Assembly: GCF_019968765.1 (NCBI RefSeq) | Contig: NZ_CP074150.1 | Coordinates: 1 to 64,000 of the forward strand | Direction: 5' to 3' | Length of the DNA: 64,000 nt | Source of the DNA: Enterobacter sp. JBIWA008 | GTDB taxonomy: Bacteria; Pseudomonadota; Gammaproteobacteria; Enterobacterales; Enterobacteriaceae | Shown: piece after piece, positions 1-64,000 of the stretch | How the letters are laid out: every line of letters starts with the position of its first letter | Position numbering within the stretch: the first letter of the stretch is position 1 | The notes under the pieces: generated by a model | What the model saw: only the letters and a program-made list of their open reading frames with translations | Databases searched by the model: none | What the model was told of the DNA's origin: nothing | Position numbers and translations under genes: made by a program

Positions 1-1014
1 GTGAATGACAATCAGATTTCTGTTCACTGGTCAGATCTACCGAAAGATGAGCTAACCCGTTTCTGGCAGGATGTCGATGCCGGCACTCAGGGTAATTTCC
101 TCATTGCACCGGTAAAAAAACTGACCCGCCGCAAACGCGGTGAGCATTCTACAAAAGCCAAATGTGAGAACCCGGCCTGGTATCGCCCGGAGCATTATAA
201 AAAGCTCTCCGGACAGCTCGGTCATGCATACAATCGCCTGGTGAAAAAAGACAAAGAAACCGGGCAGGTCAGCCTGCGCATGCATGTTTCTCGTCACCCT
301 CTCTATGTCGCCGGCCGCCGTAAGGCAGGACGTAAATATGGCTTCCGTCCGGAACGTCAGCGCCTGCTAGATGCGCTCTGGCCAGTGCTCATCAGCTTCT
401 GTGATGCCGGCAAGCATACCGTCGGCATGTGTATCTCCCGTCTTGCAAAAGAGCTGAGTGCAAAGGACGCCAAAGGCAATGTCATTCCGGAAACGGAGGT
501 GACGGTGTCACGCCTTTCACGGCTTATTGAGGAACAGGTACGGTTTGGCGTTCTTGGCCTTGTGGAAGAACGCACCTGGGATCGTGAATCCCGCTCCTGG
601 CTGCCAACGTATGTCTATATCACCCCCGTGGGATTTCAGATGCTGGGCGTCGATATGGGCAAGCTGTTTAAAGAGCAGGAGAAGAAGCTCCGCCAGAGCG
701 CCGAGCGTGAGCAGCTGATCCGGGAAGGGGTAATGAGCGAACATGATGATGTTCAACCCCATTGCGCGCGGAAATGCTGGTCCGGCCGTAAGCGCCGGGA
801 GGCACTCGTTTACCGCCGCAAAAAAGGCGCGGAGCGTAAACGTGCCAACAATCTGATTAAGCTGCCGGCAGATGAACGACTCCATGCAATATCTGAATGG
901 ATTTACCGCACCCTGCCGCCTGACGAAGCGTACTGGTGCACATCTGAGCGCCTGAAGGCTCTGGCCATCCAGCATCTTTACCAGCTGGATCTGGCGCTTT
1001 CTCCACCTGACTAG
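1..1014 (+). CDS. repA: RepA replication initiator (IncFII/IncI/IncL superfamily)
   Basis: Theta-replication initiator of 337 residues that would act at the origin just downstream. The protein is very basic. It contains the HSTKAKCENPAWYRPE stretch and a HPLYVAGRRKAGRKYGFRPE block typical of IncFII_repA-superfamily initiators, followed by a winged-helix-like middle (residues about 140-215) and an Arg/Lys-rich C-terminus. It differs from the R1/R100-type RepA as I recall it and looks closer to the IncI/IncL branch; I cannot assign the subgroup. The GTG start is base 1 of the window, so the usual leader peptide and antisense RNA control region lie outside and a longer N-terminus cannot be excluded. 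Confidence 0.85.
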   Translation: MNDNQISVHWSDLPKDELTRFWQDVDAGTQGNFLIAPVKKLTRRKRGEHSTKAKCENPAWYRPEHYKKLSGQLGHAYNRLVKKDKETGQVSLRMHVSRHPLYVAGRRKAGRKYGFRPERQRLLDALWPVLISFCDAGKHTVGMCISRLAKELSAKDAKGNVIPETEVTVSRLSRLIEEQVRFGVLGLVEERTWDRESRSWLPTYVYITPVGFQMLGVDMGKLFKEQEKKLRQSAEREQLIREGVMSEHDDVQPHCARKCWSGRKRREALVYRRKKGAERKRANNLIKLPADERLHAISEWIYRTLPPDEAYWCTSERLKALAIQHLYQLDLALSPPD

Positions 1015-1044
1015 TCACAGACGAAACAACAGTTTTCTGTTTAC

Positions 1045-1065
1045 AGGCCCCTCTCCGGGGCTTTT
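1045..1065 (+). terminator. Rho-independent terminator after repA
   Basis: A GCCCC/GGGGC stem with a five-base loop followed by TTTT, 30 bases after the repA stop codon. This is the position of the CIS element in IncFII-type replicons, where termination helps load RepA in cis on the origin. Confidence 0.7.
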
Positions 1066-1080
1066 CGTGCTGGTTTTTTT

Positions 1081-1660
1081 CGGCCATTCTGCTCATTTTT
1101 CATCCTTTACTCCTTTCTCCTTCCGGTCACTATGACGTTCTGCCGGTCGTTATGGTTCGCAATGGCCATCGTCTCTTTTTTTTACACAGAAATCCGCAAA
1201 CAAATAAGTGAAGTAACGCGGAAATGAATAAAAGAGATTCCGCAAAACAATCTTACTTCAGCTTTTTTATCTCTCTGTTCATTACATTCCAGAGTAGATC
1301 TTTGTCTTCGGCAACTCTGTGGATAACGTAAAATGCCTTCGCATGCAGCGGCCTCACGGCCGCGCGCTCAGAAGGAAATCAAAAGTACCTCCCGTCGCAA
1401 GCGCCGGGCACCGTTCTCGCCAGAACCAGGCACCGCATACATACCTGACCCCTGCTAAACCGACGCCGCCCCGGCCCGAAGGGCCGGAACACCCTCGCTT
1501 TAAGAGAGATGTTGTAACTAGAAGTAAGAGCTGCTGCAGTTAGCGTCGCGGCAAGCCCGCTATACACGCTCGTAAGCGCCTCACGGCGCTAACGCGGAGA
1601 TACAGCCCGTCAGCGGCCTCTGGCCTCGACGGGCTCACTCCGACCGCGCACGTCACCATC
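1081..1660. other. Origin region (oriR-like) downstream of repA
   Basis: About 800 bases between repA and the next gene hold no convincing gene. They contain a perfect DnaA box (TGTGGATAA, 1318-1326), an AT-rich stretch before it, and strong GC-rich hairpins after it: GCGGCCTCACGGCCGC at 1348-1363, AGCGCCTCACGGCGCT at 1575-1590, and a larger palindrome near 1605-1634. The order initiator, CIS terminator, DnaA box and hairpins matches IncFII-type origins. Exact origin limits are inferred. Confidence 0.65.
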
Positions 1661-1901
1661 AGGCGTGGCGGTTACAGGATATGGCTTTGCAGGGTAAGGG
1701 ATGGGATAGGCAGAATCTTTCAAACCGCAGCGGCTTACGCCGGTCACGGCGCCCATCGGCATTCTCTCCCTGTCTAGCCTCAGCTGGCGCCTCCATGCCG
1801 CGATGCGGCATCAGTGAGTTCTGCAGGACAGCGTGCCCATTTTTTGTTGTCAAAATCGTTTCGGGAATATGCTTTCAGAAACAGATAAGCGAGACGATAA
1901 A

Positions 1902-2306
1902 ATGGACACGTTGCTTTTACCCGGCCAGAATCCCCGTGCCTGGGCGGAAACCATGATCAACCTGGAGGCCAGGAAACTGGTTAACACGGCAAACACGGTG
2001 GCGGCTATGCATCTCCAGGATGGTTTTATCCGGATTCAGTTTGTGGATGAGATCAGGGCATTCATCATGGCCCAGTTTGAGGCCGCACGCCGGGCAAAAA
2101 CGGATGATGACTGTATGGCCTGTCTGCGTGCCTTACGGGCTGAAAATACCAGCCTGCTGGAGCAGTCCCGATCGCTCAGAACCGGCTATGCAAAACTTTA
2201 TGCTGAGGTGAAGGTTGTCCGGGACGATAACAAAATTGTGGGCTACATCATTTCAGCGGTCGACGTCGTGGTGGCCGGTGCGGCCATCTTTGGTGGGACG
2301 TCATGA
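1902..2306 (+). pseudogene. DUF4225-type protein, N-terminal half
   Basis: The frame opens near an ATG at 1902 (upstream GTG 1833 and ATG 1869 are alternatives) and encodes a helical, charged region of about 110 residues ending in a hydrophobic segment (IVGYIISAVDVVVAGAAIF). It stops at 2306. The following frame, shifted by -1 and overlapping by 4 bases, starts with another hydrophobic segment. Together they look like one protein of about 265 residues resembling my recollection of the DUF4225 family. Restoring one G in the GGG run near 2293-2295 would join the frames. Function unknown. A genuine ATGA-coupled pair is the alternative. Confidence 0.5.
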
Positions 2307-2704
2307 TGTCCTCAATGACGCCGGTGGGCGTGGTGGCCGGCGCGGTGATTGTCGTAAATGGCTTTAACACGATTTCACGGGAAGCCGCGCACAACCTCCT
2401 CGGTGATAAGCAGACGGAGGGAATATTCGCTGACGGCTCGATGGAGATCGCTGAATTTCTTGGCTTCAGCCGGCAGCAGGGGCTGGGGACGTATAAGGCT
2501 GTCACACTATTCAGCGAAGTCTACGGCGCGTATGGCCTGAGACTGAAACCCGAAGCACAACGGCTGTGGTACTGGACCAGGCCCGATTTCTTCAGGAAAG
2601 TATCCGGAACGCCACGTCCCGCAATGGCGCTTAAAATTGCGGGATGGGGAGTTAAAGCCAAAGTGGCGCTTGATTTACTGACTATTGAACCTTCCGGGAA
2701 ATAG
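2303..2704 (+). pseudogene. DUF4225-type protein, C-terminal half
   Basis: 133-residue continuation of the preceding frame. It begins with a hydrophobic stretch (PVGVVAGAVIVVNGF) followed by a soluble, aromatic-rich tail (EAQRLWYWTRPDFFRKVSG). The ATG overlaps the upstream stop as ATGA, so it could be translated by coupling. A single protein broken by a one-base deletion is more likely. Its 3' end overlaps the convergent membrane-protein gene by 23 bases. Confidence 0.5.
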
Positions 2705-3008
2705 TCTTCTGCAGGCGGAATGCTTTCCAGCCCAGTACAGGTGGGAAGGTCACCCAGGCAATGATCAGGACAACAAGGGAACTCATGCTCCCGGAAAGAA
2801 TGTGTGTCCTGCTGCCGGGAATGAGGGTGACCAGCATAACCAGAACCAGCGCGACAGTGATCCATACCGACACCCGGAAGCGCCGTGAGAGCGCATCGAT
2901 GAGATGCTGCATGGTGCCTCCGCCTGCTGCAAGCCGGCCCTGTAAATTGTCCACTTCGCTTTTGCTGAAACCTGCCTCAAGCAGCTCTTTCTCACTGATA
3001 GCCATCAC
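2682..3008 (-). CDS. Small two-TM membrane protein, possible immunity partner
   Basis: 108 residues. The soluble N-terminal half has an EKELLEAGFSKSEVDNLQ motif; two predicted membrane helices follow (about residues 48-66 and 74-92) and then a basic tail. It is convergent with, and overlaps, the DUF4225-like gene. Pore-forming colicins have this arrangement with their membrane-embedded immunity genes. The immunity role is inference from layout only; I do not recognise the family. Confidence 0.6.
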   Translation of the reverse strand: MMAISEKELLEAGFSKSEVDNLQGRLAAGGGTMQHLIDALSRRFRVSVWITVALVLVMLVTLIPGSRTHILSGSMSSLVVLIIAWVTFPPVLGWKAFRLQKTISRKVQ

Positions 3009-3019
3009 GTCCTCCCTAA

Positions 3020-3790
3020 TCAGGCGAAAGTATACTGTACCATACCAATAATCCCTAGGTGACCGGCGTAAGCATAATAAAAGAAATTACGCGGCATGAA
3101 ACGTCTGCGGCCCTCCGGACAGATTTGCCTGCAGAATGAAACCCCTGCCAGGGGGAATGCCAGAGTAGGCAGCGTGGCCAGTAATAATGTTTCTGCGGGC
3201 ATATCCAGGAGATGTGATAACCCGTTTAAACAAATCAGTGACAGCACGGCAGTGATGGCTGCCAGCCGCTGCACTCCGGGTGTATCGCTGCCAGAAACCG
3301 TTGCCATACTGATGGCCAGCGTTATTCCTGCCAGCCCGTAACTTGCCGGCTGCAGGGGCCAAATCATAAGGGCCAGGAGCAGATACCCGGCAAGCATTCC
3401 TTTCCGGCCGTGCCGGTACTGCAGGGCAAGCAGCTGCGTGACGCCTGCAAACACGAACAGAATGTTCAGGGCCCACCAGGGCTGTTGATTTTGGAAGGCC
3501 AGGCTGAACACCGGCTGCGTTATGACTGCCCAGATCCACAGACGATAGGCTCTCTTCTGCAGTCGTTCCGGGGTACGCTGTACGTTCATAGCCCATATAA
3601 GCGTGAACAGGGGGAAGGCCATCCGGCCAAGCGCATACATCACCGGCAAGGCTGACGACAGAAACACCGTATTGGTGTGGTCGATAATCATGGCCAGAAG
3701 TGCGAGAAGTTTGACCATATCGAGTGCAGCGGGACTGAGCTGGCTGGCGTTCCGGATAGCGGGAAGAACGTCGGGTAATGAATGATTCAT
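3020..3790 (-). CDS. traX: TraX family protein (pilin N-acetylase)
   Basis: 256 residues, very hydrophobic, with eight or more predicted membrane helices. It begins with a short soluble segment and then ALDMVKLLALLAMIIDHTN, a signature of the TraX family, which N-acetylates F-type pilin in the inner membrane. In F, traX sits between traI and finO at the end of the tra operon; here it stands alone with no tra genes beside it, so it is displaced or is the remnant of a transfer region. A GGGG-containing ribosome-binding site precedes the ATG. It starts 11 bases after the membrane-protein gene begins on the same strand. Confidence 0.85.
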   Translation of the reverse strand: MNHSLPDVLPAIRNASQLSPAALDMVKLLALLAMIIDHTNTVFLSSALPVMYALGRMAFPLFTLIWAMNVQRTPERLQKRAYRLWIWAVITQPVFSLAFQNQQPWWALNILFVFAGVTQLLALQYRHGRKGMLAGYLLLALMIWPLQPASYGLAGITLAISMATVSGSDTPGVQRLAAITAVLSLICLNGLSHLLDMPAETLLLATLPTLAFPLAGVSFCRQICPEGRRRFMPRNFFYYAYAGHLGIIGMVQYTFA

Positions 3791-3995
3791 GCTGTATATT
3801 CCCCTGGCGACACGCGGTTAACAGCCAGCCCTGAACATAATGCCAGAATGCCCTGCCGGTTTGCGTTGTGACCCTGACCCTGAGTTTCTCCAGAATCTTG
3901 CGCACCGCAAATTCTGATTTATCACGCAGCACGCGCATTGCACCTGCCACATCCTTATTCTGAATACAGATATTTAAAATATGAAAATCGTTCAT
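3087..3995 (-). CDS. Uncertain reading frame upstream of and overlapping traX
   Basis: A strong ribosome-binding site (GGAAGGGAG) sits just before an ATG at 3995, so translation probably starts here. The first 65 or so codons (3796-3995) look protein-like (KDVAGAMRVLRDKSEFAVRK). After that the frame runs for over 200 codons inside traX in another phase and is probably not real protein. It may be a truncated regulatory gene whose end was replaced by traX, or a leader that couples traX translation. No family recognised. Confidence 0.25.
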   Translation of the reverse strand: MNDFHILNICIQNKDVAGAMRVLRDKSEFAVRKILEKLRVRVTTQTGRAFWHYVQGWLLTACRQGNIQHESFITRRSSRYPERQPAQSRCTRYGQTSRTSGHDYRPHQYGVSVVSLAGDVCAWPDGLPPVHAYMGYERTAYPGTTAEESLSSVDLGSHNAAGVQPGLPKSTALVGPEHSVRVCRRHAAACPAVPARPERNACRVSAPGPYDLAPAAGKLRAGRNNAGHQYGNGFWQRYTRSAAAGSHHCRAVTDLFKRVITSPGYARRNIITGHAAYSGIPPGRGFILQANLSGGPQTFHAA

Positions 3996-4144
3996 GACAC
4001 TCCCTTCCTTACTATATATATCGGCAAAGATATTGATATATTTAAATTAAGGAGTGTAATTGTTTATTATTTTACCATAGTTTGTAGGAGCAGCTTTTTA
4101 TAATTATAAAACATGCTGCTGCAAAATAACTTCATATACATCTC

Positions 4145-4178
4145 AACCTAAACCTAAACCTAAACCTAAACCTAAACC
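4145..4178. repeat. Hexanucleotide tandem repeat (AACCTA)
   Basis: Five perfect AACCTA units plus a partial sixth, immediately downstream of the stop codon of the minus-strand gene at 4181-4672. No function is visible. Confidence 0.9.
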
Positions 4179-4180
4179 GA

Positions 4181-4672
4181 TTATTCCTGGCTGATATCCG
4201 AAGAGGGAGCAGGATGAAGCTTTGCATAATCTTCTCGAAGCGATTTTGCCGCGGGTTTCCAGGCTTTAGCCCACTCATCATCCATTCTTCCTACACCAAC
4301 AAACTTCAGTGCGACAGCATAGGGAGTGCGCCCTTGCTGTTTTGAAAGCCACAGGATGTGATCATCAATTCTGTCATCAGGTATATCGTCGATAATGGAA
4401 TGGATAACATCGAGGTCCTCTGCCAGCCACGGCTTTCCAGTTCGGGGAAACACCAGGTCCGGTTCGCGCGGTTTCTTTACCTTCTCGTTTTTGGCGATCT
4501 GTCTGGCTTCTTTCTCCGCAGAAATGAGTCGTAGTCGCTCCTTAAGCCCACCCAGTGTGGCAACCGTTTTAGTTAAATTTTCTCGCTGTTCGCGAGTAAT
4601 ACTTTGCTCATCACAGATCAGGTCGTTCAGGGTATCGATGAGTGCATCCACCCGATTTTCTGTTAATTTCAT
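4181..4672 (-). CDS. Hypothetical coiled-coil protein
   Basis: 163 residues from the ATG at 4672; an upstream ATG at 4705 would add 11 codons. The N-terminal half is charged and helical, probably coiled coil (LTKTVATLGGLKERLRLIS). The middle is rich in Lys and Pro (KNEKVKKPREPDLVFPRTG), and the C-terminus has a FVGVGRMDDEW motif. I do not recognise a family. It is a single gene, divergent from parDE, with about 170 bases between them, and it ends next to the hexanucleotide repeat. Confidence 0.6.
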   Translation of the reverse strand: MKLTENRVDALIDTLNDLICDEQSITREQRENLTKTVATLGGLKERLRLISAEKEARQIAKNEKVKKPREPDLVFPRTGKPWLAEDLDVIHSIIDDIPDDRIDDHILWLSKQQGRTPYAVALKFVGVGRMDDEWAKAWKPAAKSLREDYAKLHPAPSSDISQE

Positions 4673-4846
4673 TTCCAGTTCTCGCTTAAGGCTACAACTC
4701 AGCATTCTATTAGATATCTATCTGATTTCGCATCCGTGTTGATCTCATAAATGCAGCCCATAGTCTCGATCACTGAGCATGGAAGCCTGATGCTAAAATG
4801 ATATACTGATGTAAGAACAAATCTTACATAATGAAACGGAGGGGTT

Positions 4847-5107
4847 ATGGCCCGTACAATGACGGTGGACGTGGGTGATGAGCTGCGTGAATTTATCGAT
4901 TCCCTGGTTAAGGCCGGTGATTACCGTACCCAGAGCGAGGTCATGCGTGACGCGCTGCGTCTGCTGCGCGAGAAGCAGGCCGAATCGCGCCTTCAGGAAC
5001 TGCGCGATCTGCTGGCCGAAGGGATCAGCAGCGGCGAGCCGAAACCATGGAACAAGGATGCCTTCCTGAATAATGTCAGGGCCAGGGTGGCAAATGAAAG
5101 AGATTGA
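4847..5107 (+). CDS. parD: ParD-family antitoxin (type II TA)
   Basis: 86 residues. The N-terminal ribbon-helix-helix (TMTVDVGDELREFIDSLVKA and YRTQSEVMRDALRLLRE) is the ParD/CopG DNA-binding fold, and the acidic C-terminal tail would wrap around the toxin. A GGAGG ribosome-binding site precedes the ATG. The gene overlaps the toxin gene by 14 bases. ParD normally represses the shared promoter, here in the AT-rich 100 bases upstream, alone or together with ParE. Confidence 0.9.
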   Translation: MARTMTVDVGDELREFIDSLVKAGDYRTQSEVMRDALRLLREKQAESRLQELRDLLAEGISSGEPKPWNKDAFLNNVRARVANERD

Positions 5108-5390
5108 GCTGACACCGAAAGCTGAAGAAGATCTGGAAGCAATCTGGGACTACAGCTTCCGACAGTTCGGGATTGTTCAGGCGGATGCGTATATCGGGCG
5201 TATAGCCGCAGTGTTAGATGTGCTGGCCATGCATGATATCGGCACGCATCGCGCAGAGCTGGGAGAGGATATCTGCTCGCTGCCGGTGGAACAGCACATG
5301 ATCTATTTTGTGTCATCACATTCGATGGTTACGATCATACGTATTCTCAGCCAGTCTCAGGATACGGCGCGGCATGAACCCTGGAGATAA
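5094..5390 (+). CDS. parE: ParE/RelE-superfamily toxin
   Basis: 98 residues from the ATG that overlaps the end of parD. The pattern ELTPKAEEDLEAIWDYSFRQFG, then ...YFVSSHSMVTIIRILSQSQD is typical of ParE, which poisons DNA gyrase. Length and overlap fit the family. The module would stabilise the plasmid by post-segregational killing. Confidence 0.9.
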   Translation: MKEIELTPKAEEDLEAIWDYSFRQFGIVQADAYIGRIAAVLDVLAMHDIGTHRAELGEDICSLPVEQHMIYFVSSHSMVTIIRILSQSQDTARHEPWR

Positions 5391-5508
5391 CTGAATAGAT
5401 AGAATGGCAATTAAATCAAATACTTAGTTCGTGTAATCTATCTTATGTTAAATATCAATAAGTTGAATCATTCATATATCATGAGATGATGTGTTTGTCG
5501 TTCAGTTA

Positions 5509-5706
5509 AATAAAATCAGCGACACCTGGGCGGACCTGTGGGTGTCACTGCACTGACTCCGGGCAGAAGCAAAAGTCATTAACCAGCTACGCCATGCAGA
5601 CATTACCGGTGACCATATCATCATACACCAGGGTACCGGTGCAATAGAAAAGACAGGCATGATTTTCATCCCTCCGGCTGCCATGGAAATTTTCCGCAGG
5701 CGCTAG
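5509..5706 (+). pseudogene. Tyrosine integrase fragment
   Basis: The frame reads an integrase-like stretch (INQLRHADITGDHIIIHQGT, then IPPAAMEIFRRR) ending in TAG at 5704-5706, with an in-frame TGA at 5554-5556 just before it. It resembles the strand region around the first catalytic Arg of phage-type integrases. Both ends are missing, so it is a remnant of a lost island or phage. Confidence 0.5.
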
Positions 5707-7257
5707 ACGTTATATCCCGGCGACATATATATTCCAGAGCCATTCCAACAGAGTGAAGTCCCGGATAAAACCAATGACCCTCATAGCGTTTAACAGGGCG
5801 CTGAAACTAGCCTCGGAGGGCATTACCCGGGTCAACGTCACCCGTAAGAGTGCGAGAAAAGTCCATTTAGCGATGCATCCGGATCCCACTATCCATGACT
5901 GGAGAGTGTTCACGGGTTACCCCTAGCCATCAGTGGATCACGCATATGCACGACCGTGCGCATCTGCGTTTAATTTAACGGGCACTCCCTTCCTTATAAC
6001 AATATCCCCGACAGTGTTTTTAAACAGTCACTAAACCAGAAGCAATTATTTAAGTCACTCCCGAAACAGATAGCTGGTTATTTATTTTTCAGAAAGTGCG
6101 CTGAGATTTAACAACAAACGAGAAAGCCATCTTAACATATTGTTTATGATTGATTTTATACGTATCCACCTCATTATAAGGAAGGTGATATTTCACGACC
6201 ACTGACATTGCCCTGATGCTCAATCAATAGAATAACGCTGTTATCGTAAGATAATCTATCCCTTGTCATAACTTTTTCTCTTAGGGGTAATTTAGTGACA
6301 GAGATGACTAAATCTTCATTTGCTCACCCTCAGGCTGACATTAAATATGTTAAACAAATCACACCGTTCAGAATATATTTTCTGGCAACATTGACGAGTG
6401 AGAATCCAGCTATACCCCCCCTATTTGAAGATACAATTTATTAAATATATAACCAGTACAATTCTTTTTACATTAAACATAAATCAGGCATCAAACATCA
6501 TAGTTAACGCCCCTCCAGACACTCACTAAAGAGTTTAATTAGATATATTATTTTCGCTAGCAACTCAGTTGCCATGACAATTAACCTTAAAAATCACACT
6601 AATTAATGCACTACACACATCGAAAACTTAGATATACGAGCCGTAAAGACACATTACAAAAATAATGAAATAACATTATAATGCCTGCATGCATCTTCAT
6701 TTATTCTAATGCAAACCACCAGTAAATCCACACATGCCAAAACATGAAACTATTAAGGCATGTTTATAAAGACGAAACCATTTGGCTTACAATGACAAAG
6801 TCTTTCTGAAAAATTCATACTCTCAACTTTCTTTCAGGGACTAACTTAGAAAACACAGCCGGTTAACACAAGCCTTAACAAACAGACTCCTGCTTAGAAC
6901 ACAATGGATAACTTCTTAATTCGCCACAGGGAATAAGCAAAATCTTTTCCAGGCACGATTGCACCCGCAATTCAAAAAACATAAAAAACCATAATAATAC
7001 CCTGAAAAACCACCTTCTTCAACATACAAATAAAGGTTTGTAAAGAAAATGTAAATAAATGAATTACATTTGTAATGCATACAAAAAAAATCTATATACC
7101 ACTTTATGATTACACAACTAAAAGATAAAAAATCCGGACTAAAAATTACTAACCTCCCGACATTACCGAACCATCAATCATGGCATACACGAGAAGTCCA
7201 CACACTCAATACAGTGGCATGCTTTAACAATAGTCTGCTTTATCTAACGGAGATTCA
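5707..7257. other. AT-rich region without recognisable genes
   Basis: About 1.5 kb with frequent stops in all frames and a base composition far more AT-rich than the flanks. I see no gene, RNA or repeat array. There is a small palindrome ATTACATTTGTAAT at 7063-7076. The stretch precedes the recombinase gene at 7258 and may be the foreign edge of the fimbrial island, a typical H-NS target by composition. Confidence 0.5.
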
Positions 7258-7830
7258 ATGAAGCGTCGTTACTTAACCCATCATGAAGTTTTATTGATTA
7301 TGAAAGCTACTTCTTTTTGTCAGCACGAAATCAGAGACAGATGTATGGTTCTGATGTGCTATATACACGGACTACGCGTTAGTGAATTAACAGGTTTAAA
7401 AATCTCAGACATTGACTTAATTACAGGTGCCATTTACATGCGTCGTTTGAAAAAAGGTTTAAACACAATGCATCCTCTACAAGCCACTGAAATAACTCTG
7501 CTGAAAGAATGGTTAAGTATTCGCAATAAATACAGAAAAAACAGCAACCCTGACTGGTTATTCCTTTCTGCTTCCGGAACCCGGTTAACAAGACAATCCT
7601 TTTATAAAATGTTGCGAAAATATGCGATTCTGGCAGGCCTGCCGGTTCCCGCTAACCCTCACATGCTCCGCCATGCGTGCGGTTTCTCTTTAGCGGACCA
7701 GGGTATGGATACCAGGCTAATCCAGGATTATCTTGGTCATCGTAACATCCGTCATACTGTACATTATACTTCAACTAATGCAGCCAGATTTTCAAGAGCA
7801 TGGGAAAAAACCCAACTCTATGAATGCTAA
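7258..7830 (+). CDS. FimB/FimE-type tyrosine recombinase
   Basis: 190 residues, the usual size of the single-domain FimB/FimE recombinases that invert short promoter segments. Catalytic residues are visible: Arg in HGLRVSEL, the HMLRHACG box, His in DYLGHRNIRHT and Tyr in HTVHYTS. A CGGAG ribosome-binding site precedes the ATG. The gene is AT-rich and points into the fimbrial island. It is clearly related to the recombinase at 24577-25158, giving a FimB/FimE-like pair 17 kb apart. No inverted repeats like those at 24.3 kb were found beside this copy. Confidence 0.88.
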   Translation: MKRRYLTHHEVLLIMKATSFCQHEIRDRCMVLMCYIHGLRVSELTGLKISDIDLITGAIYMRRLKKGLNTMHPLQATEITLLKEWLSIRNKYRKNSNPDWLFLSASGTRLTRQSFYKMLRKYAILAGLPVPANPHMLRHACGFSLADQGMDTRLIQDYLGHRNIRHTVHYTSTNAARFSRAWEKTQLYEC

Positions 7831-7930
7831 ATGGTTGCCCACTGAAAAACATATTAAGACATTGACATATTAAGCTGACTTCAAGTTCACTGTAATAGAC
7901 ATTCCTGAAATAAATATCTTACGCCCGTTA

Positions 7931-7960
7931 CCCCGGACAAGGCTGAGAGCCTGTCCGGGC
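7931..7960. terminator. Strong hairpin between convergent genes
   Basis: A nearly perfect stem (CCCGGACA...TGTCCGGG with AGGCT/AGCCT inside) between the recombinase and the convergent oxidoreductase gene. It lacks a clear T-run on either side, so termination is only inferred. Confidence 0.45.
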
Positions 7961-8037
7961 TGGAGTGATTTAATTTACGATCAAACACGCATTCTTCATA
8001 GGTTCACAATATTTTTATTTACCAATATATGTCTGTT

Positions 8038-8643
8038 TCACTGATTTTTATGATAAATAAATGCAGCATGAGTTCCTCCACCTCCTGCTACTGCAATATG
8101 AATATTGAGATGCGCCATTGCCTCCAGGTATCTCGCTGTAAAGAGAGCGCCGGTATCGAGTGGCTCAAAGCCTATATCCGAGGCAAGAGTAATGACTTTT
8201 TGGCGGGCTTCAGTATCATCACCAGCCACAAAAGCGGTAATTTTTAAGCCTGAACGCAGCTGACGCTCCGGCACCATCACATCCGCAAAGACAGTATTGA
8301 AGGCTTTCACCAGCCTGGCGTCAGGGAGAAGCCCTGCCAGCACTTCACCAGCCGATCTATTTTCACCGGGTACCAGTGGAGACCAGTCCGGGTTCAGCGG
8401 GTTAGTACAGTCGATTACCAGCTTACCCGCGGTCAGTGGCGCAATACTTTTCATGATGTCGACAGCAACAGTATAAGGCAGGGCAATCAGTATCGCCTCC
8501 GCTCCTGAGGCACCTTCAGCGAAAGTATGTCTGTTTTCATCAGCAGTACGACGACCACACAGCATAGTTTCATATCCGGCGCCGGTCAGCAGATTGTTCA
8601 TATGAATCCCGACATTGCCTGTACCAAAAATTGCAACTTTCAT
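8038..8643 (-). CDS. NAD(P)-binding F420-reductase-like oxidoreductase
   Basis: 201 residues from the ATG at 8643, chosen over an upstream ATG at 8691 because the Rossmann strand MKVAIFGTGNVGIH begins there. The GxGxxG motif, the LIALPYTVAVDIM stretch and the LVKAFNTVFADVM segment match the NADP-dependent F420 reductase-like family (DinF/YahJ-type small reductases). Substrate unknown. It is the most distal gene of the minus-strand island and has no visible link to pilus assembly. Confidence 0.75.
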   Translation of the reverse strand: MKVAIFGTGNVGIHMNNLLTGAGYETMLCGRRTADENRHTFAEGASGAEAILIALPYTVAVDIMKSIAPLTAGKLVIDCTNPLNPDWSPLVPGENRSAGEVLAGLLPDARLVKAFNTVFADVMVPERQLRSGLKITAFVAGDDTEARQKVITLASDIGFEPLDTGALFTARYLEAMAHLNIHIAVAGGGGTHAAFIYHKNQ

Positions 8644-8700
8644 GCATACCTCAGCCTTATTTAGATAGTTTTCTTTTGACAGAGCGAACAAATTATTACG

Positions 8701-9236
8701 TTAAAGATCATCTTCGCTCCACAAGGAGCACTGTTTGTAGACATATCTGAAGATGTCATTGAACTTTTTGGCACGTTCATAAAGCTGACTGATATCATTT
8801 GGCTGCAGATATCCCTTGTCGTTGTTCTCCCGTACTGCAGCCGGATGCAGGAGAAAACGGGCAGCCGGGAAGGTCAGCCTTTCCCCGGCGGCACAGTACA
8901 GAAGCGTGGCAGCAGACCCCGTCATGTACAGATTGATGGTGGTGACCGCCGTGCGGGAACTGCGTATCGCTTCATACGCCATATATCCACTGTCCATATC
9001 GCCCCCGGCTGTTGTTATAAATCCAGATACGCTTCAGATCGGTCCATGTAGCGTTGATTTCTTCCAGAGAAGAAATCAGCTCCGTAATGCCCTTTTCCGT
9101 GACATCCCCGATGTAGTAAATCTTAACGGAACTGATATCTTTTTTTCTCCGGACCGTCGGTGCCTGTAACGGTTACCGAGGCCTGCAGACAGACCGGAAA
9201 AGCCAGTGTCAATATCATCAAAATTATGGTTTTCAT
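8701..9236 (-). pseudogene. Secreted ClpP-like serine protease, two frameshifts
   Basis: Three frames joined in order give a protein of about 178 residues. It has a signal peptide (MKTIILMILTLAFPVCLQA), a KIYYIGDVTEKGITELISS segment, the NNSRG-DMDSGYMAYEAI segment equivalent to the ClpP motif SPGGxVxxGxAIYD, then GSAATLLYCAAG and RFLLHPAA (catalytic His region). The breaks fall in a run of seven A (9140-9146 on this strand) and a run of five G (9002-9006). The residue aligned with the ClpP nucleophile Ser appears to be Thr. It could be a decayed gene, a sequencing artefact, or a divergent inactive homologue. Confidence 0.55.
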
Positions 9237-9419
9237 TTCAGCATTCCGGTGTCGGCATGGTCTCAGGAGAGGCGTAACCTCCACAATTTTTCCGGATTGA
9301 CTTAAATTAAGCTTGTCCGATATTTTTTTAAAATTACCCGTAAGGAGCCAACCCCGAGTGGCTTTGCTGACCGAGGTCAGTTCATACGGGCCCTCCGTCT
9401 CCTGCCGCACATTGACCGT

Positions 9420-10318
9420 TCATACACAGACGCTATAACCTGTGGGCAACACATCCGATAACACGTTTTTAAATCCCCACTCCTCACGACAGGCTCCTGT
9501 CAGCATGATCATGGTTTTATCCACCTTTCGACAGCGTTCCTGCGCATCCCTGATCCCGGCCCACATCATTAGCCCGGCCGGACTGAATCCCGAAGCACCG
9601 GGATGGTGTCCGCCATTAGCTACATCAAAATAGATGTTTCGGTCACTTTCACCGCACAACACCAGATCCAGTGTACAGGGTGCACCTGCGTGAAATAGCA
9701 CATTGCCGGTGAGCATTTCCGGTACAGAACCTAGCAGTGCTGCGGTACGCCGCCGGTGAGTAAGACGGTCAGCCCATCCGCTATGCAAGCGGCTTAGCAT
9801 CGCATACAGCTCGGCTATCTCTGAAGGAGAGATATCGGCCAGCCTGTAACAAACACCGCCCATAGCCAGAAGCTTTCGCCATTCATTACTCTGGACCGCA
9901 TTAATTTCCGTGCTGAAACAAGCTTTTGCATGACACATACGTCGGTTCGCCGGGGATTTAAAAATTGCGTTCCTGATATTGTGTCGCAGGACCGGAGAGA
10001 GCCGGCCGCCCCTCTGCGGCAGCCAGACTTTCTGCCCGGGGGCAACCGGGAATATCACCTAATCCGACGACACCGGGTAAAGGTGACTGATATTGAGTCC
10101 CGTGCCGCCGCCATTAACCTGAAACAACGCAGCTGTCACACATCCCTGATGCCGGTACTGCCAGAACGTAAATTGCGCCCCGACTCCCGCATAAAAAAAA
10201 GAACGATTTCGGGGTGCATGTTGATGCTGCCGCCATACTTCCTGTAGGCCTGCGCATACGTATCAAAGCTGCACGCGGACCAGCCGGCGAGACGATGTCT
10301 CATTACTTTGTTTCTCAC
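9420..10318 (-). pseudogene. Mig-14-like protein, broken
   Basis: The start at 10318 reads GWSACSFDTYAQAYRKYGGS and MHPEIVLFFMRES. After a frameshift near 10165 it continues FWQYRHQGCVTAALFQVNGG, meets a TAG at 10059-10061, and continues VIFPVAPGQKVWLPQRGGRL to the stop at 9420. The whole matches what I recall of Mig-14 (GNAT-like fold, inner-membrane associated, linked in Salmonella to antimicrobial-peptide resistance). Restoring one T repairs the frameshift, but the nonsense codon remains. Family assignment is from memory of motif order, not from a search. Confidence 0.5.
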
Positions 10319-10352
10319 GGTTTAAGGGGGTATGTCGCGGCGCGACGGTTTT

Positions 10353-10730
10353 CTACAGACTCCACTTCAGGCCCGGAGCGTCTGCTCCGGGCCTGAACGT
10401 CACCGTACGGCGAATATAATCCACGTGGTACTGTGTCACCCCAAGTCGCCAGAGCTCTTCCAGAAACTCGCTGAACGATACCGTCCCCTCATACTGCCGG
10501 TTGACTGCCTGGCAAAGCAGGGTTTCACGAACTGGCAATCTGCCGGAGCTCCCGCTCAGGGGAACACCGTCAAGCGACATATGTCCTTTCCGCGTCAGGT
10601 ACAGGCACTCACAGGATGGGAGACTCCAGGTCGCGCTGACGATCCCTGCGCCATACAGAATATCGGCAAAAAATGGGGCCCCCTGCTCCTTTACCCGAAA
10701 CGTCAGCGCTTTACCGGATATTTTTTCCAT
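10353..10730 (-). CDS. DUF1398 family protein (paralogue 1)
   Basis: 125 residues from the ATG at 10730, which has a perfect AGGAGG ribosome-binding site. The C-terminal motif FSEFLEELWRLGVTQYHVDYIRRTVTF is the DUF1398 (YbcV/YcfV-like) signature. Function unknown. It is 27 bases downstream of the SDR gene on the same strand and has a paralogue upstream of it at 11620-12048. Confidence 0.75.
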   Translation of the reverse strand: MEKISGKALTFRVKEQGAPFFADILYGAGIVSATWSLPSCECLYLTRKGHMSLDGVPLSGSSGRLPVRETLLCQAVNRQYEGTVSFSEFLEELWRLGVTQYHVDYIRRTVTFRPGADAPGLKWSL

Positions 10731-10757
10731 TGTTCCTCCTGCTGATATATCCGGCAT

Positions 10758-11543
10758 TTACTTCGTGGTGTAGCCGCCATTGACCAGCAGGGTCTGTCCG
10801 GTCATCCACCACCCTTCGCTGACCAGGAAGCGGATCCACGGTACGATATCGGCAATGTCGGTAAGCCCGGTCTGACTGAATGAAGAGAGGGCTGCTGCTG
10901 AACGGTGATAAGCCTGCGCTTCAGGGGTTTCCTGACCGTAAAAGAATGGCGTGTCCATCGGCCCCGGACCCAGAGCCGTTACAGAAATCCCCCGCTCTCC
11001 GGCCTCCTTCGCTGCCGCGCGCGTGAAATGCTCCACAGGCGCCTTAAGACCAGCATAGCTTGCGTAGTACGGCGTAAAGGCACCAAGCAGAGAAGTCACC
11101 AGGGTGCAGATTTTGCCATGATCATTGAGATGGCGCAGGGATGCCTGCAGGAAAAAGAATGCTGACTTTGCATTCACTGCACTCATGTCGTCGTATTCAG
11201 CTTCGGTTACCTCAACTATCGGTTTCTTTAGCACTTTCCCCACTGTGTTGATGGCAATGTCCGGTTTACCCACCGCAGAAATAGCCTCGCGAAACAGGTA
11301 CTCAACGCCTGCAGCCGTGCGCAGGTCTGCCTGGATAGCGACAGCCTGAGCACCGGTAGCCCTGATAAAGGCAACCGTCACGTCCGCGTCCGCCATTGTG
11401 GCCGCACTGTTATAATGCACCACCACCGCCCGGGCCCCCTGACGGGCCATATCCCGGGCAATCAGCCCGCCGAGGTTTTTAGCTCCTCCTGCGATGAGGA
11501 CGGTTTTTCCTTTAATACTGTGAAGATTATCTGAGACTGACAT
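10758..11543 (-). CDS. SDR family oxidoreductase
   Basis: 261 residues. The classical short-chain dehydrogenase layout is visible: cofactor motif IAGGAKNLGGLIA near residue 17, NTVGK at the NAG-equivalent position, catalytic YAGLK (YxxxK) near residue 165 and a WMTGQTLLVNGGYTT C-terminus. NAD(P)-dependent, substrate unknown. It lies between two DUF1398 genes in the distal part of the island. Confidence 0.85.
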   Translation of the reverse strand: MSVSDNLHSIKGKTVLIAGGAKNLGGLIARDMARQGARAVVVHYNSAATMADADVTVAFIRATGAQAVAIQADLRTAAGVEYLFREAISAVGKPDIAINTVGKVLKKPIVEVTEAEYDDMSAVNAKSAFFFLQASLRHLNDHGKICTLVTSLLGAFTPYYASYAGLKAPVEHFTRAAAKEAGERGISVTALGPGPMDTPFFYGQETPEAQAYHRSAAALSSFSQTGLTDIADIVPWIRFLVSEGWWMTGQTLLVNGGYTTK

Positions 11544-11619
11544 ACTGACTTCCTGTTTGTAATTATCATGCTGTGCTGCGTACAGAAGAGCCTGTACGGC
11601 GATATCGATATCGACGCTT

Positions 11620-12048
11620 TCAGGCCGAAAACTGGCCTGCTGTCACATCCGGGTAATTCTCCTCCCAGATATCCCCGTTAAGACCGTAATAAGTCACCGT
11701 GCGGCTGACAAAATCCACCCTGTAGCTAACCACACCGGCCTGCCAGATGCGCATCAGAAACTCCCGGAAAGTCGTATTTCCGGCCTGATCTTCGCAGATA
11801 GCGGTCATAAGTTTTTTATCACTAAACGGAGGCACGTCCACCGGACTGTTCAGCAAAGGCTCCCCCGGGATAACCACGCAGCCCTCCTGCGTTTCATAAA
11901 TCGACTGGCAGCCGGGTAATGTCCATGTATTGCTGAGAATACCTGTCCGGTGAAGCAGATTTGCCAGATGAGGAAAATGCCCCTCCCTGACCGGCAATTG
12001 TCTGGCCGCATCGAGCGCAGCCAGTATGCGCTTAACGTTGTTGCTCAT
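11620..12048 (-). CDS. DUF1398 family protein (paralogue 2)
   Basis: 142 residues from the ATG at 12048, preceded by AAAGGAGAACAA. The C-terminal FREFLMRIWQAGVVSYRVDF and RTVTYYGLNGDIWEENYP are the full DUF1398 signature, better preserved than in paralogue 1. Function unknown. It follows the degenerate EAL gene with about 80 bases between. Confidence 0.78.
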   Translation of the reverse strand: MSNNVKRILAALDAARQLPVREGHFPHLANLLHRTGILSNTWTLPGCQSIYETQEGCVVIPGEPLLNSPVDVPPFSDKKLMTAICEDQAGNTTFREFLMRIWQAGVVSYRVDFVSRTVTYYGLNGDIWEENYPDVTAGQFSA

Positions 12049-12126
12049 TTGTTCTCCTTTCAAATATGATCCACCTGTACACCTATCCGTAATACCGTCC
12101 ATTATTCCTGCACTCCACACGCAGGC

Positions 12127-12822
12127 TCATTTCCCGCTACTGCTGTCCTGAAAACCCGCCACACCACAACCCAGCAATCCCTGGAGAGAAGCTGCCCGGG
12201 CGTTACCGCAGACCACAGTGAGGCGGCCGCGCGCAGCCAGAAATGCAGTCTGAGCACGCAAAAGACTCACGCCTTCAGGCAGCAACTGCACCTCCTGTTG
12301 CAGAGCAGGAGAGAGCACCACGCCGCTAAACGGCGCAGCCAGGGCGGTCAGCAGTCCGGCATCTCCAGTGCCATACTGACCGAGCCAGACCGGGCAGACG
12401 CAGCTCAACTGGCTGACGGCAGGGTAACCGGCCTCACCCAGTGGCCCTGTGGTCTCCAGCGCAAGTACACCAGCCCCCTTCTGCAGGCAGGCCATCAGCT
12501 CTGAAGTGTGCAGACACAGCAGCATCGCCGGCAAACTAACCTGCACCCGTATACCCAGCGGTAGCGCACCGTATTTACTTCCACACTCCAGCGCGCCCGC
12601 AAATTGCCACTGCATCAGTCGAACGAGATCCGTTCGACTGGAGGTGGTGAGCAGCCCCGTCTGTGTCAGCTGAAAATGCCTACCATGACAGTCGGGCAAT
12701 ACCTGACAGGCGAATCCCTGCAACGTGCCATCCTCATCCAGAGTCCGCTGCCACACCACCGACAGCTGATGCCGAATACCATACAGCCGGACGTGTAACT
12801 GCTCAGGCCAGCGAAAGCTCAT
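12127..12822 (-). CDS. Degenerate EAL-domain-like protein
   Basis: 231 residues from the ATG at 12822, with an AAAGGAGAACAG ribosome-binding site. Strand order resembles an EAL barrel: VRVQVSLPAMLLC at the N-x-S/P strand, VLALETTGPLGEAGYPAVSQL at the LExTE strand, and a C-terminal LLGCGVAGFQ resembling G-x-G-x-QG(Y/F). The acidic residues of the active site are missing. It would therefore bind a partner or c-di-GMP rather than hydrolyse it, as YdiV-type proteins do. Same operon direction as the active-looking EAL gene upstream. Confidence 0.5.
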   Translation of the reverse strand: MSFRWPEQLHVRLYGIRHQLSVVWQRTLDEDGTLQGFACQVLPDCHGRHFQLTQTGLLTTSSRTDLVRLMQWQFAGALECGSKYGALPLGIRVQVSLPAMLLCLHTSELMACLQKGAGVLALETTGPLGEAGYPAVSQLSCVCPVWLGQYGTGDAGLLTALAAPFSGVVLSPALQQEVQLLPEGVSLLRAQTAFLAARGRLTVVCGNARAASLQGLLGCGVAGFQDSSSGK

Positions 12823-12867
12823 CTGTTCTCCTTTCCCGTCTGACGATCCGAAGGGCACGAAGCCTCT

Positions 12868-13023
12868 TCATTCAATGAGGACCACCGCACTCATCCCGCG
12901 CACGATGTAGCGCAGAACAGATATCAGCACGGGCATATGAACATCCAGCAGACACAACACCCAGCAGACACAACACCCTGCCATAACCAAGACGCTCAGC
13001 AACCAGAGCAGCATTCGTAGCAT
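12868..13023 (-). CDS. 51-residue hydrophobic peptide
   Basis: A short frame between the two EAL genes encodes a very hydrophobic peptide (MLRMLLWLLSVLVMAGCCVC then WVLCLLDVHMPVLISVLRY). An AGAAGG ribosome-binding site lies nine bases before the ATG. An MAGC lipobox-like motif and a Cys-rich centre are visible; the centre is encoded by a 15-bp tandem duplication. It could be a small membrane or lipoprotein partner of the EAL proteins. Translation is unproven. Confidence 0.4.
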   Translation of the reverse strand: MLRMLLWLLSVLVMAGCCVCWVLCLLDVHMPVLISVLRYIVRGMSAVVLIE

Positions 13024-13038
13024 CCGTGCGACACCTTC

Positions 13039-14568
13039 TCACTCCTCGTCCTCTATGCCGGAGAAGCTCGCAGGTCCACCGAGTCGAAGCACAGCCTCTT
13101 CCAGTTCCCCGCCGATGACGGGTGGAGAAATATAAAACCCCTGAAAACTGCCCATCCCCATCTCTGCTAGGGCATTAAATTTTTCGCGGCTGTCCACTCC
13201 CTCAGCAATACACTGGCTACCCGTCAGCTGGCAGTAATAAATCAGTCCACGAATGAGGTTTTCGTCATGATGGTTATCCATAAAAGTGTCAATCAGCGAC
13301 ATATCCAGCTTGTATCCGCTGAACTGCACCTGCCTCACCGGAAACATCACACTTGCCTGTGAAAAGCAGTCATCAAGAAAAATCCGGTAACCCGCATCTC
13401 GCATTTCACGCACCGTATCAAGCGTTCCGGCATCCCGGTTAAGGTCGATAGTTTCAGCAAACTCCAGCACCAGGCGATCTGCCCACACCGGATCCCGCAG
13501 ACGGCTGCGGGCCGTTTCTGCCATACGGAAAAGCGACCCGCTGTCGGCCACGCACGGGGGAACGTTAACGGCAAAATACAGTCGGCCGTCAAACTGATTA
13601 ATTCGCTGAACCGCGGCATTAATGACAAAGGCAGTCAGCAGCATCCAGGTGTGCCGTGTACGTATCAGCGGCAGAAAATCTGCCGGCATCAGCACACGAC
13701 CATCCCGTAGCCATCGTGTCAGCACCTCAAATCCCTGCACACGCATGGTTCTGTCCACTACCGGCTGATATACCGGAAAGACCTGTCCATCACGGATGGC
13801 CTGTCCGAAAATGAGCTCCTCTGCTGACGGAGCGAGAAGACTGGCTGCCTTCGCCCGTTGAACAGGCTGACGCAGCTTAATGGGGAGCCGCTCAGCCGCA
13901 GAAGGCAGTTGTGACATTAGTTTGGACAGACCCGAGCGACGCTGGGCATAAAGCGTCTTAAACGACATCACGGATGGATTTCTGATTTTGTTCCCGCTCA
14001 TGTATTCCAGGGCAGCGTTCAGTTCACGGCCAGTCAGGGCCTCTGCCCGCCTGCCGGCTTGCTTTTCTTCGGCGACAGCCATCTGGCGCAGGGACTGGGC
14101 TGGATGCTTACCGCTGAGCAGATCTGCCAGCCTGCTGCATGGCATACTCGCTCTCCCGGCCATCAGGCTATGAGGCAGAACGGTACGTCCGGATAACCGC
14201 TGCAGCGTACGATACAGCCACGGTGCGCTAAAGTGACTCAGAATACTGATATGAGCGAAGGGAGCAGCCCGGCTGAGCAGATGTGCCAGCAGCTTCAGCA
14301 TCAACAGCGCAGATACGGGCTCCCGGGGTATGAAGATCAGCACCTGACGATCTGCGGGGATTGTATCCAACAGAGCAATATCCTCTTCAGGTCGTTCTCC
14401 GCCCGGCACTATCACCTCAGCACGGCGACTGCGCCCCTGCGACTTCAGCAGAGCAGCCAGGCCGCGGGCAGCCATACGGCAGGGGGAAAGAATGCAGACT
14501 ACGGAAGATACAGCCGGGCCGGCGGACTCTGCTTCACTGTGTGCTGTTACCATGCTATCAGTCATCAC
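13039..14568 (-). CDS. LuxR-HTH/EAL-domain c-di-GMP phosphodiesterase
   Basis: 509 residues. An N-terminal receiver-like region (about 20-165) is followed by a LuxR-type helix-turn-helix (LTGRELNAALEYMSGNKI and SVMSFKTLYAQRRSGL, 177-220) and a C-terminal EAL domain (about 255-495). The signature is EVL instead of EAL. The other catalytic positions are kept: NVPP, LEFAET, a DD pair (FLDDCFSQ), YKLDMSLI, IAEGVD and QGFYISPP. It would hydrolyse c-di-GMP to pGpG in the cytoplasm. EAL genes at the ends of fimbrial operons (SfaY, MrkJ) are known to link pilus expression to motility and biofilm. It lies downstream of the FKBP gene. Confidence 0.85.
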   Translation of the reverse strand: MMTDSMVTAHSEAESAGPAVSSVVCILSPCRMAARGLAALLKSQGRSRRAEVIVPGGERPEEDIALLDTIPADRQVLIFIPREPVSALLMLKLLAHLLSRAAPFAHISILSHFSAPWLYRTLQRLSGRTVLPHSLMAGRASMPCSRLADLLSGKHPAQSLRQMAVAEEKQAGRRAEALTGRELNAALEYMSGNKIRNPSVMSFKTLYAQRRSGLSKLMSQLPSAAERLPIKLRQPVQRAKAASLLAPSAEELIFGQAIRDGQVFPVYQPVVDRTMRVQGFEVLTRWLRDGRVLMPADFLPLIRTRHTWMLLTAFVINAAVQRINQFDGRLYFAVNVPPCVADSGSLFRMAETARSRLRDPVWADRLVLEFAETIDLNRDAGTLDTVREMRDAGYRIFLDDCFSQASVMFPVRQVQFSGYKLDMSLIDTFMDNHHDENLIRGLIYYCQLTGSQCIAEGVDSREKFNALAEMGMGSFQGFYISPPVIGGELEEAVLRLGGPASFSGIEDEE

Positions 14569-14627
14569 TGAACTCCATCTGAATCGTCACAGGCTGTTGT
14601 CCTGACCAGCCTTTTGATACCCGGCTA

Positions 14628-15980
14628 TCAGGGGCTATCGACACCCTGAATGCGCAGGTTGTAAACCATTGTTGCGCCCGGAGGAATATCCGGCGGGTAA
14701 CCCTTGTCGCCGTAGGCCAGCTCAGGGGGGACTACAAGGGTGATACTGCCATGATTTTTTAGCAGCCTTAGTGCCTTCTGAAACAGCCCAGGATAGGCAT
14801 TCAGGGGCTGAGAGACATATGAACCTCGGGTATCCATATCATTAATCACCTGACCGCTTGTCAGGGACTCCTTCACTGAAACGGTGATAAAGTCGGTGTC
14901 CCTGAACGCCGTATCTCCGGCGTAGTCAACAAGGTACAGGAATCCGTCCGGATGTTTTTTCACGCCTTTACGACGGGCAAAATCCTGCCGGTAGGCCTCA
15001 CCGACTTTCCGGGTATCCGCTACCAGCTTGCCCTGACGGGTTGCCACTGCCTTATCCTCTGCCAGTAACGTTTTCTTCAGTATGTCTTCAGGGAGTTGTA
15101 GTTGCCCTGTGAGGGTGTCCCGGATCCCGACCAGTGCCATCTCCCGATCAACATGAATACCTTCAGCTTCACGTGCTTTCAGCAGGGCGAGTATGTCGTC
15201 ACCCAGTGAGGTACCAATCGCGTAGTCCCTGACGGCCGCAGGGCCTTCCGGCTTATGCCGCTTCGGGGCTTTGCGTGCCTCAGCCAGAGCCGTCTGTATC
15301 TTACTCAGCTCGTCCGTAAGAGAAGTCAGGGCCGCTGATTTCTCCTTAAGCTGCTCCGTCAGCGACTGCTGTTGTGCCATGCTTTCACGCTTATTATTGT
15401 CAAGACTACTGCGCAGCTGCGTGATTTCCTGCTCCTTTGCAGTAACCAAAGCCCCCTGTTTCTCAAGGGAAGCCTTTTCATCCTGAAGAGCTGTATTCTG
15501 GCTCTGTGCTTCCCGGAGCGTAGTGGTCAGGGACTGTACTTTATGACCGGCAACCTCTGCCACCGCCTTCTGTGCAGCCAGACTTTGTTCAAGCTCCTGC
15601 ACTTTCCTGCGCAGCATCTCTGCCTGTCGAAGGTTCTCGTCCCGTTCATGGGTTAAAGCCGTCAGCGTTTCTGGCGCGACGGCGGCGGCCTGACGCGACA
15701 ACTGCTCATTAAGCGTCACAATGGTCCGTCCGAGTTCGTCAATCCGCTTCCTCTGAACCTGGAGCTGACGCTGCAGACGCTGCAGATCGGGGCGGGCCGG
15801 GGATGAAGAGTTGGTGACCGGTATTTCGTCAGCCGGCACTTCTGCAGCCATCCCCAGCAAAGCCGGTATACCGTTATCCGCACCTGCCCGCGCTCCCGCC
15901 GGCATCAGGGAAGACAGCAGAAGGCAAACCATTACGGACACTCTTAACCGATTTTTTTTTGTTATTACCATGTGACTCAC
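14628..15980 (-). CDS. Periplasmic coiled-coil protein with FKBP-type isomerase domain
   Basis: 450 residues. A signal peptide (VMVCLLLSSLMPAGARA) is followed by a long coiled coil (about 65-235, heptad-rich, Gln/Glu/Leu/Lys), an FkpA-like N-terminal helical domain (AIGTSLGDDILALLK) and a C-terminal FKBP domain with the signature VVPPELAYGDKGYPPDIPPG. It probably acts as a periplasmic prolyl isomerase/chaperone for pilins. The start overlaps the upstream pilin stop as ATGA, so the two are translationally coupled, which supports a role in this pilus system. Confidence 0.85.
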   Translation of the reverse strand: MSHMVITKKNRLRVSVMVCLLLSSLMPAGARAGADNGIPALLGMAAEVPADEIPVTNSSSPARPDLQRLQRQLQVQRKRIDELGRTIVTLNEQLSRQAAAVAPETLTALTHERDENLRQAEMLRRKVQELEQSLAAQKAVAEVAGHKVQSLTTTLREAQSQNTALQDEKASLEKQGALVTAKEQEITQLRSSLDNNKRESMAQQQSLTEQLKEKSAALTSLTDELSKIQTALAEARKAPKRHKPEGPAAVRDYAIGTSLGDDILALLKAREAEGIHVDREMALVGIRDTLTGQLQLPEDILKKTLLAEDKAVATRQGKLVADTRKVGEAYRQDFARRKGVKKHPDGFLYLVDYAGDTAFRDTDFITVSVKESLTSGQVINDMDTRGSYVSQPLNAYPGLFQKALRLLKNHGSITLVVPPELAYGDKGYPPDIPPGATMVYNLRIQGVDSP

Positions 15981-16456
15981 TGACCCCAGACCGCAGCATC
16001 CAGAGATACCACATAGGTATCTGCCGCTACGGACTGATTCCCCGCAGCGGTCAGAACGCTGATGTCAAGACGACCGGCACCGTTATCCGCCACAAACCAG
16101 CCCGGATAACCGGCAGAGAGGGTGGCTGGTGCCACAGAACTCACCTGCAGACGGTTATCAGAAAAACTCTTACCGGTCAGGGTACGTTGATTGCCACTCC
16201 CGTCCCGGGCCTCACTGCCTGACGGAGACCAGCGATAAGCTACAGGTCCTCCTGTCGCAATGGCTACAGCCGTGGCTATGACGCGCGAATTATGTATACC
16301 TGCCTGGAGGGCACTGACAGGTGTAACCGTGACAGCGGCTGTCCCCGTTTCCCGGAACACGACATCCGCAGTTCCGGTCACAATCGAAGAGATCGGGACG
16401 GCCTGCAGTGAAAATGCTGGCAGACACAGGGCTGCTGCAAGAACGGTTTTATTCAT
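15977..16456 (-). CDS. Pilin subunit, class A (paralogue of the major pilin)
   Basis: 159 residues with a signal peptide (MNKTVLAAALCLPAFSLQA). The mature part starts VPISSIVTGTADVVFRETGT and ends AADTYVVSLDAAVWGQ, closely matching the subunit at 19400-19900 and lacking Cys. It is immediately downstream of the lipoprotein gene and coupled to the FKBP gene. As a distal copy it may be a minor, tip or terminator subunit. Confidence 0.8.
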   Translation of the reverse strand: MNKTVLAAALCLPAFSLQAVPISSIVTGTADVVFRETGTAAVTVTPVSALQAGIHNSRVIATAVAIATGGPVAYRWSPSGSEARDGSGNQRTLTGKSFSDNRLQVSSVAPATLSAGYPGWFVADNGAGRLDISVLTAAGNQSVAADTYVVSLDAAVWGQ

Positions 16457-16461
16457 GATAA

Positions 16462-16929
16462 TTATCCTTTTGTCCGGGAGCCGGCCAGGCTTTCTGCTCG
16501 CGTCATCAGCCCTTCAGCGACGTCCTGCGAGATGCGAAGGCACAACTGCTTTGTGCGGTACTGGTACAGCGGATCAAGCGTTTCACGGGTGGCCTGATCC
16601 ACACTCCCGCGAACCCGTGCATAGACGGCTGCGTTACGCAGAAGTGCATCAAATTCACTTCGCCGCTTTGCATAAGCTGTACTGCTGATAAGGCTGAGTG
16701 CCGACAGCCCGGCTTTACAGGCCTCAAGCTCCGGGTCGGTTGCAGCATTTCCCGCCGGTATAATGGCTTTCTTATCCACGGCCCGTTTTTCATTCACACT
16801 ATATTTTTGCGGGGCTGCCGCTGATACACCCGGTAACTCTCTGACAGGCTTCTGGTTTACATTACAGCCAGTCAATAGTCCTATAAATATTACCAAATGC
16901 ACCGGAGCACAGCGAAAAATACAAACCAT
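16462..16929 (-). CDS. Lipoprotein of the fimbrial cluster
   Basis: 155 residues from the ATG at 16929, preceded by AAGGA. It has a lipobox LLTGC near residue 22, so the mature protein would be anchored through an acylated Cys. The remainder is helical, with ELEACKAGLSALSLISSTAY and YRTKQLCLRISQDVAEG. No family recognised. It lies between class B and class A pilin genes and may help anchor or export the fibre. Confidence 0.65.
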   Translation of the reverse strand: MVCIFRCAPVHLVIFIGLLTGCNVNQKPVRELPGVSAAAPQKYSVNEKRAVDKKAIIPAGNAATDPELEACKAGLSALSLISSTAYAKRRSEFDALLRNAAVYARVRGSVDQATRETLDPLYQYRTKQLCLRISQDVAEGLMTRAESLAGSRTKG

Positions 16930-17215
16930 GGAGACAATCCTTTTTATTTGTAAAAATTGCCGAAACCCTGAACCCCGAACAATCAAATAAGCCCGAAGAC
17001 TTACCCCAAATAGAATACCGGCATCTACAGCATCAATAATAGCCAACCCTTCAATATTTTAAACTTGCCCCCCTCATTCCTTCTCAAATTAAAAACAAAA
17101 AATAAAATAAAAAACCAGAGAAGATACTGATTGAGACAGCATCGATTTAAATCATTATTTCTGAACGACGTGCCTGTGCTTTTAAAATACCAGACAGACA
17201 CGTCAAATAATTGCT
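16930..17215. other. AT-rich gap inside the pilin array
   Basis: 286 bases, strongly AT-rich, between the last class B pilin and the lipoprotein. No gene is visible. It may hold a promoter for the distal genes or mRNA processing sites. Confidence 0.4.
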
Positions 17216-17725
17216 TCAGAACTGCCAGACAGCAGCATCTACAGACAATGGATAAGTCCCCACCGCTATAGTTTGGTTGTTTATGGTATTTATCGTTCCC
17301 CTTAAGGTTGATTGTCCCTGAGGACAAACAGCCCAGCCCGAATCAACAGTTGTATTACTCCAGTTACATTTTTCACTTAAGTATAAGAAAATAGTCAAAG
17401 AGATAGTGTTGTTACTGTTAGTGGTACTTGTTGCTACACCTGTTCCAACATTACCATTTGTTTTCATAATCGTCGGGTTTAGTCGAAACGCGACAGTACC
17501 AGCAGTCGCCGAAGCATCCCAGTCAGCCACTTTAGTTCCAGACTGATAAGTTGAAGCCAAAAGAGTGGTGACGGGCGTGAGGCTCAGGGTGACCTGCCCT
17601 GTGGTATTCACCACAATATTTTCCTGAGCAGTGGCAACAGTACTGGCCTCAGCAGCGATAGCTGCCGAGAACGGAAGCATAATCACCGCCATGCCTGAGG
17701 CCAGATATTTCGTTAATTTGTTCAT
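17216..17725 (-). CDS. Pilin-like subunit, class B
   Basis: 169 residues with a signal peptide ending SAAIAA. Class B features: a beta-rich body, VAFRLNPTIM, a Cys pair in EKCNWS...WAVCPQG, and a C-terminal IAVGTYPLSVDAAVWQF. It is the fourth of four adjacent class B genes. It is more AT-rich and more divergent than the others. The role would be as a minor subunit assembled by the FGL chaperone and usher. Confidence 0.75.
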   Translation of the reverse strand: MNKLTKYLASGMAVIMLPFSAAIAAEASTVATAQENIVVNTTGQVTLSLTPVTTLLASTYQSGTKVADWDASATAGTVAFRLNPTIMKTNGNVGTGVATSTTNSNNTISLTIFLYLSEKCNWSNTTVDSGWAVCPQGQSTLRGTINTINNQTIAVGTYPLSVDAAVWQF

Positions 17726-17754
17726 AATTCGTACCTCTTATGCGTCGGTATATG

Positions 17755-18282
17755 TCAGAATGTCCAGGCTACAGCATCAATCGCCACCGGATAGGTTCCC
17801 CCGATAAGGGTCTGTAATTTACCGGTTGCTGTAACTATTGTCCCGGACACAGCCTCACTACCTTCAGGGCAAACCCGCCACTGCCCCGACAGCGGAGCGG
17901 CGTTACTTGTGATTGTTCCCTGGTTGATACACGAAGATATAAGTAAAATTTCTATTCGTTGCGTAGCATTTGCATTGTTTTTTATGTATCCACCTGAATA
18001 GCTTGGTGTTGGAAACATCTGCACAATGGTCGGGTTGAGTCTGTACGCAATTGTGCCGCCAGTAGTTTTGGCGCTCCAGACAGCCATTTGCTGATTGCCA
18101 GTATAGTTACCGGCCAGAATGTTACCGGCCGGAGTAATGCTCACGGAGGCTTCTGCCGTCCCGGCTACAATCAGATTACGGGTCACCGTCTGCTGCGTGC
18201 CCGTCAATATTCCCGCTGCCGTAGCCGACAGAGAGGCCGTCAGCAGGGTCATTATCATTAGTGACTGCTGTAATTTATTCAT
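17755..18282 (-). CDS. Pilin-like subunit, class B
   Basis: 175 residues; signal peptide (LMIMTLLTASLSATAA). The body carries IAYRLNPTIVQMFPTPSYSG, a Cys pair (SSCINQ...WRVCPEG) and the common C-terminus GGTYPVAIDAVAWTF. It is 29 bases from the next class B gene, consistent with one transcript. Confidence 0.78.
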   Translation of the reverse strand: MNKLQQSLMIMTLLTASLSATAAGILTGTQQTVTRNLIVAGTAEASVSITPAGNILAGNYTGNQQMAVWSAKTTGGTIAYRLNPTIVQMFPTPSYSGGYIKNNANATQRIEILLISSCINQGTITSNAAPLSGQWRVCPEGSEAVSGTIVTATGKLQTLIGGTYPVAIDAVAWTF

Positions 18283-18300
18283 AAAAACCTCATTATCTTC

Positions 18301-18795
18301 TCAAAATGCCCAGACAACACTGTCCACCGCCATCCGGTATGCACCACTTTGTATCACCTGTGAGCGGGTCAGCCCAACGGTACCACTGATACTGCTCACG
18401 CCCTGCGGACAGACCAGCCAGTTATCCGTGAGTGTGTATGCGGTACAGTCTGCCGCGCTCAGGGTAACCTCCACCTGCCGGGTGGCGTTACGGGTATTCT
18501 TTAGGAAGCCCGAATGCAGCACTGGCGTCGGATACTGCCCGACCAGATCCGGGTTAAGCCGCCAAGCCACTGTGCCCGCCGTCACCGACGCGCTCCAGCT
18601 ACCTATCACATACCCCATGCCGTAGCGGCCTGCCGGGAGCTCACTTACCGGCACCACGGACAGACTGGCCGTCCCGCTCGCATTTACGTTCAGATTACGG
18701 GTTGCCGTGACGCTGCTGCCCGTAAGGACTGCAGCCGTGCACGGTGCCGTCAGTACCGGCATCAGCAATGCCAGCAGAATTAATCCGGTTTTCAT
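18301..18795 (-). CDS. Pilin-like subunit, class B
   Basis: 164 residues; signal peptide (GLILLALLMPVLTAPCTA). Class B hallmarks are VAWRLNPDLVGQYPTPVLHS, DCTAY...NWLVCPQG and SGAYRMAVDSVVWAF. It shares the N-terminal TRNLNVNASGTASLSVVPVS pattern with its upstream neighbour. N-terminal donor-strand exchange is expected for FGL systems. Confidence 0.78.
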   Translation of the reverse strand: MKTGLILLALLMPVLTAPCTAAVLTGSSVTATRNLNVNASGTASLSVVPVSELPAGRYGMGYVIGSWSASVTAGTVAWRLNPDLVGQYPTPVLHSGFLKNTRNATRQVEVTLSAADCTAYTLTDNWLVCPQGVSSISGTVGLTRSQVIQSGAYRMAVDSVVWAF

Positions 18796-18820
18796 TACTT
18801 CACTCCCGACAGACTACCAT

Positions 18821-19339
18821 TCAGGGGGTCCATGCCACCGCATCCATTGCAATCGGATAGGTGCCACCCCGAAGATTCTGTGTCAGACCGCTTTTGGTCC
18901 TTATATACCCGCTCACGCTACTTTTGCCTGCAGGGCAAACCCTCCATGTCCCAGTCAGGGTCGTGCTGCCACAGTCATGATCCACGTAGATCTCTATCTG
19001 GGCTATCGGGGAAGGAGACATCTGGATATAACCGTCAAGATACGTGGGCGTTGTATACTGCTTCACGACTGTAGGGTTCAGGCGAAACGCAATGCTCCCC
19101 ACAGTGGCATTCGCCTGCCATGAGGCAAGAATCAGCCCGCCGGTTGCCAGACCTTCCAGAATGTTTGTCCGGGGCGTCAGGGTAATGGTCGCCTTACCTG
19201 TCGCCGCCAGCAGAATGACCCCGTTGTCACTCGCTGGTGCACTCTCTGTTGCTGCCTGCACGCCGGAAACCGTACACAGCCACAGCGAAACCATCATGAG
19301 GACCCTGTTTATCGCTGTCCCGCAGTTTCGTATTTTCAC
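18821..19339 (-). CDS. Pilin-like subunit, class B
   Basis: 172 residues; signal peptide (VLMMVSLWLCTVSGVQA). The body has IAFRLNPTVVKQYTTPTYLD, a Cys pair (DHDCGS...WRVCPAG) and the C-terminus GGTYPIAMDAVAWTP. It is the first class B gene after the putative major pilin, separated from it by a GC-rich hairpin. Confidence 0.78.
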   Translation of the reverse strand: MKIRNCGTAINRVLMMVSLWLCTVSGVQAATESAPASDNGVILLAATGKATITLTPRTNILEGLATGGLILASWQANATVGSIAFRLNPTVVKQYTTPTYLDGYIQMSPSPIAQIEIYVDHDCGSTTLTGTWRVCPAGKSSVSGYIRTKSGLTQNLRGGTYPIAMDAVAWTP

Positions 19340-19371
19340 TGGCCAGTCCTCCTCTGCAGAAAAGTCACATT

Positions 19372-19391
19372 CCCCTCCCTTACGGGAGGGG
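19372..19391 (-). terminator. Hairpin between major pilin and minor subunits
   Basis: A perfect CCCCTCCC/GGGAGGGG stem lies eight bases after the major pilin stop, followed on the minus strand by a weak TGACTTTTC tract. In fimbrial operons such hairpins stabilise the major-pilin message or attenuate read-through, so the major subunit is made in excess. Either role is inferred. Confidence 0.55.
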
Positions 19392-19399
19392 ACAGGACA

Positions 19400-19900
19400 T
19401 TATTCAGCCCAGACCGCTGCATCCAGCGATACCACATAGGTATCCGCCGCCACTGCCTGCTGCACAGGAGTGGTACGGATGGTGATATCCAGGGTGCTTG
19501 CGTTGCTGTTCGCTGCGTACCATTCCGGATAGGAAGGAGACACTGTCGCAGCCGCAGTGGAAACCACATTCAGCTTATTGGCAGCACTTGCTTTACCTGA
19601 AATGGTGCGCTGGGTATTGTCAGTACCGATAACCACGCTGGCAGCAGGCGTCCAGCGGTATGCAATCTGACCACCGGTAGCGGTTGCTGTTGCACGAGCC
19701 ACCAGGGTGCTGTTGTGCAGACCGGCCGTCAGGTTGGCTTCCGGGGTCACAATGATGGTGGCTGTACCGGTTTCACGGAACACCACATCACCGGTACCGG
19801 TCACAACGGATGATACCGGTGCTGCATGCGCCACACCCGCCGTACCTGCAACCAGCAGAGCAATGACAGACACGCGTTTAATGTTTTTAATAATTTCCAT
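19400..19900 (-). CDS. Putative major pilin, class A
   Basis: 166 residues with a signal peptide ending AGVAHA. The mature protein is Thr/Ala/Val-rich, Cys-free and beta-rich, with VVTGTGDVVFRETGTATIIV near the N-terminus and AADTYVVSLDAAVWAE at the C-terminus. It is the probable structural subunit because it is first in the pilin array, has a long 535-base leader and is followed by a hairpin. The family resembles non-fimbrial adhesin/polyadhesin subunits assembled by FGL chaperones, but I do not recognise a named pilus. Confidence 0.78.
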   Translation of the reverse strand: MEIIKNIKRVSVIALLVAGTAGVAHAAPVSSVVTGTGDVVFRETGTATIIVTPEANLTAGLHNSTLVARATATATGGQIAYRWTPAASVVIGTDNTQRTISGKASAANKLNVVSTAAATVSPSYPEWYAANSNASTLDITIRTTPVQQAVAADTYVVSLDAAVWAE

Positions 19901-20435
19901 TTTTATAACTCCAGTTAATTTTGTTGATATTACGTTGGTGGTTTGCCGTCCTGCTGGAATAATCCCGGCGTCATCAGGACCAACAAATTACTGCCCCTCC
20001 CGAAAACTAACGGGAGAAATATAACCGGCATATTGTTATGACAACTGCCTGCTACCGGCCCCCTTAATGACGAAGGGGAAATTCTTATTACTGCTGCCGG
20101 CATAACCCGGTCATATTTATAAAACTGTTTTCCCTGGTGCTCAGTTCCTTAGCGGAAAATGCACACCTGCAAATACACACCTGAAGCTCAGAGGGTTTTA
20201 CTTACACAATCCAAAATATTGACAGTTATATTCTGTCTTTCATTGCAAACTATTATTTAGGTTAGTGACAAGATAGTCGTTAGCATTAATCGCACCTGCC
20301 CTTCCCCTCCACTGAGGTGAAAAAGAGTGTCGTCAGACCTGGCGTCCGGCTGACGACAAGAGCCTTGCTATTCACGTCCCACTGTATTTTGTCTTCCCTG
20401 TGCTACTTGCCTTCCTCACAACACTGTATATCCCT
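19901..20435. promoter_or_regulatory. Leader region upstream of the major pilin
   Basis: 535 bases without a gene between the AfaD-like gene and the major pilin. The half near 20160-20290 is AT-rich and includes TTGACA at 20219-20224 on the plus strand. The minus-strand terminator at 20321-20357 lies at its upstream end. A separate pilin promoter and a long 5' untranslated region are likely; I could not fix the promoter. Confidence 0.4.
20321..20357 (-). terminator. Rho-independent terminator after the AfaD-like gene
   Basis: On the minus strand GTCGTCAG pairs perfectly with CTGACGAC around a 13-base loop and is followed by ACTCTTTTT. It lies about 80 bases after the AfaD-like stop and would separate the chaperone-usher transcript from the pilin transcript. 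Confidence 0.75.
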
Positions 20436-20927
20436 TCAGGGCAGCAGAACCACCGCACGTAGCTGCAGCGGCCAGCCGTCCACCGGCAAGTCCTGCGCCC
20501 CATCCAGCTCCACGCTAAAGGTGGCACTCTGTCGGTCAGTATGAAGCACAATTCCGCGCCCCTTCTCCACGTCCGGCTGCCAGTCCTTCCCGGTAAGCCT
20601 GACGTTCATTTTGTGCGTGCTGTCCCGACGCCCCGTCAGCGTCACCTGCTGAGGTGCGCCATTCACACCACCTTCACTCCAGACACGAAAACCTGTATGT
20701 GGACCGTTGTAGACAACAGCCCCGGTGGCCAGCAGGCGCCCGTCAGGCAAACGTCCTGCTGTTTGTCCTTCCCGCATCTGCACCATCAGTTGCGGTTCAT
20801 CCGCAAGACAGATTCGGCTCACCAGCAGGAGGACCAGTATCACCGCCAGGCCAGGCCAGCGTTTGCTGACAAAGGATTGCCCGTTACCCGGACCTGCGAC
20901 CTCATCGACATTCGTTACGCATTTCAT
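20436..20927 (-). CDS. AfaD/AggB-like minor adhesin/invasin subunit
   Basis: 163 residues. A transmembrane signal (GLAVILVLLLVSRICLADEP) precedes the domain with GRLPDGRLLATGAVVYNG, HTGFRVWSEG and RDSTHKMNVRLTGKDW. This order closely matches the AfaD family of tip proteins in Afa/Dr and AAF systems. The start overlaps the usher stop by 26 bases. AfaD proteins normally have a Cys pair that I do not see here. The expected role is the tip subunit or a secreted invasin; host target unknown. Confidence 0.7.
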   Translation of the reverse strand: MKCVTNVDEVAGPGNGQSFVSKRWPGLAVILVLLLVSRICLADEPQLMVQMREGQTAGRLPDGRLLATGAVVYNGPHTGFRVWSEGGVNGAPQQVTLTGRRDSTHKMNVRLTGKDWQPDVEKGRGIVLHTDRQSATFSVELDGAQDLPVDGWPLQLRAVVLLP

Positions 20928-23406
20928 ATATTCCGGCCTCTCCTTTCTTCGCTGGCAGCGTATAGTTCACCCGACACTGATTACCTGACCAGCGCACCGT
21001 CATTTGCCCCTGTTCAGGCAGCCCTGTCAGATACACCTGACCATCTTCCCCCACCACGCCGGCACCAACACCCTGCCCTTCAAGGGTTGCCAACGCACCA
21101 TAAGGAACGACGGAGCCATCAGCACGGGTCAGACTCATCATTGCCCTGCCGCCGATACGGGTAGCAAACTTCGCCGGAATAACAGCCCCCTGTGTGGGCA
21201 CCACTTTGGTGTCCGTTTGCGTAATTTCCGCATCCGGCGGTAATTCTGCCGGGTTAAGGCTGATGCTGTTTTCCTGGTAAGGACTCAGGTAAGACAGCGT
21301 GGTGTATCCCCGCCAGTCCGTTCTGACTCCCGGCCACCCACCAACAGCCACTCCGGATGCTCCGGGCGCTTCAATCAGGGCTACTGTGTCACCCAGCGGC
21401 TGACCAAAGGTCACCCCATGTTCGTGCACAACTATACCGCCTGCCGCATCCACACCCATCTGCTTCGCATTGCGGCTTTGGCTATAGTTTGCCCCTGCCT
21501 GACCGTAAGCACCGTTCCACGCCAGGCGCAGTGTGCTGTTCGTGGTATCGTTATTTGCCGCCTCCGGGCGATAACGCTGACGAACATCCCAGTACATCCG
21601 GCGATCGAAGGCTCGCCCGCTTAACCCCACCTCGTGAGTATCTCCTCCCTCGGATGGCGTGGTGTAGCGATAAGATGCAGTGGTACCACTACCCAGCAGA
21701 CTGTCCAGCGGCACGCTGAACCAGAGGCTCGCCACGCGGTCCTTGCGCTGATTTCCGTCACTGTCGACGTTTTTGTTCTCCGTCCAGTTAAGGGATACTG
21801 TCGTATCCTTTATGTTGAACGAGTATCCTGCGTTCAGGGAGTCGTTATGCCCCGGACGGTTCCAGTACGTCTCCCGGGACCCGGTCAGGGTCAGGTAACC
21901 CCAGTCATTCAGTGCCTGGCTCACCGTCAGCGCAGTACGCGTCCGGCGACGGTCATTACTGCCCGTCCATGGCCTTTCAGGATTATCACGCCAAGTTTCC
22001 AGCACATCTGAAAGAGTGCTGTACCCAGTGGATGCATACTGGTAACTTGCCAGGGTAAACGTCGTGTTTGTGGACACTACCTGCTTACTGTAGCGTGCAC
22101 GCCAGGTGCGGCCATTTTCCGTCTCTTCTTCGCGACGCTGTCCACGTGTCTCGGTTGCATCCACCGAGAACGCCCCCCAGTCCCCAAACGCTATCCCAAG
22201 CCCCAGCGTGCCGGCCTGATAATGCTCAGATACCTGAGCCCCCGTATAGGCCGTAAGGTTCCACGGCAAGCCGTACATGGCAGTCGCCTGGTACACCATC
22301 GGGTTATTGACCGACTTGTCTGACGGTCTGTACAGCCCGACCATCACGCTGTACTGCAGATAACCTTCACGCAGTGCAATAGCCGGCGTCTGGTAGGGCA
22401 CGGTAAAGACCTGGTTACGGCCATCTGTTTCACGCACGATGACCTCAAGGTCACCGCCGGAGCCGGTCGGCGTCAGGTCACTCAGGGCAAACGGCCCTGG
22501 TGCTACCATACCGCTGTACAACAGGTAGCCGGCCTGACGCACCTCAATTCGTGCCTGAGTGCGGGCCACGCCCCGCACCACCGGGCCGTAAGAATACTGC
22601 CCCGCCGGCAGCATGCCTTCATCAGAGTTAAGCATCACCCCGCGAAACGGTACGCTGTCAAAAATCTCTGCCGGCGTGCTGCGCTCACCAAGAGTAATGC
22701 GGCTTTTAATACCGTTCAGTCCGCGCTCAGCATAGGTATATGCAGACTGCCAGCTTCCTTTACCATCCGACTTTTGCCAGGTACTGGCGTTTCTCAGTCG
22801 CCACGCGCCGGCGTTAATACCAGGCTGTAACTGCACAAAAGTTGTGTCTGTTTTTTCGTTCTGCCCGTCACCGGACAACTCCGAGCGGCTAGTGTTTGCC
22901 TGCCAGTTCAGCAGCAGGGCCGGCACCCCGTCATTCCACAGCGATTCAGCAGCAATCCCCTGAAGGCGGGGGCGTAGGGAAACCTGTGGAATCAGCAGAT
23001 TCAGCTCCTGACTATTAAAGTCATAGTCCGTGCGGGCTTGCGGAATAACAGAGATATCCGCGCAGGCTACCGCCTTCCCCTCACCTGACAGGGAGGGGAA
23101 TGATTCCGTTTTTACGCCATAGCGCGACAATTGCTCAGGAGTCAGGCAGGGCACCAGTACGGGCTTGCCTGACGCATCTTTCCCCTGGGTGAATACCACA
23201 TCCCGCGTATCCACTCGTTCACCGTTCAGCTTAATGTCCACCGGGTAGGTGCCCGGCAACTGCCCGCCTTTCTCAAAAAGCGAAACATCAGCATTTGCTG
23301 CCGCAGCCCCCTCCAGCAGCGAAGCATCAAAACTGTACTCACGCGCGACGGACTGCCCCGCCAGACACGCAAGACTTACAGCCAGCGCCGGACGTGAAAT
23401 CTTCAT
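20902..23406 (-). CDS. Outer-membrane usher (FGL-type chaperone-usher)
   Basis: 834 residues; signal peptide (LAVSLACLAGQSVA). The N-terminal chaperone-binding domain starts EYSFDASLLEGAAAANADVS. The FimD/PapC signature region GELRSTPAEIFDSVPFRG-like follows, then a large beta-barrel and C-terminal plug-binding domains ending with a Cys-containing tail (GNQCRVNYTLP...MRNECR). Length fits Caf1A/AfaC ushers. GGAGCAGGGA precedes the ATG. It forms the pore through which pilins are polymerised and is coupled to the AfaD-like gene. Confidence 0.93.
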   Translation of the reverse strand: MKISRPALAVSLACLAGQSVAREYSFDASLLEGAAAANADVSLFEKGGQLPGTYPVDIKLNGERVDTRDVVFTQGKDASGKPVLVPCLTPEQLSRYGVKTESFPSLSGEGKAVACADISVIPQARTDYDFNSQELNLLIPQVSLRPRLQGIAAESLWNDGVPALLLNWQANTSRSELSGDGQNEKTDTTFVQLQPGINAGAWRLRNASTWQKSDGKGSWQSAYTYAERGLNGIKSRITLGERSTPAEIFDSVPFRGVMLNSDEGMLPAGQYSYGPVVRGVARTQARIEVRQAGYLLYSGMVAPGPFALSDLTPTGSGGDLEVIVRETDGRNQVFTVPYQTPAIALREGYLQYSVMVGLYRPSDKSVNNPMVYQATAMYGLPWNLTAYTGAQVSEHYQAGTLGLGIAFGDWGAFSVDATETRGQRREEETENGRTWRARYSKQVVSTNTTFTLASYQYASTGYSTLSDVLETWRDNPERPWTGSNDRRRTRTALTVSQALNDWGYLTLTGSRETYWNRPGHNDSLNAGYSFNIKDTTVSLNWTENKNVDSDGNQRKDRVASLWFSVPLDSLLGSGTTASYRYTTPSEGGDTHEVGLSGRAFDRRMYWDVRQRYRPEAANNDTTNSTLRLAWNGAYGQAGANYSQSRNAKQMGVDAAGGIVVHEHGVTFGQPLGDTVALIEAPGASGVAVGGWPGVRTDWRGYTTLSYLSPYQENSISLNPAELPPDAEITQTDTKVVPTQGAVIPAKFATRIGGRAMMSLTRADGSVVPYGALATLEGQGVGAGVVGEDGQVYLTGLPEQGQMTVRWSGNQCRVNYTLPAKKGEAGIYEMRNECR

Positions 23407-23447
23407 TCCCTGCTCCTCAGGTTTACCTTCCGTTCACTGGCTGCTGA

Positions 23448-24212
23448 CTACTGCAGCGTCGCCTGAAAATCGCGGCTGTCACCGCCGTAATCAGTGATAA
23501 CCTTCCACTGCACCAGACCGGATGCTCCGGCAGGTAGCGAGAAATTTTTCTCCCCGCGCGGCGCGATGTAATCGAGATTCTCAACCTTGCGCCCACCTAC
23601 CTTCACATCCTTCAGGTTCATGTAGTAAGGTGTCGGGTTAATAACCTTCAAGTGTCCCCCATCCCGCTTCCATGTCAGCTTGTCTGCCGAATCTGATACA
23701 TCCCCCTTAATGGAAGACGGACGCAGGAACAGTTTGATGCAGCTGTTAATACGAAGCTGAACCTCAAGTGTCGCTTCTTTAGGTGCCTGAGTTTTACCGT
23801 CCTTATCCTGCCCCCACACGTCTTCCGGTTTAGGAGGCACGCCGGTAATGCATACCCAGGAAAGGCTTTCGCGATCCTGCGGGAAGCCCCCTCCGGTCCG
23901 CACAACGCGAACGCGGCTCTGCTGATTTCCGTCCAGTCGGAATAGTGGTGGCGTAACCATGTACGGCGCCTTGCTTTGCTTGTCTTCACCGTAAACCTGC
24001 GTCTGCACCAGGATTGGGTAATCCTGAGGGTTGATGACGGGCAGCGTGGCACCAGACGAATCTGGGTTGTAAACGATACGTGTGGCGCCGAGCTTTACGG
24101 AAAATGACTTCGTATTCGTATTAATTTTTTGCTCTTCAGCCAGAGAAGTACCGGAGAGCAGCATAAGCGTCACGGTCAGTCCGGTAAGGGTTGCGCGCCT
24201 GGAAGATTTCAC
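23448..24212 (-). CDS. Periplasmic FGL-subfamily pilus chaperone
   Basis: About 254 residues from a GTG at 24212 with a GAGAGG ribosome-binding site and signal peptide (LTGLTVTLMLLSGTSLA). An ATG at 24248 lacks a ribosome-binding site. The sequence has SFSVKLGATRIVYNPDSSGA, QVYGEDKQSKAPYMVTPPLF (G1 region), and the disulfide pair in WVCITGVPP and INSCIKLFLRP that, with the long F1-G1 loop, defines the FGL (Caf1M/AfaB) subfamily. It is first in the operon, directly downstream of the invertible segment. Confidence 0.93.
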   Translation of the reverse strand: MKSSRRATLTGLTVTLMLLSGTSLAEEQKINTNTKSFSVKLGATRIVYNPDSSGATLPVINPQDYPILVQTQVYGEDKQSKAPYMVTPPLFRLDGNQQSRVRVVRTGGGFPQDRESLSWVCITGVPPKPEDVWGQDKDGKTQAPKEATLEVQLRINSCIKLFLRPSSIKGDVSDSADKLTWKRDGGHLKVINPTPYYMNLKDVKVGGRKVENLDYIAPRGEKNFSLPAGASGLVQWKVITDYGGDSRDFQATLQ

Positions 24213-24264
24213 ATTCACCTCTCGTCTCTTAACATCGCTGAGTGTCATTACTGGTTACCAAACT

Positions 24265-24586
24265 TTACATTTAGGACCATTTTGACAACCTTGGTAAAAT
24301 GCTGGAATAATAAAAATAAAAAACAATATTTAGTAATTAACTCTAAATATTTGCATTTATTTAGTGGAATGTTCCAGTTGGTGAGGATTGAAGGATTCTG
24401 TAGCAAAGAGGAGATGTGATTTCGGAAGGTAATAATAACGAACTGTAAGAGTATTCCTATGAGGTGCAAATAATAAAATTTAGAATTATCAATAATATAA
24501 AGCGTTGTGTTTTATGTTTGTTGAAGTTTTATTGAGCAAAGATGACATGTTCACTATGATAGTTGTCAGTTTGGTCCTAAATGTAA
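24265..24586. promoter_or_regulatory. Predicted invertible promoter switch (fimS-like)
   Basis: 25-bp inverted repeats bound a 322-bp AT-rich segment: 24265-24289 (TTACATTTAGGACCATTTTG...) and 24562-24586 (its reverse complement with three mismatches; the first 15 bases are identical). The element lies exactly between a FimB-like recombinase gene and the chaperone gene, and its size is close to that of E. coli fimS. A promoter inside it points away from the fimbrial genes in the present orientation. Inversion would aim it at the chaperone. Confidence 0.82.
24532..24560 (+). promoter_or_regulatory. Sigma70 promoter inside the invertible segment
   Basis: TTGAGC (24532-24537), a 17-base spacer and TATGAT (24555-24560), ending one base before the right inverted repeat. 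It would fire rightwards, antisense to the recombinase gene, as sequenced. After inversion the same promoter would fire left through the other repeat into the chaperone-usher operon. Confidence 0.65.
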
Positions 24587-25158
24587 CCCTTACTGTTTGT
24601 TTTTTTTGCCCAAACATATCTGAATCGTGCAGGATTACTGGCCGTATAACGTACTGTGTGGCGGATGTTTTTGTGCCCAAGGTAATCCTGAATCAGCCTA
24701 GTATCAATTCCTCTGTCTGCTAGGGCAAACCCGCAGGCATGCCTGAGCATATGCGGATGCGACGGTACTTCCACCCGAGCTCTCTCGCCCAGCATCCTAA
24801 TTATCTGATAGATCCGCTGGCGGGTGAGGGGTTTTCCCTGTCGGGACAGGAACAGCCAGTCGCTGTCAGCACCTCGCATGGAGCGACGGACATCCAGCCA
24901 GAGCCGGATAGCCTCTTTTTCCTCCTCCAGAAGGGGATGAATGGTGCAGAATCCTTGTTTCAGACGGTTGATCCGCAAGCTTCCCTCTTTCAGGCTCAGG
25001 TCTGAAAGCTGCAGATTTCGCAACTCTGTGACTCGAAAACCGTGAATAAAACTCATGTAAAGGAGACAGTAATTACGTTCAGGGCTGCTGTTGTTTTTTG
25101 CCGCAGCAAGCATGTCTTCGACTTCGGCAGCAGTGAGATATTTTCGTTTAGGTGGCAT
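24577..25158 (-). CDS. FimB/FimE-type tyrosine recombinase beside the switch
   Basis: 193 residues from the ATG at 25158 (AGGAGA ribosome-binding site); an upstream frame to 25209 lacks support. Catalytic residues: Arg in HGFRVTEL, HMLRHACG, DYLGHKNIRHT and Tyr in TVRYTAS. It is a single-domain recombinase like FimB/FimE, expected to act on the inverted repeats. Its last codons (Tyr-Ile-stop) lie inside the right repeat and within the 15 bases shared by both repeats, so inversion would preserve the reading-frame end. Related to the recombinase at 7258-7830. Confidence 0.9.
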   Translation of the reverse strand: MPPKRKYLTAAEVEDMLAAAKNNSSPERNYCLLYMSFIHGFRVTELRNLQLSDLSLKEGSLRINRLKQGFCTIHPLLEEEKEAIRLWLDVRRSMRGADSDWLFLSRQGKPLTRQRIYQIIRMLGERARVEVPSHPHMLRHACGFALADRGIDTRLIQDYLGHKNIRHTVRYTASNPARFRYVWAKKTNSKGYI

Positions 25159-25354
25159 GAATCGTTCTCCTGTTAAATAGTGATGTCCCTTATCATAAGG
25201 ACTTCGCAAACGGAGTATTATGCAGGGAGGTGGAAAGGGATCAACCTGAAAGGCAAATCAATGATGAAATCATGATTTCAGAATGAATAAATATTCATAG
25301 ATAATTCCTATCTGACTGACTAAGAATTCGGGATGTCAGCCACTATAAAAACGT

Positions 25355-26410
25355 GGCTTTGTTGAATAAATCAGATTTCGGGTAAATATCTCCGTAGCGG
25401 GTTGTGTTTTCAGACAATACGCACGCTTTCAGGCATACCTGCTTTCGTTATTTTGTTCAACGCTCGCACCATGGCCATAGCCTCCGCAACCTGACCATCG
25501 TAGTCACGCAGTGTCAGTGAACCGCCGAACAACTGTTTTACCCGGTACATCGCCGTTTCCGCTATCGAGCGACGGTTATAATCTGTTGTCCATTTCCACC
25601 GCGCATTACTCCCGGTCAGTCGTTGATTAGCCACTGCACGGTTACGGTCTGCGTATTCACCAGGCCAGTAACCCGCGCCTTTTCGGGGCGGGATAAGCGC
25701 GCTGATTTTCTTACGCCTCAGTTCATCGTGACAGAGCCGGGTGTCGTAGGCCCCATCTGCCGCTGCTGCCCTGATTTTCCTGTGAGTCTGTCGGATAAGA
25801 CCCGGGAAGGCTTCTGAGTCCGTGACGTTGTTCAGCGACAGGTCTGCGCAGATGATTTCATGTGTGTTGCTATCAACAGCCAGATGCAGCTTTCGCCAGA
25901 TACGACGGCGCTCTTTGCCGTGTTTTTTGACTTTCCATTCACCTTCACCAAAAACTTTCACCCCGGTGGAATCAATCACCAGATGCGCGATTTCACCCCG
26001 GGTGGGAGTTTTGAAACTGACATTGACCGATTTCGCCCGCTTGCTGACACTGCTGTAATCCGGGCAGCGCAGCTGAACATTCATCAGGGCAAAAACGGAA
26101 TCTATAAAACCCTGCGCGGCTCGCAGGGTGAGCCGGAATACGCGTTTAATCACCAGAACGGTGGTGATGGCCAGGTCAGAATAACGCTGAGGTCTTCCCC
26201 GGGATGAAGGCGTTGCCGACTCATACCAGGAATGAATCGCTTCATTGTCCAGCCAGAAAGTGAGGGAGCCACGGTTGATAAGGGCTTTGTTGTAGATGGA
26301 CCAGTTGGTGATTTTGAACTTTTGCTTCGCTACGGAACGGTCTGCGTTGTCGGGAGGATGTGTGATCTGATCCTTCAACTCAGCAAAAGTTCGAATTATT
26401 CAACAAAGCC
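25355..26410 (-). mobile_element. IS903-like insertion sequence (IS5 family)
   Basis: 1056 bp bounded by GGCTTTGTTGAATAA at the left end and its inverse TTATTCAACAAAGCC at the right end, the IS903-group ends and length. The nine bases on the two sides (TAAAAACGT and CCTCTGCCC) do not match, so there is no target duplication. Confidence 0.92.
25410..26378 (-). CDS. IS903-group transposase
   Basis: 322 residues, or about 307 from an internal GTG giving AKQKFKITNWSIYNKALINR, the usual IS903 start. DDE transposase of the IS5 family: HLVIDSTGVKVFGEGEW, AAADGAYDTRLCHDEL and RRSIAETAMYRVKQLFGG contain the catalytic D, D and E regions. The frame is intact and fills the element, so it is probably active. 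Confidence 0.95.
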   Translation of the reverse strand: MKDQITHPPDNADRSVAKQKFKITNWSIYNKALINRGSLTFWLDNEAIHSWYESATPSSRGRPQRYSDLAITTVLVIKRVFRLTLRAAQGFIDSVFALMNVQLRCPDYSSVSKRAKSVNVSFKTPTRGEIAHLVIDSTGVKVFGEGEWKVKKHGKERRRIWRKLHLAVDSNTHEIICADLSLNNVTDSEAFPGLIRQTHRKIRAAAADGAYDTRLCHDELRRKKISALIPPRKGAGYWPGEYADRNRAVANQRLTGSNARWKWTTDYNRRSIAETAMYRVKQLFGGSLTLRDYDGQVAEAMAMVRALNKITKAGMPESVRIV

Positions 26411-26662
26411 CCTCTGCCCTGCTCCGTTATCTGGCGCGAAGGGGCAAATATTGCCGCGTTGCTTATTCCCTCACCGTGGTATACTTCCGGAAAGTTGTTA
26501 TACGCCAGAAATTCGGCTCACAACCAAACGGGCATCCGGTAATTTAACGGCGTGGCTATATTCTGGGTTATTATCACATGAGAAATGATTACAGCAGGGT
26601 AATGCAACGACAATCATCATCAGGGATGTCACAAAAATAATAATCATAAGTGACTGTTGCAC

Positions 26663-26965
26663 ATGAACACATCTTCCCATGAAAGCGAGCGCGTTCCGGT
26701 TTCACTTGAAACCGTCTGGCGGGCACTGACCGCCCTCGGTCATCAGCGGCTCTGGCTCCGCCCTCCGGATGAGCGAAGTGTGAACACCTGGCTGGTTGTC
26801 ACCTGGGGCGGCCTGACGGTGGCAGAACGTATCCGGGCCTCCGGCTCCTGGTGGCTGACCGGGGATGCGAATGCCATCTACACCAATCCGGAACGGATCG
26901 TCCCGGACGGGCTGGAAGAGCTCACCTGGCTGTCGGTGCAGCGGCGAATGAAGGACGGATTCTGA
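26663..26965 (+). CDS. Hypothetical plasmid protein
   Basis: 100 residues from the second ATG (26663), Trp-rich, with a VWRALTALGHQRLWLRPPDE start and a DGLEELTWLSVQRRMKDGF end. No signal peptide or membrane segment. I do not recognise a family. It lies between the IS903-like element and a damaged membrane-protein gene. Confidence 0.5.
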   Translation: MNTSSHESERVPVSLETVWRALTALGHQRLWLRPPDERSVNTWLVVTWGGLTVAERIRASGSWWLTGDANAIYTNPERIVPDGLEELTWLSVQRRMKDGF

Positions 26966-27016
26966 AGCCTATCGGGGACAAGCGGCAGGGAGGGATTTCT
27001 CAGCTAAGGAATAATC

Positions 27017-27813
27017 ATGGGTAATGTCATAACGGATACAGAACAGATGAAAACAGTTGTGCTGGGTGTTTCGGCCTGAATGCCAGTGATCTCAACCCTT
27101 TCCGGAGGTGTGCTGGCTGGCGGTGTTGCATTACTGGTGAGCTGGGTAAATCACCGTTACGCACGTGAACGTGAAGCCACTGCAGCAGCGGAACGTCTGC
27201 GACATGAGCAGAAACTCACTGAGGACAAACGCCAGGAGGAGCTTCTCTACATCACCACTGAGCTGGTTTTTACCCTTGAAATATTTGCTGAAGAATGTGC
27301 CAGAGTGGCAGATGACATCTGGTGAGCCAGATGAAAGGGGGGGGGGAATATCGACCCACAACAAAGACACCAGAACTGGAGATTTCAGATATCAAGGGTG
27401 ACTGGCGAACGCTTCCTGCACTGATAATGTATCGGATCCGCGAGCTGCCGGTCCTGATGAATGAAGCGCTCCGGAATATTTCAGCAGCAGCGGAAAATGA
27501 CTGGGCCCCTGATTATACGGAGAGTTTTCAGGAGAGGCAGTACCAGTATGCACGTCTGGGGCTGAAAGCCCTGACCCTCGCCCGACGCCTGCGTCAGCTG
27601 GCTTGTTTGCCGGGGACCCGCCTTGATGCCACTGAGTGGTCTGCACAGCCTGTACTCTGGCGGAGATGGCGCCTGGAGCGTAATCGTCGTTACCAGCAGC
27701 GTATTCTGCGTGAGCGCGAACTGGCCACTTTTCAAATCGCAAATAACCAACATAACCAGAATCACGGACAGCATGATAAACCTGCAGGTCCGGATCACGG
27801 TGACACCCCATGA
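27017..27813 (+). pseudogene. Membrane-anchored coiled-coil protein, multiply broken
   Basis: An AAGGA site precedes the ATG at 27017. The first 20 codons end at TGA (27077-27079), and the same frame continues directly with MPVISTLSGGVLAGG, a membrane helix and a coiled coil (YAREREATAAAERLRHEQ). It stops at 27325 and resumes in another frame after a run of ten G (27337-27346) as EYRPTTKTPELEISDIKGDW to 27813. A natural reading is one protein of about 260 residues with a Trp-to-stop change and indels. Function unknown. Confidence 0.55.
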
Positions 27814-28559
27814 TGCCGTTTGTTCCCGCCCAGAGCGTTTCGTTTTCCGCAGCTCAGCTGCCGGTGGCCATCGATTATCCGGCCGCGCTGGCACTGCGCC
27901 AGATGGCGCTCGTTCAGGACGAACTGCCGAAATACCTGCTGTCGCCGGAAGTGAGCGCCCTGCTCCACTACGTGCCCGATCTTCACCGTAAGATGCTGCT
28001 GGCCACCCTGTGGAACACCGGCGCCCGTATTAACGAAGCACTGGCACCGCCCTACCCGTTCTTGCAGCTGGCCACGCTCAAACAGCGCGCAGAAAAAGCA
28101 GCCAGAACGGCCGGACCTGCTCCAGCCGGTAGACAGCCTCATCGTATCGTTCCGCTTTCCGACCCGCAGTATGTCAGCCAGCAGGAAATGATGGTGGCCA
28201 CCTTGAAAATTCCGCTGGAGCGACGTAAAAAACGCACCGGCAGAACCGAGAAGGCACGGATCTGGGAAATCACAGAAAGGACGGTCAGGACCTAGATAAA
28301 TGAAGCAGTTGATGCGGCTGCCGCCGACGGGGTGACCTTCTCAGTGCCGGTGACGCCACACACGTTCCGCCACTCCTACGCCATGCACATGCTGTATGCT
28401 CGCATTCCACTCAAGGTGCTGCAGAGCTTAATGGGACACAAATCGAGCAGCTCGACGGAAGTTTATACGAGGGTATTTGCACTCAATGTTGCTGCCAGAC
28501 ACAGGGTACAGTTTTCAATGGCAGAGGCTGATGCTGTTGCAATGATGAAAACCAGATAA
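27810..28559 (+). pseudogene. resD: ResD-type tyrosine recombinase with internal stop
   Basis: Two segments in one frame, separated by TAG at 28293-28295: an N-terminal part (RQMALVQDELPKYLLSPEVS, ATLWNTGARINEAL with the first catalytic Arg) and a C-terminal part (TPHTFRHSYAMHMLY, LMGHKSSSSTEVYTRVFAL with the catalytic His-Arg-His-Tyr). A TGG-to-TAG change is the simplest cause. ResD resolves F plasmid multimers and sits beside RepFIB, as here. The initial ATG overlaps the upstream pseudogene. Confidence 0.75.
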
Positions 28560-28711
28560 CTTAAATTTTCAGTATTTACAGATAGTTGTAACGAAACCAA
28601 CTTATTCTATAATAAATTAATCTTGCGTTACGTGAAAACCGACAGGGTTCCAGGGGATCACAGGCCGGAATTCACGTAGAGCACTTTACCTCTTCTTCGT
28701 TTCTTACCTTT

Positions 28712-29038
28712 TTGTTCCGATCCTGTTCATACGGGCATTACCCCATTTCACCAGAACGCATTTCACTGTTGCCGATAGCCCATGGGGTCGACTTTGCAAC
28801 CGCGGTCGCACTCATAAGGATGGCCACCTTAACCGGCCCCCCCCTGGCTTACCTCCTCGCCTCTGAAGTGAAAGCCCTGCTCTTCCATATGCCGGATCTG
28901 CGCCATTACATGCTGTTCTCCACTGTCTGGAAAACCGTTGTGCAGCTCGGTGAATCCGGTATGCTGACCCCGGAATCCTTTGATCTCGACGGGTTAAGAC
29001 CCTTTGTGAAAATACCGGGCTCAGGACATCCGGTCTGA
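28712..29038 (+). pseudogene. Second ResD-like gene, N-terminal remnant
   Basis: 108 residues. [21 protein letters not shown] and [20 protein letters not shown] closely match the N-terminus of F ResD as I remember it, and [20 protein letters not shown] follows. The frame ends near 29038 where the catalytic C-terminal half should begin, and the sequence goes straight into the RepFIB repeats. The first catalytic Arg is replaced in [12 protein letters not shown]. Confidence 0.65.
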
Positions 29039-29047
29039 TGCACAATA

Positions 29048-29275
29048 TTGACTGAGTGATGAAGGGACACATATCGCAGTGAAGATGTTCAGCAGACTGC
29101 CCGCTCTTCCACGCATCGCAGTCAATATCAATACCCCAGTAGCCATATTCGCATATTGCAGTCAAGGCAAGCAAAACCTAAAAGGGATGATGAATCTGTA
29201 TAAATTGACTGTGGTATGCAGATCGCATACCACAGTCAACAAATCCTAAAACAGCATACCTCAGTCATTTTCCGG
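29048..29275. repeat. RepFIB iterons, downstream cluster
   Basis: Several copies of a TTGACTGTGGTATGC-like sequence in both orientations, for example TTGACTGTGGTATGC at about 29206-29220 facing GCATACCACAGTCAA at about 29227-29241, with weaker copies near 29055, 29115 and 29150. These are RepFIB initiator-binding repeats on the 3' side of the rep gene. Confidence 0.75.
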
Positions 29276-30271
29276 TTTCACGCTGCCGAGCGCTTTTGCC
29301 AGTTTCTGAGGATCAATACCTGCAGCCTTCAGGGCTTTAATCACTTCGTCATAGTTCTGCTCAGGTACTTCCTCTTCCGGCTCACGGGGAACAACGACCT
29401 TGCTACTGATGAGTTTCGGATTACGGTAATGTACGCTGAAGTAGGTGGCCCGGCCGCGTTTGAATTCGGTGTAATCCAGATAGCCGATATCCTTCAGCTG
29501 CGCCATAGCTTTGCGCACCGTGTGGTTCTGCGTGTAGATGTTAGACGTCAGGTTGAGTCTGTCTCGCATACGCTTCATGGAGATTGGGGCCGGATTCTGC
29601 GGCAGGCTTTCGATGTAGGTATAGAGTGCCTGTGCGGACTCCTTGCGCTGCAGGGCATCGATAGCCTTCAAACGCAATAGGACCCGCCTGTCCATCTGAT
29701 AAAGCTCAAAGAGCTTGGGCTCCGCCCTGATCTCCACGACATCGGCAGTGATGTCGTAATAGGCAGACTGAACTAGGTGCGTAGTCCACCCTTTCGTTTC
29801 ACTCTGAAACTTGAGGGTTACGGATGCCAGCTTGAACAGGGAGTTGCTTATCCTGTCGCGCATTTTCTTGTTAGAGCGCCGGGAGTCAAAGCCACACATT
29901 TTAACGAACTCAACAAAAGACAGCTTGAGAGTGTCATCCTTGACGCCAAAATCATACATTGAACGGATGATTCCAAGCCAGACTTTGAAGTCCGTATCCA
30001 TATCGAGGCGCGATCCGGTGATCATGACATCGGTATACCCTTCACTGCGAGCAATGGACAACTGTACGAGCTCCTCAGTCGCATCCGTGACGTTTTTGCG
30101 GTTCGTCTTACTCCTGGAGGTCGATTTCAGTGTAGGAACGAACAGACCAAGCCTCATGAGTGCAACAGGCTGAACAGTACTGGCGCTGTTGACATCCAGC
30201 TTAACAACTTCGCCCGTTGTCTTGTTGACCTCCTGAAGATTCAGGGGTAACTCATTATTTTCCATAGCCAT
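29261..30271 (-). CDS. repFIB: RepFIB replication initiator
   Basis: 336 residues of the Rep_3/initiator family (two winged-helix domains). Marker stretches include LNLQEVNKTTGEVVKLDVNS, TSRSKTNRKNVTDATEELVQ and YFSVHYRNPKLISSKVVVP. It would bind the surrounding iterons, open the origin and repress its own promoter. Iteron clusters flank the gene on both sides, the standard RepFIB layout, and the sop locus follows. With repA at position 1 the plasmid is at least a two-replicon plasmid. Confidence 0.93.
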   Translation of the reverse strand: MAMENNELPLNLQEVNKTTGEVVKLDVNSASTVQPVALMRLGLFVPTLKSTSRSKTNRKNVTDATEELVQLSIARSEGYTDVMITGSRLDMDTDFKVWLGIIRSMYDFGVKDDTLKLSFVEFVKMCGFDSRRSNKKMRDRISNSLFKLASVTLKFQSETKGWTTHLVQSAYYDITADVVEIRAEPKLFELYQMDRRVLLRLKAIDALQRKESAQALYTYIESLPQNPAPISMKRMRDRLNLTSNIYTQNHTVRKAMAQLKDIGYLDYTEFKRGRATYFSVHYRNPKLISSKVVVPREPEEEVPEQNYDEVIKALKAAGIDPQKLAKALGSVKPEND

Positions 30272-30286
30272 TTTATTAACCCGCGG

Positions 30287-30890
30287 TTATCCACAAAGGA
30301 AAGTATATACGCATATCACAGTCAACGGAAATACATACCCCAGTTAATACAATTGCATACCGCAATAGGTGATCCCGCACACAACAGTCAACATACTACA
30401 CACCACAGTTAATGAAGATAGTCTCCGAGCCCAGGCGCAACGGTGCGCTGCACGATCCGGGGATCTCTTTTTGATCTCACTATGATCTCCTTGAGGATCA
30501 ATTATTGGATCGAAATATGGAATAACTACCAGCATCCCGTACATATGGACTACTGACATGACACAATACGAATCCTGGTACAACCACCCGGTAATACAAT
30601 ACCCGGAAAGGCAATAATCTTGACTGTGATATGCAGAAAAATGTATTCCATTGCCCTTCCCTGTTCCTGTTCCTGTTCCTGTTCTGCTTCATGCCGCAGT
30701 CAATAATCTACATACTGTAGTCAATTTCTCACCATTCAGAACCATCCGCTGGATCTTCGCTAGCTTCAGAGCGTCAGCCACACCTTGTAAGTACGCAGTA
30801 ATTCCTCTTCCTCGACGCATGCGCCTGCGTGCACATGTTTTCTGCGGCGAGCGGATAATATTGACTGAAGTATGCGGCAGACTTTCAGGT
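30287..30890. other. RepFIB origin: DnaA box and upstream iterons
   Basis: A perfect DnaA box TTATCCACA at 30287-30295 lies just upstream of the initiator gene. Beyond it are many iteron-like copies: CATATCACAGTCAA and CATACCCCAGTTAA near 30311-30345, ACAACAGTCAACATAC near 30380, TTGACTGTGATATGC near 30618, CCGCAGTCAATAATC near 30695 and TTGACTGAAGTATGC near 30860. Copies run in both orientations. No gene is visible between 30272 and 31023. Confidence 0.8.
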
Positions 30891-30925
30891 GGATGCTGAA
30901 CTGAGCACGGCTACATTTTGATCAG

Positions 30926-31003
30926 CTTTGCAATTTTTAAGCTGGTTTGCAATTTTAATGTTGCTTTGCGTTTTTCATCAAGATTTAATATATTAATGCA
31001 AAG
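30926..31003 (+). promoter_or_regulatory. SopA operator repeats
   Basis: Four CTTTGC-type hexamers (30926, 30945 as GTTTGC, 30964, and inverted GCAAAG at 30998) lie just upstream of sopA, matching the repeats to which SopA binds in F to autoregulate sopAB. Confidence 0.7.
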
Positions 31004-31023
31004 TTGATGACAAGGAACAGAGA

Positions 31024-32190
31024 ATGGGACTGATGGAAACGCTTGACCAGTGTATTAAGGTCGGTCATGAAATGACGAAAGCTATCGCGATTGCACAGTT
31101 TAACGATGATAGTCCGGAAGCTAGGAAAATTACCCGTCGCTGGCGGGTGGGTGAGGCCGCCGATCTGATTGGCGTTTCTTCTCAGGCAATCCGTGATGCA
31201 GAAAAAGCAGGACGCCTTCCACATCCTGATATGGAAATGCGTGGACGGGTGGAGCAGCGGGTGGGCTACACCATTGAACAAATCAACCATATGCGGGATG
31301 TATTTGGCACCCGTCTGCGCCGTCCTGATGACAGCGTTCCGCCTGTTATTGCGGTGGCAGCACATAAAGGGGGTGTCTATAAGACATCGGTATCTGTCCA
31401 CCTGGCACAGGATCTGGCGCTGAAAGGGCTGAGGGTACTGCTTGTCGAAGGGAATGATCCTCAAGGCACAGCATCCATGTACCACGGCTGGGTCCCTGAT
31501 TTGCATATCCATGCCGAAGACACACTGTTGCCTTTTTATCTCGGTGAGCGCGATGATGCAGCCTATGCCGTCAAACCCACCTGCTGGCCAGGTCTCGACA
31601 TCATTCCGTCATGCCTGGCTTTACACCGCATTGAAACAGAGCTCATGGGAAGGTTTGACGACGGAAAACTCCCGACAGAACCCCACATGATGCTTCGTCT
31701 GGCCATCGAAACGGTGGCTCATGACTATGATGTCATTGTTATCGACAGTGCACCGAACCTCGGTATTGGTACCATCAATGTTGTCTGTGCTGCGGATGTA
31801 CTCATCGTGCCAACGCCAGCAGAGCTATTCGATTACACCTCTGCCCTTCAGTTTTTTGACATGCTGCGCGATCTGTTAAAAAACGTGGATCTGCAGGGTT
31901 TTGAACCTGACGTCAGAATTCTTCTAACCAAGTACAGTAATAACAATGGCTCACAGTCACCTTGGATGGAAGAACAAATCCGCGATGCGTGGGGAAGCAT
32001 GGTACTAAAAAACGTTGTACGCGAGACCGATGAAGTCGGTAAAGGTCAGATCCGTATGAGAACTGTGTTTGAGCAGGCTATCGATCAACGCTCGTCTACA
32101 GGAGCATGGCGAAATGCGCTGGCTATCTGGGAGCCTGTCTGTAATGAAATTTTTGATCGCCTGATTAAACCTCGCTGGGAGATCAGATAA
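31024..32190 (+). CDS. sopA: SopA partition ATPase (ParA type Ia)
   Basis: 388 residues, practically the F SopA length. An N-terminal HTH ([20 protein letters not shown]) binds the operator. The deviant Walker A is HKGGVYKTS near residue 120, and the Walker B region is [10 protein letters not shown]. It forms ATP-dependent gradients on the nucleoid that position plasmid copies. An AAGGA ribosome-binding site precedes it, and the stop overlaps the sopB ATG by one base. Confidence 0.96.
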
Positions 32191-33155
32191 TGAAACGTGC
32201 TCCAGTTATTCCAAAACATACAGTAAAAGATATTCACACCGAAACTGAGCCGTCAGCGGCACCCGCAGCTCCGATGGTTGATTCATTAATTGCGCGGGTG
32301 GGAGCCATGGCCCGCGGGAATGCCATTCTGCTTCCAGTTTGCGGCCGGGAAGTGAAATTTATTCTGGAAGCCATCCCAGGCGAGAGTGTTGAAACGGCAT
32401 CGAGAGTCTGGTCAGGTAATGAACGTGACCAGGAACTACTGACCGAAGACGCGCTTGATGATCTGATCCCCTCTTTCATACTGAGTGGTCAGCAGACACC
32501 TGCGTTCGGACGACGGGTAGAAGGTGTCATTGAGATTGCAGATGGTAGTCGCCGTCGTAAAGCCGCCATACTGACATCATCGGATTATCGTGTTCTCGTC
32601 GGGGATCTCGATGATGAACAGATGATGGCTTTATCACGGCTGGGTAATGATTACCGCCCTGTCAGCGCTTATGAACGGGGCAACCGCTATGCACAGCGGT
32701 TGGAAAATGATTTTAATGGCAATATCTCTGCTCTGGCTGAAGCTGAGAATATTTCCCGTAAAATCATCACGCGTTGCATCAACACGGCCCATTTGCCAAA
32801 ATCAGTGGTTGCCCTGTTTACTCATCCTGGTGAACTTTCCGCCCGCTCTGGGGAGGCTCTGTACAAAGCATTTTCGGGAAAAGAAGCTTTATTGTTGCAA
32901 CGGACACAACAGCTTCATGAGCAAAAGAAAGCGGGTGTTATATTTGAATCCGAGGAAGTTATTGGTTTACTGACGGATGTTCTGAAAGAGCCATCAGGTA
33001 GAAAAGTTAACCTTAATACCCGTCATCAATTTGTACCTGGTGCGACAGCTCTATACAAAGGCGATAAGGTAATTTTTAATCTCGATAAATCTCGTTTACC
33101 TGCCGAGTGTATCGAGAAGATAGAAAGTATACTGCGCGACTTACAAAAAGTTTAG
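32190..33155 (+). CDS. sopB: SopB centromere-binding protein (ParB family)
   Basis: 321 residues. The ParB CTPase/N-terminal core includes [20 protein letters not shown], the central HTH is [20 protein letters not shown], and the dimerisation domain is C-terminal. It binds the sopC repeats downstream and stimulates SopA. More divergent from F SopB at the N-terminus than SopA is. Confidence 0.95.
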
Positions 33156-33405
33156 CCTGTTTAATGATACAAGCGAGCGTTATCATTAATTTCCAATATC
33201 TTTAATGCGTTACATGCTGCTTCGGAATATATACATCCGGAGCAGCTATTCTCTGCACTATAGCCCTGTGTTGTTAAAAAGGTCTGATTTCTTCTCCCAA
33301 CCTGATTGTTACCACAATCTAAGATCTAGTACCTGCTACTTTTTCTTAACCAGTTCCACGGTTTTGCATATCAGAACTCAGACGGTAACCCATCCCGGAA
33401 TACTG

Positions 33406-33529
33406 ATTCCACACATCGGATTTAACTGGGACCACGGTCCCATCTCCTACTTGCGTGGCAGAACTCACCCGTCAACCCCGCCCTAAATGCCAATTCCACA
33501 CATCGGATTTAACTGGGACCACGGTCCCA
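33406..33529. repeat. sopC: sopC centromere, two repeats
   Basis: Two identical 37-bp units (33406-33442 and 33493-33529), each ending in the SopB palindrome TGGGACCACGGTCCCA, 87 bp apart. F has twelve contiguous 43-bp repeats. No further copies are visible between sopB and umuC; a related TTAACCAGTTCCACGG stretch near 33348 may be a decayed unit. Confidence 0.85.
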
Positions 33530-33705
33530 CTCTGTTCAGCTGTTTCTATCACAATACCGACTTTGAGATGTTACAGTGATTCCTGTATTCGGTGCGTAAG
33601 AAGATTGTGTTCGTTTTGTTCCATGGTGCTTCCTCGCTCACTCGCGTGCTTCGCCCTGTCGTTCGGCTGCGGCGAGCACTACTGGCTCTCTCTGAAAGGC
33701 AAAAT

Positions 33706-34750
33706 TTAACTGATCCTCGCAATGGGGATATCTTTCCAGCGGGTGGTGTACGCAGGGGAGAGCATATCGCGTTTCATCTGCCAAGAAGGTGCAATCCCTC
33801 GTCCGGCAAACCAGAGTTGTCCCAGACCGGAATGATTAATGCCATCGAGAACCTTCATCAGCTCAGCGCTGTGAGGACGTGGCGGACGTTCGTCGAACAG
33901 CTGCAACTGCGAAATGCCGGAGCCGGTGAAGTCATTCAGCATCACACCGGCTTTGGCATACCGGTGCCCGTCCTTCCAGATCCGCTCCAGAGCCGTAGTG
34001 GCGGCCGCAATGATGTCCCGGGTGTCCTGAGTGGGGGTAAGCAGTTTCTCCGTGGCCACGTTGCCGTAGTAAGGCTCTTTAACGGCGAACGGAGACGTTT
34101 TGATGAATACGGAAATATGCCGGCAGTACTGGTGCTCTTTCCGCAGCTTTTCAGAGGCCCGCTCTGCGTACTGACAGACAGCCTGGCGGAGCGAATCGTA
34201 TTCAGTGATCTTCTCGCCAAAACTGCGGCTGCAGACAATCTGTTGTTTAGTAGGCGGTGCTTCTTCAAGCGACATGCAGCTTTCCCCGTTCAGTTCGCGC
34301 ACTGTTCGCTCGAGAACGACGGAGAAATTTTTCCGGATGAAGGCCGGGTTCGTCAGGGCCAGATCAAGCGCGGTCCTGATGCCAAGAACATTGAGCTTGC
34401 GCGCAATACTGTTTCCCACGCCCCAGATCTCTTCGACCGGCTGCAGTGAAAGCAGTTTCCGCGTTCGCTGAGGATTCCCCCGGGTCAGGGCGAGCACGCC
34501 ACGAAACTGTTTCCACTCCTTTGAGGCCCACTGGGCTGATTTTGCCAGGGTTTTCGTCGGCCCGGCACCCACGCCGATGGTCAGACGGGTACAGTCATAC
34601 ACGTGCTGGCGCAGCTGCCGGCCGAAGTCCTCCAGGTCCATGCAGTGCTCAACGCTGGTCAGGTCGAGGAACATCTCGTCAATCGAATACTGTTCCACCC
34701 TGGGGGCCAGCTCCTCCAGGCAGTTCATGACGCGCGCTGACATCGAGGCA
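33706..34750 (-). pseudogene. umuC: umuC, C-terminal part (split by insertion)
   Basis: About 345 residues of a Y-family DNA polymerase V subunit lacking the first 80. It has YSIDEMFLDLTSVEHC (catalytic SIDE motif), LTIGVGAGPTKTLAKSAQW and the little-finger region. It begins at the left end of the 8.7-kb element. The missing N-terminus is at 43460-43687 in the same orientation. Joining the two restores ...SSNYEL-YASMSARVM..., a continuous UmuC. Confidence 0.88.
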
Positions 34751-35002
34751 CTTATGTGGAATAGAAAATCAATATAAATAATGCATGCTTTAAAAGATTA
34801 CTATGAACTAAAAGCATACGTCCGAAATTGTTACCATATCTCAAGATTCACAACTAATAATTTCGTATATTAATCCTCCAGGGCAGGTAGTCAGCTATCT
34901 GTTTGGCTTCCCTGATGCGATGGTAAAATGAAAAGACCACCGTTATGGGTTTAATAAAAAGATGCAGTCTTCTCCAGCTCAGCATGTTAGAAGGATTTTT
35001 CA

Positions 35003-37141
35003 ATGGATGTTGAAATCAACTACTGCAATAACATAGATAACGCTTGCATTACACTCTCTGAAAATAAACTTAACATTAAGTTCGCTCCAAATGGCACGGG
35101 TAAAAGCACCATATCACGTGCCGTTTTGCACAGTGTTTCTCGTGATGTCGCTGGTCTTAACAGTCTGCTACCTTTTAAGTTTCGAGCAGCGAATCCCGAC
35201 GAATTTCAGCCCAGTGTAACGGGAACAGAGCAAATTCAGGATGTAATGTGCTTTGATGAAAAGTACGTATCTCAGTTCACATTTCAGCCTGATGAACTGA
35301 TTAGTAACAGCTTTGACATCTTTATCAAAACAGAAGCCTACAACCAAACGGAGCGAGAGATCGACTCGATGGTAATGGCAATCCGGCAGGAATTCAGTGG
35401 TAATGATGAGCTTGAGCTATTTATTACACATCTTCAGGAGCTTAGTGGTGCGTTCAAGCTGACAAGCAAGGGCTTATCTAAAGCCTCTACGGGGATGAAG
35501 GGGTTGGCAGGGGGTAACAAGCTTCAGCATATTCCCTCCGGGCTAGAGCCTTATCAGCCATTTATTCAGAGTCCTCGTAATGTAGAGTGGATCGAGTGGC
35601 AGACCAAAGGGTATGAAAATTTCTGCTCACTCTCTGAGGGATGCTGTCCTTTCTGCACAGGTGATTCTCACGAAAAAGCAGAACAAATTAGCAAAGTAAG
35701 CGCTGAATATGACAAAGCAGTGATCAAAAATCTGGTTGGTATCATCACAGTACTTGATAAATTAGGCGAGTATTTTTCCGAAGCCGCACGCTCCCGTCTG
35801 AGGGAAATAACGACGTTACAGGGAGGATTGGAGAAGAAGCATGAAGACTATCTTGTTACCGTAAAGCAGCAGACAGAAAATCTTCTGGCCATGCTCTTAA
35901 CATTAAAAACCCTGAACAGTTTTACTTTTAACGACGCCGGAAATATTCGTGCCTCTTTAGCCTCTTTTCGTTTGGATGTGAAGTATTTTTCCGAGCTGCA
36001 ATCTGATAAAACTCTTGCAACAATTGGGCGACTGAACGCCTCGTTAGATAGCCTCATTTCCCAGGCTGGTTTGCTGCAGGGGCAAATCAACAAGCAGCGC
36101 GCTGGCATGCAGCGGCTCATTCAGAAACACAAGAAGGATATCAACACTTTTCTGGCATATGCGGGTTACCGCTATCAGGTAGATATATCTGGCGATGGAG
36201 AACAGTGCCGTCTTAAGCTTCGCCATGTCGACTATACCGACTATCTCAGTGGAGGTAGCCAACATTTGAGCTACGGCGAGCGTAATGCCTTTTCGATCGT
36301 TCTTTTTATGTACGAATGCCTGGCTCGTAAGCCCAACCTGATTATTCTCGATGATCCTATCTCTTCGTTTGATAAAAACAAAAAATTTGCCATCCTAGAA
36401 ATGTTGTTCCGCCGTGACTCATCTGAGTGTTTGAAAAACCAGACGGTACTGATGCTTACACATGACGTTGAGCCAATCATCGATACTCTGAAGTCGGTGA
36501 AGAAGTTGTTTAGTAACCAGGTTACTGCATCCTATTTACGTTATAGCACTGGCACGATAACTGAATTACCTATCCGCGAAAGCGATATTCTGACGTTTGC
36601 CCAAATCTGCAAAGTGGTTCTCGAATCCGACTGTGATGACCTGATCAAGCTCATTTATCTTCGCAGGCATTATGAAATCATGGACAATCGAGGTGATGTT
36701 TATCAGGTACTTTCTAACTTGTTTCACCGCCGAGAGGAACCAATCGACACACGCCTACCTCTGATTGAAGGAACAGGGTACCCGATGATGGACCCGGAGA
36801 GCTTCCTTAATGGATGCTGTTTAATCACTAAAAATATTTTTGGTTTTGATTACCCCCATACGCTGAGCTTGCTGAATGATCCTGACAAAATTCTGTCGTT
36901 ATATCGAAGCTGCACGAATGGCTATGAAAAACTTCAGGTGTTCCGACTACTGGAACCTGAGGCCGATAACCGTGTCATTCGCAAGTTTGTGAATGAAACC
37001 TATCATATTGAAAACGAGTTTATCTGCCAACTAGACCCCACACGATTCGATCTTATCCCGGAATACGTTATTGTTGAATGTGACAGGCTGCTCCTTAATA
37101 TCGGGGCGTCGAACGATGATGCTGAACTGGAAACGGCCTGA
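35003..37141 (+). CDS. AAA/SMC-like ATPase with zinc-hook motif (AAA_13; PrrC/RloC-like)
   Basis: 712 residues; AAGGA ribosome-binding site. Walker A APNGTGKST lies near residue 30. A central coiled coil contains a CCPFCTG (CxxC hook-like) motif near residue 213. The ABC signature is LSYGERNAFS, Walker B is LIILDDPISSFD, and the H-loop is LMLTHD. The C-terminal 180 residues after the ATPase are distinct (LIYLRRHYEIMDNRGD) and could be an effector. This layout matches the AAA_13 family that includes the tRNA anticodon nucleases PrrC and RloC, often next to restriction systems. The nuclease triad is not certain here. Confidence 0.75.
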   Translation: MDVEINYCNNIDNACITLSENKLNIKFAPNGTGKSTISRAVLHSVSRDVAGLNSLLPFKFRAANPDEFQPSVTGTEQIQDVMCFDEKYVSQFTFQPDELISNSFDIFIKTEAYNQTEREIDSMVMAIRQEFSGNDELELFITHLQELSGAFKLTSKGLSKASTGMKGLAGGNKLQHIPSGLEPYQPFIQSPRNVEWIEWQTKGYENFCSLSEGCCPFCTGDSHEKAEQISKVSAEYDKAVIKNLVGIITVLDKLGEYFSEAARSRLREITTLQGGLEKKHEDYLVTVKQQTENLLAMLLTLKTLNSFTFNDAGNIRASLASFRLDVKYFSELQSDKTLATIGRLNASLDSLISQAGLLQGQINKQRAGMQRLIQKHKKDINTFLAYAGYRYQVDISGDGEQCRLKLRHVDYTDYLSGGSQHLSYGERNAFSIVLFMYECLARKPNLIILDDPISSFDKNKKFAILEMLFRRDSSECLKNQTVLMLTHDVEPIIDTLKSVKKLFSNQVTASYLRYSTGTITELPIRESDILTFAQICKVVLESDCDDLIKLIYLRRHYEIMDNRGDVYQVLSNLFHRREEPIDTRLPLIEGTGYPMMDPESFLNGCCLITKNIFGFDYPHTLSLLNDPDKILSLYRSCTNGYEKLQVFRLLEPEADNRVIRKFVNETYHIENEFICQLDPTRFDLIPEYVIVECDRLLLNIGASNDDAELETA

Positions 37142-37221
37142 ACGTATGGTCTAGATGTAACTCTTCTTAGCAGTGAAGGTGAGTAGTAATACTCACCTAC
37201 CTGGATCTCCAATTCAATTGA

Positions 37222-37245
37222 GCCTGCTGATAAGCAGGCCTTTTT
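37222..37245 (+). terminator. Terminator after the AAA ATPase gene
   Basis: GCCTGCT-GATA-AGCAGGC followed by CTTTTT, 80 bases after the stop codon. Confidence 0.85.
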
Positions 37246-37444
37246 GGCGAGACACAGAAGCCTATAAAGTTGGGACATGCGAGACATGGCGCTTTTTATG
37301 CCGCCAGATAGTATCTTTCTGGTCCTGTAATGACAAAAAGCTGATTTCCGTTAACAATAACCCTGTTTAAATATCCAGATAAAAACATTTCCTCTGGGTC
37401 AAATGAGTGATACAGTTTCACCCATAAGACCCAATGGAGGCAAT

Positions 37445-38878
37445 ATGTCTGAATTTGAATTACTGGCGCAGGATCTGCTTGAGAAAGCAGAGGCGGAAGA
37501 ACAACTGCGACAGGAAAATGATAAAAAGCTGCTCGGGCAGGTGCTGGAAATCTATGACCAGAAGTACGTGGCTGAACTGCTTAGAAAAGTTGGTAAAAAT
37601 GAGTGGAGTCGCGAGACTCTTAATCGCTGGATTAATGGTAAGTGCTCACCTAAGTCGCTGACGTTAGCCGAAGAGGAACTTCTACGAAAAATGCTTCCGG
37701 AAGCGCCTGCACATCACCCTGACTATGCCTTCCGGTTTATTGACCTGTTTGCTGGCATTGGAGGTATACGGAAGGGCTTCGAAACCATCGGTGGCCAGTG
37801 CGTTTTTACCAGTGAATGGAATAAAGAGGCTGTGCGCACATATAAAGCTAACTGGTTTAACGATGCTCAGGAACACACTTTCAATCTCGATATTCGGGAA
37901 GTCACGCTCAGTGATAAACCTGAAGTACCTGAAAACGATGCCTATGCTTACATTAATGAGCATGTGCCGGATCATGATGTACTTCTGGCAGGTTTCCCCT
38001 GTCAACCGTTCAGCCTTGCGGGTGTAAGCAAGAAAAACTCGCTCGGGCGCGCGCATGGTTTCGAATGTGAGGCTCAGGGAACGCTTTTCTTCGATGTGGC
38101 GCGTATTATCCGCGCAAAAAAACCTGCCATCTTTGTTCTTGAAAACGTTAAAAACCTGAAGAGCCATGACAAGGGTAAAACCTTTAAAGTCATCATGGAT
38201 ACCCTCGACGAACTGGGCTATGAAGTTGCGGATGCAGCTGAGATGGGCAAAAACGATCCTAAAGTTATCGACGGAAAGCACTTTTTACCTCAACACCGAG
38301 AACGTATCGTTTTGGTCGGTTTCCGTCGTGATCTGAATATTCACCAGGGCTTTACCCTGCGCGATATTAGTCGTTTTTATCCGGAACAGCGTCCGTCATT
38401 TGGCGAACTGCTGGAACCCGTGGTTGACAGCAAATATATACTGACGCCGAAACTCTGGGAGTATCTCTATAACTACGCCAAAAAGCACGCAGCTAAGGGT
38501 AACGGATTCGGTTTTGGCCTCGTTAATCCTGAAAATAAAGAAAGCATTGCCCGTACGCTTTCTGCTCGCTATCACAAAGACGGGTCTGAAATTCTGATAG
38601 ACCGTGGCTGGGATATGGCCACAGGTGAAACAGACTTCGCGAACGAAGAAAATCAGGCGCATCGGCCCCGCAGGCTGACTCCACGAGAGTGCGCGCGCCT
38701 TATGGGTTTTGAAAAAGTAGATGGCAGGCCTTTTCGCATTCCTGTGTCAGACACTCAGTCGTACAGGCAGTTCGGTAACTCCGTAGTGGTGCCCGTGTTT
38801 GAAGCCGTAGCCAAACTGCTTGAACCTTATATCCTGAAAGCGGTTTATGCCGATTCGTGCAAGGTTGAACGAATCTGA
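37445..38878 (+). CDS. ecoRIIM: EcoRII-type DNA (cytosine-5) methyltransferase, CCWGG
   Basis: 477 residues from the ATG at 37445 (ATGGAGGCAAT ribosome-binding site); an in-frame ATG at 37403 is unlikely. The motifs are in C5-methylase order: [16 protein letters not shown] (I), [14 protein letters not shown] with the catalytic Cys (IV), FVLENVKNL (VI), [11 protein letters not shown] (VIII) and [10 protein letters not shown] (X). The N-terminal HTH region ([15 protein letters not shown]) regulates its own gene in M.EcoRII. The protein is almost identical to M.EcoRII as I remember it. It methylates the inner C of CCWGG and protects against the convergent endonuclease. Confidence 0.95.
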
Positions 38879-38884
38879 TCGCTC

Positions 38885-38906
38885 CTCCCGGTATTTATGC
38901 CGGGAG
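38885..38906. terminator. Bidirectional terminator between methylase and endonuclease
   Basis: CTCCCGG-TATTTATG-CCGGGAG, a 7-bp perfect stem between the converging stop codons. The T-tract is poor, so its efficiency is uncertain. Confidence 0.6.
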
Positions 38907-38911
38907 ATTAT

Positions 38912-40120
38912 CTATGGAATATCTGCGTAAAGCCCTGTCAGCTCAGCAATAAACGCACCTAGCGTCATTAGCTCAGCTCTCACCGCCTCCGGGTATTTTT
39001 TGTGCAGAGATGATGGCACGACCAGTCTGACACCCGACTCCCGCATCTCCCGATATTGAGCCAGAGAAACTCCCTCCTGGAGTGTAAACAGATGCACCTG
39101 ATGAATTTTATCGGCCTCATTCAGTATCTGACGCCAGCGATCCTTACAGGTAGTCTTGACTGCCAGCATGCGCAGATTTTCTACGGGAAACTCAGTATCG
39201 TGGTAAGCCCCTGCGGAAGGGAAAAGGAAATCGGGTTTTTTATTACCTTCTGTGACGGCCTGCGTCGCAAAGTGTCGCAGGCCGTGCTCAATGAATAGAT
39301 GCTCCAGGTGCAGTTCCAGCGACTTCCCGGCTCTGGATTTACGGCGATTGCTGACAGAATTGGCCAGCGCAATAAATTCATCCACAGAGCCAAATCCTTT
39401 CCGGATGATATCCAGAACATGCAGTTCCTCAACCAACAGAAATATGTCGTACTCCACGCGCCGGCGGTCAAGAAGTTGCTCATCCGGATCAAGGGAATTT
39501 TTCACATAATGGCTGGCTGCATACTGAATAATTTCACTTCCCGACGGAAAGCGCAGGTGCCAGTCTTCAGGTAGAATATATTTATGATTTACTGGCGCTT
39601 GCTGTAGAGATAGTCCGCCAAGAATCTGTCCTGCGGGGCCGGATATAAGCGCTCCGGGTATAACTTCACCAATAGCGGTCTCAATGACGTCCTCTTCATC
39701 AGTGCTGGCGCATACCCAAATATTTACTTCCTTACAGTCCCCCCCTTGCTCATCAAGCTTGAAAGCCAGGAGCGTCAGAGCCCCTGTATTTTCAGGATCC
39801 TGAAGTGGGCTGCCTCTACCCCAGCGGGTAATCCTTTTTTCATTCCGGGTTTTACCAAAATGACGGCTGTTATAATAAATTGCCCGGGCTTCGCTGTCAG
39901 GGCAATCATGCGATGACACATGTGCGGTGAGAAAAACCGAAGGGTTCAGTTCACGGGTATGGTTGATAGACGGAAACAGTTTTTCAACGATACCTGAAGG
40001 GATATAAAGCCCTACCTGGTGACCACCTGTTGCGCCGGTATCGTTGGCGGAAAGGCGTTTGATGTAGACGAAGTAATTCTCACATGCGATCTCAAGTAGC
40101 CAGTTGTGGAAAACCGACAT
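38912..40120 (-). CDS. ecoRIIR: EcoRII-type restriction endonuclease (type IIE, CCWGG)
   Basis: 402 residues from MSVFHNWLLEI (40120), exactly the R.EcoRII length. The N-terminal effector-binding domain contains FVYIKRLSANDTGATGGHQV and the C-terminal catalytic domain contains GNKKPDFLFPSAGAY and MLAVKTTCKDRWRQIL (PD-(D/E)xK-type Lys residues). It cleaves CCWGG only when a second site is bound. Convergent with its methylase. This is the classic plasmid-borne EcoRII pair, here carried as cargo of the umuC element. Confidence 0.95.
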   Translation of the reverse strand: MSVFHNWLLEIACENYFVYIKRLSANDTGATGGHQVGLYIPSGIVEKLFPSINHTRELNPSVFLTAHVSSHDCPDSEARAIYYNSRHFGKTRNEKRITRWGRGSPLQDPENTGALTLLAFKLDEQGGDCKEVNIWVCASTDEEDVIETAIGEVIPGALISGPAGQILGGLSLQQAPVNHKYILPEDWHLRFPSGSEIIQYAASHYVKNSLDPDEQLLDRRRVEYDIFLLVEELHVLDIIRKGFGSVDEFIALANSVSNRRKSRAGKSLELHLEHLFIEHGLRHFATQAVTEGNKKPDFLFPSAGAYHDTEFPVENLRMLAVKTTCKDRWRQILNEADKIHQVHLFTLQEGVSLAQYREMRESGVRLVVPSSLHKKYPEAVRAELMTLGAFIAELTGLYADIP

Positions 40121-40274
40121 AAGCATCCCCTGTTACCCTGAAACTCTACTCACCATTTTTTCATAATTATATACAAACAGCCAGAAAGGCTGTTACAGGC
40201 GATTTGATCTGCAACCTATTGGTTAATATGCTCTGATGTGCGCAATCTTCGCTTTTTGCTCATATTGGTTCATT

Positions 40275-42074
40275 TTATCCTCCGGACTTACCGGTTAATT
40301 TTGCAAGAGCCTGTTCTACTTTTTTAATATCCTGCTCTACAATGGCTTTCTCATCAGGCGTGAGCGGGACCTCTTCGAGATAACGCCTGATAGATGTTTT
40401 ACTCTCCAGCATCAGTCCGCGCGCACTGTCTTTCAGCAGATTAAAATCGCAACCAATGCAGGCCATTCTGTGCGGGCAACTGCTCCAGAATGGATTCATG
40501 CAGAAGGACTCACCAAGGTCATAATAGGTTGCCGGACCAGTGGGCGAGACCGCTTCCGGATCGTGATCGACCAGTACGCTTATCATATGGGCTATCCGAT
40601 CGGCCTTCACAAATGACGCTGCCAGCTGTGTAGGGCGGATGCGAATGTAATGCAGGGTTGACTGTGGTGATGAATGACCTGACCACTGCATCAGTTCATA
40701 CAGCGACATGCCCTGTGGTACGCTGGCAAGCGCAGTCAGGGCTGAAGCCCGTCCACGGTGGCTGGTTATGGCGCCTCCGCTGTCTTCAACCGGCAGCCCC
40801 GCTCTAGCGCAGAGGACTGGGATGACCGTCCGGTTAATCACATCGCTGCCTGCCGGCTTGCCGCGATACTGGAAGAGATAACGGACTTTTTCTCCGGTGC
40901 GATCATCATTCAGTTTTGCCTGATCCACGGGACGGACGTTCAACCATATGTCTACATATTTTTTTACAATGACAGAGACGGGTTTAACAAATGCTTTCGA
41001 TGTCTTTCCTGCCGGGACGTTTAGATAACATAGTGTTCCGGCAGGAACGACACTACCATTCTCCCTGGTAATGTCTTCTGACTGAGGCGTGACGCATTCC
41101 GTAGTCAGGCGCAGGAGTTCATTCTGTCGTAAACCTGCATGGGTCCAGATAACAGCCATTGCCTGAAGCATGGAAAGGGGATAGTGAATTTCACTGAGCA
41201 GGTCTTCGTGGCGCAGGTTCAGACTGGCCCAGATGAGTTTGAGCCAGACGGGATCATCTATCACTCTCGGATTTACACCACGGCGAAAAAGTGGGGTATC
41301 CGGCGTGAAAAGGTGACGGGCGGGGCTGAAATTAAGGCGTCCCCAGCCCCAAAGTTCGAAATCGCTCATAAATCGTCGCAGCGAATAGATAAAATGCGCA
41401 CGTGAATGTGGCATCATGGGCTCTCCGGAGCGTTTGGACTTCCGCAGTCCATGTTCAGTCCCCAGAGACAGCTCATCCACTTTCATTCGCCCCACAGCAG
41501 CGATAAAACTGGCACATGTCTCAATAGACCAGTCTGTCGGGACCTTCACCTCGGGATGCTCCTTTGCCAGCCAGAGGCCGCAGCGAAGAATAAAGCTGTA
41601 CTGGTTTTCACGGGTTCTGGGACGAAGCACAGATGTCTCACGCCAGCGTCTGCACCATGCGACCCATTCAGGGCTGATATTTTCGACCGGCTTCTCATGC
41701 CATTCGGTGTAGTTACGCATTCGTACCGGCTTTGCAATAATGCCAAGTGCGGCAAGCCCATGAGAAATTTTCCCTACGTGTCTTGATACGCGCTTATCGT
41801 GGTACTGCTGAGCTTGCCAGAGAAGCTCTGTGGTCATCTCTTCAAGCCTAGGATTATCATTGAGTAGCATCAGCAGACCTAGGGGGGAGGAAACGGCATG
41901 CCTCAGGTGCTGAGGGGAATCGCCCAGTGATATCAGTGCTTCCGACAGCCGGTTCAGCTGGTCCCGGAAAATCGCGTTGCCGTAGATGGCACTGGCGTAA
42001 AGCGACAGAGTGTTTTCATGAGGGATCTGAAGCGGCGACGTGAATGGACCGAGATGATATGCAAATGCCATCAT
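40275..42074 (-). CDS. Large tyrosine recombinase (TnpB-like), probably N-truncated by a stop
   Basis: 599 residues. Catalytic pattern: Arg in THAGLRQNELLRL, TSHRGRASALTAL, the WSGHSSPQSTLHY His...Tyr, and a C-terminal Cys-rich segment (FCMNPFWSSCPHRMACIGCD), typical of the large second recombinase of Tn554-like elements. The frame is open upstream (WNWRKDQWISLFDKYRRGKP) back to a TAA directly after the preceding small gene. No ribosome-binding site precedes ATG 42074. The full protein is therefore probably about 708 residues with a nonsense codon at 42144. Confidence 0.75.
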   Translation of the reverse strand: MMAFAYHLGPFTSPLQIPHENTLSLYASAIYGNAIFRDQLNRLSEALISLGDSPQHLRHAVSSPLGLLMLLNDNPRLEEMTTELLWQAQQYHDKRVSRHVGKISHGLAALGIIAKPVRMRNYTEWHEKPVENISPEWVAWCRRWRETSVLRPRTRENQYSFILRCGLWLAKEHPEVKVPTDWSIETCASFIAAVGRMKVDELSLGTEHGLRKSKRSGEPMMPHSRAHFIYSLRRFMSDFELWGWGRLNFSPARHLFTPDTPLFRRGVNPRVIDDPVWLKLIWASLNLRHEDLLSEIHYPLSMLQAMAVIWTHAGLRQNELLRLTTECVTPQSEDITRENGSVVPAGTLCYLNVPAGKTSKAFVKPVSVIVKKYVDIWLNVRPVDQAKLNDDRTGEKVRYLFQYRGKPAGSDVINRTVIPVLCARAGLPVEDSGGAITSHRGRASALTALASVPQGMSLYELMQWSGHSSPQSTLHYIRIRPTQLAASFVKADRIAHMISVLVDHDPEAVSPTGPATYYDLGESFCMNPFWSSCPHRMACIGCDFNLLKDSARGLMLESKTSIRRYLEEVPLTPDEKAIVEQDIKKVEQALAKLTGKSGG

Positions 42075-42143
42075 AAGTGGTTTACCGCGACGATATTTAT
42101 CAAACAGGGAGATCCACTGGTCTTTCCGCCAGTTCCAGCAGGG

Positions 42144-42401
42144 TTACCCTACATTTTGCATTTCAGTCAGCATCGCCATAATTACAGTGCGGGTAAGTCT
42201 ACAGCCGGTGCCACTGTTGTTGGCGATATCCAGCAGGGGGGTGATCAGGGAAGAGAGGGAACCGGACCTGCCATAGTTACGGGAGCGTTTATGGCTTGTA
42301 CTTAGCGCTTCTTTCTGCTCAGAACTAAAGCCAGCGTGCAGGTCATAATCTGCACGGCAAAAATGCGCGTATATGAAACCTTTATCACGCTTGCCTGTCA
42401 T
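42144..42401 (-). CDS. Small gene or N-terminal piece of the large recombinase
   Basis: 85 residues from the ATG at 42401, which overlaps the end of the XerD-like gene by 17 bases. It ends at TAA (42144-42146) in the same frame as the following recombinase. A CAA-to-TAA change would explain the split. If intact, it is a stand-alone small protein of the element with a HKRSRNYGRSGSLSSLI segment. No known domain recognised. Confidence 0.55.
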   Translation of the reverse strand: MTGKRDKGFIYAHFCRADYDLHAGFSSEQKEALSTSHKRSRNYGRSGSLSSLITPLLDIANNSGTGCRLTRTVIMAMLTEMQNVG

Positions 42402-43389
42402 TCTCTCTCTCCGGGCCAAACATGATAGCTGCGATTTTCCGGTCAGTCTCCGCAACAGTCATCGCCATTCTGGCCGCAAGATCAGTGCCTGAAAGATGGA
42501 TATATATCTGCGTGGTGCGTAGATCACGATGACCAGCATAGGTTGCTATCTCATGCAGCTTCCATCCCGCCCGGGCAAGATGTGTCAGTCGCAGGTGACG
42601 AAAGGTGTGCGTGGTCAGAAATGGCATGCTGGTCCTGTCTGACCACTCGCGAACCGTTTTACTCCAGCTCCAGTATGAAAGCGGTGAGCCATAATTTCTG
42701 TCAGAAAACGAACGGAACAGTGTTCCACCAGTAATACCCGTTTGCTTCAGGTTCCTGAGATGTGCTGCCAGTACCGGCGTAATCGCCGAGCCGTAGCAGA
42801 CCACCCGTTCGCGTTTGCCTTTAGTGTTTTCGGCGCGAATCCGTATAAGCCTGTGGGCAGGATCGATATCCTCTATAGTTATTGTCGTCACCTCAGAGCG
42901 TCTTAGCGCACCATGATACGCCAGCGCTAGCATCAGGCGATCGCGCAATGAACAGTCTGATATATAACCCAAGAGATGATACCACTGGCCGTCATCCGGA
43001 ATTTGTGGCAGTCGTGTTATTCGCTGGACCATACCGCGTCCTGCTGAAGGCATGTGGGGCGTGCCTGCTCGCGGTAAAGGGTTCCGGCTAATTACCCCCA
43101 TGTAAATCAGATAGTCAAACCACAGACGTATAGCAGAAAGGCGAAGCTGAAGCGTTGCACTGGCTGCAGGCTGAGGCATGCCGGGTAACTGGGGGCGAAT
43201 GTACGCAGCGATATCTTCAAAGCTTGCCTGCTCGGGGGGCAATTCCCGCTGGCAGCAGAAGTGAAAGAAGTGAGTAAGTGAGCCGCGGTAGGCATGAATT
43301 GTCGCCGGTGACCTGCCGAGATCGGATAATAACCCCAACCATCGTTCTGCCTGTGAACTGGCAGGAGTACAGAATAAAGTGGTGAGCAT
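42385..43389 (-). CDS. XerD-like tyrosine recombinase (TnpA-like)
   Basis: 334 residues. The N-terminal SAM-like core-binding domain (LSDLGRSPATIHAYRGSLTH) precedes a catalytic domain with AYHGALRRSEV (Arg I), HTFRHLRLTHLAR (HxxR), TYAGHRDLRTTQIYI (His, Tyr). It is the first gene at the right end of the umuC element, reading inwards, and is coupled to the next frames. Probably drives integration into umuC with the larger recombinase. Confidence 0.88.
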   Translation of the reverse strand: MLTTLFCTPASSQAERWLGLLSDLGRSPATIHAYRGSLTHFFHFCCQRELPPEQASFEDIAAYIRPQLPGMPQPAASATLQLRLSAIRLWFDYLIYMGVISRNPLPRAGTPHMPSAGRGMVQRITRLPQIPDDGQWYHLLGYISDCSLRDRLMLALAYHGALRRSEVTTITIEDIDPAHRLIRIRAENTKGKRERVVCYGSAITPVLAAHLRNLKQTGITGGTLFRSFSDRNYGSPLSYWSWSKTVREWSDRTSMPFLTTHTFRHLRLTHLARAGWKLHEIATYAGHRDLRTTQIYIHLSGTDLAARMAMTVAETDRKIAAIMFGPERENDRQA

Positions 43390-43459
43390 TGTGTTCTCCT
43401 TTGTAATCAGGAACCCTGTTCAAAGTTTACACAGAAAATGTTGCATTCCACTTAACTTA

Positions 43460-43687
43460 CTAAAGTTCATAGTTGCTTGAGAACGCGTATATTTTTTCCG
43501 GGTACGTTTCGTTTTTCATCTGAAACCACGGCGTGCCCATTTTGATCCAGGGCTTTGCCTCGGCACTTCTTGCGATGACGCAGCCATCGTTATTACTGAG
43601 CACCACAACCGGCTTTCCTTTCAAATCAGGGCGGAAAACACGTTCGCAGCTGGCATAAAAGCTGTTCACATCGGCCAGGGCAAACAT
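43460..43687 (-). pseudogene. umuC: umuC, N-terminal part (split by insertion)
   Basis: 75 residues of UmuC ([42 protein letters not shown]) ending abruptly at the element junction with a TAG created by the insertion. Its TG overlaps the umuD stop (TGATG), the normal umuDC coupling. Confidence 0.88.
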
Positions 43688-44118
43688 CAGTACATCTCCC
43701 TCGGGCGGTGGATGATGTGCGTGACGACGCCAAAGATATCCAGATCGTCCGGGTCGGGATAAATCGGCGACCAGGCGGCGTTCATTGGCTGCAGCGTCAG
43801 TCGTGGCGTCAGCAGAAGCCGTTTAACCGTAAACTCCCCCTACACACTGGCCACAACAATATCGCCGTGCCGGGGCTTCTCTGCACTGTCCACAACCAGC
43901 AGATCGCCATTGTAAAGGCTGCCGTCGGACATGCTGTCACCGCTGGCACGGAGATAGTAAGTCGCGCTCGGGTGCCGTATGCAGTAATCATGGAGATCCA
44001 GGTCGGACTCGACATAGTCAGCGGCAGGGCTGGGAAAACCGCAGCTGGCCAGGTCTGCAAACAACGGATGGGCCTGTGGCGGGAGTGCTTTCCCGGTGCT
44101 GAAAAGCTGCAGTTTCAT
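43687..44118 (-). pseudogene. umuD: umuD with internal stop
   Basis: 143 codons with a TAG at 43840-43842. The first 92 codons encode the cleavage site region ([12 protein letters not shown]) and the catalytic Ser motif ([12 protein letters not shown]). After the stop the same frame gives [20 protein letters not shown], including the expected catalytic Lys. UmuD would self-cleave with RecA and join UmuC as polymerase V; the truncation removes the Lys, so this copy should be inactive. Confidence 0.85.
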
Positions 44119-44140
44119 CTTTCCTCCTGACGTCTAAATA

Positions 44141-44160
44141 TACTGTTTATGCATGCAGTA
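44141..44160 (-). promoter_or_regulatory. LexA operator of umuDC
   Basis: TACTGTTTATGCATGCAGTA is a full CTG-N10-CAG SOS box directly upstream of umuD, followed by a TATATT-like -10 on the minus strand. Confidence 0.85.
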
Positions 44161-44346
44161 TATTTAACAGCGTGAGGATAATCCAGATCGCCTGCGCCAT
44201 GAACAGGGTGAGTAATCTAAGTTACTCAAAATGCTAGTTAATATCATTTTGAATCATTTGTACTGCTCACAATGAGAAATGAGGCTTTTGTTTTTCCATT
44301 TTGCTCTTATAATGTGTATCAAATTGAGTTTAATTAACGGAGCATA

Positions 44347-45321
44347 ATGATGAATATTTACTGCGATGATGGTTCAACTAATGTTAAGCTGGCATGGTTT
44401 GAAGGAAACGAGCTGAAGACCCGGGTTTCTGCTAACTCCTTCCGGCATGGCTGGAAAGTGGCGGAATTCAGTGCCGCAACGTTCAACTATCAGGTGGGCA
44501 AGCTGAAATACACCTGGGACAGCGTCAGCAGGGATGCCATCCCGACAACAAACGTGGAATATCAGTACGGTGATCTCAACCTGCTGGCCGTGCATCATGC
44601 CCTGCTGAACAGCGGACTTGAGCCGCAGCCGGTGAGCCTGACCGTGACGCTGCCCCTGAGCGAGTATTATGACGGAGACTGCCAGCGGAACGAGGAGAAC
44701 ATCCGACGCAAACGGGAAAACCTGATGCGTGGGCTGGTTCTGAATAAGGGCAGGGCATTTACCGTAACGGACGTGAAGGTGATGCCGGAATCACTGCCGG
44801 CGGCGTTCTCCCGACTTGCAGAGCTGAAGCCCGGACCCGCTGAGACCACCCTGATTATCGATCTCGGCGGAACCACGCTTGATGCCGGCGTGATTGTCGG
44901 ACAGTTTGATGATATCAGTGCGGTACACGGCAATCCGTCTGTCGGCGTGTCACAGGTCACCCGCGCCGCTGCAGGCGCGCTGCGGGCTGCAGACAGCGAA
45001 ACCAGCGCGCTTATTGCTGACACGGTCATTCGCAACCGCAATGATCGTCAGTATCTGCAGCGAGTGATCAACGATGCCGGAAAAATTGACGATGTTCTGA
45101 ACAAAATTACAGAGGCAATCACTTCCCTGGGCGCGCGTGTCACCAGTGAGCTGACGGCCTTCAGGAACGTTAACCGGGTATTCCTGGTCGGGGGAGGCGC
45201 ATCCCTCATTGAAGAGGCTATCCGTCAGGCCTGGCCTCTGGCTCCTGACCGTATCGAGGTTATCGGCGATCCGCAGCTGGCGCTGGCCAGAGAGATTGCC
45301 CTTTACAATAAAGAGGACTAA
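44347..45321 (+). CDS. stbA: ParM/StbA actin-like partition ATPase
   Basis: 324 residues. Actin-fold motifs: YCDDGSTNVKL (phosphate 1), TLIIDLGGTTLDAG (phosphate 2) and VFLVGGGASLIEE (adenosine). It polymerises into filaments that push sister plasmids apart. Three bases separate it from the adaptor gene. The 228 bases upstream hold short repeats such as GAGTAA...TTACTC that may form the centromere. With sopABC the plasmid has two partition systems. Confidence 0.93.
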   Translation: MMNIYCDDGSTNVKLAWFEGNELKTRVSANSFRHGWKVAEFSAATFNYQVGKLKYTWDSVSRDAIPTTNVEYQYGDLNLLAVHHALLNSGLEPQPVSLTVTLPLSEYYDGDCQRNEENIRRKRENLMRGLVLNKGRAFTVTDVKVMPESLPAAFSRLAELKPGPAETTLIIDLGGTTLDAGVIVGQFDDISAVHGNPSVGVSQVTRAAAGALRAADSETSALIADTVIRNRNDRQYLQRVINDAGKIDDVLNKITEAITSLGARVTSELTAFRNVNRVFLVGGGASLIEEAIRQAWPLAPDRIEVIGDPQLALAREIALYNKED

Positions 45322-45323
45322 AC

Positions 45324-45986
45324 GTGCCGGACGGCCAGTATTCTTTCTATCTGCACAGCGACGATCGCACCGACATCGCGGCGATGGCGACCATCAGCAC
45401 CATCTCACAGCCCCTGCGCGGTGACTTCATCCGGACCGCTGCCACCGCCGGGGCGGTGATGTACCAGACGGATGCCCGTTTACCGGCGCTGATCCCGGTG
45501 TTCTTTGACGGGCATCTGAGCGCCATCCGGCTTTGTGCCGTGATGGCGCTGGTATCCGGCACCTGGTCTTCACTCTCAGGACTTCCTGATGAGCCTGATG
45601 GTGGCGTGGCTGCTCTGGCCATGTCACCGGAGACGGAATACCAGCGCCGGCGTTACACCCTGACGCTTCAGGATGACCGGAGCAGTGAACGGGGTGAGCG
45701 TGTGCTGACGGGCGTGTCATCCCGCCTGCGCGGAGAGCTGCTGAGAAACCTGATTATCACCGGTCTGGCCCTGCATACGACCGCACCGGAGCTGCCGCGT
45801 CTGCTGGCCAGCATGCCGGTACCGCCCGGCACGGTCAGCGAGCTGCAGGTTCTTGTTCAGCAGATGGCCGGTACGGCTGGCGTGAGTCAGGCTGCAGTAC
45901 CGGAGAAACCAGCAGAGCCTGCCGCACCGGTATCCGGTGAAGCGACCAGGATAAAGAAAAATATGCAACGGGCGTTCGGAGACTAA
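45324..45986 (+). CDS. stbB: StbB/ParR-like partition adaptor
   Basis: 220 residues from a GTG. The C-terminal part is Pro/Ala-rich (EKPAEPAAPVSG) followed by a basic tail (TRIKKNMQRAFGD) like the C-terminus of StbB, which contacts ParM. The assignment rests mainly on position directly after stbA and on that tail. Confidence 0.8.
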   Translation: MPDGQYSFYLHSDDRTDIAAMATISTISQPLRGDFIRTAATAGAVMYQTDARLPALIPVFFDGHLSAIRLCAVMALVSGTWSSLSGLPDEPDGGVAALAMSPETEYQRRRYTLTLQDDRSSERGERVLTGVSSRLRGELLRNLIITGLALHTTAPELPRLLASMPVPPGTVSELQVLVQQMAGTAGVSQAAVPEKPAEPAAPVSGEATRIKKNMQRAFGD

Positions 45987-45989
45987 AAC

Positions 45990-46253
45990 ATGTCAGTGAT
46001 TAAACAGAAGGCAGAGCAGTGCATTCATAACTTTCTGCGTGCCCGGAACGTGCCTGAATCTCAGTGGCCGGATCTGGTCAAAAAGACCGGCAGGGGAATG
46101 ATACTGGCAGGCGTGGCCGTTGTGGTTCCCGGCGTTCTGGTTGATAACATCTCCCTGCCGGTGACAATTGCGATGCAGGTCTGCTACGCCTCGCTGATCG
46201 GCCTCGGGGTTCTCCTGGCGTTTGACGATAAAAAGCCGAAGAACCGATCCTGA
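45990..46253 (+). CDS. Small two-TM membrane protein
   Basis: 87 residues; basic N-terminus (IKQKAEQCIHNFLRARNVPE), two hydrophobic helices (about 38-55 and 57-75) and a basic tail. Three bases after stbB, probably in its operon. No family recognised. Confidence 0.65.
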   Translation: MSVIKQKAEQCIHNFLRARNVPESQWPDLVKKTGRGMILAGVAVVVPGVLVDNISLPVTIAMQVCYASLIGLGVLLAFDDKKPKNRS

Positions 46254-46300
46254 GCAGGAACATCATTCAGAATGGTAACCAGACAGCCCGGGAGGGACTG

Positions 46301-46402
46301 ATGCAAAAGGTTAAGAGAGCGGGGCTGACGCTGGCGGAGGCCAGCGAGCTGTTGAACTGTCAGGAAATAAAGGAGATGAACAACAATGAGGAGGACAAAT
46401 GA
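46301..46402 (+). CDS. 33-residue small protein
   Basis: Starts with a GGGAGGG ribosome-binding site and encodes MQKVKRAGLTLAEASELLNC plus an acidic tail. The stop overlaps the next ATG as ATGA, which argues for a coupled, translated gene. Function unknown. Confidence 0.5.
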   Translation: MQKVKRAGLTLAEASELLNCQEIKEMNNNEEDK

Positions 46403-46779
46403 AGTGTAATACTGCAATTTTGTTTGTGGCGCTCACACTGGCAATACCCGGCGCGGTGAATGCCGCAGCCACAGTGGCGGTTCTTGACCAGATTGCCACG
46501 AAAAAGCAAAAGGAACGTGAAGACCAGCTCGAAGCCGTGGAACGTGATGCTTTAGCACAGCCAGATGCATGGAAAGCATATCTACAGGTGTCTGACGCAG
46601 TGCCTGCTGATGCCCCCATCATGCTGCAAAACCGCTACCGCAGCCTCGCCATTTCACTGGCACTGAAGGCTGCAATGGCCTGTTCGTCAGACGCTCTCAA
46701 GCTTCTCGAGCGTAACGACGTAATTGAGTTTCGCGTACTCCGATCATCGTTAGTCTCAGCCTGCAAAACAGCTAAATAA
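46399..46779 (+). CDS. Secreted hypothetical protein
   Basis: 126 residues with a signal peptide (ILFVALTLAIPGAVNA) and a helical, charged mature part containing two Cys that could pair (KAAMACSSDALK and SLVSACKTAK). GAGGAGG ribosome-binding site. No family recognised. Confidence 0.65.
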   Translation: MKCNTAILFVALTLAIPGAVNAAATVAVLDQIATKKQKEREDQLEAVERDALAQPDAWKAYLQVSDAVPADAPIMLQNRYRSLAISLALKAAMACSSDALKLLERNDVIEFRVLRSSLVSACKTAK

Positions 46780-46889
46780 GTTTCGTGCCAGCTGCCCACT
46801 TCCAGATTCCAATCTTCGGCTGGCATTCTCTCAATCCTGTAACCCTCTGTCCTGCATTGTCCTGAAGAGGAGAATGCAGGCCAAAAAAA

Positions 46890-46918
46890 ACGGCAGGGTG
46901 ACATCTCATCCCTGCCGT
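46890..46918 (-). terminator. Perfect hairpin with T-run on the minus strand
   Basis: ACGGCAGGG/CCCTGCCGT with a 9-bp perfect stem; read on the minus strand it is followed by eight T. No minus-strand gene immediately upstream of it is evident; read on the plus strand it is an A-run plus hairpin. Confidence 0.6.
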
Positions 46919-47032
46919 CAAAACTAAACGCTTAATTTTTCGGCGATTATAATGTATTGTTTTGTGATGTAAATCACATTTTAATTTAATGTGAAATTTT
47001 CCCTCCGTTTTATATCTCCCGTAAAAAATTAC

Positions 47033-47220
47033 CCGCCGTGCCTTCACGCTAACCAGGCCGCTGCGGTCGCAAGGGTTCACGTTGTCTCCGTCCTCACCCG
47101 TTCGCGCCCTGCACGGTGCATTCAGCCCGTGAAGGGCTTGCGCTGCGGCTTCGGCGTCGCCCTGGCGTCCTCCGCTTTACGCCGTGTTTTTGTGGCGGCA
47201 CGGCGCAAGAGGGTGCCGGA
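47033..47220 (+). repeat. Leading-region leader repeat, copy 1
   Basis: About 180 GC-rich bases beginning CCGTGCCTTCACGCTAACC and containing CCGTCCTCACCCGTTCGC, GTGCATTCAGCCCGTGAAGG and a final GGCGGCACGGCGCAAGAGGG. It recurs at 48023 and 49763, each time just upstream of a plus-strand gene. It can form several hairpins. Confidence 0.85.
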
Positions 47221-47236
47221 TGCTGAGGACACAACC

Positions 47237-47704
47237 ATGTTCAGACTGACCTGTATTGAACTCGATAACGGCGAGTTTGCCGTCTATATCAATTACCATT
47301 ACCTGCGGAGTGAAGATGCCAGCGGAAAACGGCTTTCTCTGGGGGAGGTTCTGGAGCAGCTCTCACTGCTGCCGGGCGTGGAATTACAGACCCTGCTGGA
47401 ACCCGTACCGGAGTGCGATGACTGGTGCTGGAACGACATCGCCGATCGCGTCCTGCCGTCGCGTCCTGCATGTCGTTATGATGTGACGGTGGCAGGGCTC
47501 ATCGCCAGGCTGAAGCAGTACCCACCGGATGCACTGTGTATGGGGACGTTCTGGCTGGAAGATGATTTTCTGTCGCTTGATGACAGTCTGTCGGAGGAAG
47601 AAATTGCAGAAGCCATGCGTATCTGCGACCACAGCCACGATGCAGGCATCGGTTTTAACTGGGACACGCTGCAGTTCGCTATCGACCACGTGAAGGGGCG
47701 CTGA
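47237..47704 (+). CDS. Hypothetical leading-region protein
   Basis: 155 residues, acidic, beginning MFRLTCIELDNGEFAVYINY and with a C-terminal half rich in acidic residues and Trp (GTFWLEDDFLSLDDSLSEEE). The start at 47237 is chosen because the frame upstream is the leader repeat. Function not recognised; possibly an anti-restriction or SOS-related protein by position only. Confidence 0.65.
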   Translation: MFRLTCIELDNGEFAVYINYHYLRSEDASGKRLSLGEVLEQLSLLPGVELQTLLEPVPECDDWCWNDIADRVLPSRPACRYDVTVAGLIARLKQYPPDALCMGTFWLEDDFLSLDDSLSEEEIAEAMRICDHSHDAGIGFNWDTLQFAIDHVKGR

Positions 47705-48022
47705 AAAAAAGGACACCGTCCGGGGAGGGGTGTCCTGAAATGTGTCATATTCGTTGTAAGTGAAAACTGTTCAGATGTTTTCGAAACAGATGATTGCACA
47801 ATTACTTCATACTTTCACCTGCCATATATGCGACTCAAAAAAAAAGGACGTCTCCTGCAGGAGTCGTCCAAAGCATACCAGGCTTTCGATACACGCACTG
47901 CGCTGCAGATGCGAACTCATTTTGAGTTTTTCATAGCCTTATGGAGTCATCAGCTACCAGAACTGGTAGTAAAGGATGTCGGTTCCCTCCGCCTTATTGC
48001 CGCCAGCCGGCGGCGTGTTCAA

Positions 48023-48208
48023 CGCCGTGCCTTCACGCTAACCCGGCCGCTGCGGTCGCAAGGGTTCACGTTGTCTCCGTCCTCACCCGTTCGCACATTT
48101 CACGGTGCATTCAGCCCGTGAAGGGCTTGCGCTGCGGCTTGCGGCGTCGCCCCTGCGCCCTCCGCTTTCCGCCGGGTTTTGTGGCGGCACGGCGCAAGAG
48201 GGTGCCGC
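48023..48208 (+). repeat. Leading-region leader repeat, copy 2
   Basis: Second copy of the repeat seen at 47033, over 85 percent identical by eye, located 20 bases before the DNA methylase gene. The 300 bases before it (47720-48020) hold no recognisable gene. Confidence 0.85.
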
Positions 48209-48229
48209 ATATCAGAGAGGAGTGTGTCT

Positions 48230-48922
48230 ATGTCCCGTTTTATTCTGGGTGACTGCGTGCAGGTGATGTCCCGTTTTCCGGCGCGTGCCGTCGATTTTAT
48301 TCTTACCGATCCGCCGTATCTGGTTGGCTATAAGGACCGTACCGGCCGCACCCTGGCCGGGGACAACTCAGCTGAATGGCTCCAGCCCGCCTGCCATGAA
48401 ATGTACCGCGTGCTGAAAAATGACAGCCTGATGGTGAGTTTCTATGCCTGGAACCGCGCGGATCTGTTTCTGAATGCGTGGAAAACAGCAGGTTTCCGGG
48501 TGGTTGGCCATATCGTCTTTGCCAAGAGCTACGCCTCAAAATCGACGTTCGTGGGTTACACCCATGAGAGCGCCTACCTGCTGGCGAAGGGAAGGCCGCA
48601 AACCCCGGACCGTCCCGTCCCGGACGTGATCCCCTGGAAATACACGGGCAACCGACATCACCCGACGGAGAAGCCGGTGCAGAGCCTGCGGCCGCTGATT
48701 GAATCGCTCACGCGTCCGGGGGCCATTGTCCTTGACCCGTTCGCCGGCAGCGGCTCCACCTGCGTGGCCGCCGCCGAAACCAGCCGCCGCTATATCGGGA
48801 TCGAGATGCTTGAGCAGTACCACGCCGCCGGCGTCCGACGTCTGGCACAGGTTGAACGGGCGAGAAGGATGCCGGCGGCCAATGACGGCGCGTTTTACCC
48901 CGACTGGCCGGAGGCGGCATGA
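48230..48922 (+). CDS. yubD: Orphan DNA methyltransferase (beta class, YubD-like)
   Basis: 230 residues. DPPYLVGYKD (motif IV) comes before VLDPFAGSGSTCVAA (motif I), the beta-class order of N6-adenine/N4-cytosine methylases; HHPTEKPVQSL is the usual linker motif. No cognate endonuclease is nearby. Such methylases are conserved in F-like leading regions and may protect or regulate the incoming plasmid. GAGAGGAG ribosome-binding site; ATGA overlap with the next gene. Confidence 0.88.
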   Translation: MSRFILGDCVQVMSRFPARAVDFILTDPPYLVGYKDRTGRTLAGDNSAEWLQPACHEMYRVLKNDSLMVSFYAWNRADLFLNAWKTAGFRVVGHIVFAKSYASKSTFVGYTHESAYLLAKGRPQTPDRPVPDVIPWKYTGNRHHPTEKPVQSLRPLIESLTRPGAIVLDPFAGSGSTCVAAAETSRRYIGIEMLEQYHAAGVRRLAQVERARRMPAANDGAFYPDWPEAA

Positions 48923-49140
48923 ACTACCCGGGCCTTGAACACCTGCGCGCGGACGTGGCCGCGCTCAGCAATGCCATGTGTGACGTGCGGATGCTGCTGA
49001 ACCGCCTCGAATCGCAGCACCGGCACGACGCGGCAACGCTTACCGAACGTATGGCTGGGCAGACTCTGCGCCGGATCAACACCCTGCTTCTTGAAGCTTA
49101 CCGCGAAGCCCTGGTGCTGGACGAAACCTTTCAGGACTGA
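48919..49140 (+). CDS. Small leading-region protein (YubE-like)
   Basis: 73 residues, helical and charged (LEHLRADVAALSNAMCDVRM, LLEAYREALVLDETFQD). Coupled to the methylase through an ATGA overlap. Position matches the small gene after the methylase in F. Function unknown. Confidence 0.65.
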   Translation: MNYPGLEHLRADVAALSNAMCDVRMLLNRLESQHRHDAATLTERMAGQTLRRINTLLLEAYREALVLDETFQD

Positions 49141-49195
49141 CTGACCCTGCCGGGCTGATGCCCGGCCTGTAACCCCTTACAAGAGAGAACAAACG

Positions 49196-49618
49196 ATGTA
49201 CGGAACCCGCGAAGAACTTTGTGTACAGCTTGAAAACATGTTCACCTTTGACGAACCCCTGGTCCTGCTGGTCTGGACGGAAGAGGGGATTAGCGTGGCC
49301 TGCCGTGAAGCCCAGCCAGAACCGGACGGGACTGAAATCCGGAATCTGATGAAGGCGATCGGCGAAATGAAAATGACGCAATACCGTCAGGAGGGGGTAA
49401 ATAATCGGACTGTCAGCGATCTCCTGGCCCGTCAGCGCGAAGCGGCAAACCGTCAGGTGAGTGTTCCGGCGGTACTCCTGTCCCGCGTCCTGCGTAACTA
49501 TGAATGCGAGCTGGAAAACCGGATCGGTATGGCCTGGGAAGCCGGGCGGCAGGAGCCTGAATCCGTCAGGAATGAGCTGAAGGACGTTCACGCCTTACAG
49601 GAGACGCTGGCCGCGTAA
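49196..49618 (+). CDS. DUF1380 family protein
   Basis: 140 residues. MYGTREELCVQLENMFTFDE, LVLLVWTEEGISVACREA and QVSVPAVLLSRVLRNYECEL are the DUF1380 pattern found in F-type leading regions. Function unknown. A related protein is encoded at 50446-50856. Confidence 0.75.
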   Translation: MYGTREELCVQLENMFTFDEPLVLLVWTEEGISVACREAQPEPDGTEIRNLMKAIGEMKMTQYRQEGVNNRTVSDLLARQREAANRQVSVPAVLLSRVLRNYECELENRIGMAWEAGRQEPESVRNELKDVHALQETLAA

Positions 49619-49762
49619 GGGAAAGAGCCGGGGTAACGCCCCGGCAACCGGTGGACATCCACAGCGAAAAGGATGTCAGTGCCTTCCGCTTCTATCCGCC
49701 GCTGTCCTCCGGGCCACGTCGGGACAATGAAACTCCCCTGAAGCTCCGTGCGGTGACGGCAT

Positions 49763-49941
49763 GCGCCGTGACTTCACTGTAGCCCGGCCGCATCGGCCAC
49801 AAGGGTTCGCTCACGCCTCCGTCCTCACCCGTTCGCACCCTTCACGGTGCATTCAGCCCGTGAAGGCTTTGCGCTGCGGCTTGCGGCGTCGCCCCTGTGT
49901 CCTCCGCTTTTCGCCGGTCTGTCGTGTCGTCACGGCGATGC
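49763..49941 (+). repeat. Leading-region leader repeat, copy 3
   Basis: Third copy, more divergent at its start (GCCGTGACTTCACTGTAGCC) but with the same CCGTCCTCACCCGTTCGC and GTGCATTCAGCCCGTGAAGG core, 34 bases before klcA. Confidence 0.8.
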
Positions 49942-49974
49942 CGGAACCGAGAATATGTTAACCGTGGAGGATCT

Positions 49975-50403
49975 ATGAACCAGACCGTGACCTGTGATGC
50001 TGTTCGTCTTGAGGGTGCGCAGCGCCTGACTTTCCTGCCTGATTTGTTTGGCGGCGATTTTATGACGTCCGAGGCATCCGTGTACGCCTATGCCCAGCGT
50101 TACTGCCCTGAGTATCAGGGGGGATTCTGGCAGTTTTACCGGCTGCCGGAAGGTGGCGGATATATGGCGCCTGACGTGGAGAGCCTGACCCTGTGCAATC
50201 CGGACAACTGGTTTGAGCAGACTGTCAGCGGGGAAGTGGCGGGGATCATCCTCACGGCACTGGTACTGAATCACCGGAGCTGGCACCACAGCAACAATGA
50301 CCATGAGGAGCTGTGCCGCCACTTCTGCCGCCGTTATGAGCAGCTTATGGCATTTGCTGATAACCATCCTGAAAGCGCCACCATCTGGCGTGCCCTTGAC
50401 TGA
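49975..50403 (+). CDS. klcA: KlcA/ArdB-type antirestriction protein
   Basis: 142 residues. LTFLPDLFGGDFMTSEASVY, YCPEYQGGFWQFYRLPEGGG and YMAPDV are the ArdB/KlcA signature. These proteins block type I restriction without being DNA mimics. Expression early in conjugation, from the leading region, would protect the entering strand. GGAGG ribosome-binding site. Confidence 0.9.
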   Translation: MNQTVTCDAVRLEGAQRLTFLPDLFGGDFMTSEASVYAYAQRYCPEYQGGFWQFYRLPEGGGYMAPDVESLTLCNPDNWFEQTVSGEVAGIILTALVLNHRSWHHSNNDHEELCRHFCRRYEQLMAFADNHPESATIWRALD

Positions 50404-50445
50404 CTGACCACGGGCGGCGATGCCGTCCGATAAAAGGAGAAAAAC

Positions 50446-50856
50446 ATGATTGGTACAGCAAGAGAAATTGCCCTTGAAATGCTGCGTTGTTCCGACCTCG
50501 ATGGCGAGAAGTACGTTTTCGCCAGCTGGAACCGAAATGATATCCGTTGCGTCTGCCTTGACTGGGATTTAACCGATGAGGAACTGGATGAAGTCCTGCG
50601 TCGGCTAAGTTCCTGCCTTGAAAGTGGCGCGGATATCGGCCAGATACGGGCGATAGTCGAAACCATGCTCGATGAGCGACGCGAGAAGCGAACCGTGACT
50701 ATTCCCGCGAAATCGCTGGCCTTAGTCATGCAGCTTGCAGGACGGGAGATGCAACGTATCGCAGTATGCGCGGAGGATGGCGGCGGATCAGCTGAAGAAA
50801 CCCTGAAAGAAGAAAACGACGTCATGATGCGCCTGCGCGAGGCGCTCGAGGCCTGA
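50446..50856 (+). CDS. DUF1380-like protein
   Basis: 136 residues with MIGTAREIALEMLRCSDLDG and RTVTIPAKSLALVMQLAGRE, aligned with the DUF1380 protein at 49196 (the VPASLL-type motif followed by a helical tail). Acidic. Function unknown. 42 bases after klcA with a good ribosome-binding site, so probably the same operon. Confidence 0.6.
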   Translation: MIGTAREIALEMLRCSDLDGEKYVFASWNRNDIRCVCLDWDLTDEELDEVLRRLSSCLESGADIGQIRAIVETMLDERREKRTVTIPAKSLALVMQLAGREMQRIAVCAEDGGGSAEETLKEENDVMMRLREALEA

Positions 50857-50906
50857 CAGAAAAGCCGGAGGCATTGCCTCCGGAAACAGAACAAAAGGAG
50901 AACACC

Positions 50907-51104
50907 ATGCAACTGTCACCGGAAACCCGCAGCATCCTGCGCCAGTATAAAACGCTCATCAACGAGCGACGTCGCGAATCAGGACTCAGCCCCGTAACCA
51001 CAGCGAAAGTGCTGGATGAGATCTGCGAATCGGCTACCCGCCAGTGCGCCGTCTATCTTTGCGGCCACTTCATTCTCCAGGGCGGTCAGGGCGACGGACA
51101 ATAA
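50907..51104 (+). CDS. Small hypothetical protein
   Basis: 65 residues from the ATG at 50907 (AAAGGAGAACACC ribosome-binding site); helical and basic N-terminus (LRQYKTLINERRRESGLSPV) with three Cys-containing turns near the end. Last gene of the klcA operon. No family recognised. Confidence 0.6.
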   Translation: MQLSPETRSILRQYKTLINERRRESGLSPVTTAKVLDEICESATRQCAVYLCGHFILQGGQGDGQ

Positions 51105-51280
51105 ATAATCCGGGCGGGGCATAGGCACCGCCTGTTCGCGCGCGAAAACCCTGTCATCCCTTCGGGCTGACGGGGCGGCAAGGCCAGCGCCTGCGGCGCT
51201 GCCTCCTCCCGCCCTGATGTAAGTCAGGGGAAATGGAGAGGAATGGCATTGTGAGGGCAAATTGTCACTGATACGGTCCT

Positions 51281-51408
51281 GCGTGGCGTGGCGTGGCGTG
51301 GCGTGGCGTGGCGTGGCGTGGCGTGGCGTGGCGTGGCGTGGCGTGGCGTGGCGTGGCGTGGCGTGGCGTGGCGTGGCGTGGCGTGGCGTGGCGTGGCGTG
51401 GCGTGGCG
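51281..51408. repeat. Pentanucleotide tandem repeat (GCGTG) x25
   Basis: At least 25 uninterrupted GCGTG units (128 bp). The unit length is not a multiple of three, and the tract is open in more than one frame. Located in the 830-bp gap between two leading-region operons. Confidence 0.95.
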
Positions 51409-51459
51409 GCTCTGAAACCCGATCAGCAAATCCTCAGAAAACACCTGAATCCCACTTCT

Positions 51460-51980
51460 GGCCCCCTTCGGCTCCCGGCCCGCGTGGCGGTCCGGTCGTC
51501 GAGCCCCCTCCGCCAGGGCGGCCGCTGCGCACCCGCCAGGCTCCGCCGAACCCCTCCGGGTTTCGGGCCATACGGCTAGGGTCTGATGGCTAAGGTCAAG
51601 GGCTGCGGCTTCTCCGGCCGTGCCGTCCGGAACGCCTTCACCGCGCCGGCTGATGCCGTCGCTTTAATGGCGCCACGCCGTTCCGACGTGTCGGGTGTGT
51701 GCATCCTGTTCCCCCGGTGAAGCCATCCCCCGTGTGTCCTCACGCGGAGGGCTGCTTGTAGCACCGTCGGGTCGTCATCCAAGGGGTGAAATGCACTCCG
51801 CCAAAACTTTTTGCGTGCCGCAAAAACTTTAGTCTCCGCCCCTTTCCTTCCGCCCTTCGCCGTTGCTCCTTTGCCCTTTGCCGCGAGAGAACTCACCAGG
51901 GAGATGGACTGCCATCACCACAGGAGAAAACCAGGATGCACACACGAAACGTCAACGTCAAAACCGCCGCTCAAGAATCT
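51460..51980 (+). repeat. 520-bp direct repeat, copy A
   Basis: Nearly identical to 63111-63632 in the same orientation. It starts GGCCCCCTTCGGCTCCCGGC and ends inside the first 15 codons of the downstream gene (MHTRNVNVKTAAQES). It is GC-rich with many hairpins and includes TTTGCGTGCCGCAAAAAC near 51810. Confidence 0.93.
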
Positions 51981-52208
51981 TCCAGGAAGATAGGGGAAGA
52001 ACAAAACCCTGTTTCTGTCGCACGGGAGTGGGTGGCTCAGGCCACTTCGCTGAAAGCGGGTGTCACCGTCACCCTGTCCGATGTGTCCCGATACGGCGAC
52101 GTGCAGGTGGAGATCCGCACCAACGGAACGCTTAACTGGCGCGCCTGGTCGTTTGAGCCGGATTTTCTTTTTGAACTGAAACGCAACCTGCAATACGTGC
52201 AGTTTTAA
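51936..52208 (+). CDS. Small protein with duplicated N-terminus
   Basis: 90 residues from the ATG at 51936 (CACAGGAG ribosome-binding site). The first 15 residues are shared with the gene at 63588; the remainder (AREWVAQATSLKAGVTVTLS, RYGDVQVEIRTNGTLNWRAW) is different. No family recognised. The shared N-terminus shows that the repeat includes the translation start. Confidence 0.6.
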   Translation: MHTRNVNVKTAAQESSRKIGEEQNPVSVAREWVAQATSLKAGVTVTLSDVSRYGDVQVEIRTNGTLNWRAWSFEPDFLFELKRNLQYVQF

Positions 52209-52251
52209 CCGGAAGCCGGATGTCCGGCCTTAACCCAGAGAAGGAGGAAAC

Positions 52252-52617
52252 ATGCAGAACCTTAACACCCGTCCGGCGACCCGTAAGGTCGGGCAGAGCA
52301 CCGAAATCGTGAAGCTGCTGCGCATTCAGGCCAGCGACACCCACGTAGTCGAGTTTGACAACGTGGACACCCGATTTAATGACTGCAACAACTGGCAGGT
52401 TATGGCAGGAGGCAAACGCGTCCTGTTCAGCAACCGCATGTATGAGCGTTTTTCAGATGTGAAATCGGGGATCGTGGCAACGATCAACGTGTGTGAAAAC
52501 AGCGGCAGCGTAACGGATAAAGCGATGCTGGAAGGGGCAAAAGTCATGATGCAGGTTCTTGATGGCTATCCGTCCTTTGCAGCACTGGCAGCACACCCGA
52601 AACGCATTACCGGTTAA
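52252..52617 (+). CDS. Hypothetical leading-region protein
   Basis: 121 residues; RNA/DNA-binding is possible from the basic N-terminus (NTRPATRKVGQSTEIVKLLR), with a beta-rich middle and a helical C-terminus. AGAAGGAGG ribosome-binding site. It occupies the slot where F-like plasmids usually encode ssb, but it lacks SSB features. Not recognised. Confidence 0.6.
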   Translation: MQNLNTRPATRKVGQSTEIVKLLRIQASDTHVVEFDNVDTRFNDCNNWQVMAGGKRVLFSNRMYERFSDVKSGIVATINVCENSGSVTDKAMLEGAKVMMQVLDGYPSFAALAAHPKRITG

Positions 52618-52684
52618 CCGGGTGCCGTGACCGGAGGGCAATCCGGCCACGGCTAACCACAACTATCACTGAGAGGTAAAAATC

Positions 52685-54697
52685 ATGGTCGCCACCAATA
52701 CTACGGCAAAAAAACCAGCTAAGACCACCCGTCAGACAAAATCTGCGGAAAAAATCGCGCAGTCTACCGAGCAGAAGCTCGTCCAGCTGCTCGCTGATAC
52801 GCCTGTGCAAATCTTCCCGTACTCCCGCCTGTCACACACGGGCTTAAACACGCGCATCATTCCGCATACCGATCAGGAAGTGGAAGAGATGGCAGACAGC
52901 ATTCAGGCAATGGGCATCCTCCAGAACCTGATCGGTGCAGAACTGCCGGACGGTACGATCGGCATTGTCGGCGGGGAAGGTCGTCGCAGAGGCACAGGCA
53001 TTCTGGTGATGCGCGGTGTGCTCGATGCAGACACGCCGTTTGTTCCGGTGAAAGTCCTGCCCGTTGAGATGGCTGTGGCGGCCTCGATGATCGAGAACGG
53101 TCGACGTAAAAACATGCATCCCGCCGAGCAGATTATCGGTTTTCGTACTCTTCAGCAGGAAGGTAAAACGGCCTCTCAGATCGGCGCACTGATGGGCTAT
53201 CACCCGCGCCACGTTCAGCGCTGCCTGAAACTGGCGAATCTTGCCCCCTCCCTGCTGGATGCGCTGGCGCGGGATGAAATCTCCCTTGAACAGTGTGAAG
53301 TCCTGACACTTGCTGATACCCATGAGCGTCAGGAGCAGGTCTGGAAAGAGGCTGTTGAACAGTGGCGCGATCCAGCCGTACAGACCCTGCGCAAAATGGT
53401 GACTGACGACAAGATGGCCATCAGTCACCCGATGTTTGAGTATGTGGGCGAGGAAGCCTATACCGCCGCTGGCGGTACGCTGACCGCCGACCTGTTCAGC
53501 GACAGGGACAGCACCTTTGCCGATGCTGCGCTGGTGAAATCTCTGTTGGCTGGCAAGCTCACCGTGCTCGCCGCCCGTGTTAAGCAGGAGCAGGGCTGGG
53601 GCTGGGCTGAGTTCCGTATGACGGAACTCAGCTTCAGCGGTGAGGACAGTGAACTGTACCGTTTTGCCATGCCGAAAGCTGTCCTGACGGAAGAAGAACA
53701 GAAGCGCGTCAGCGAGCTGGAAGAACAAAGGGACGCCACTGAAACCTGCGATGACGAATACGAGCTTCAGCAGCAGATCGATGACATTTACTGCGAGGCA
53801 GAGTATCGCGAAGCCACGCCGGAATTTCGCGCCGCCCACGGTATCTGGGTGTCATGGGATGGTAACAATTTTCGGGTTCAGCCCGGTATCCGTAAGCTGA
53901 CCGACGAAGACCGGGCAGAAGAAGAACAGGCGCGTCAGGAACGTGAAAAGAACGTGATCAGATACACCACGCCAGACATTCCCGCTGACGGCTATCCGGC
54001 AACGCTGGTTAAGGCCATGTCAGCCGAACGTACTCTGGCCGTTCAGGCGGAACTGGCGGGTCGTCCTGACGTGTCGGTGGCGCTGCTGACGTGGACGCTG
54101 TGTCTTGCGCTATTTGATCGCACACACGGCAAGCGCAGCCAACCGCTGAAAGCCTCCGTGTCCTCGAACCAGTATCACCTTGCATCACTGGCTCCATCCG
54201 GTGAAGAAGGGAAGGCGCTGACGGCGCTCAATGCACAGAAAAAAGCGCTTCAGGCAACGCTGCCCGAAAACTGGCATCTCGATTTCACCTGGCTGCTGTC
54301 ATGGTCAGCAGAGCAGGTGAACACCCTGCTGGGATTCTGTGCTGCGCACGGTATCAACGGTATTCAGGAGCGTATGTATAACCATACGCAGAAAAGCGAA
54401 CTGGACGGGCTGGAAGCAGCGCTGGACTTTGACCTGCGCAAATGGTGGCAGCCGGATGCCGAGAGCTACTTCGGTAAGCTCACGATTTCCCAGATTGGCA
54501 AAGCCTATGAAGAAGCCGGACTCAGCGCCCGTGCGGGTGAAGTTGTGAAGCTCAGGCGCCGCGATGCGGCGAAGGCCGCCGAGCAGGATCTGAATGCTCA
54601 GGGCTGGCTGCCTGACTGGATGGTGCGCACAGCGCCAGCCGCTGAGGCTGAAGAAGCCACCGAAACCGACGCTGATACCACTGACCACGCTGCTTAA
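52685..54697 (+). CDS. Large ParB/Spo0J-family protein (YubM-like)
   Basis: 670 residues. The N-terminal ParB-like nuclease/CTPase domain includes IFPYSRLSHTGLNTRIIPHT and GTIGIVGGEGRRRGTGILVM, then ENGRRKNMHPAEQIIGFRTL and an HTH (KTASQIGALMGYHPRHVQRC). A long acidic C-terminal region ends with AEEATETDADTTDHAA. Conserved upstream of psiB in F-like leading regions; role unclear and probably not partition. 37 bases separate it from psiB. Confidence 0.88.
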   Translation: MVATNTTAKKPAKTTRQTKSAEKIAQSTEQKLVQLLADTPVQIFPYSRLSHTGLNTRIIPHTDQEVEEMADSIQAMGILQNLIGAELPDGTIGIVGGEGRRRGTGILVMRGVLDADTPFVPVKVLPVEMAVAASMIENGRRKNMHPAEQIIGFRTLQQEGKTASQIGALMGYHPRHVQRCLKLANLAPSLLDALARDEISLEQCEVLTLADTHERQEQVWKEAVEQWRDPAVQTLRKMVTDDKMAISHPMFEYVGEEAYTAAGGTLTADLFSDRDSTFADAALVKSLLAGKLTVLAARVKQEQGWGWAEFRMTELSFSGEDSELYRFAMPKAVLTEEEQKRVSELEEQRDATETCDDEYELQQQIDDIYCEAEYREATPEFRAAHGIWVSWDGNNFRVQPGIRKLTDEDRAEEEQARQEREKNVIRYTTPDIPADGYPATLVKAMSAERTLAVQAELAGRPDVSVALLTWTLCLALFDRTHGKRSQPLKASVSSNQYHLASLAPSGEEGKALTALNAQKKALQATLPENWHLDFTWLLSWSAEQVNTLLGFCAAHGINGIQERMYNHTQKSELDGLEAALDFDLRKWWQPDAESYFGKLTISQIGKAYEEAGLSARAGEVVKLRRRDAAKAAEQDLNAQGWLPDWMVRTAPAAEAEEATETDADTTDHAA

Positions 54698-54734
54698 TTC
54701 CGGAGGCCGCCGCCTTCGGGCGGCGGGAACAGAC

Positions 54735-55169
54735 ATGACCATGCAATATGACCTGAACCGAATCAACACCCTGACCGCATCCGACCTGGAGTTTATCCGT
54801 CAGCAGGGCGAGGACGCGCGCCGCGCCCTCAGCGATGCCGTGACCGGCCTTCTGTCGACACCTGAAGGATGGTGCGTCTGCGCCGAGTTCCGCACCGAGT
54901 TCGGCGGCTTCTTCCCTGTCCAGTGCCGCTTCAGCGCGGACGGCAGCGATGACTGGCATCTGTGCGTGTGCAGCCCCGGCGAAGTCTCGCCTTACTGGAT
55001 TCTGGTGCTGCTCTCCTCCGGTGGTGAAGTGGTGCGTACCCTTTACCAGAGCGACACGCTCCAGCCTGACCGGATAAACCAGCTGATCGCGCAGCTGGCA
55101 GGTATGCGCCGCTTTAACTGCACAGCCAGCACCGTGGTGAACCTGATGAGCGTGGAGGTGACAGCATGA
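54735..55169 (+). CDS. psiB: PsiB SOS-inhibition protein
   Basis: 144 residues from ATG 54735 or 54741. It has the PsiB pattern LNTLTASDLEFIRQQ-like start, GWCVCAEFRTEFGGFFPVQC and LIAQLAGMRRFNCTASTVVN. PsiB binds RecA to prevent SOS induction when single-stranded plasmid DNA enters the recipient. The ATGA overlap with psiA preserves the standard psiBA order. Confidence 0.92.
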   Translation: MTMQYDLNRINTLTASDLEFIRQQGEDARRALSDAVTGLLSTPEGWCVCAEFRTEFGGFFPVQCRFSADGSDDWHLCVCSPGEVSPYWILVLLSSGGEVVRTLYQSDTLQPDRINQLIAQLAGMRRFNCTASTVVNLMSVEVTA

Positions 55170-55894
55170 TCCCGTCCTCACACGCGCTCGTTTCCCTGAA
55201 GCCCGCCCGTCAGGCTGCAATACAGGCTATCAGCCATGTTGAGTCTGCCCGCGAACGCGGCGCACGACTTCCCGCCATGCCGTATGTGCGTACTTTTCTG
55301 CGCCTTCTCACGGGCAGCGGGCGTCTCAACGCCACGGTGGCCAATAAAATACCTGGTCTGCACTGGGTGCCAAATAACCGTCATTCGAACCTGAAACAGG
55401 TCGAGGAGGCGCTTAACACGATGATCGCCACCAGTGGCGAAGCCTGCCCGCTGCCGCTCACAATTGACGTACAGGCCGAACTGTTTCCTGAGGTCATGCA
55501 CACCCGCACGGGTCGACGACTGCACAGGTCCGGCATTAAGACCACGCGTCAGATGCGCCGCCAGTCTCGTGAGTACGAACAGCGCTGGAAAATGCGCCAG
55601 AACCTGCTGGAGCAGGCGAAAATCGACCTGAATTTTCAGTCACCGGAAACCGTCTGCACCTGGTACACCCGGTGGAGCGACGAGTTTGACGCGGCAGAGC
55701 TTGCCGGACCGTTCTGGCGCTGGCAGTCGCGGTTCGCGTCGCTGAAGGAACTTGACTGGCTTCGCATCAGCGGTGAACCGCTGTATGCAGTCATGTACGA
55801 AATTCCGTTTATTGTCCGGGAAACAGCTAAGCATGTTCGTGTCGCTGAACGCTGGCAGGTGCCAAATAAGCTGGCTGACCGGAGCGGTGTATGA
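55166..55894 (+). CDS. psiA: PsiA
   Basis: 242 residues, basic (TTRQMRRQSREYEQRWKMRQ), with the typical SHALVSLKPARQAAIQAISH start. Always paired with PsiB; biochemical role unknown. It overlaps both neighbours by four bases. Confidence 0.9.
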   Translation: MIPSSHALVSLKPARQAAIQAISHVESARERGARLPAMPYVRTFLRLLTGSGRLNATVANKIPGLHWVPNNRHSNLKQVEEALNTMIATSGEACPLPLTIDVQAELFPEVMHTRTGRRLHRSGIKTTRQMRRQSREYEQRWKMRQNLLEQAKIDLNFQSPETVCTWYTRWSDEFDAAELAGPFWRWQSRFASLKELDWLRISGEPLYAVMYEIPFIVRETAKHVRVAERWQVPNKLADRSGV

Positions 55895-56217
55895 AGTGGC
55901 GCTATTCCCTTCGCTGGAAGTTGCCGCACAAGCCCTGCCCTGGTCCACTGGAACTGGTTTCAGTTGTCGTGGAGGCAGGGCAGGCGGCACCTGAAGAGGT
56001 GATGGCACGCTGGGTTGCTGGCTCAGGTTACGCTGTGTGCGTGGATTTTCTCGGTCAGAAACAGATCAAGCGGTGGAGCGATGAACGGAAAGCAGCGGTG
56101 AGAAGGCGCAACTTGCAGGCACGAATTAATCGCGTTGCCCCTTTGTTTGCCGATGAGTTAATCGAGCGGGAGCTGGCAGCGCGTCCGGCGTATTTTGATG
56201 GCAAGTCCGTCCGGTGA
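55891..56217 (+). CDS. Small leading-region protein after psiA
   Basis: 108 residues; basic, with VMARWVAGSGYAVCVDFLGQ and a C-terminal helix LFADELIERELAARPAYFDG. ATGA-coupled to psiA. Position matches small uncharacterised genes after psiA in F-like plasmids. Function unknown. Confidence 0.65.
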   Translation: MKWRYSLRWKLPHKPCPGPLELVSVVVEAGQAAPEEVMARWVAGSGYAVCVDFLGQKQIKRWSDERKAAVRRRNLQARINRVAPLFADELIERELAARPAYFDGKSVR

Positions 56218-56272
56218 GTCAGATATAATGCTGTCTGACTGCTCAGACAAAACATATAAGGAAAGCAGAATT

Positions 56273-56647
56273 ATGAGGTACTGGTTGCTCGTTATCTTAC
56301 TGAACGTGCTGTTCTATTTAATCGTTAAGCATGCTGCGCCAGAATGGCATGGTACGCCTGGTTATTATGCAGGCCAGATCATCTGCACACTAATAGCTCT
56401 GGTCATCACATGGCGTGATCCGCCTGGCTGGTTAGATGAAATCCTGCTCGGCGTAATGAAATACGGCGTTCTGAGTGCCGGGATTATCTTCTTTGTCTGG
56501 GGTGTCGGGTACAAGCTGGCATTCTGGGGGCAGGGTAATTCTGATGCCGTATTTGCAAGTGCCGGGGACGTGATTTTGCCCAATCTTGCGCTGGTCACGG
56601 GCGTAGTGATCGCGGGATGGGGATACGTGAGATATTTCAGGCGCTAA
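56273..56647 (+). CDS. Four-helix membrane protein
   Basis: 124 residues from the ATG at 56273 (AAGGAAAG ribosome-binding site), with about four hydrophobic segments (WLLVILLNVLFYLIV, IICTLIALVITW, VLSAGIIFFVWGVGY, LALVTGVVIAGWGYV). No family recognised. Last gene before the hok/sok remnant. Confidence 0.65.
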   Translation: MRYWLLVILLNVLFYLIVKHAAPEWHGTPGYYAGQIICTLIALVITWRDPPGWLDEILLGVMKYGVLSAGIIFFVWGVGYKLAFWGQGNSDAVFASAGDVILPNLALVTGVVIAGWGYVRYFRR

Positions 56648-56704
56648 GCAGCATAAAGCGTGGATATACCTGGTAAGAAATAGCACCTGCCCGGTATAAT
56701 CGAC

Positions 56705-56802
56705 GTGGCGCTTGAGGCTTTTTGCCTCATGACGTGAAGGTGGTTTGTTGCCGTGTTGTGTGGCAGAAAGCAGAAAGCCCCGTAGTTAATTTTCATTAAC
56801 CC
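56705..56802. ncRNA. sok: 5' half of a split hok/sok locus (sok and hok leader)
   Basis: The sequence from GGCGCTTGAGGCTTTTTGCC through GTGAAGGTGGTTTGTTGCCG to TTAATTTTCATTAACCC matches the hok mRNA leader and overlapping Sok antisense region of R1 as I remember them. The mok/hok half resumes at 62471-62706. An insertion between the two AACCC copies separates sok from its promoter and from its target. Confidence 0.75.
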
Positions 56803-56846
56803 ATGAACTGCACCCATTTAGTTGGACTCTCAAATTGGAGAGTCCC

Positions 56847-57356
56847 ATGTCCAGACGTAAGTATACCTTTGAAGAGCGCCTTGAAGTCGTTATGCACTAT
56901 TTTGCTAGCGATGAGGGCTATCGTTTAACCTCCGCTCGATTCAATGTACCCAGAACCCAGGTTAGAATCTGGGTTGCCGCCTATGATACACATGGAGAAG
57001 AGGGACTAAGGCCCAGGGATAAAGGCGTATCAATTGATCCGGACATACGAGTTGAAGCAGTGAAAGCAGTGCTTTCAGGTCAGATTTCCCAGAATCAGGT
57101 GGCCACAAAATTCAATCTTGCAGGTGCTGCGTCTGTAGGCAAGTGGATGAAAGTATTCAAGGAGCATGGGGAAGAGGGGCTTCGCTCACTCAAGATAGGT
57201 AAAAAAAGGGCTCCTCATATGACTGAAAACCCTGAAGCTGCAGAAGCCACACTGGAACGCTCGCGAGCACAAAGGATTCACGAGCTGGAAAAGAGAATAA
57301 AGTTTCTTGAGTTACGGATACTTTACCTGCAAAAGTTGAAAGCCTTAGTTCAGTAA
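56847..57356 (+). CDS. IS3-family (IS150 group) OrfA
   Basis: 169 residues from MSRRKYTFEERLEVVMHYFA. Two helix-turn-helix regions (RLTSARFNVPRTQVRIWVAA and QISQNQVATKFNLAGAASVG) and a C-terminal leucine zipper (IHELEKRIKFLELRILYLQK) are typical of IS150 OrfA. A -1 shift at AAAAG (57331-57335) would fuse it to OrfB. Confidence 0.9.
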   Translation: MSRRKYTFEERLEVVMHYFASDEGYRLTSARFNVPRTQVRIWVAAYDTHGEEGLRPRDKGVSIDPDIRVEAVKAVLSGQISQNQVATKFNLAGAASVGKWMKVFKEHGEEGLRSLKIGKKRAPHMTENPEAAEATLERSRAQRIHELEKRIKFLELRILYLQKLKALVQ

Positions 57357-57409
57357 GAGACAAGGTCAGAGTTGTAAATGAACTGAGGCAGTTTTACCCA
57401 CTAGAACAA

Positions 57410-58216
57410 TTGCTCAGTATGGCCAGGATACCTAGGAGCACGTTTTACTACCATCTTAAAGCACTTAAGTCGGCAGGAAAATACGATGAAATAAACCTCA
57501 GAATTAAAGAGATATATGATGAAAATCAGGGACGCTATGGCTACCGTCGTATAACTCTGGCTCTCAGAAGAGAAGTGGGCGTGATCAACCACAAAGTCGT
57601 TCAGCGCTTAATGAACGGGCTTGATCTCAAAGCAGCTATCAGGGTTAAACGCTACAGTTCATGGCGTGGCGAGCGAGGTTGTACGGCTGACAACATCTTA
57701 CAGCGAAATTTTAAAGCCAGCAGACCTAACGAAAAATGGGTCACCGATGTCACTGAATTTGCCGTCAATGGTCGAAAACTCTATCTTTCACCCATCATCG
57801 ACCTCTTCAATAACGAAGTAATTTCCTTCAGTATTTCAGAGCGCCCAACAATGCCAATGATTGATGATATGCTCATTAAGGCATTTGCCAGGCTGGATGC
57901 GGACAGCGCTCCTGTTCTTCACTCAGATCAGGGCTGGCAATACCGTCATAGATGGTATCAGTATCAGTTGCGAGAGTTCGGTGTCTTACAGAGCATGTCC
58001 AGAAAAGGAAACTGTCTGGATAATGCCTGTGCTGAATGTTTTTTCGGAACGTTAAAGTCAGAATGCTTCTATACCAATAAATTCAATGATCTTCATGAAC
58101 TTAAGAAAGCCATTGAAGATTACATTCGGTATTACAACACCAGACGAATCAGCCTCAAGTTAAATGGTCTTAGTCCCGTTGAATACAGACTTAAATCTTA
58201 CCCATTGAGGATTTAG
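57410..58216 (+). CDS. IS3-family (IS150 group) OrfB, transposase catalytic part
   Basis: 268 residues as an independent frame; the -1 frame is open from upstream of 57331. DDE rve domain: NEKWVTDVTEFAVNGRKLYL (first D), VLHSDQGWQYRHRWYQYQL (second D) and NCLDNACAECFFGTLKSECF (E). YGYRRITLALRREVG is the HTH_21 segment. Intact. No right inverted repeat follows directly; the only matching end is 4 kb away beyond arsC. Confidence 0.92.
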   Translation: MLSMARIPRSTFYYHLKALKSAGKYDEINLRIKEIYDENQGRYGYRRITLALRREVGVINHKVVQRLMNGLDLKAAIRVKRYSSWRGERGCTADNILQRNFKASRPNEKWVTDVTEFAVNGRKLYLSPIIDLFNNEVISFSISERPTMPMIDDMLIKAFARLDADSAPVLHSDQGWQYRHRWYQYQLREFGVLQSMSRKGNCLDNACAECFFGTLKSECFYTNKFNDLHELKKAIEDYIRYYNTRRISLKLNGLSPVEYRLKSYPLRI

Positions 58217-58671
58217 CCACGCTAACGACACTGCATTTTGTTGAGTTTGTCACTCAGCAGTATCACTTGAGCAGAGGTTTCAATAGCGCAAATGTCAGTG
58301 CGCTATTGCGGGATTTAGTGGTGTTTTTTCAGATTAAAGTTGGGCTAATCAGCACTGAAAGTTAGCAAAACGTGCTTCCCGTAAAAATTTTACAAAACTT
58401 TTTACGCTGAAAACATGCCTCAAATTCGCAACAGGAAGCCCGCTGCGCGATTTTTCGTTACATGTAACGCCGATTGCAGTTCAACAGTAAAAAACGGTTG
58501 TTGGGGGTTTTGGTTGCGAACTGCAGGCTGTTAAAACGCATTCCTGCACAGAAGAATTGTCATGAATAGCTATGAATAGCAGTGACCTTGCAGGTAAAGG
58601 TCAGGTTCATTACTATTCACTCATCGATACTGACCGGAACCATTCAACACGAATATGTTGATGGGGTATTG
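58217..58671. other. Region between transposase and ars block without a clear gene
   Basis: 455 bases. It contains a CGTTACATGTAACG palindrome at 58454-58467, TGCAGTTCA near 58473 and GCGAACTGCAG near 58516. No gene recognised. Confidence 0.4.
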
Positions 58672-58770
58672 ATGTCGGAGAACAATCTCCCCCAGCCTAA
58701 GAGCGGGATACCCAAAGACAGAGACCGGACCCCAACAAGAGTGGATAACATCGATGGTCTACTCTGGTGA
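58672..58770 (+). CDS. Possible 32-residue ORF convergent to the next gene
   Basis: Reads MSENNLPQPKSGIPKDRDRT and ends DGLLW, just before the terminator at 58770. The longer in-frame version from 58582 is also open. No strong ribosome-binding site; reality uncertain. Confidence 0.25.
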   Translation: MSENNLPQPKSGIPKDRDRTPTRVDNIDGLLW

Positions 58771-58795
58771 AAAGGCGCTGATATCAGCGCCTTTT
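58770..58795. terminator. Bidirectional terminator
   Basis: AAAAGGCGCTGAT-ATCAGCGCCTTTT, a perfect palindrome with A and T tracts. It contains the stop codon of the minus-strand gene at 58784. Confidence 0.8.
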
Positions 58796-59299
58796 TGCTT
58801 TTCTGGATGTGTAAACCGTCTGTCCGTTCAGTCGAAGATGTGCAACATACGAAAACTTCATTGGCTTACTCTTTGGAATGGAGTGTCGCCCCCATTGATG
58901 GACTTCGTATGCAGAGACGACATACAGCTTCAACCCGTTAGGGTGACTGTTGTCCTTGCGAAGGTCAAAGAAGATCGCATAATCATTAACCTCCATATAG
59001 TGATACATCTCGTTGTTGCCCTTATTGATATGAGGAACAACATAGGAGGACAGCAGATTTGTTGAAAGCATCTTCGGTAAGTTAAGGCTGGCCGCATATC
59101 TGTCTGCACAGAAAAATCGATCAGGTGGGATTTCCGGCCCGTTCCCTTTTTGATCAGAAAACACATGATTACTGTAGTTAATGGTGATCTGAACAGGGTC
59201 AGGAATATTGGCAATATCAGCCATAAACGTAAAAGGCGCCAGATGCTTCATGCAGTAACTTTTTCCATCAAAGGAAAGATTTTTATGTGCGCCTTTCAC
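58784..59299 (-). CDS. Unrecognised protein between transposase and ars genes
   Basis: 171 residues, no signal peptide. Segments include LAPFTFMADIANIPDPVQIT, DRFFCADRYAASLNLPKMLS and a C-terminal LKLYVVSAYEVHQWGR followed by a basic tail (TVYTSRKAKRR). The end faintly resembles C-termini of small phage or toxin nucleases; this is not enough for assignment. It is convergent with a short ORF across a shared terminator. Confidence 0.5.
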   Translation of the reverse strand: MKGAHKNLSFDGKSYCMKHLAPFTFMADIANIPDPVQITINYSNHVFSDQKGNGPEIPPDRFFCADRYAASLNLPKMLSTNLLSSYVVPHINKGNNEMYHYMEVNDYAIFFDLRKDNSHPNGLKLYVVSAYEVHQWGRHSIPKSKPMKFSYVAHLRLNGQTVYTSRKAKRR

Positions 59300-59456
59300 T
59301 TGTATCCCTTACAAATCCAATGGAGCTGGAATAATACCATATCCCCACCAACCGGGGGTGCGCCGGAGTTGTAAAAGATATGTATACTGTTTGCGCTTAG
59401 CCTGGCTCTCTTCCTGGCACCTGACCCAGCGCAAAAATGGCTGACTTTTTACCTCG

Positions 59457-60155
59457 TCAGAGCTTTTCCTGATTTACTCGCTCTGAGAGGGCCTGGTGAC
59501 TCTCTTTTCGTTCAGAGTAACGGTCGGCGAGATAACCGGTATGTCCTTTAAGCAGTAACGTAATCTTAAACAACTCTTCGGCGACATCGACGATACGATC
59601 GTACCAGGAAGAAGGTTTCATTCTTCCGCTTTCATCGAATTCCTGCCATGCCTTTGCCACTGAGGACTGGTTAGGGATAGTGAACATCCGCATCCACCTT
59701 CCCAGAATGCGCATCTGGTTCACTGCATTGAAAGACTGAGAACCGCCGCAAACCTGCATCAATGCGAGGGTTTTTCCCTGGGATGGACGAACTGCACCTT
59801 CGCTCAGTGGTATCCAGTCGATTTGCGCCTTCATTATCGCGCTCATTGCTCCATGCCGCTCCGGAGAACTCCACACCATCCCGTCACACCATCTGACAAG
59901 CTCGCGCAGTTCGGTGACCTTAGGATGCGTATCAGGGGCGTCATCCGGCAATGGCAAACCTGAGGGATTAAACAGTTTGACCTCTGCCCCCATCGCCGTC
60001 AGCAGACGCCCTGCTTCCTCTGCTGCGTAGCGGCTGTAGGAGCGCTCTCTTACCGATCCATACAGAATTAAAATTCGTGGTGACTGCTGCATATGCAGAC
60101 GCTCATGAATATGTTTATCAAAATATTCGGGGGTCAGAGCGGGAAATTGTTCCAT
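59457..60155 (-). CDS. arsH: ArsH organoarsenical oxidase/NADPH-FMN reductase
   Basis: 232 residues. The flavodoxin-like FMN-binding motif [20 protein letters not shown] and [20 protein letters not shown] with [20 protein letters not shown] are ArsH hallmarks. It oxidises trivalent methylated and aromatic arsenicals using NADPH. Divergent from arsR across an 85-base regulatory gap. Confidence 0.93.
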
Positions 60156-60196
60156 TTTTCTACTCCATGGATAATGGATGATTTTAAAACCAACAT

Positions 60197-60212
60197 ATAT
60201 GATTTATCATAT
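60197..60212. promoter_or_regulatory. Candidate ArsR operator between arsH and arsR
   Basis: ATATGAT-TT-ATCATAT, a perfect 7-bp inverted repeat, four bases before a TATGAT that could be the arsR -10 element. Confidence 0.5.
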
Positions 60213-60240
60213 GCGTATGATACATGGAATGGAGTGAAAA

Positions 60241-60561
60241 ATGCTACAGCCTGTCCAGCTTTTCAAAATCCTTTCGGATGAAACAAGACTCGCTATTGTC
60301 ATGCTACTCAGGGAGTCTGGAGAGCTTTGCGTTTGCGATATTTGTGCAGTCACTTCTGAGTCTCAGCCTAAAATATCGCGTCACATGGCCATCTTACGTG
60401 AAGCCGAGCTGGTTATTGATCGTCGAGAAGGCAAATGGGTCCACTATCGTCTGTCTCCCCACATTCCCGCATGGGCATCAGAGATAATCACAACATCCTG
60501 GCAGTCCCTGCGGGAGGACGTACGCGAATGGCTGGCAAATTCCGCCTGCACTTCATGTTGA
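60241..60561 (+). CDS. arsR: ArsR arsenite-responsive repressor
   Basis: 106 residues; winged HTH (SQPKISRHMAILREAELVID) with the As(III)-binding ELCVCDIC motif (three Cys) in the recognition-helix region and a CTSC C-terminus. Arsenite binding releases it from the operator. GGAG ribosome-binding site eight bases before ATG. First gene of arsRBC. Confidence 0.95.
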   Translation: MLQPVQLFKILSDETRLAIVMLLRESGELCVCDICAVTSESQPKISRHMAILREAELVIDRREGKWVHYRLSPHIPAWASEIITTSWQSLREDVREWLANSACTSC

Positions 60562-60606
60562 GGTAATCAAACATATACACATAATCATATATTAACGGAG
60601 TCTAAA

Positions 60607-61896
60607 ATGCTTTTGGCAGGGAGTATTTTTTTATTGACGCTAGTCTTGGTCATCTGGCAGCCCAGAGGACTTAGTATTGGCTGGAGCGCAAGTATCGGTG
60701 CTGTATTGGCACTAGGAACAGGCGTCATCCACATCGATGATATCCCCATTGTCTGGAATATCGTCTGGAATGCGACAGCTGCATTTATAGCGGTAATCAT
60801 CATCAGTCTGCTGCTCGATGAATCCGGTTTCTTCGAATGGGCTGCGCTGCATGTCGCACGCTGGGGCCACGGACGTGGTCGCTTACTGTTTACCTGGATT
60901 GTCCTGCTTGGTGCTGCTGTTGCTGCGTTGTTTGCTAACGACGGCGCAGCTCTGATCCTGACGCCGATTGTGATTGCGATGCTGCTCGCTCTGGGATTCA
61001 GCCGGGGCACAACACTGGCCTTTGTCATGGCCGCAGGGTTTATCGCTGATACCGCCAGTTTACCGCTGATTGTCTCTAACTTGGTGAATATTGTCTCGGC
61101 GGATTTCTTCGGTCTGGGCTTTACGCCATACGCCTCCGTTATGGTACCAGTGAATTTGGCTGCAATTGCTGGCACGCTGATTATGCTTCATCTCTTTTTC
61201 CGCCGGGATATCCCCACGGCATATGACGTTTCACTACTGAAGGTGCCTGCTAGTGCGATCAAGGACCCGGCAACTTTCAGGGCGGGCTGGATTGTTCTGT
61301 TGTTTCTGCTGGTCGGGTTCTTTGCGCTGGAGCCGCTGGGGATCCCCGTCAGCGCGATAGCAGCAACAGGCGCAGTTGCTTTGTTCGTGGTAGCGAAAAG
61401 AGGCCATGCCATTAACACCGGTAAAGTGCTACGCGGAGCACCATGGCAGATCGTGATTTTCTCGTTGGGTATGTACATGGTTGTTTATGGCCTCCGCAAT
61501 GCCGGACTCACAGAGTACCTGTCTGAAGTGCTTAACCTACTGGCGGATAAAGGGTTATGGGCTTCCACGTTCGGCACAGGCTTCCTGACGGCATTTCTGT
61601 CTTCGGCGATGAACAACATGCCGACTGTGCTGATTGGAGCACTGTCAATCGACGGGAGTACAGCGACCGGCATCGTCAAAGAGGCGATGATTTATGCCAA
61701 TGTTATTGGCTGTGATTTAGGTCCGAAAATCACCCCGATCGGCAGCCTGGCCACCCTGCTGTGGCTGCATGTATTGGCACAGAAAAACATGACCATCACA
61801 TGGGGATATTACTTCCGTACCGGCATTATCATGACGCTGCCTGTACTGTGTATCACTCTGGCCGCGCTAGCGTGGCGGCTCTCTGTCACTTTGTAA
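60607..61896 (+). CDS. arsB: ArsB arsenite efflux permease
   Basis: 429 residues, 12 predicted membrane helices, the ArsB length. [38 protein letters not shown] and [17 protein letters not shown] are conserved ArsB stretches. Extrudes As(III)/Sb(III) using the proton gradient; no arsA or arsD is present, so it works alone. Confidence 0.96.
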
Positions 61897-61908
61897 TGAG
61901 ATACCGAT

Positions 61909-62334
61909 ATGAGCAACATCACCATCTATCACAACCCGGCCTGCGGTACTTCACGCAACACGCTGGAGATGATCCGTAACAGCGGTAATGAGCCTACAAT
62001 TATTTATTATCTTGATACTCCCCCGTCAAAGGATGAGCTTATTAAGTTGATTGCCGATATGGGCATTTCGGTACGGTCATTGCTGAGAAAGAATGTTGAG
62101 CCTTATGAGCAACTAAGTCTCGCTGAAGACAAGTATACCGATGAGCAGTTGATAGGTTTTATGGTTAAGTATCCTATACTTATCAATCGCCCAATCGTCG
62201 TGACACCGATTGGTACCAGATTATGCCGTCCTTCTGAGGTGGTTTTGGATATTATTCCTGAACCTCAGAAAGGCTCTTTCACGAAAGAAGATGGTGAAAA
62301 GGTCATTGATGAAAAAGGGAGGCGGATTAAGTAG
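61909..62334 (+). CDS. arsC: ArsC glutaredoxin-coupled arsenate reductase
   Basis: 141 residues. Catalytic Cys12 in YHNPACGTSRNTLEMI, with the conserved Arg residues in VRSLLRKNVEPYEQL, PILINRPIVVTPIGTRLCRP. Reduces arsenate to arsenite for ArsB. Twelve bases after arsB. Confidence 0.96.
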   Translation: MSNITIYHNPACGTSRNTLEMIRNSGNEPTIIYYLDTPPSKDELIKLIADMGISVRSLLRKNVEPYEQLSLAEDKYTDEQLIGFMVKYPILINRPIVVTPIGTRLCRPSEVVLDIIPEPQKGSFTKEDGEKVIDEKGRRIK

Positions 62335-62398
62335 GGAAAAGCAGTGGGATGGATAATTCAGCTACTCTTTGCATTATTTAACGTTTTCTTGAAACAAA

Positions 62399-62427
62399 AA
62401 AGAGTCCATATATTTATGGACTCTTTC
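62399..62427 (+). terminator. Terminator of arsRBC
   Basis: AGAGTCCAT-ATATTT-ATGGACTCT followed by TT, with AA before it; 65 bases after the arsC stop. Confidence 0.75.
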
Positions 62428-62489
62428 TGTGAAGCCTCGGTAATTCTGTCCAACTTTTTGGGGTCAGTACAACCCGAGGCTTAATCTGT

Positions 62490-62702
62490 ATGCCTAGACA
62501 ACATCAGATTAGCCGCTTACCTGCCGAAAGGCAAGGAGAAGTCAGCTATGAAACTGCCACGAAGTACCCTGCTCTTGTGTGTGTTGATAGTGTGTCTCAC
62601 ACTGCTGATATTCACTTACCTGACACGGAAATCGCTCTGCGAAATCCGTTACAGGGACACGAACAGGGAGGTGGCGGCTTTTATGGCCTACGAATCCGGT
62701 AA
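62490..62702 (+). CDS. mok: Mok, overlapping translational activator of hok
   Basis: 70-residue frame ([20 protein letters not shown]) overlapping hok in another phase, as in R1, where mok translation is required for hok translation and is the target of Sok. Here the hok/sok promoter side is 5.7 kb away, so expression is doubtful. Confidence 0.75.
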
Positions 62703-62706
62703 GTAA
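62548..62706 (+). CDS. hok: Hok type I toxin
   Basis: 52 residues: [37 protein letters not shown] and [13 protein letters not shown], nearly identical to R1 Hok. One membrane helix, periplasmic C-terminal Cys. It depolarises the inner membrane in plasmid-free cells when labile Sok decays. AAGGAG ribosome-binding site. The coding region is intact, but its leader is cut off by the ars-carrying insertion. Confidence 0.93.
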
Positions 62707-62714
62707 GCTACCTG

Positions 62715-62738
62715 AAGGCGGGGGAAACCCCGCCTTTT
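62715..62738 (+). terminator. Terminator downstream of hok
   Basis: GGCGGGG/CCCCGCC stem followed by TTTT. A second hairpin with TTTTT follows at 62782-62812. Both resemble the 3' end of hok mRNA, which folds back on the leader. Confidence 0.75.
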
Positions 62739-63110
62739 CAGGAGCTGAGTTGGTCTGACATGCCTGAAGCGCCTTTATGAAGGGGTTGCCGGTTTACCGG
62801 TAGCCCCTTTTTCCATCCCGAAGGGTGCAGTCGCATGCATGAACAACCCGGAAGGTCTGTTCCCCTGCGGGGAACGGGGGAAGGGGGACGCGCCTTCGGC
62901 GCTGCCCCTCTGCTCCCTCCGCCTTGTCCACACTCCAGCCTTTCCCGCCTGATTTTGCTGAAGTCAGCGCGCCATGAGTTACCTGCCTGTGCCTGGCATC
63001 AGCCTGGTTTTCCCTGTGTTCTTCATTCCGGGCATCATATACGGCGTCCTGCTGGTTAACTTTCTCAGCTGCAGCTCCGTGGCTATAACCCGAAAACAGG
63101 GCAGGGCGAT

Positions 63111-63632
63111 GGCCCCCTTCGGCTCCCGGCCAGCGCTGCTGTCCGGTCGTCGAGCCCCACTCCGCCAGGGCGGCTGCTGCGCACCCGCCAGGCTCCGCCG
63201 AACCCCTCCGGGTTTCGGGCCATACGGCTAGGGTCTGATGGCGAAGGTCAGGGGCTGCGGCTTCTCCGGCCGTGCCGTCCGGAACGCCTTCACCGCGCCG
63301 GCTGATGCCGTCGCTTTAATGGCGCCACGCCGTTCCGACGTGTCGGGTGTGTGCATCCTGTTCCCCCGGTGAAGCCATCCCCCGTGTGTCCTCACGCGGA
63401 GGGCTGCTTGTAGCACCGTCGGGTCGTCATCCAAGGGGTGAAATGCACTCCGCCAAAACTTTTTGCGTGCCGCAAAAACTTTAGTCTCCGCCCCTTTCCT
63501 TCCTCCCTTCGCCGTTGCTCCTTTGCCCTTTGCCGCGAGAGAACTCACCAGGGAGATGGACAACCATCACCACAGGAGAAAACCAGGATGCACACACGAA
63601 ACGTCAACGTCAAAACCGCCGCTCAAGAATCT
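63111..63632 (+). repeat. 520-bp direct repeat, copy B
   Basis: Second copy of the block at 51460-51980, 11.65 kb away, same orientation, over 95 percent identical by eye. It ends after the first 15 codons of the downstream gene. The stretch 62813-63110 before it holds no recognisable gene. Confidence 0.93.
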
Positions 63633-63881
63633 ACCGGAAGATGTGATTCAAACCTCACAACGTCCCAGTTCACGGATCTGTTTTGCTGGGTCCTGGCAGC
63701 AACGGAAGGGGAGCCACAACCGGCAATTTTTACGCCGCCAGAGAATGCCACTGAGTTGACGTTAATAAATGACGAATGCCCGGATTATATCTCTGTCTGG
63801 GTTGTAGATGGTCGCCCGGTGGCAGCTGCAATGCCGCTGGATAATTTTCACCGCGTTATTTCTTCATCTCTAACTAAATAA
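63588..63881 (+). CDS. Small protein with duplicated N-terminus (second member)
   Basis: 97 residues: the 15 N-terminal residues shared with the gene at 51936, then a different acidic domain (QFTDLFCWVLAATEGEPQPA, YISVWVVDGRPVAAAMPLDN). The switch is abrupt after AAQES. No family recognised. A DUF932-type gene follows 16 bases later. Confidence 0.6.
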   Translation: MHTRNVNVKTAAQESTGRCDSNLTTSQFTDLFCWVLAATEGEPQPAIFTPPENATELTLINDECPDYISVWVVDGRPVAAAMPLDNFHRVISSSLTK

Positions 63882-63897
63882 TCAGGAGTAAATAAAA

Positions 63898-64000
63898 ATG
63901 GTCAGTTTCGCAAGCCGTTATCGTATGCCTACCTCGATCCGTAAAGACCGTCCGCTGACGAATGATGAATTACAGCGCATCGTTCCCAGCGCTTTCTCAT
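63898..64000 (+). CDS. DUF932 family protein (YubP/YfjQ-like), partial
   Basis: The first 34 codons (FASRYRMPTSIRKDRPLTND then ELQRIVPSAFS) match the start of DUF932 proteins common in F-like leading regions. It runs off the window. CAGGAG ribosome-binding site. Confidence 0.7.
   Translation, partial: MVSFASRYRMPTSIRKDRPLTNDELQRIVPSAFS

Follow-up and report, generated by a model that had tools for sequence, protein, structure and literature searches.

How is the fimbrial operon in this stretch of plasmid-like DNA controlled, and what part is played by the short inverted-repeat element that separates it from a gene encoding a FimB-type recombinase? The window (the whole 64,000-nucleotide stretch analysed here) comprises bases 1–64000 of a 94,231 bp contig, C2, in a five-contig genome. 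C2 is regarded as plasmid-like because the plasmids it matches best come from Enterobacter, the likely host genus, and carry RepB and SopA genes; a match to an E. asburiae plasmid covers 88% of 26600–46000 at 96.8%. Judged from its sequence, the locus very probably represents a fimS-type invertible promoter that drives a plasmid-borne Saf/Afa-like (FGL) pilus operon by way of the adjacent FimB-type invertase. The features concerned are listed in Table 1.

Table 1. Coordinates of the element, the adjacent invertase gene and the pilus operon in the window
Feature	Position	Strand	Remarks
Left 25-bp inverted-repeat arm, operon side	24265..24289	+	core TTAGGACCA at 24271-24279, inner flank TTTTGACAAC
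Right 25-bp inverted-repeat arm, recombinase side	24562..24586	-	core at 24572-24580 (-), inner flank AACTGACAAC
Predicted invertible segment, core to core	24271..24580	.	310 bp; 29.7% G+C (window 52%)
Predicted operon promoter TTGAGC-N17-TATGAT	24532..24560	+	now reads away from operon (OFF)
FimB-type tyrosine DNA invertase	24577..25158	-	likely ATG at 25158 after AGGAG; frame open from 25209; stop inside right core
FGL-type periplasmic chaperone	23448..24212	-	likely GTG start at 24212; frame open from ATG at 24248
Outer-membrane usher, SafC-like	20902..23406	-	
AfaD/SafD-type protein	20436..20927	-	
SafA-like subunit 1	19400..19900	-	
SafA-like subunit 2	18821..19339	-	
SafA-like subunit 3	18301..18795	-	
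SafA-like subunit 4	17755..18282	-	
SafA-like subunit 5	17216..17725	-	
SafA-like subunit 6	15977..16456	-	51% identical to subunit 1
FKBP-type peptidyl-prolyl isomerase, long N-terminal part	14628..15980	-	probably same transcription unit
EAL-domain protein, c-di-GMP phosphodiesterase type	13039..14568	-	probably same transcription unit

The element occupies 322 bp (24265–24586), with arms that are 88% complementary and lie 272 nt apart. The 25-bp repeats with their three mismatches and spacing are as given in the preliminary description, and the promoter described there is likewise present on the + strand, its hexamers (TTGAGC at 24532–24537, TATGAT at 24555–24560) pointing away from the fimbrial genes and ending one base before the right arm. 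The element was also said to lie between the recombinase and chaperone genes. This placement holds, except that the recombinase gene reaches into the element: its TAG stop codon (24577–24579, − strand) falls inside the right 9-bp core, so that gene and repeat overlap by 10 bp. The repeat score of 16 was reached by none of 200 dinucleotide shuffles of 23900–25300, yet the shuffle maximum was 14 and the inverted repeat by itself is therefore just moderately above chance. The promoter by itself is not above chance, with five promoter-like sites in 23400–25400 against a shuffle mean of 2.7 (sd 1.5). Two copies of the 9-bp core are found in the window, and these are the arm pair (0.37 occurrences expected). 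A better consensus match than TTGAGC/TATGAT, TTGACA-18-AATAAT (11/12), has its start in the left arm and is directed into the element, away from the operon; it may form part of a recombinase binding site. The promoter scan found no promoter-like site on the − strand of 24212–24600 as sequenced, and an IHF-site scan gave no match.

Comparison with other genomes identifies the element more clearly. The preliminary description called it fimS-like, and cores, arm flanks, promoter and global alignment all match E. coli MG1655 fimS. The cores are TTAGGACCA in the window and TTGGGGCCA in E. coli; the unequal arm flanks TTTTGAC and AACTG are found on the same sides in both; and the window promoter has its counterpart in TTGAGA-N18-TATGAT at the same place in MG1655. 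Global alignment to MG1655 fimS scores 184.5 in the same orientation and 128.0 when inverted, with 200 shuffles giving a mean of 136.1 (sd 8.3) and a maximum of 163.5. The pattern TTAGGACCA-N280-310-TGGTCCTAA is matched by 14 elements in 10 of 392 family genomes, and its reversed control has no match in the same 392 genomes. Given this conservation and the agreement of core, flanks and promoter with MG1655 fimS, the element can be taken as certain, and a chance inverted repeat is ruled out by the shuffles together with the conserved core pair and its empty reversed control. By its anatomy it appears to be a genuine fimS-type switch, that is, a known mechanism rather than a new one, placed before an unusual class of pilus. 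Its genome yielded no other such element and a single copy of this one, and a search of the plasmid collection with 23900–25209 for an inverted form found neither a match nor a near relative.

Conservation of the repeats in relatives that keep the recombinase had been put forward as a point on which the preliminary reading would stand or fall, and such conservation is seen. Among 23 loci with invertase relatives (L013–L035, 55–72% identity), 14 carry TTRGGRCCA core pairs 240–340 bp apart. Those that lack the pair are L017, L024, L025, L026, L028, L029, L032, L033 and L034, among which a variant 19-bp repeat with TAGGACCA is seen at L029, and 14-bp repeats built on other cores at L033 and L034. 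Core-pair elements are also found with no adjacent invertase match, at L075 and L076 (both in genome G106) and L080 (contig G091:C55), and may be flipped from a distance. Two of these three lie beside long secreted-looking ORFs of 946 and 875 amino acids (autotransporter-like by eye only) and the third precedes genes that read as a fimbrial operon.

The recombinase, earlier described as FimB-like, can be placed more firmly. It passes the cut-offs of two NCBIfam DNA invertase models (NF007370, 248.9 bits against 221; NF007371, 234.6 against 222) and conserves all five FimB catalytic residues R47, H141, R144, H167 and Y176 (the RHRY list is given in the part of PMC9820224 consulted). There is a weak promoter match upstream of the gene, at 25244–25217. 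Another FimB-type invertase, which shares 50% identity with the first and has intact catalytic residues, is encoded at 7258–7830 (+ strand). No core-type repeat is seen beside it, and it might work at a distance on the element at 24.3 kb. In five of the related loci (L015, L021, L023, L031 and L035) the invertase frame continues through the recombinase-side core into the element, so that the C-terminal tail of the protein should change with orientation. A recombinase gene that overlaps its own element has a precedent in ipuA, according to the portion of PMC6083910 consulted.

On the − strand, reading from right to left, invertase and element are followed by genes for the chaperone, the usher, an AfaD-type protein and six subunits. 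The closest solved relatives of the chaperone are DraB (9.7e-90), the 2co6 chaperone solved with SafA (1.8e-73) and Caf1M (1.2e-61); its best FimC match (4.8e-30) is far behind the FGL chaperones. In a tree of 33 ushers, the window usher belongs to a clade of 20 (support 100/100) that includes a SafC, with FimD and the ushers of fot, Photorhabdus and other FGS systems outside it, and its sister is a Providencia plasmid usher to which it is 63% identical. The aligned F1–G1 loop segment of the chaperone measures 51 residues, the ranges for FGL rows (43–54) and others (37–49) overlapping. A profile built from the six subunits finds SafA chains at 1.1e-11 and weaker; a Pfam search of the same six gave no match. 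The pilus was previously assigned to the FGL type, and chaperone relatives, usher clade and SafA-like subunits all bear this out (FGL/gamma3-like). The NCBIfam Saf models score below their cut-offs, however (SafB 269.9 bits against 475, SafC-type usher 1091.2 against 1105, SafD 114.2 against 213, SafA 22.4 against 204), and for this reason the operon is described as Saf-like, not Saf.

Six paralogous SafA-like genes are present in the one FGL operon, followed by genes for an FKBP-type isomerase and an EAL-domain protein (13039–19900, − strand). FGL fibres are mostly made of one or two subunit types, as stated in the part of PMC9820224 consulted. EAL-domain genes are also seen near other invertase-linked fimbrial genes, at L030 14223–14618 and L028 8818–9912 (Enterobacter soli and E. 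coli plasmids).

Across the family, FGL pilus and fimS-type control appears, on sequence grounds, to be a rare pairing. AfaD (PF05775) was found in 17 of 392 genomes, its 23 matches above cut-off merging to 20 loci. An invertase match lies within 10 kb of AfaD at two of the 20 (several contigs being short, some may have been missed): the window and contig G091:C49 (locus L043, probably Erwinia sp. OLFS4). The same two were the only ones with an element in the 1.5 kb upstream of 20 FGL operons, a scan that omits L048, L095 and the short L096, the first two of which have no invertase match. Only two of 61 genomes of the window's genus have AfaD, and the other, G008, has no invertase match in the stretches examined. 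When a joined invertase–chaperone query was run against 72,556 plasmids, 3467 records matched and one, from Hafnia alvei, was covered over at least 80% in one place; its usher falls outside the FGL clade, and the operon is not FGL. The FGL operon of one Providencia plasmid has a 51% identical invertase ~5 kb upstream, with no core pair. Three of eight annotated plasmid FGL loci (L032 and L036–L042) have Pap-type regulator genes (L036, L039 and L042); near the other five are helix-turn-helix genes, insertion sequences or nothing obvious. The earlier statement that no Afa/Caf-type system was known to be controlled in this way is thus softened, given the second FGL operon with such an element in G091, albeit beside a broken invertase copy.

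How might the switch work? The adjacent invertase would recombine the two 9-bp cores and turn the 310-bp segment round. In the ON state, the −10 box would lie on the − strand 11 bp inside the left core, ending at ~24291 (a position obtained by arithmetic), and transcription would start near 24284, cross the repeat and, after a leader of ~72 nt, reach the chaperone gene at its likely GTG start (24212), with the usher, AfaD-type protein and subunits following in that order. In the OFF state, which is the one sequenced, the same promoter would read towards the recombinase gene and enter it at its 3′ end. The parts of this scheme that are read from sequence are fimS membership, the intact catalytic residues, the operon class and the orientation; we infer that the element inverts today, that the operon is transcribed mainly from the element's promoter and that co-transcription extends over the − strand genes as far as ~13 kb. 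Recombinase gene and operon share a strand, so that read-through from the invertase gene might express the operon whichever way the element points.

The orientation was judged against 30 distinct elements (three duplicate rows having been dropped), 18 of which could be oriented by their unequal arms and an adjacent invertase match. The remaining 12 were left unscored: three orphans without an adjacent recombinase, and nine Photorhabdus elements with equal arms (TTTTGAC is found on both arms in L013–L020 and L081–L084, so the arm marker gives no orientation). In all 18 orientable elements, the window and MG1655 included, the AA.TG arm is the one next to the recombinase. For 14 of these the −10-like box of the best outward promoter lies 8–13 bases inside the recombinase-side core; in the other four (L030, L073, L074 and L077) it is not the best pick near the core. 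Since in MG1655 a recombinase-side promoter reading away from fimA is the definition of OFF, and since the window has its AA.TG arm and promoter as in OFF MG1655 fimS, the sequenced copy is taken to be OFF, in agreement with the earlier call. All 18 elements are OFF and none is ON. As a yardstick, a 160-bp query for the OFF fimA-side junction of E. coli was covered to at least 80% in 4423 of 4677 matching genomes (~95%), the other 254 being possibly ON or otherwise changed. A junction query from a fot-like plasmid matched 17 records among E. coli genomes, two of them over 80% of its length; shorter matches have lower identity, and in these divergence and inversion are indistinguishable. The arm flanks AACTG and TTTTGAC offer a simple sequence marker of ON and OFF in many assemblies.

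That only one orientation is seen is also what gives some weight to a different reading, in which the fimS-type element is locked OFF, or nearly so, because the invertase is unexpressed or inactive on these arms, and the operon is silent or expressed by read-through only. Decay of this kind does happen, as the invertase copy of G091:C49 is in broken pieces. In the window, however, the invertase frame is open with every catalytic residue present, and the arms are as in relatives. Moreover, OFF is the usual assembly state of the active E. coli switch, so that a small sample that is all OFF is to be expected even when a switch is active. We therefore consider a locked element unlikely.

A good deal less probable is that the element chiefly controls the recombinase (by antisense transcription or through its 3′ end), or acts on other sites, with the pilus operon regulated separately. 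It is true that the promoter as sequenced is antisense to the 3′ end of the recombinase gene, the stop codon of which is in the core, and that a second invertase is encoded in the window. The core is identical in both arms, however, so inversion leaves the end of the recombinase unchanged; the operon strand has no further promoter-like site in the interval from element to chaperone gene; and the order recombinase–element–fimbrial operon is that of known switch-controlled operons. Control of the Pap/Afa type, in which Dam methylation and Lrp would bring about phase variation and the inverted repeat would play no part, can be dismissed as barely credible: Afa/Dr expression is reported to be phase variable through Dam and Lrp (in the part of PMC8764528 consulted) and Pap-type regulator genes accompany some plasmid FGL loci, as noted above, but GATC is absent from 24200–24660, the 1501 bp that precede the chaperone gene contain no GATC pair 95–110 bp apart, and no PapB/PapI-like gene was noticed, by inspection rather than profile search, between operon and invertase.

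A fimS-type switch acting on the pilus operon thus remains the preferred reading. If true, it would mean that a switch and a class of pilus can travel independently of one another and that an FGL pilus can be made all-or-none in each cell through DNA inversion. A broader idea, which we put forward tentatively and think somewhat doubtful, is that the fimS cassette is a portable module captured at least twice independently by FGL operons (in the window and in Erwinia), where it replaced other control, so that the class of pilus and its mode of phase variation would be swapped one without the other. One inversion here would then turn on, besides the fibre, six alternative subunits, a prolyl isomerase and an EAL-domain c-di-GMP enzyme and so tie adhesion to a change of lifestyle. 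In the sections of the literature consulted, promoter inversion is reported for fim, fot and mrp, and FGL systems form a single clade, gamma3 (PMC9820224); the known fimbrial switches are given as fim, fot, mrp, mad and Kpc (PMC5903667); and FGL polyadhesins are discussed with dedicated regulators, promoter inversion with FGS systems (PMC9820224, PMC8764528). No description of an FGL operon under an invertible promoter turned up in the literature, searched among open-licence papers and mostly by listing.

Among known systems, the window switch resembles fimS and FimB/FimE of E. coli type 1 fimbriae in its arm flanks, in its promoter hexamers and their position and in its invertase family. The 9-bp cores differ by A/G at two places and the element measures 310 rather than 314 bp. 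Unlike fim, the window has one adjacent invertase instead of two, a switch that stands before a chaperone gene and not the major subunit gene, and a pilus that is plasmid-borne and FGL/gamma3 rather than FGS; and whereas the window invertase stops inside the core, MG1655 fimE ends 51 bp before it. The closest invertases (~70% identity) are those of the Photorhabdus switch (L013, L014, L016 and L018–L020), which we presume to be mad, the name being our assumption for these species. This switch shares TTAGGACCATTTTGACAA arms with the window but has TTTTGAC on both and precedes a long FGS operon with several chaperones. The fot switch of CS18 fimbriae (L027 and L086), reported to invert in the part of PMC9820224 consulted, is also plasmid-borne, in E. 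coli and Klebsiella, and has the window's core sequence, an invertase 63–64% identical and an invertase stop codon in the core; in contrast to the window, it has two divergent invertase genes and an FGS-type operon headed by the major subunit.

In gene content the operon is like Saf pili of Salmonella and Afa/Dr of E. coli (chaperone, usher, AfaD/SafD and SafA-like subunits), from which it differs in having six subunit genes and, upstream, an invertible element rather than a Pap-type regulator or no local one. Its nearest counterpart in arrangement is G091:C49, where invertase copy, element, chaperone, usher and AfaD-type protein follow in the same order and the element has the same cores, arms as in the window and a retained −10 box. 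There, however, the invertase copy is broken (L043 5178–5478), the usher is not the sister of the window usher, and the element resembles another that precedes a different fimbrial operon in the same genome (266 of 310 columns).
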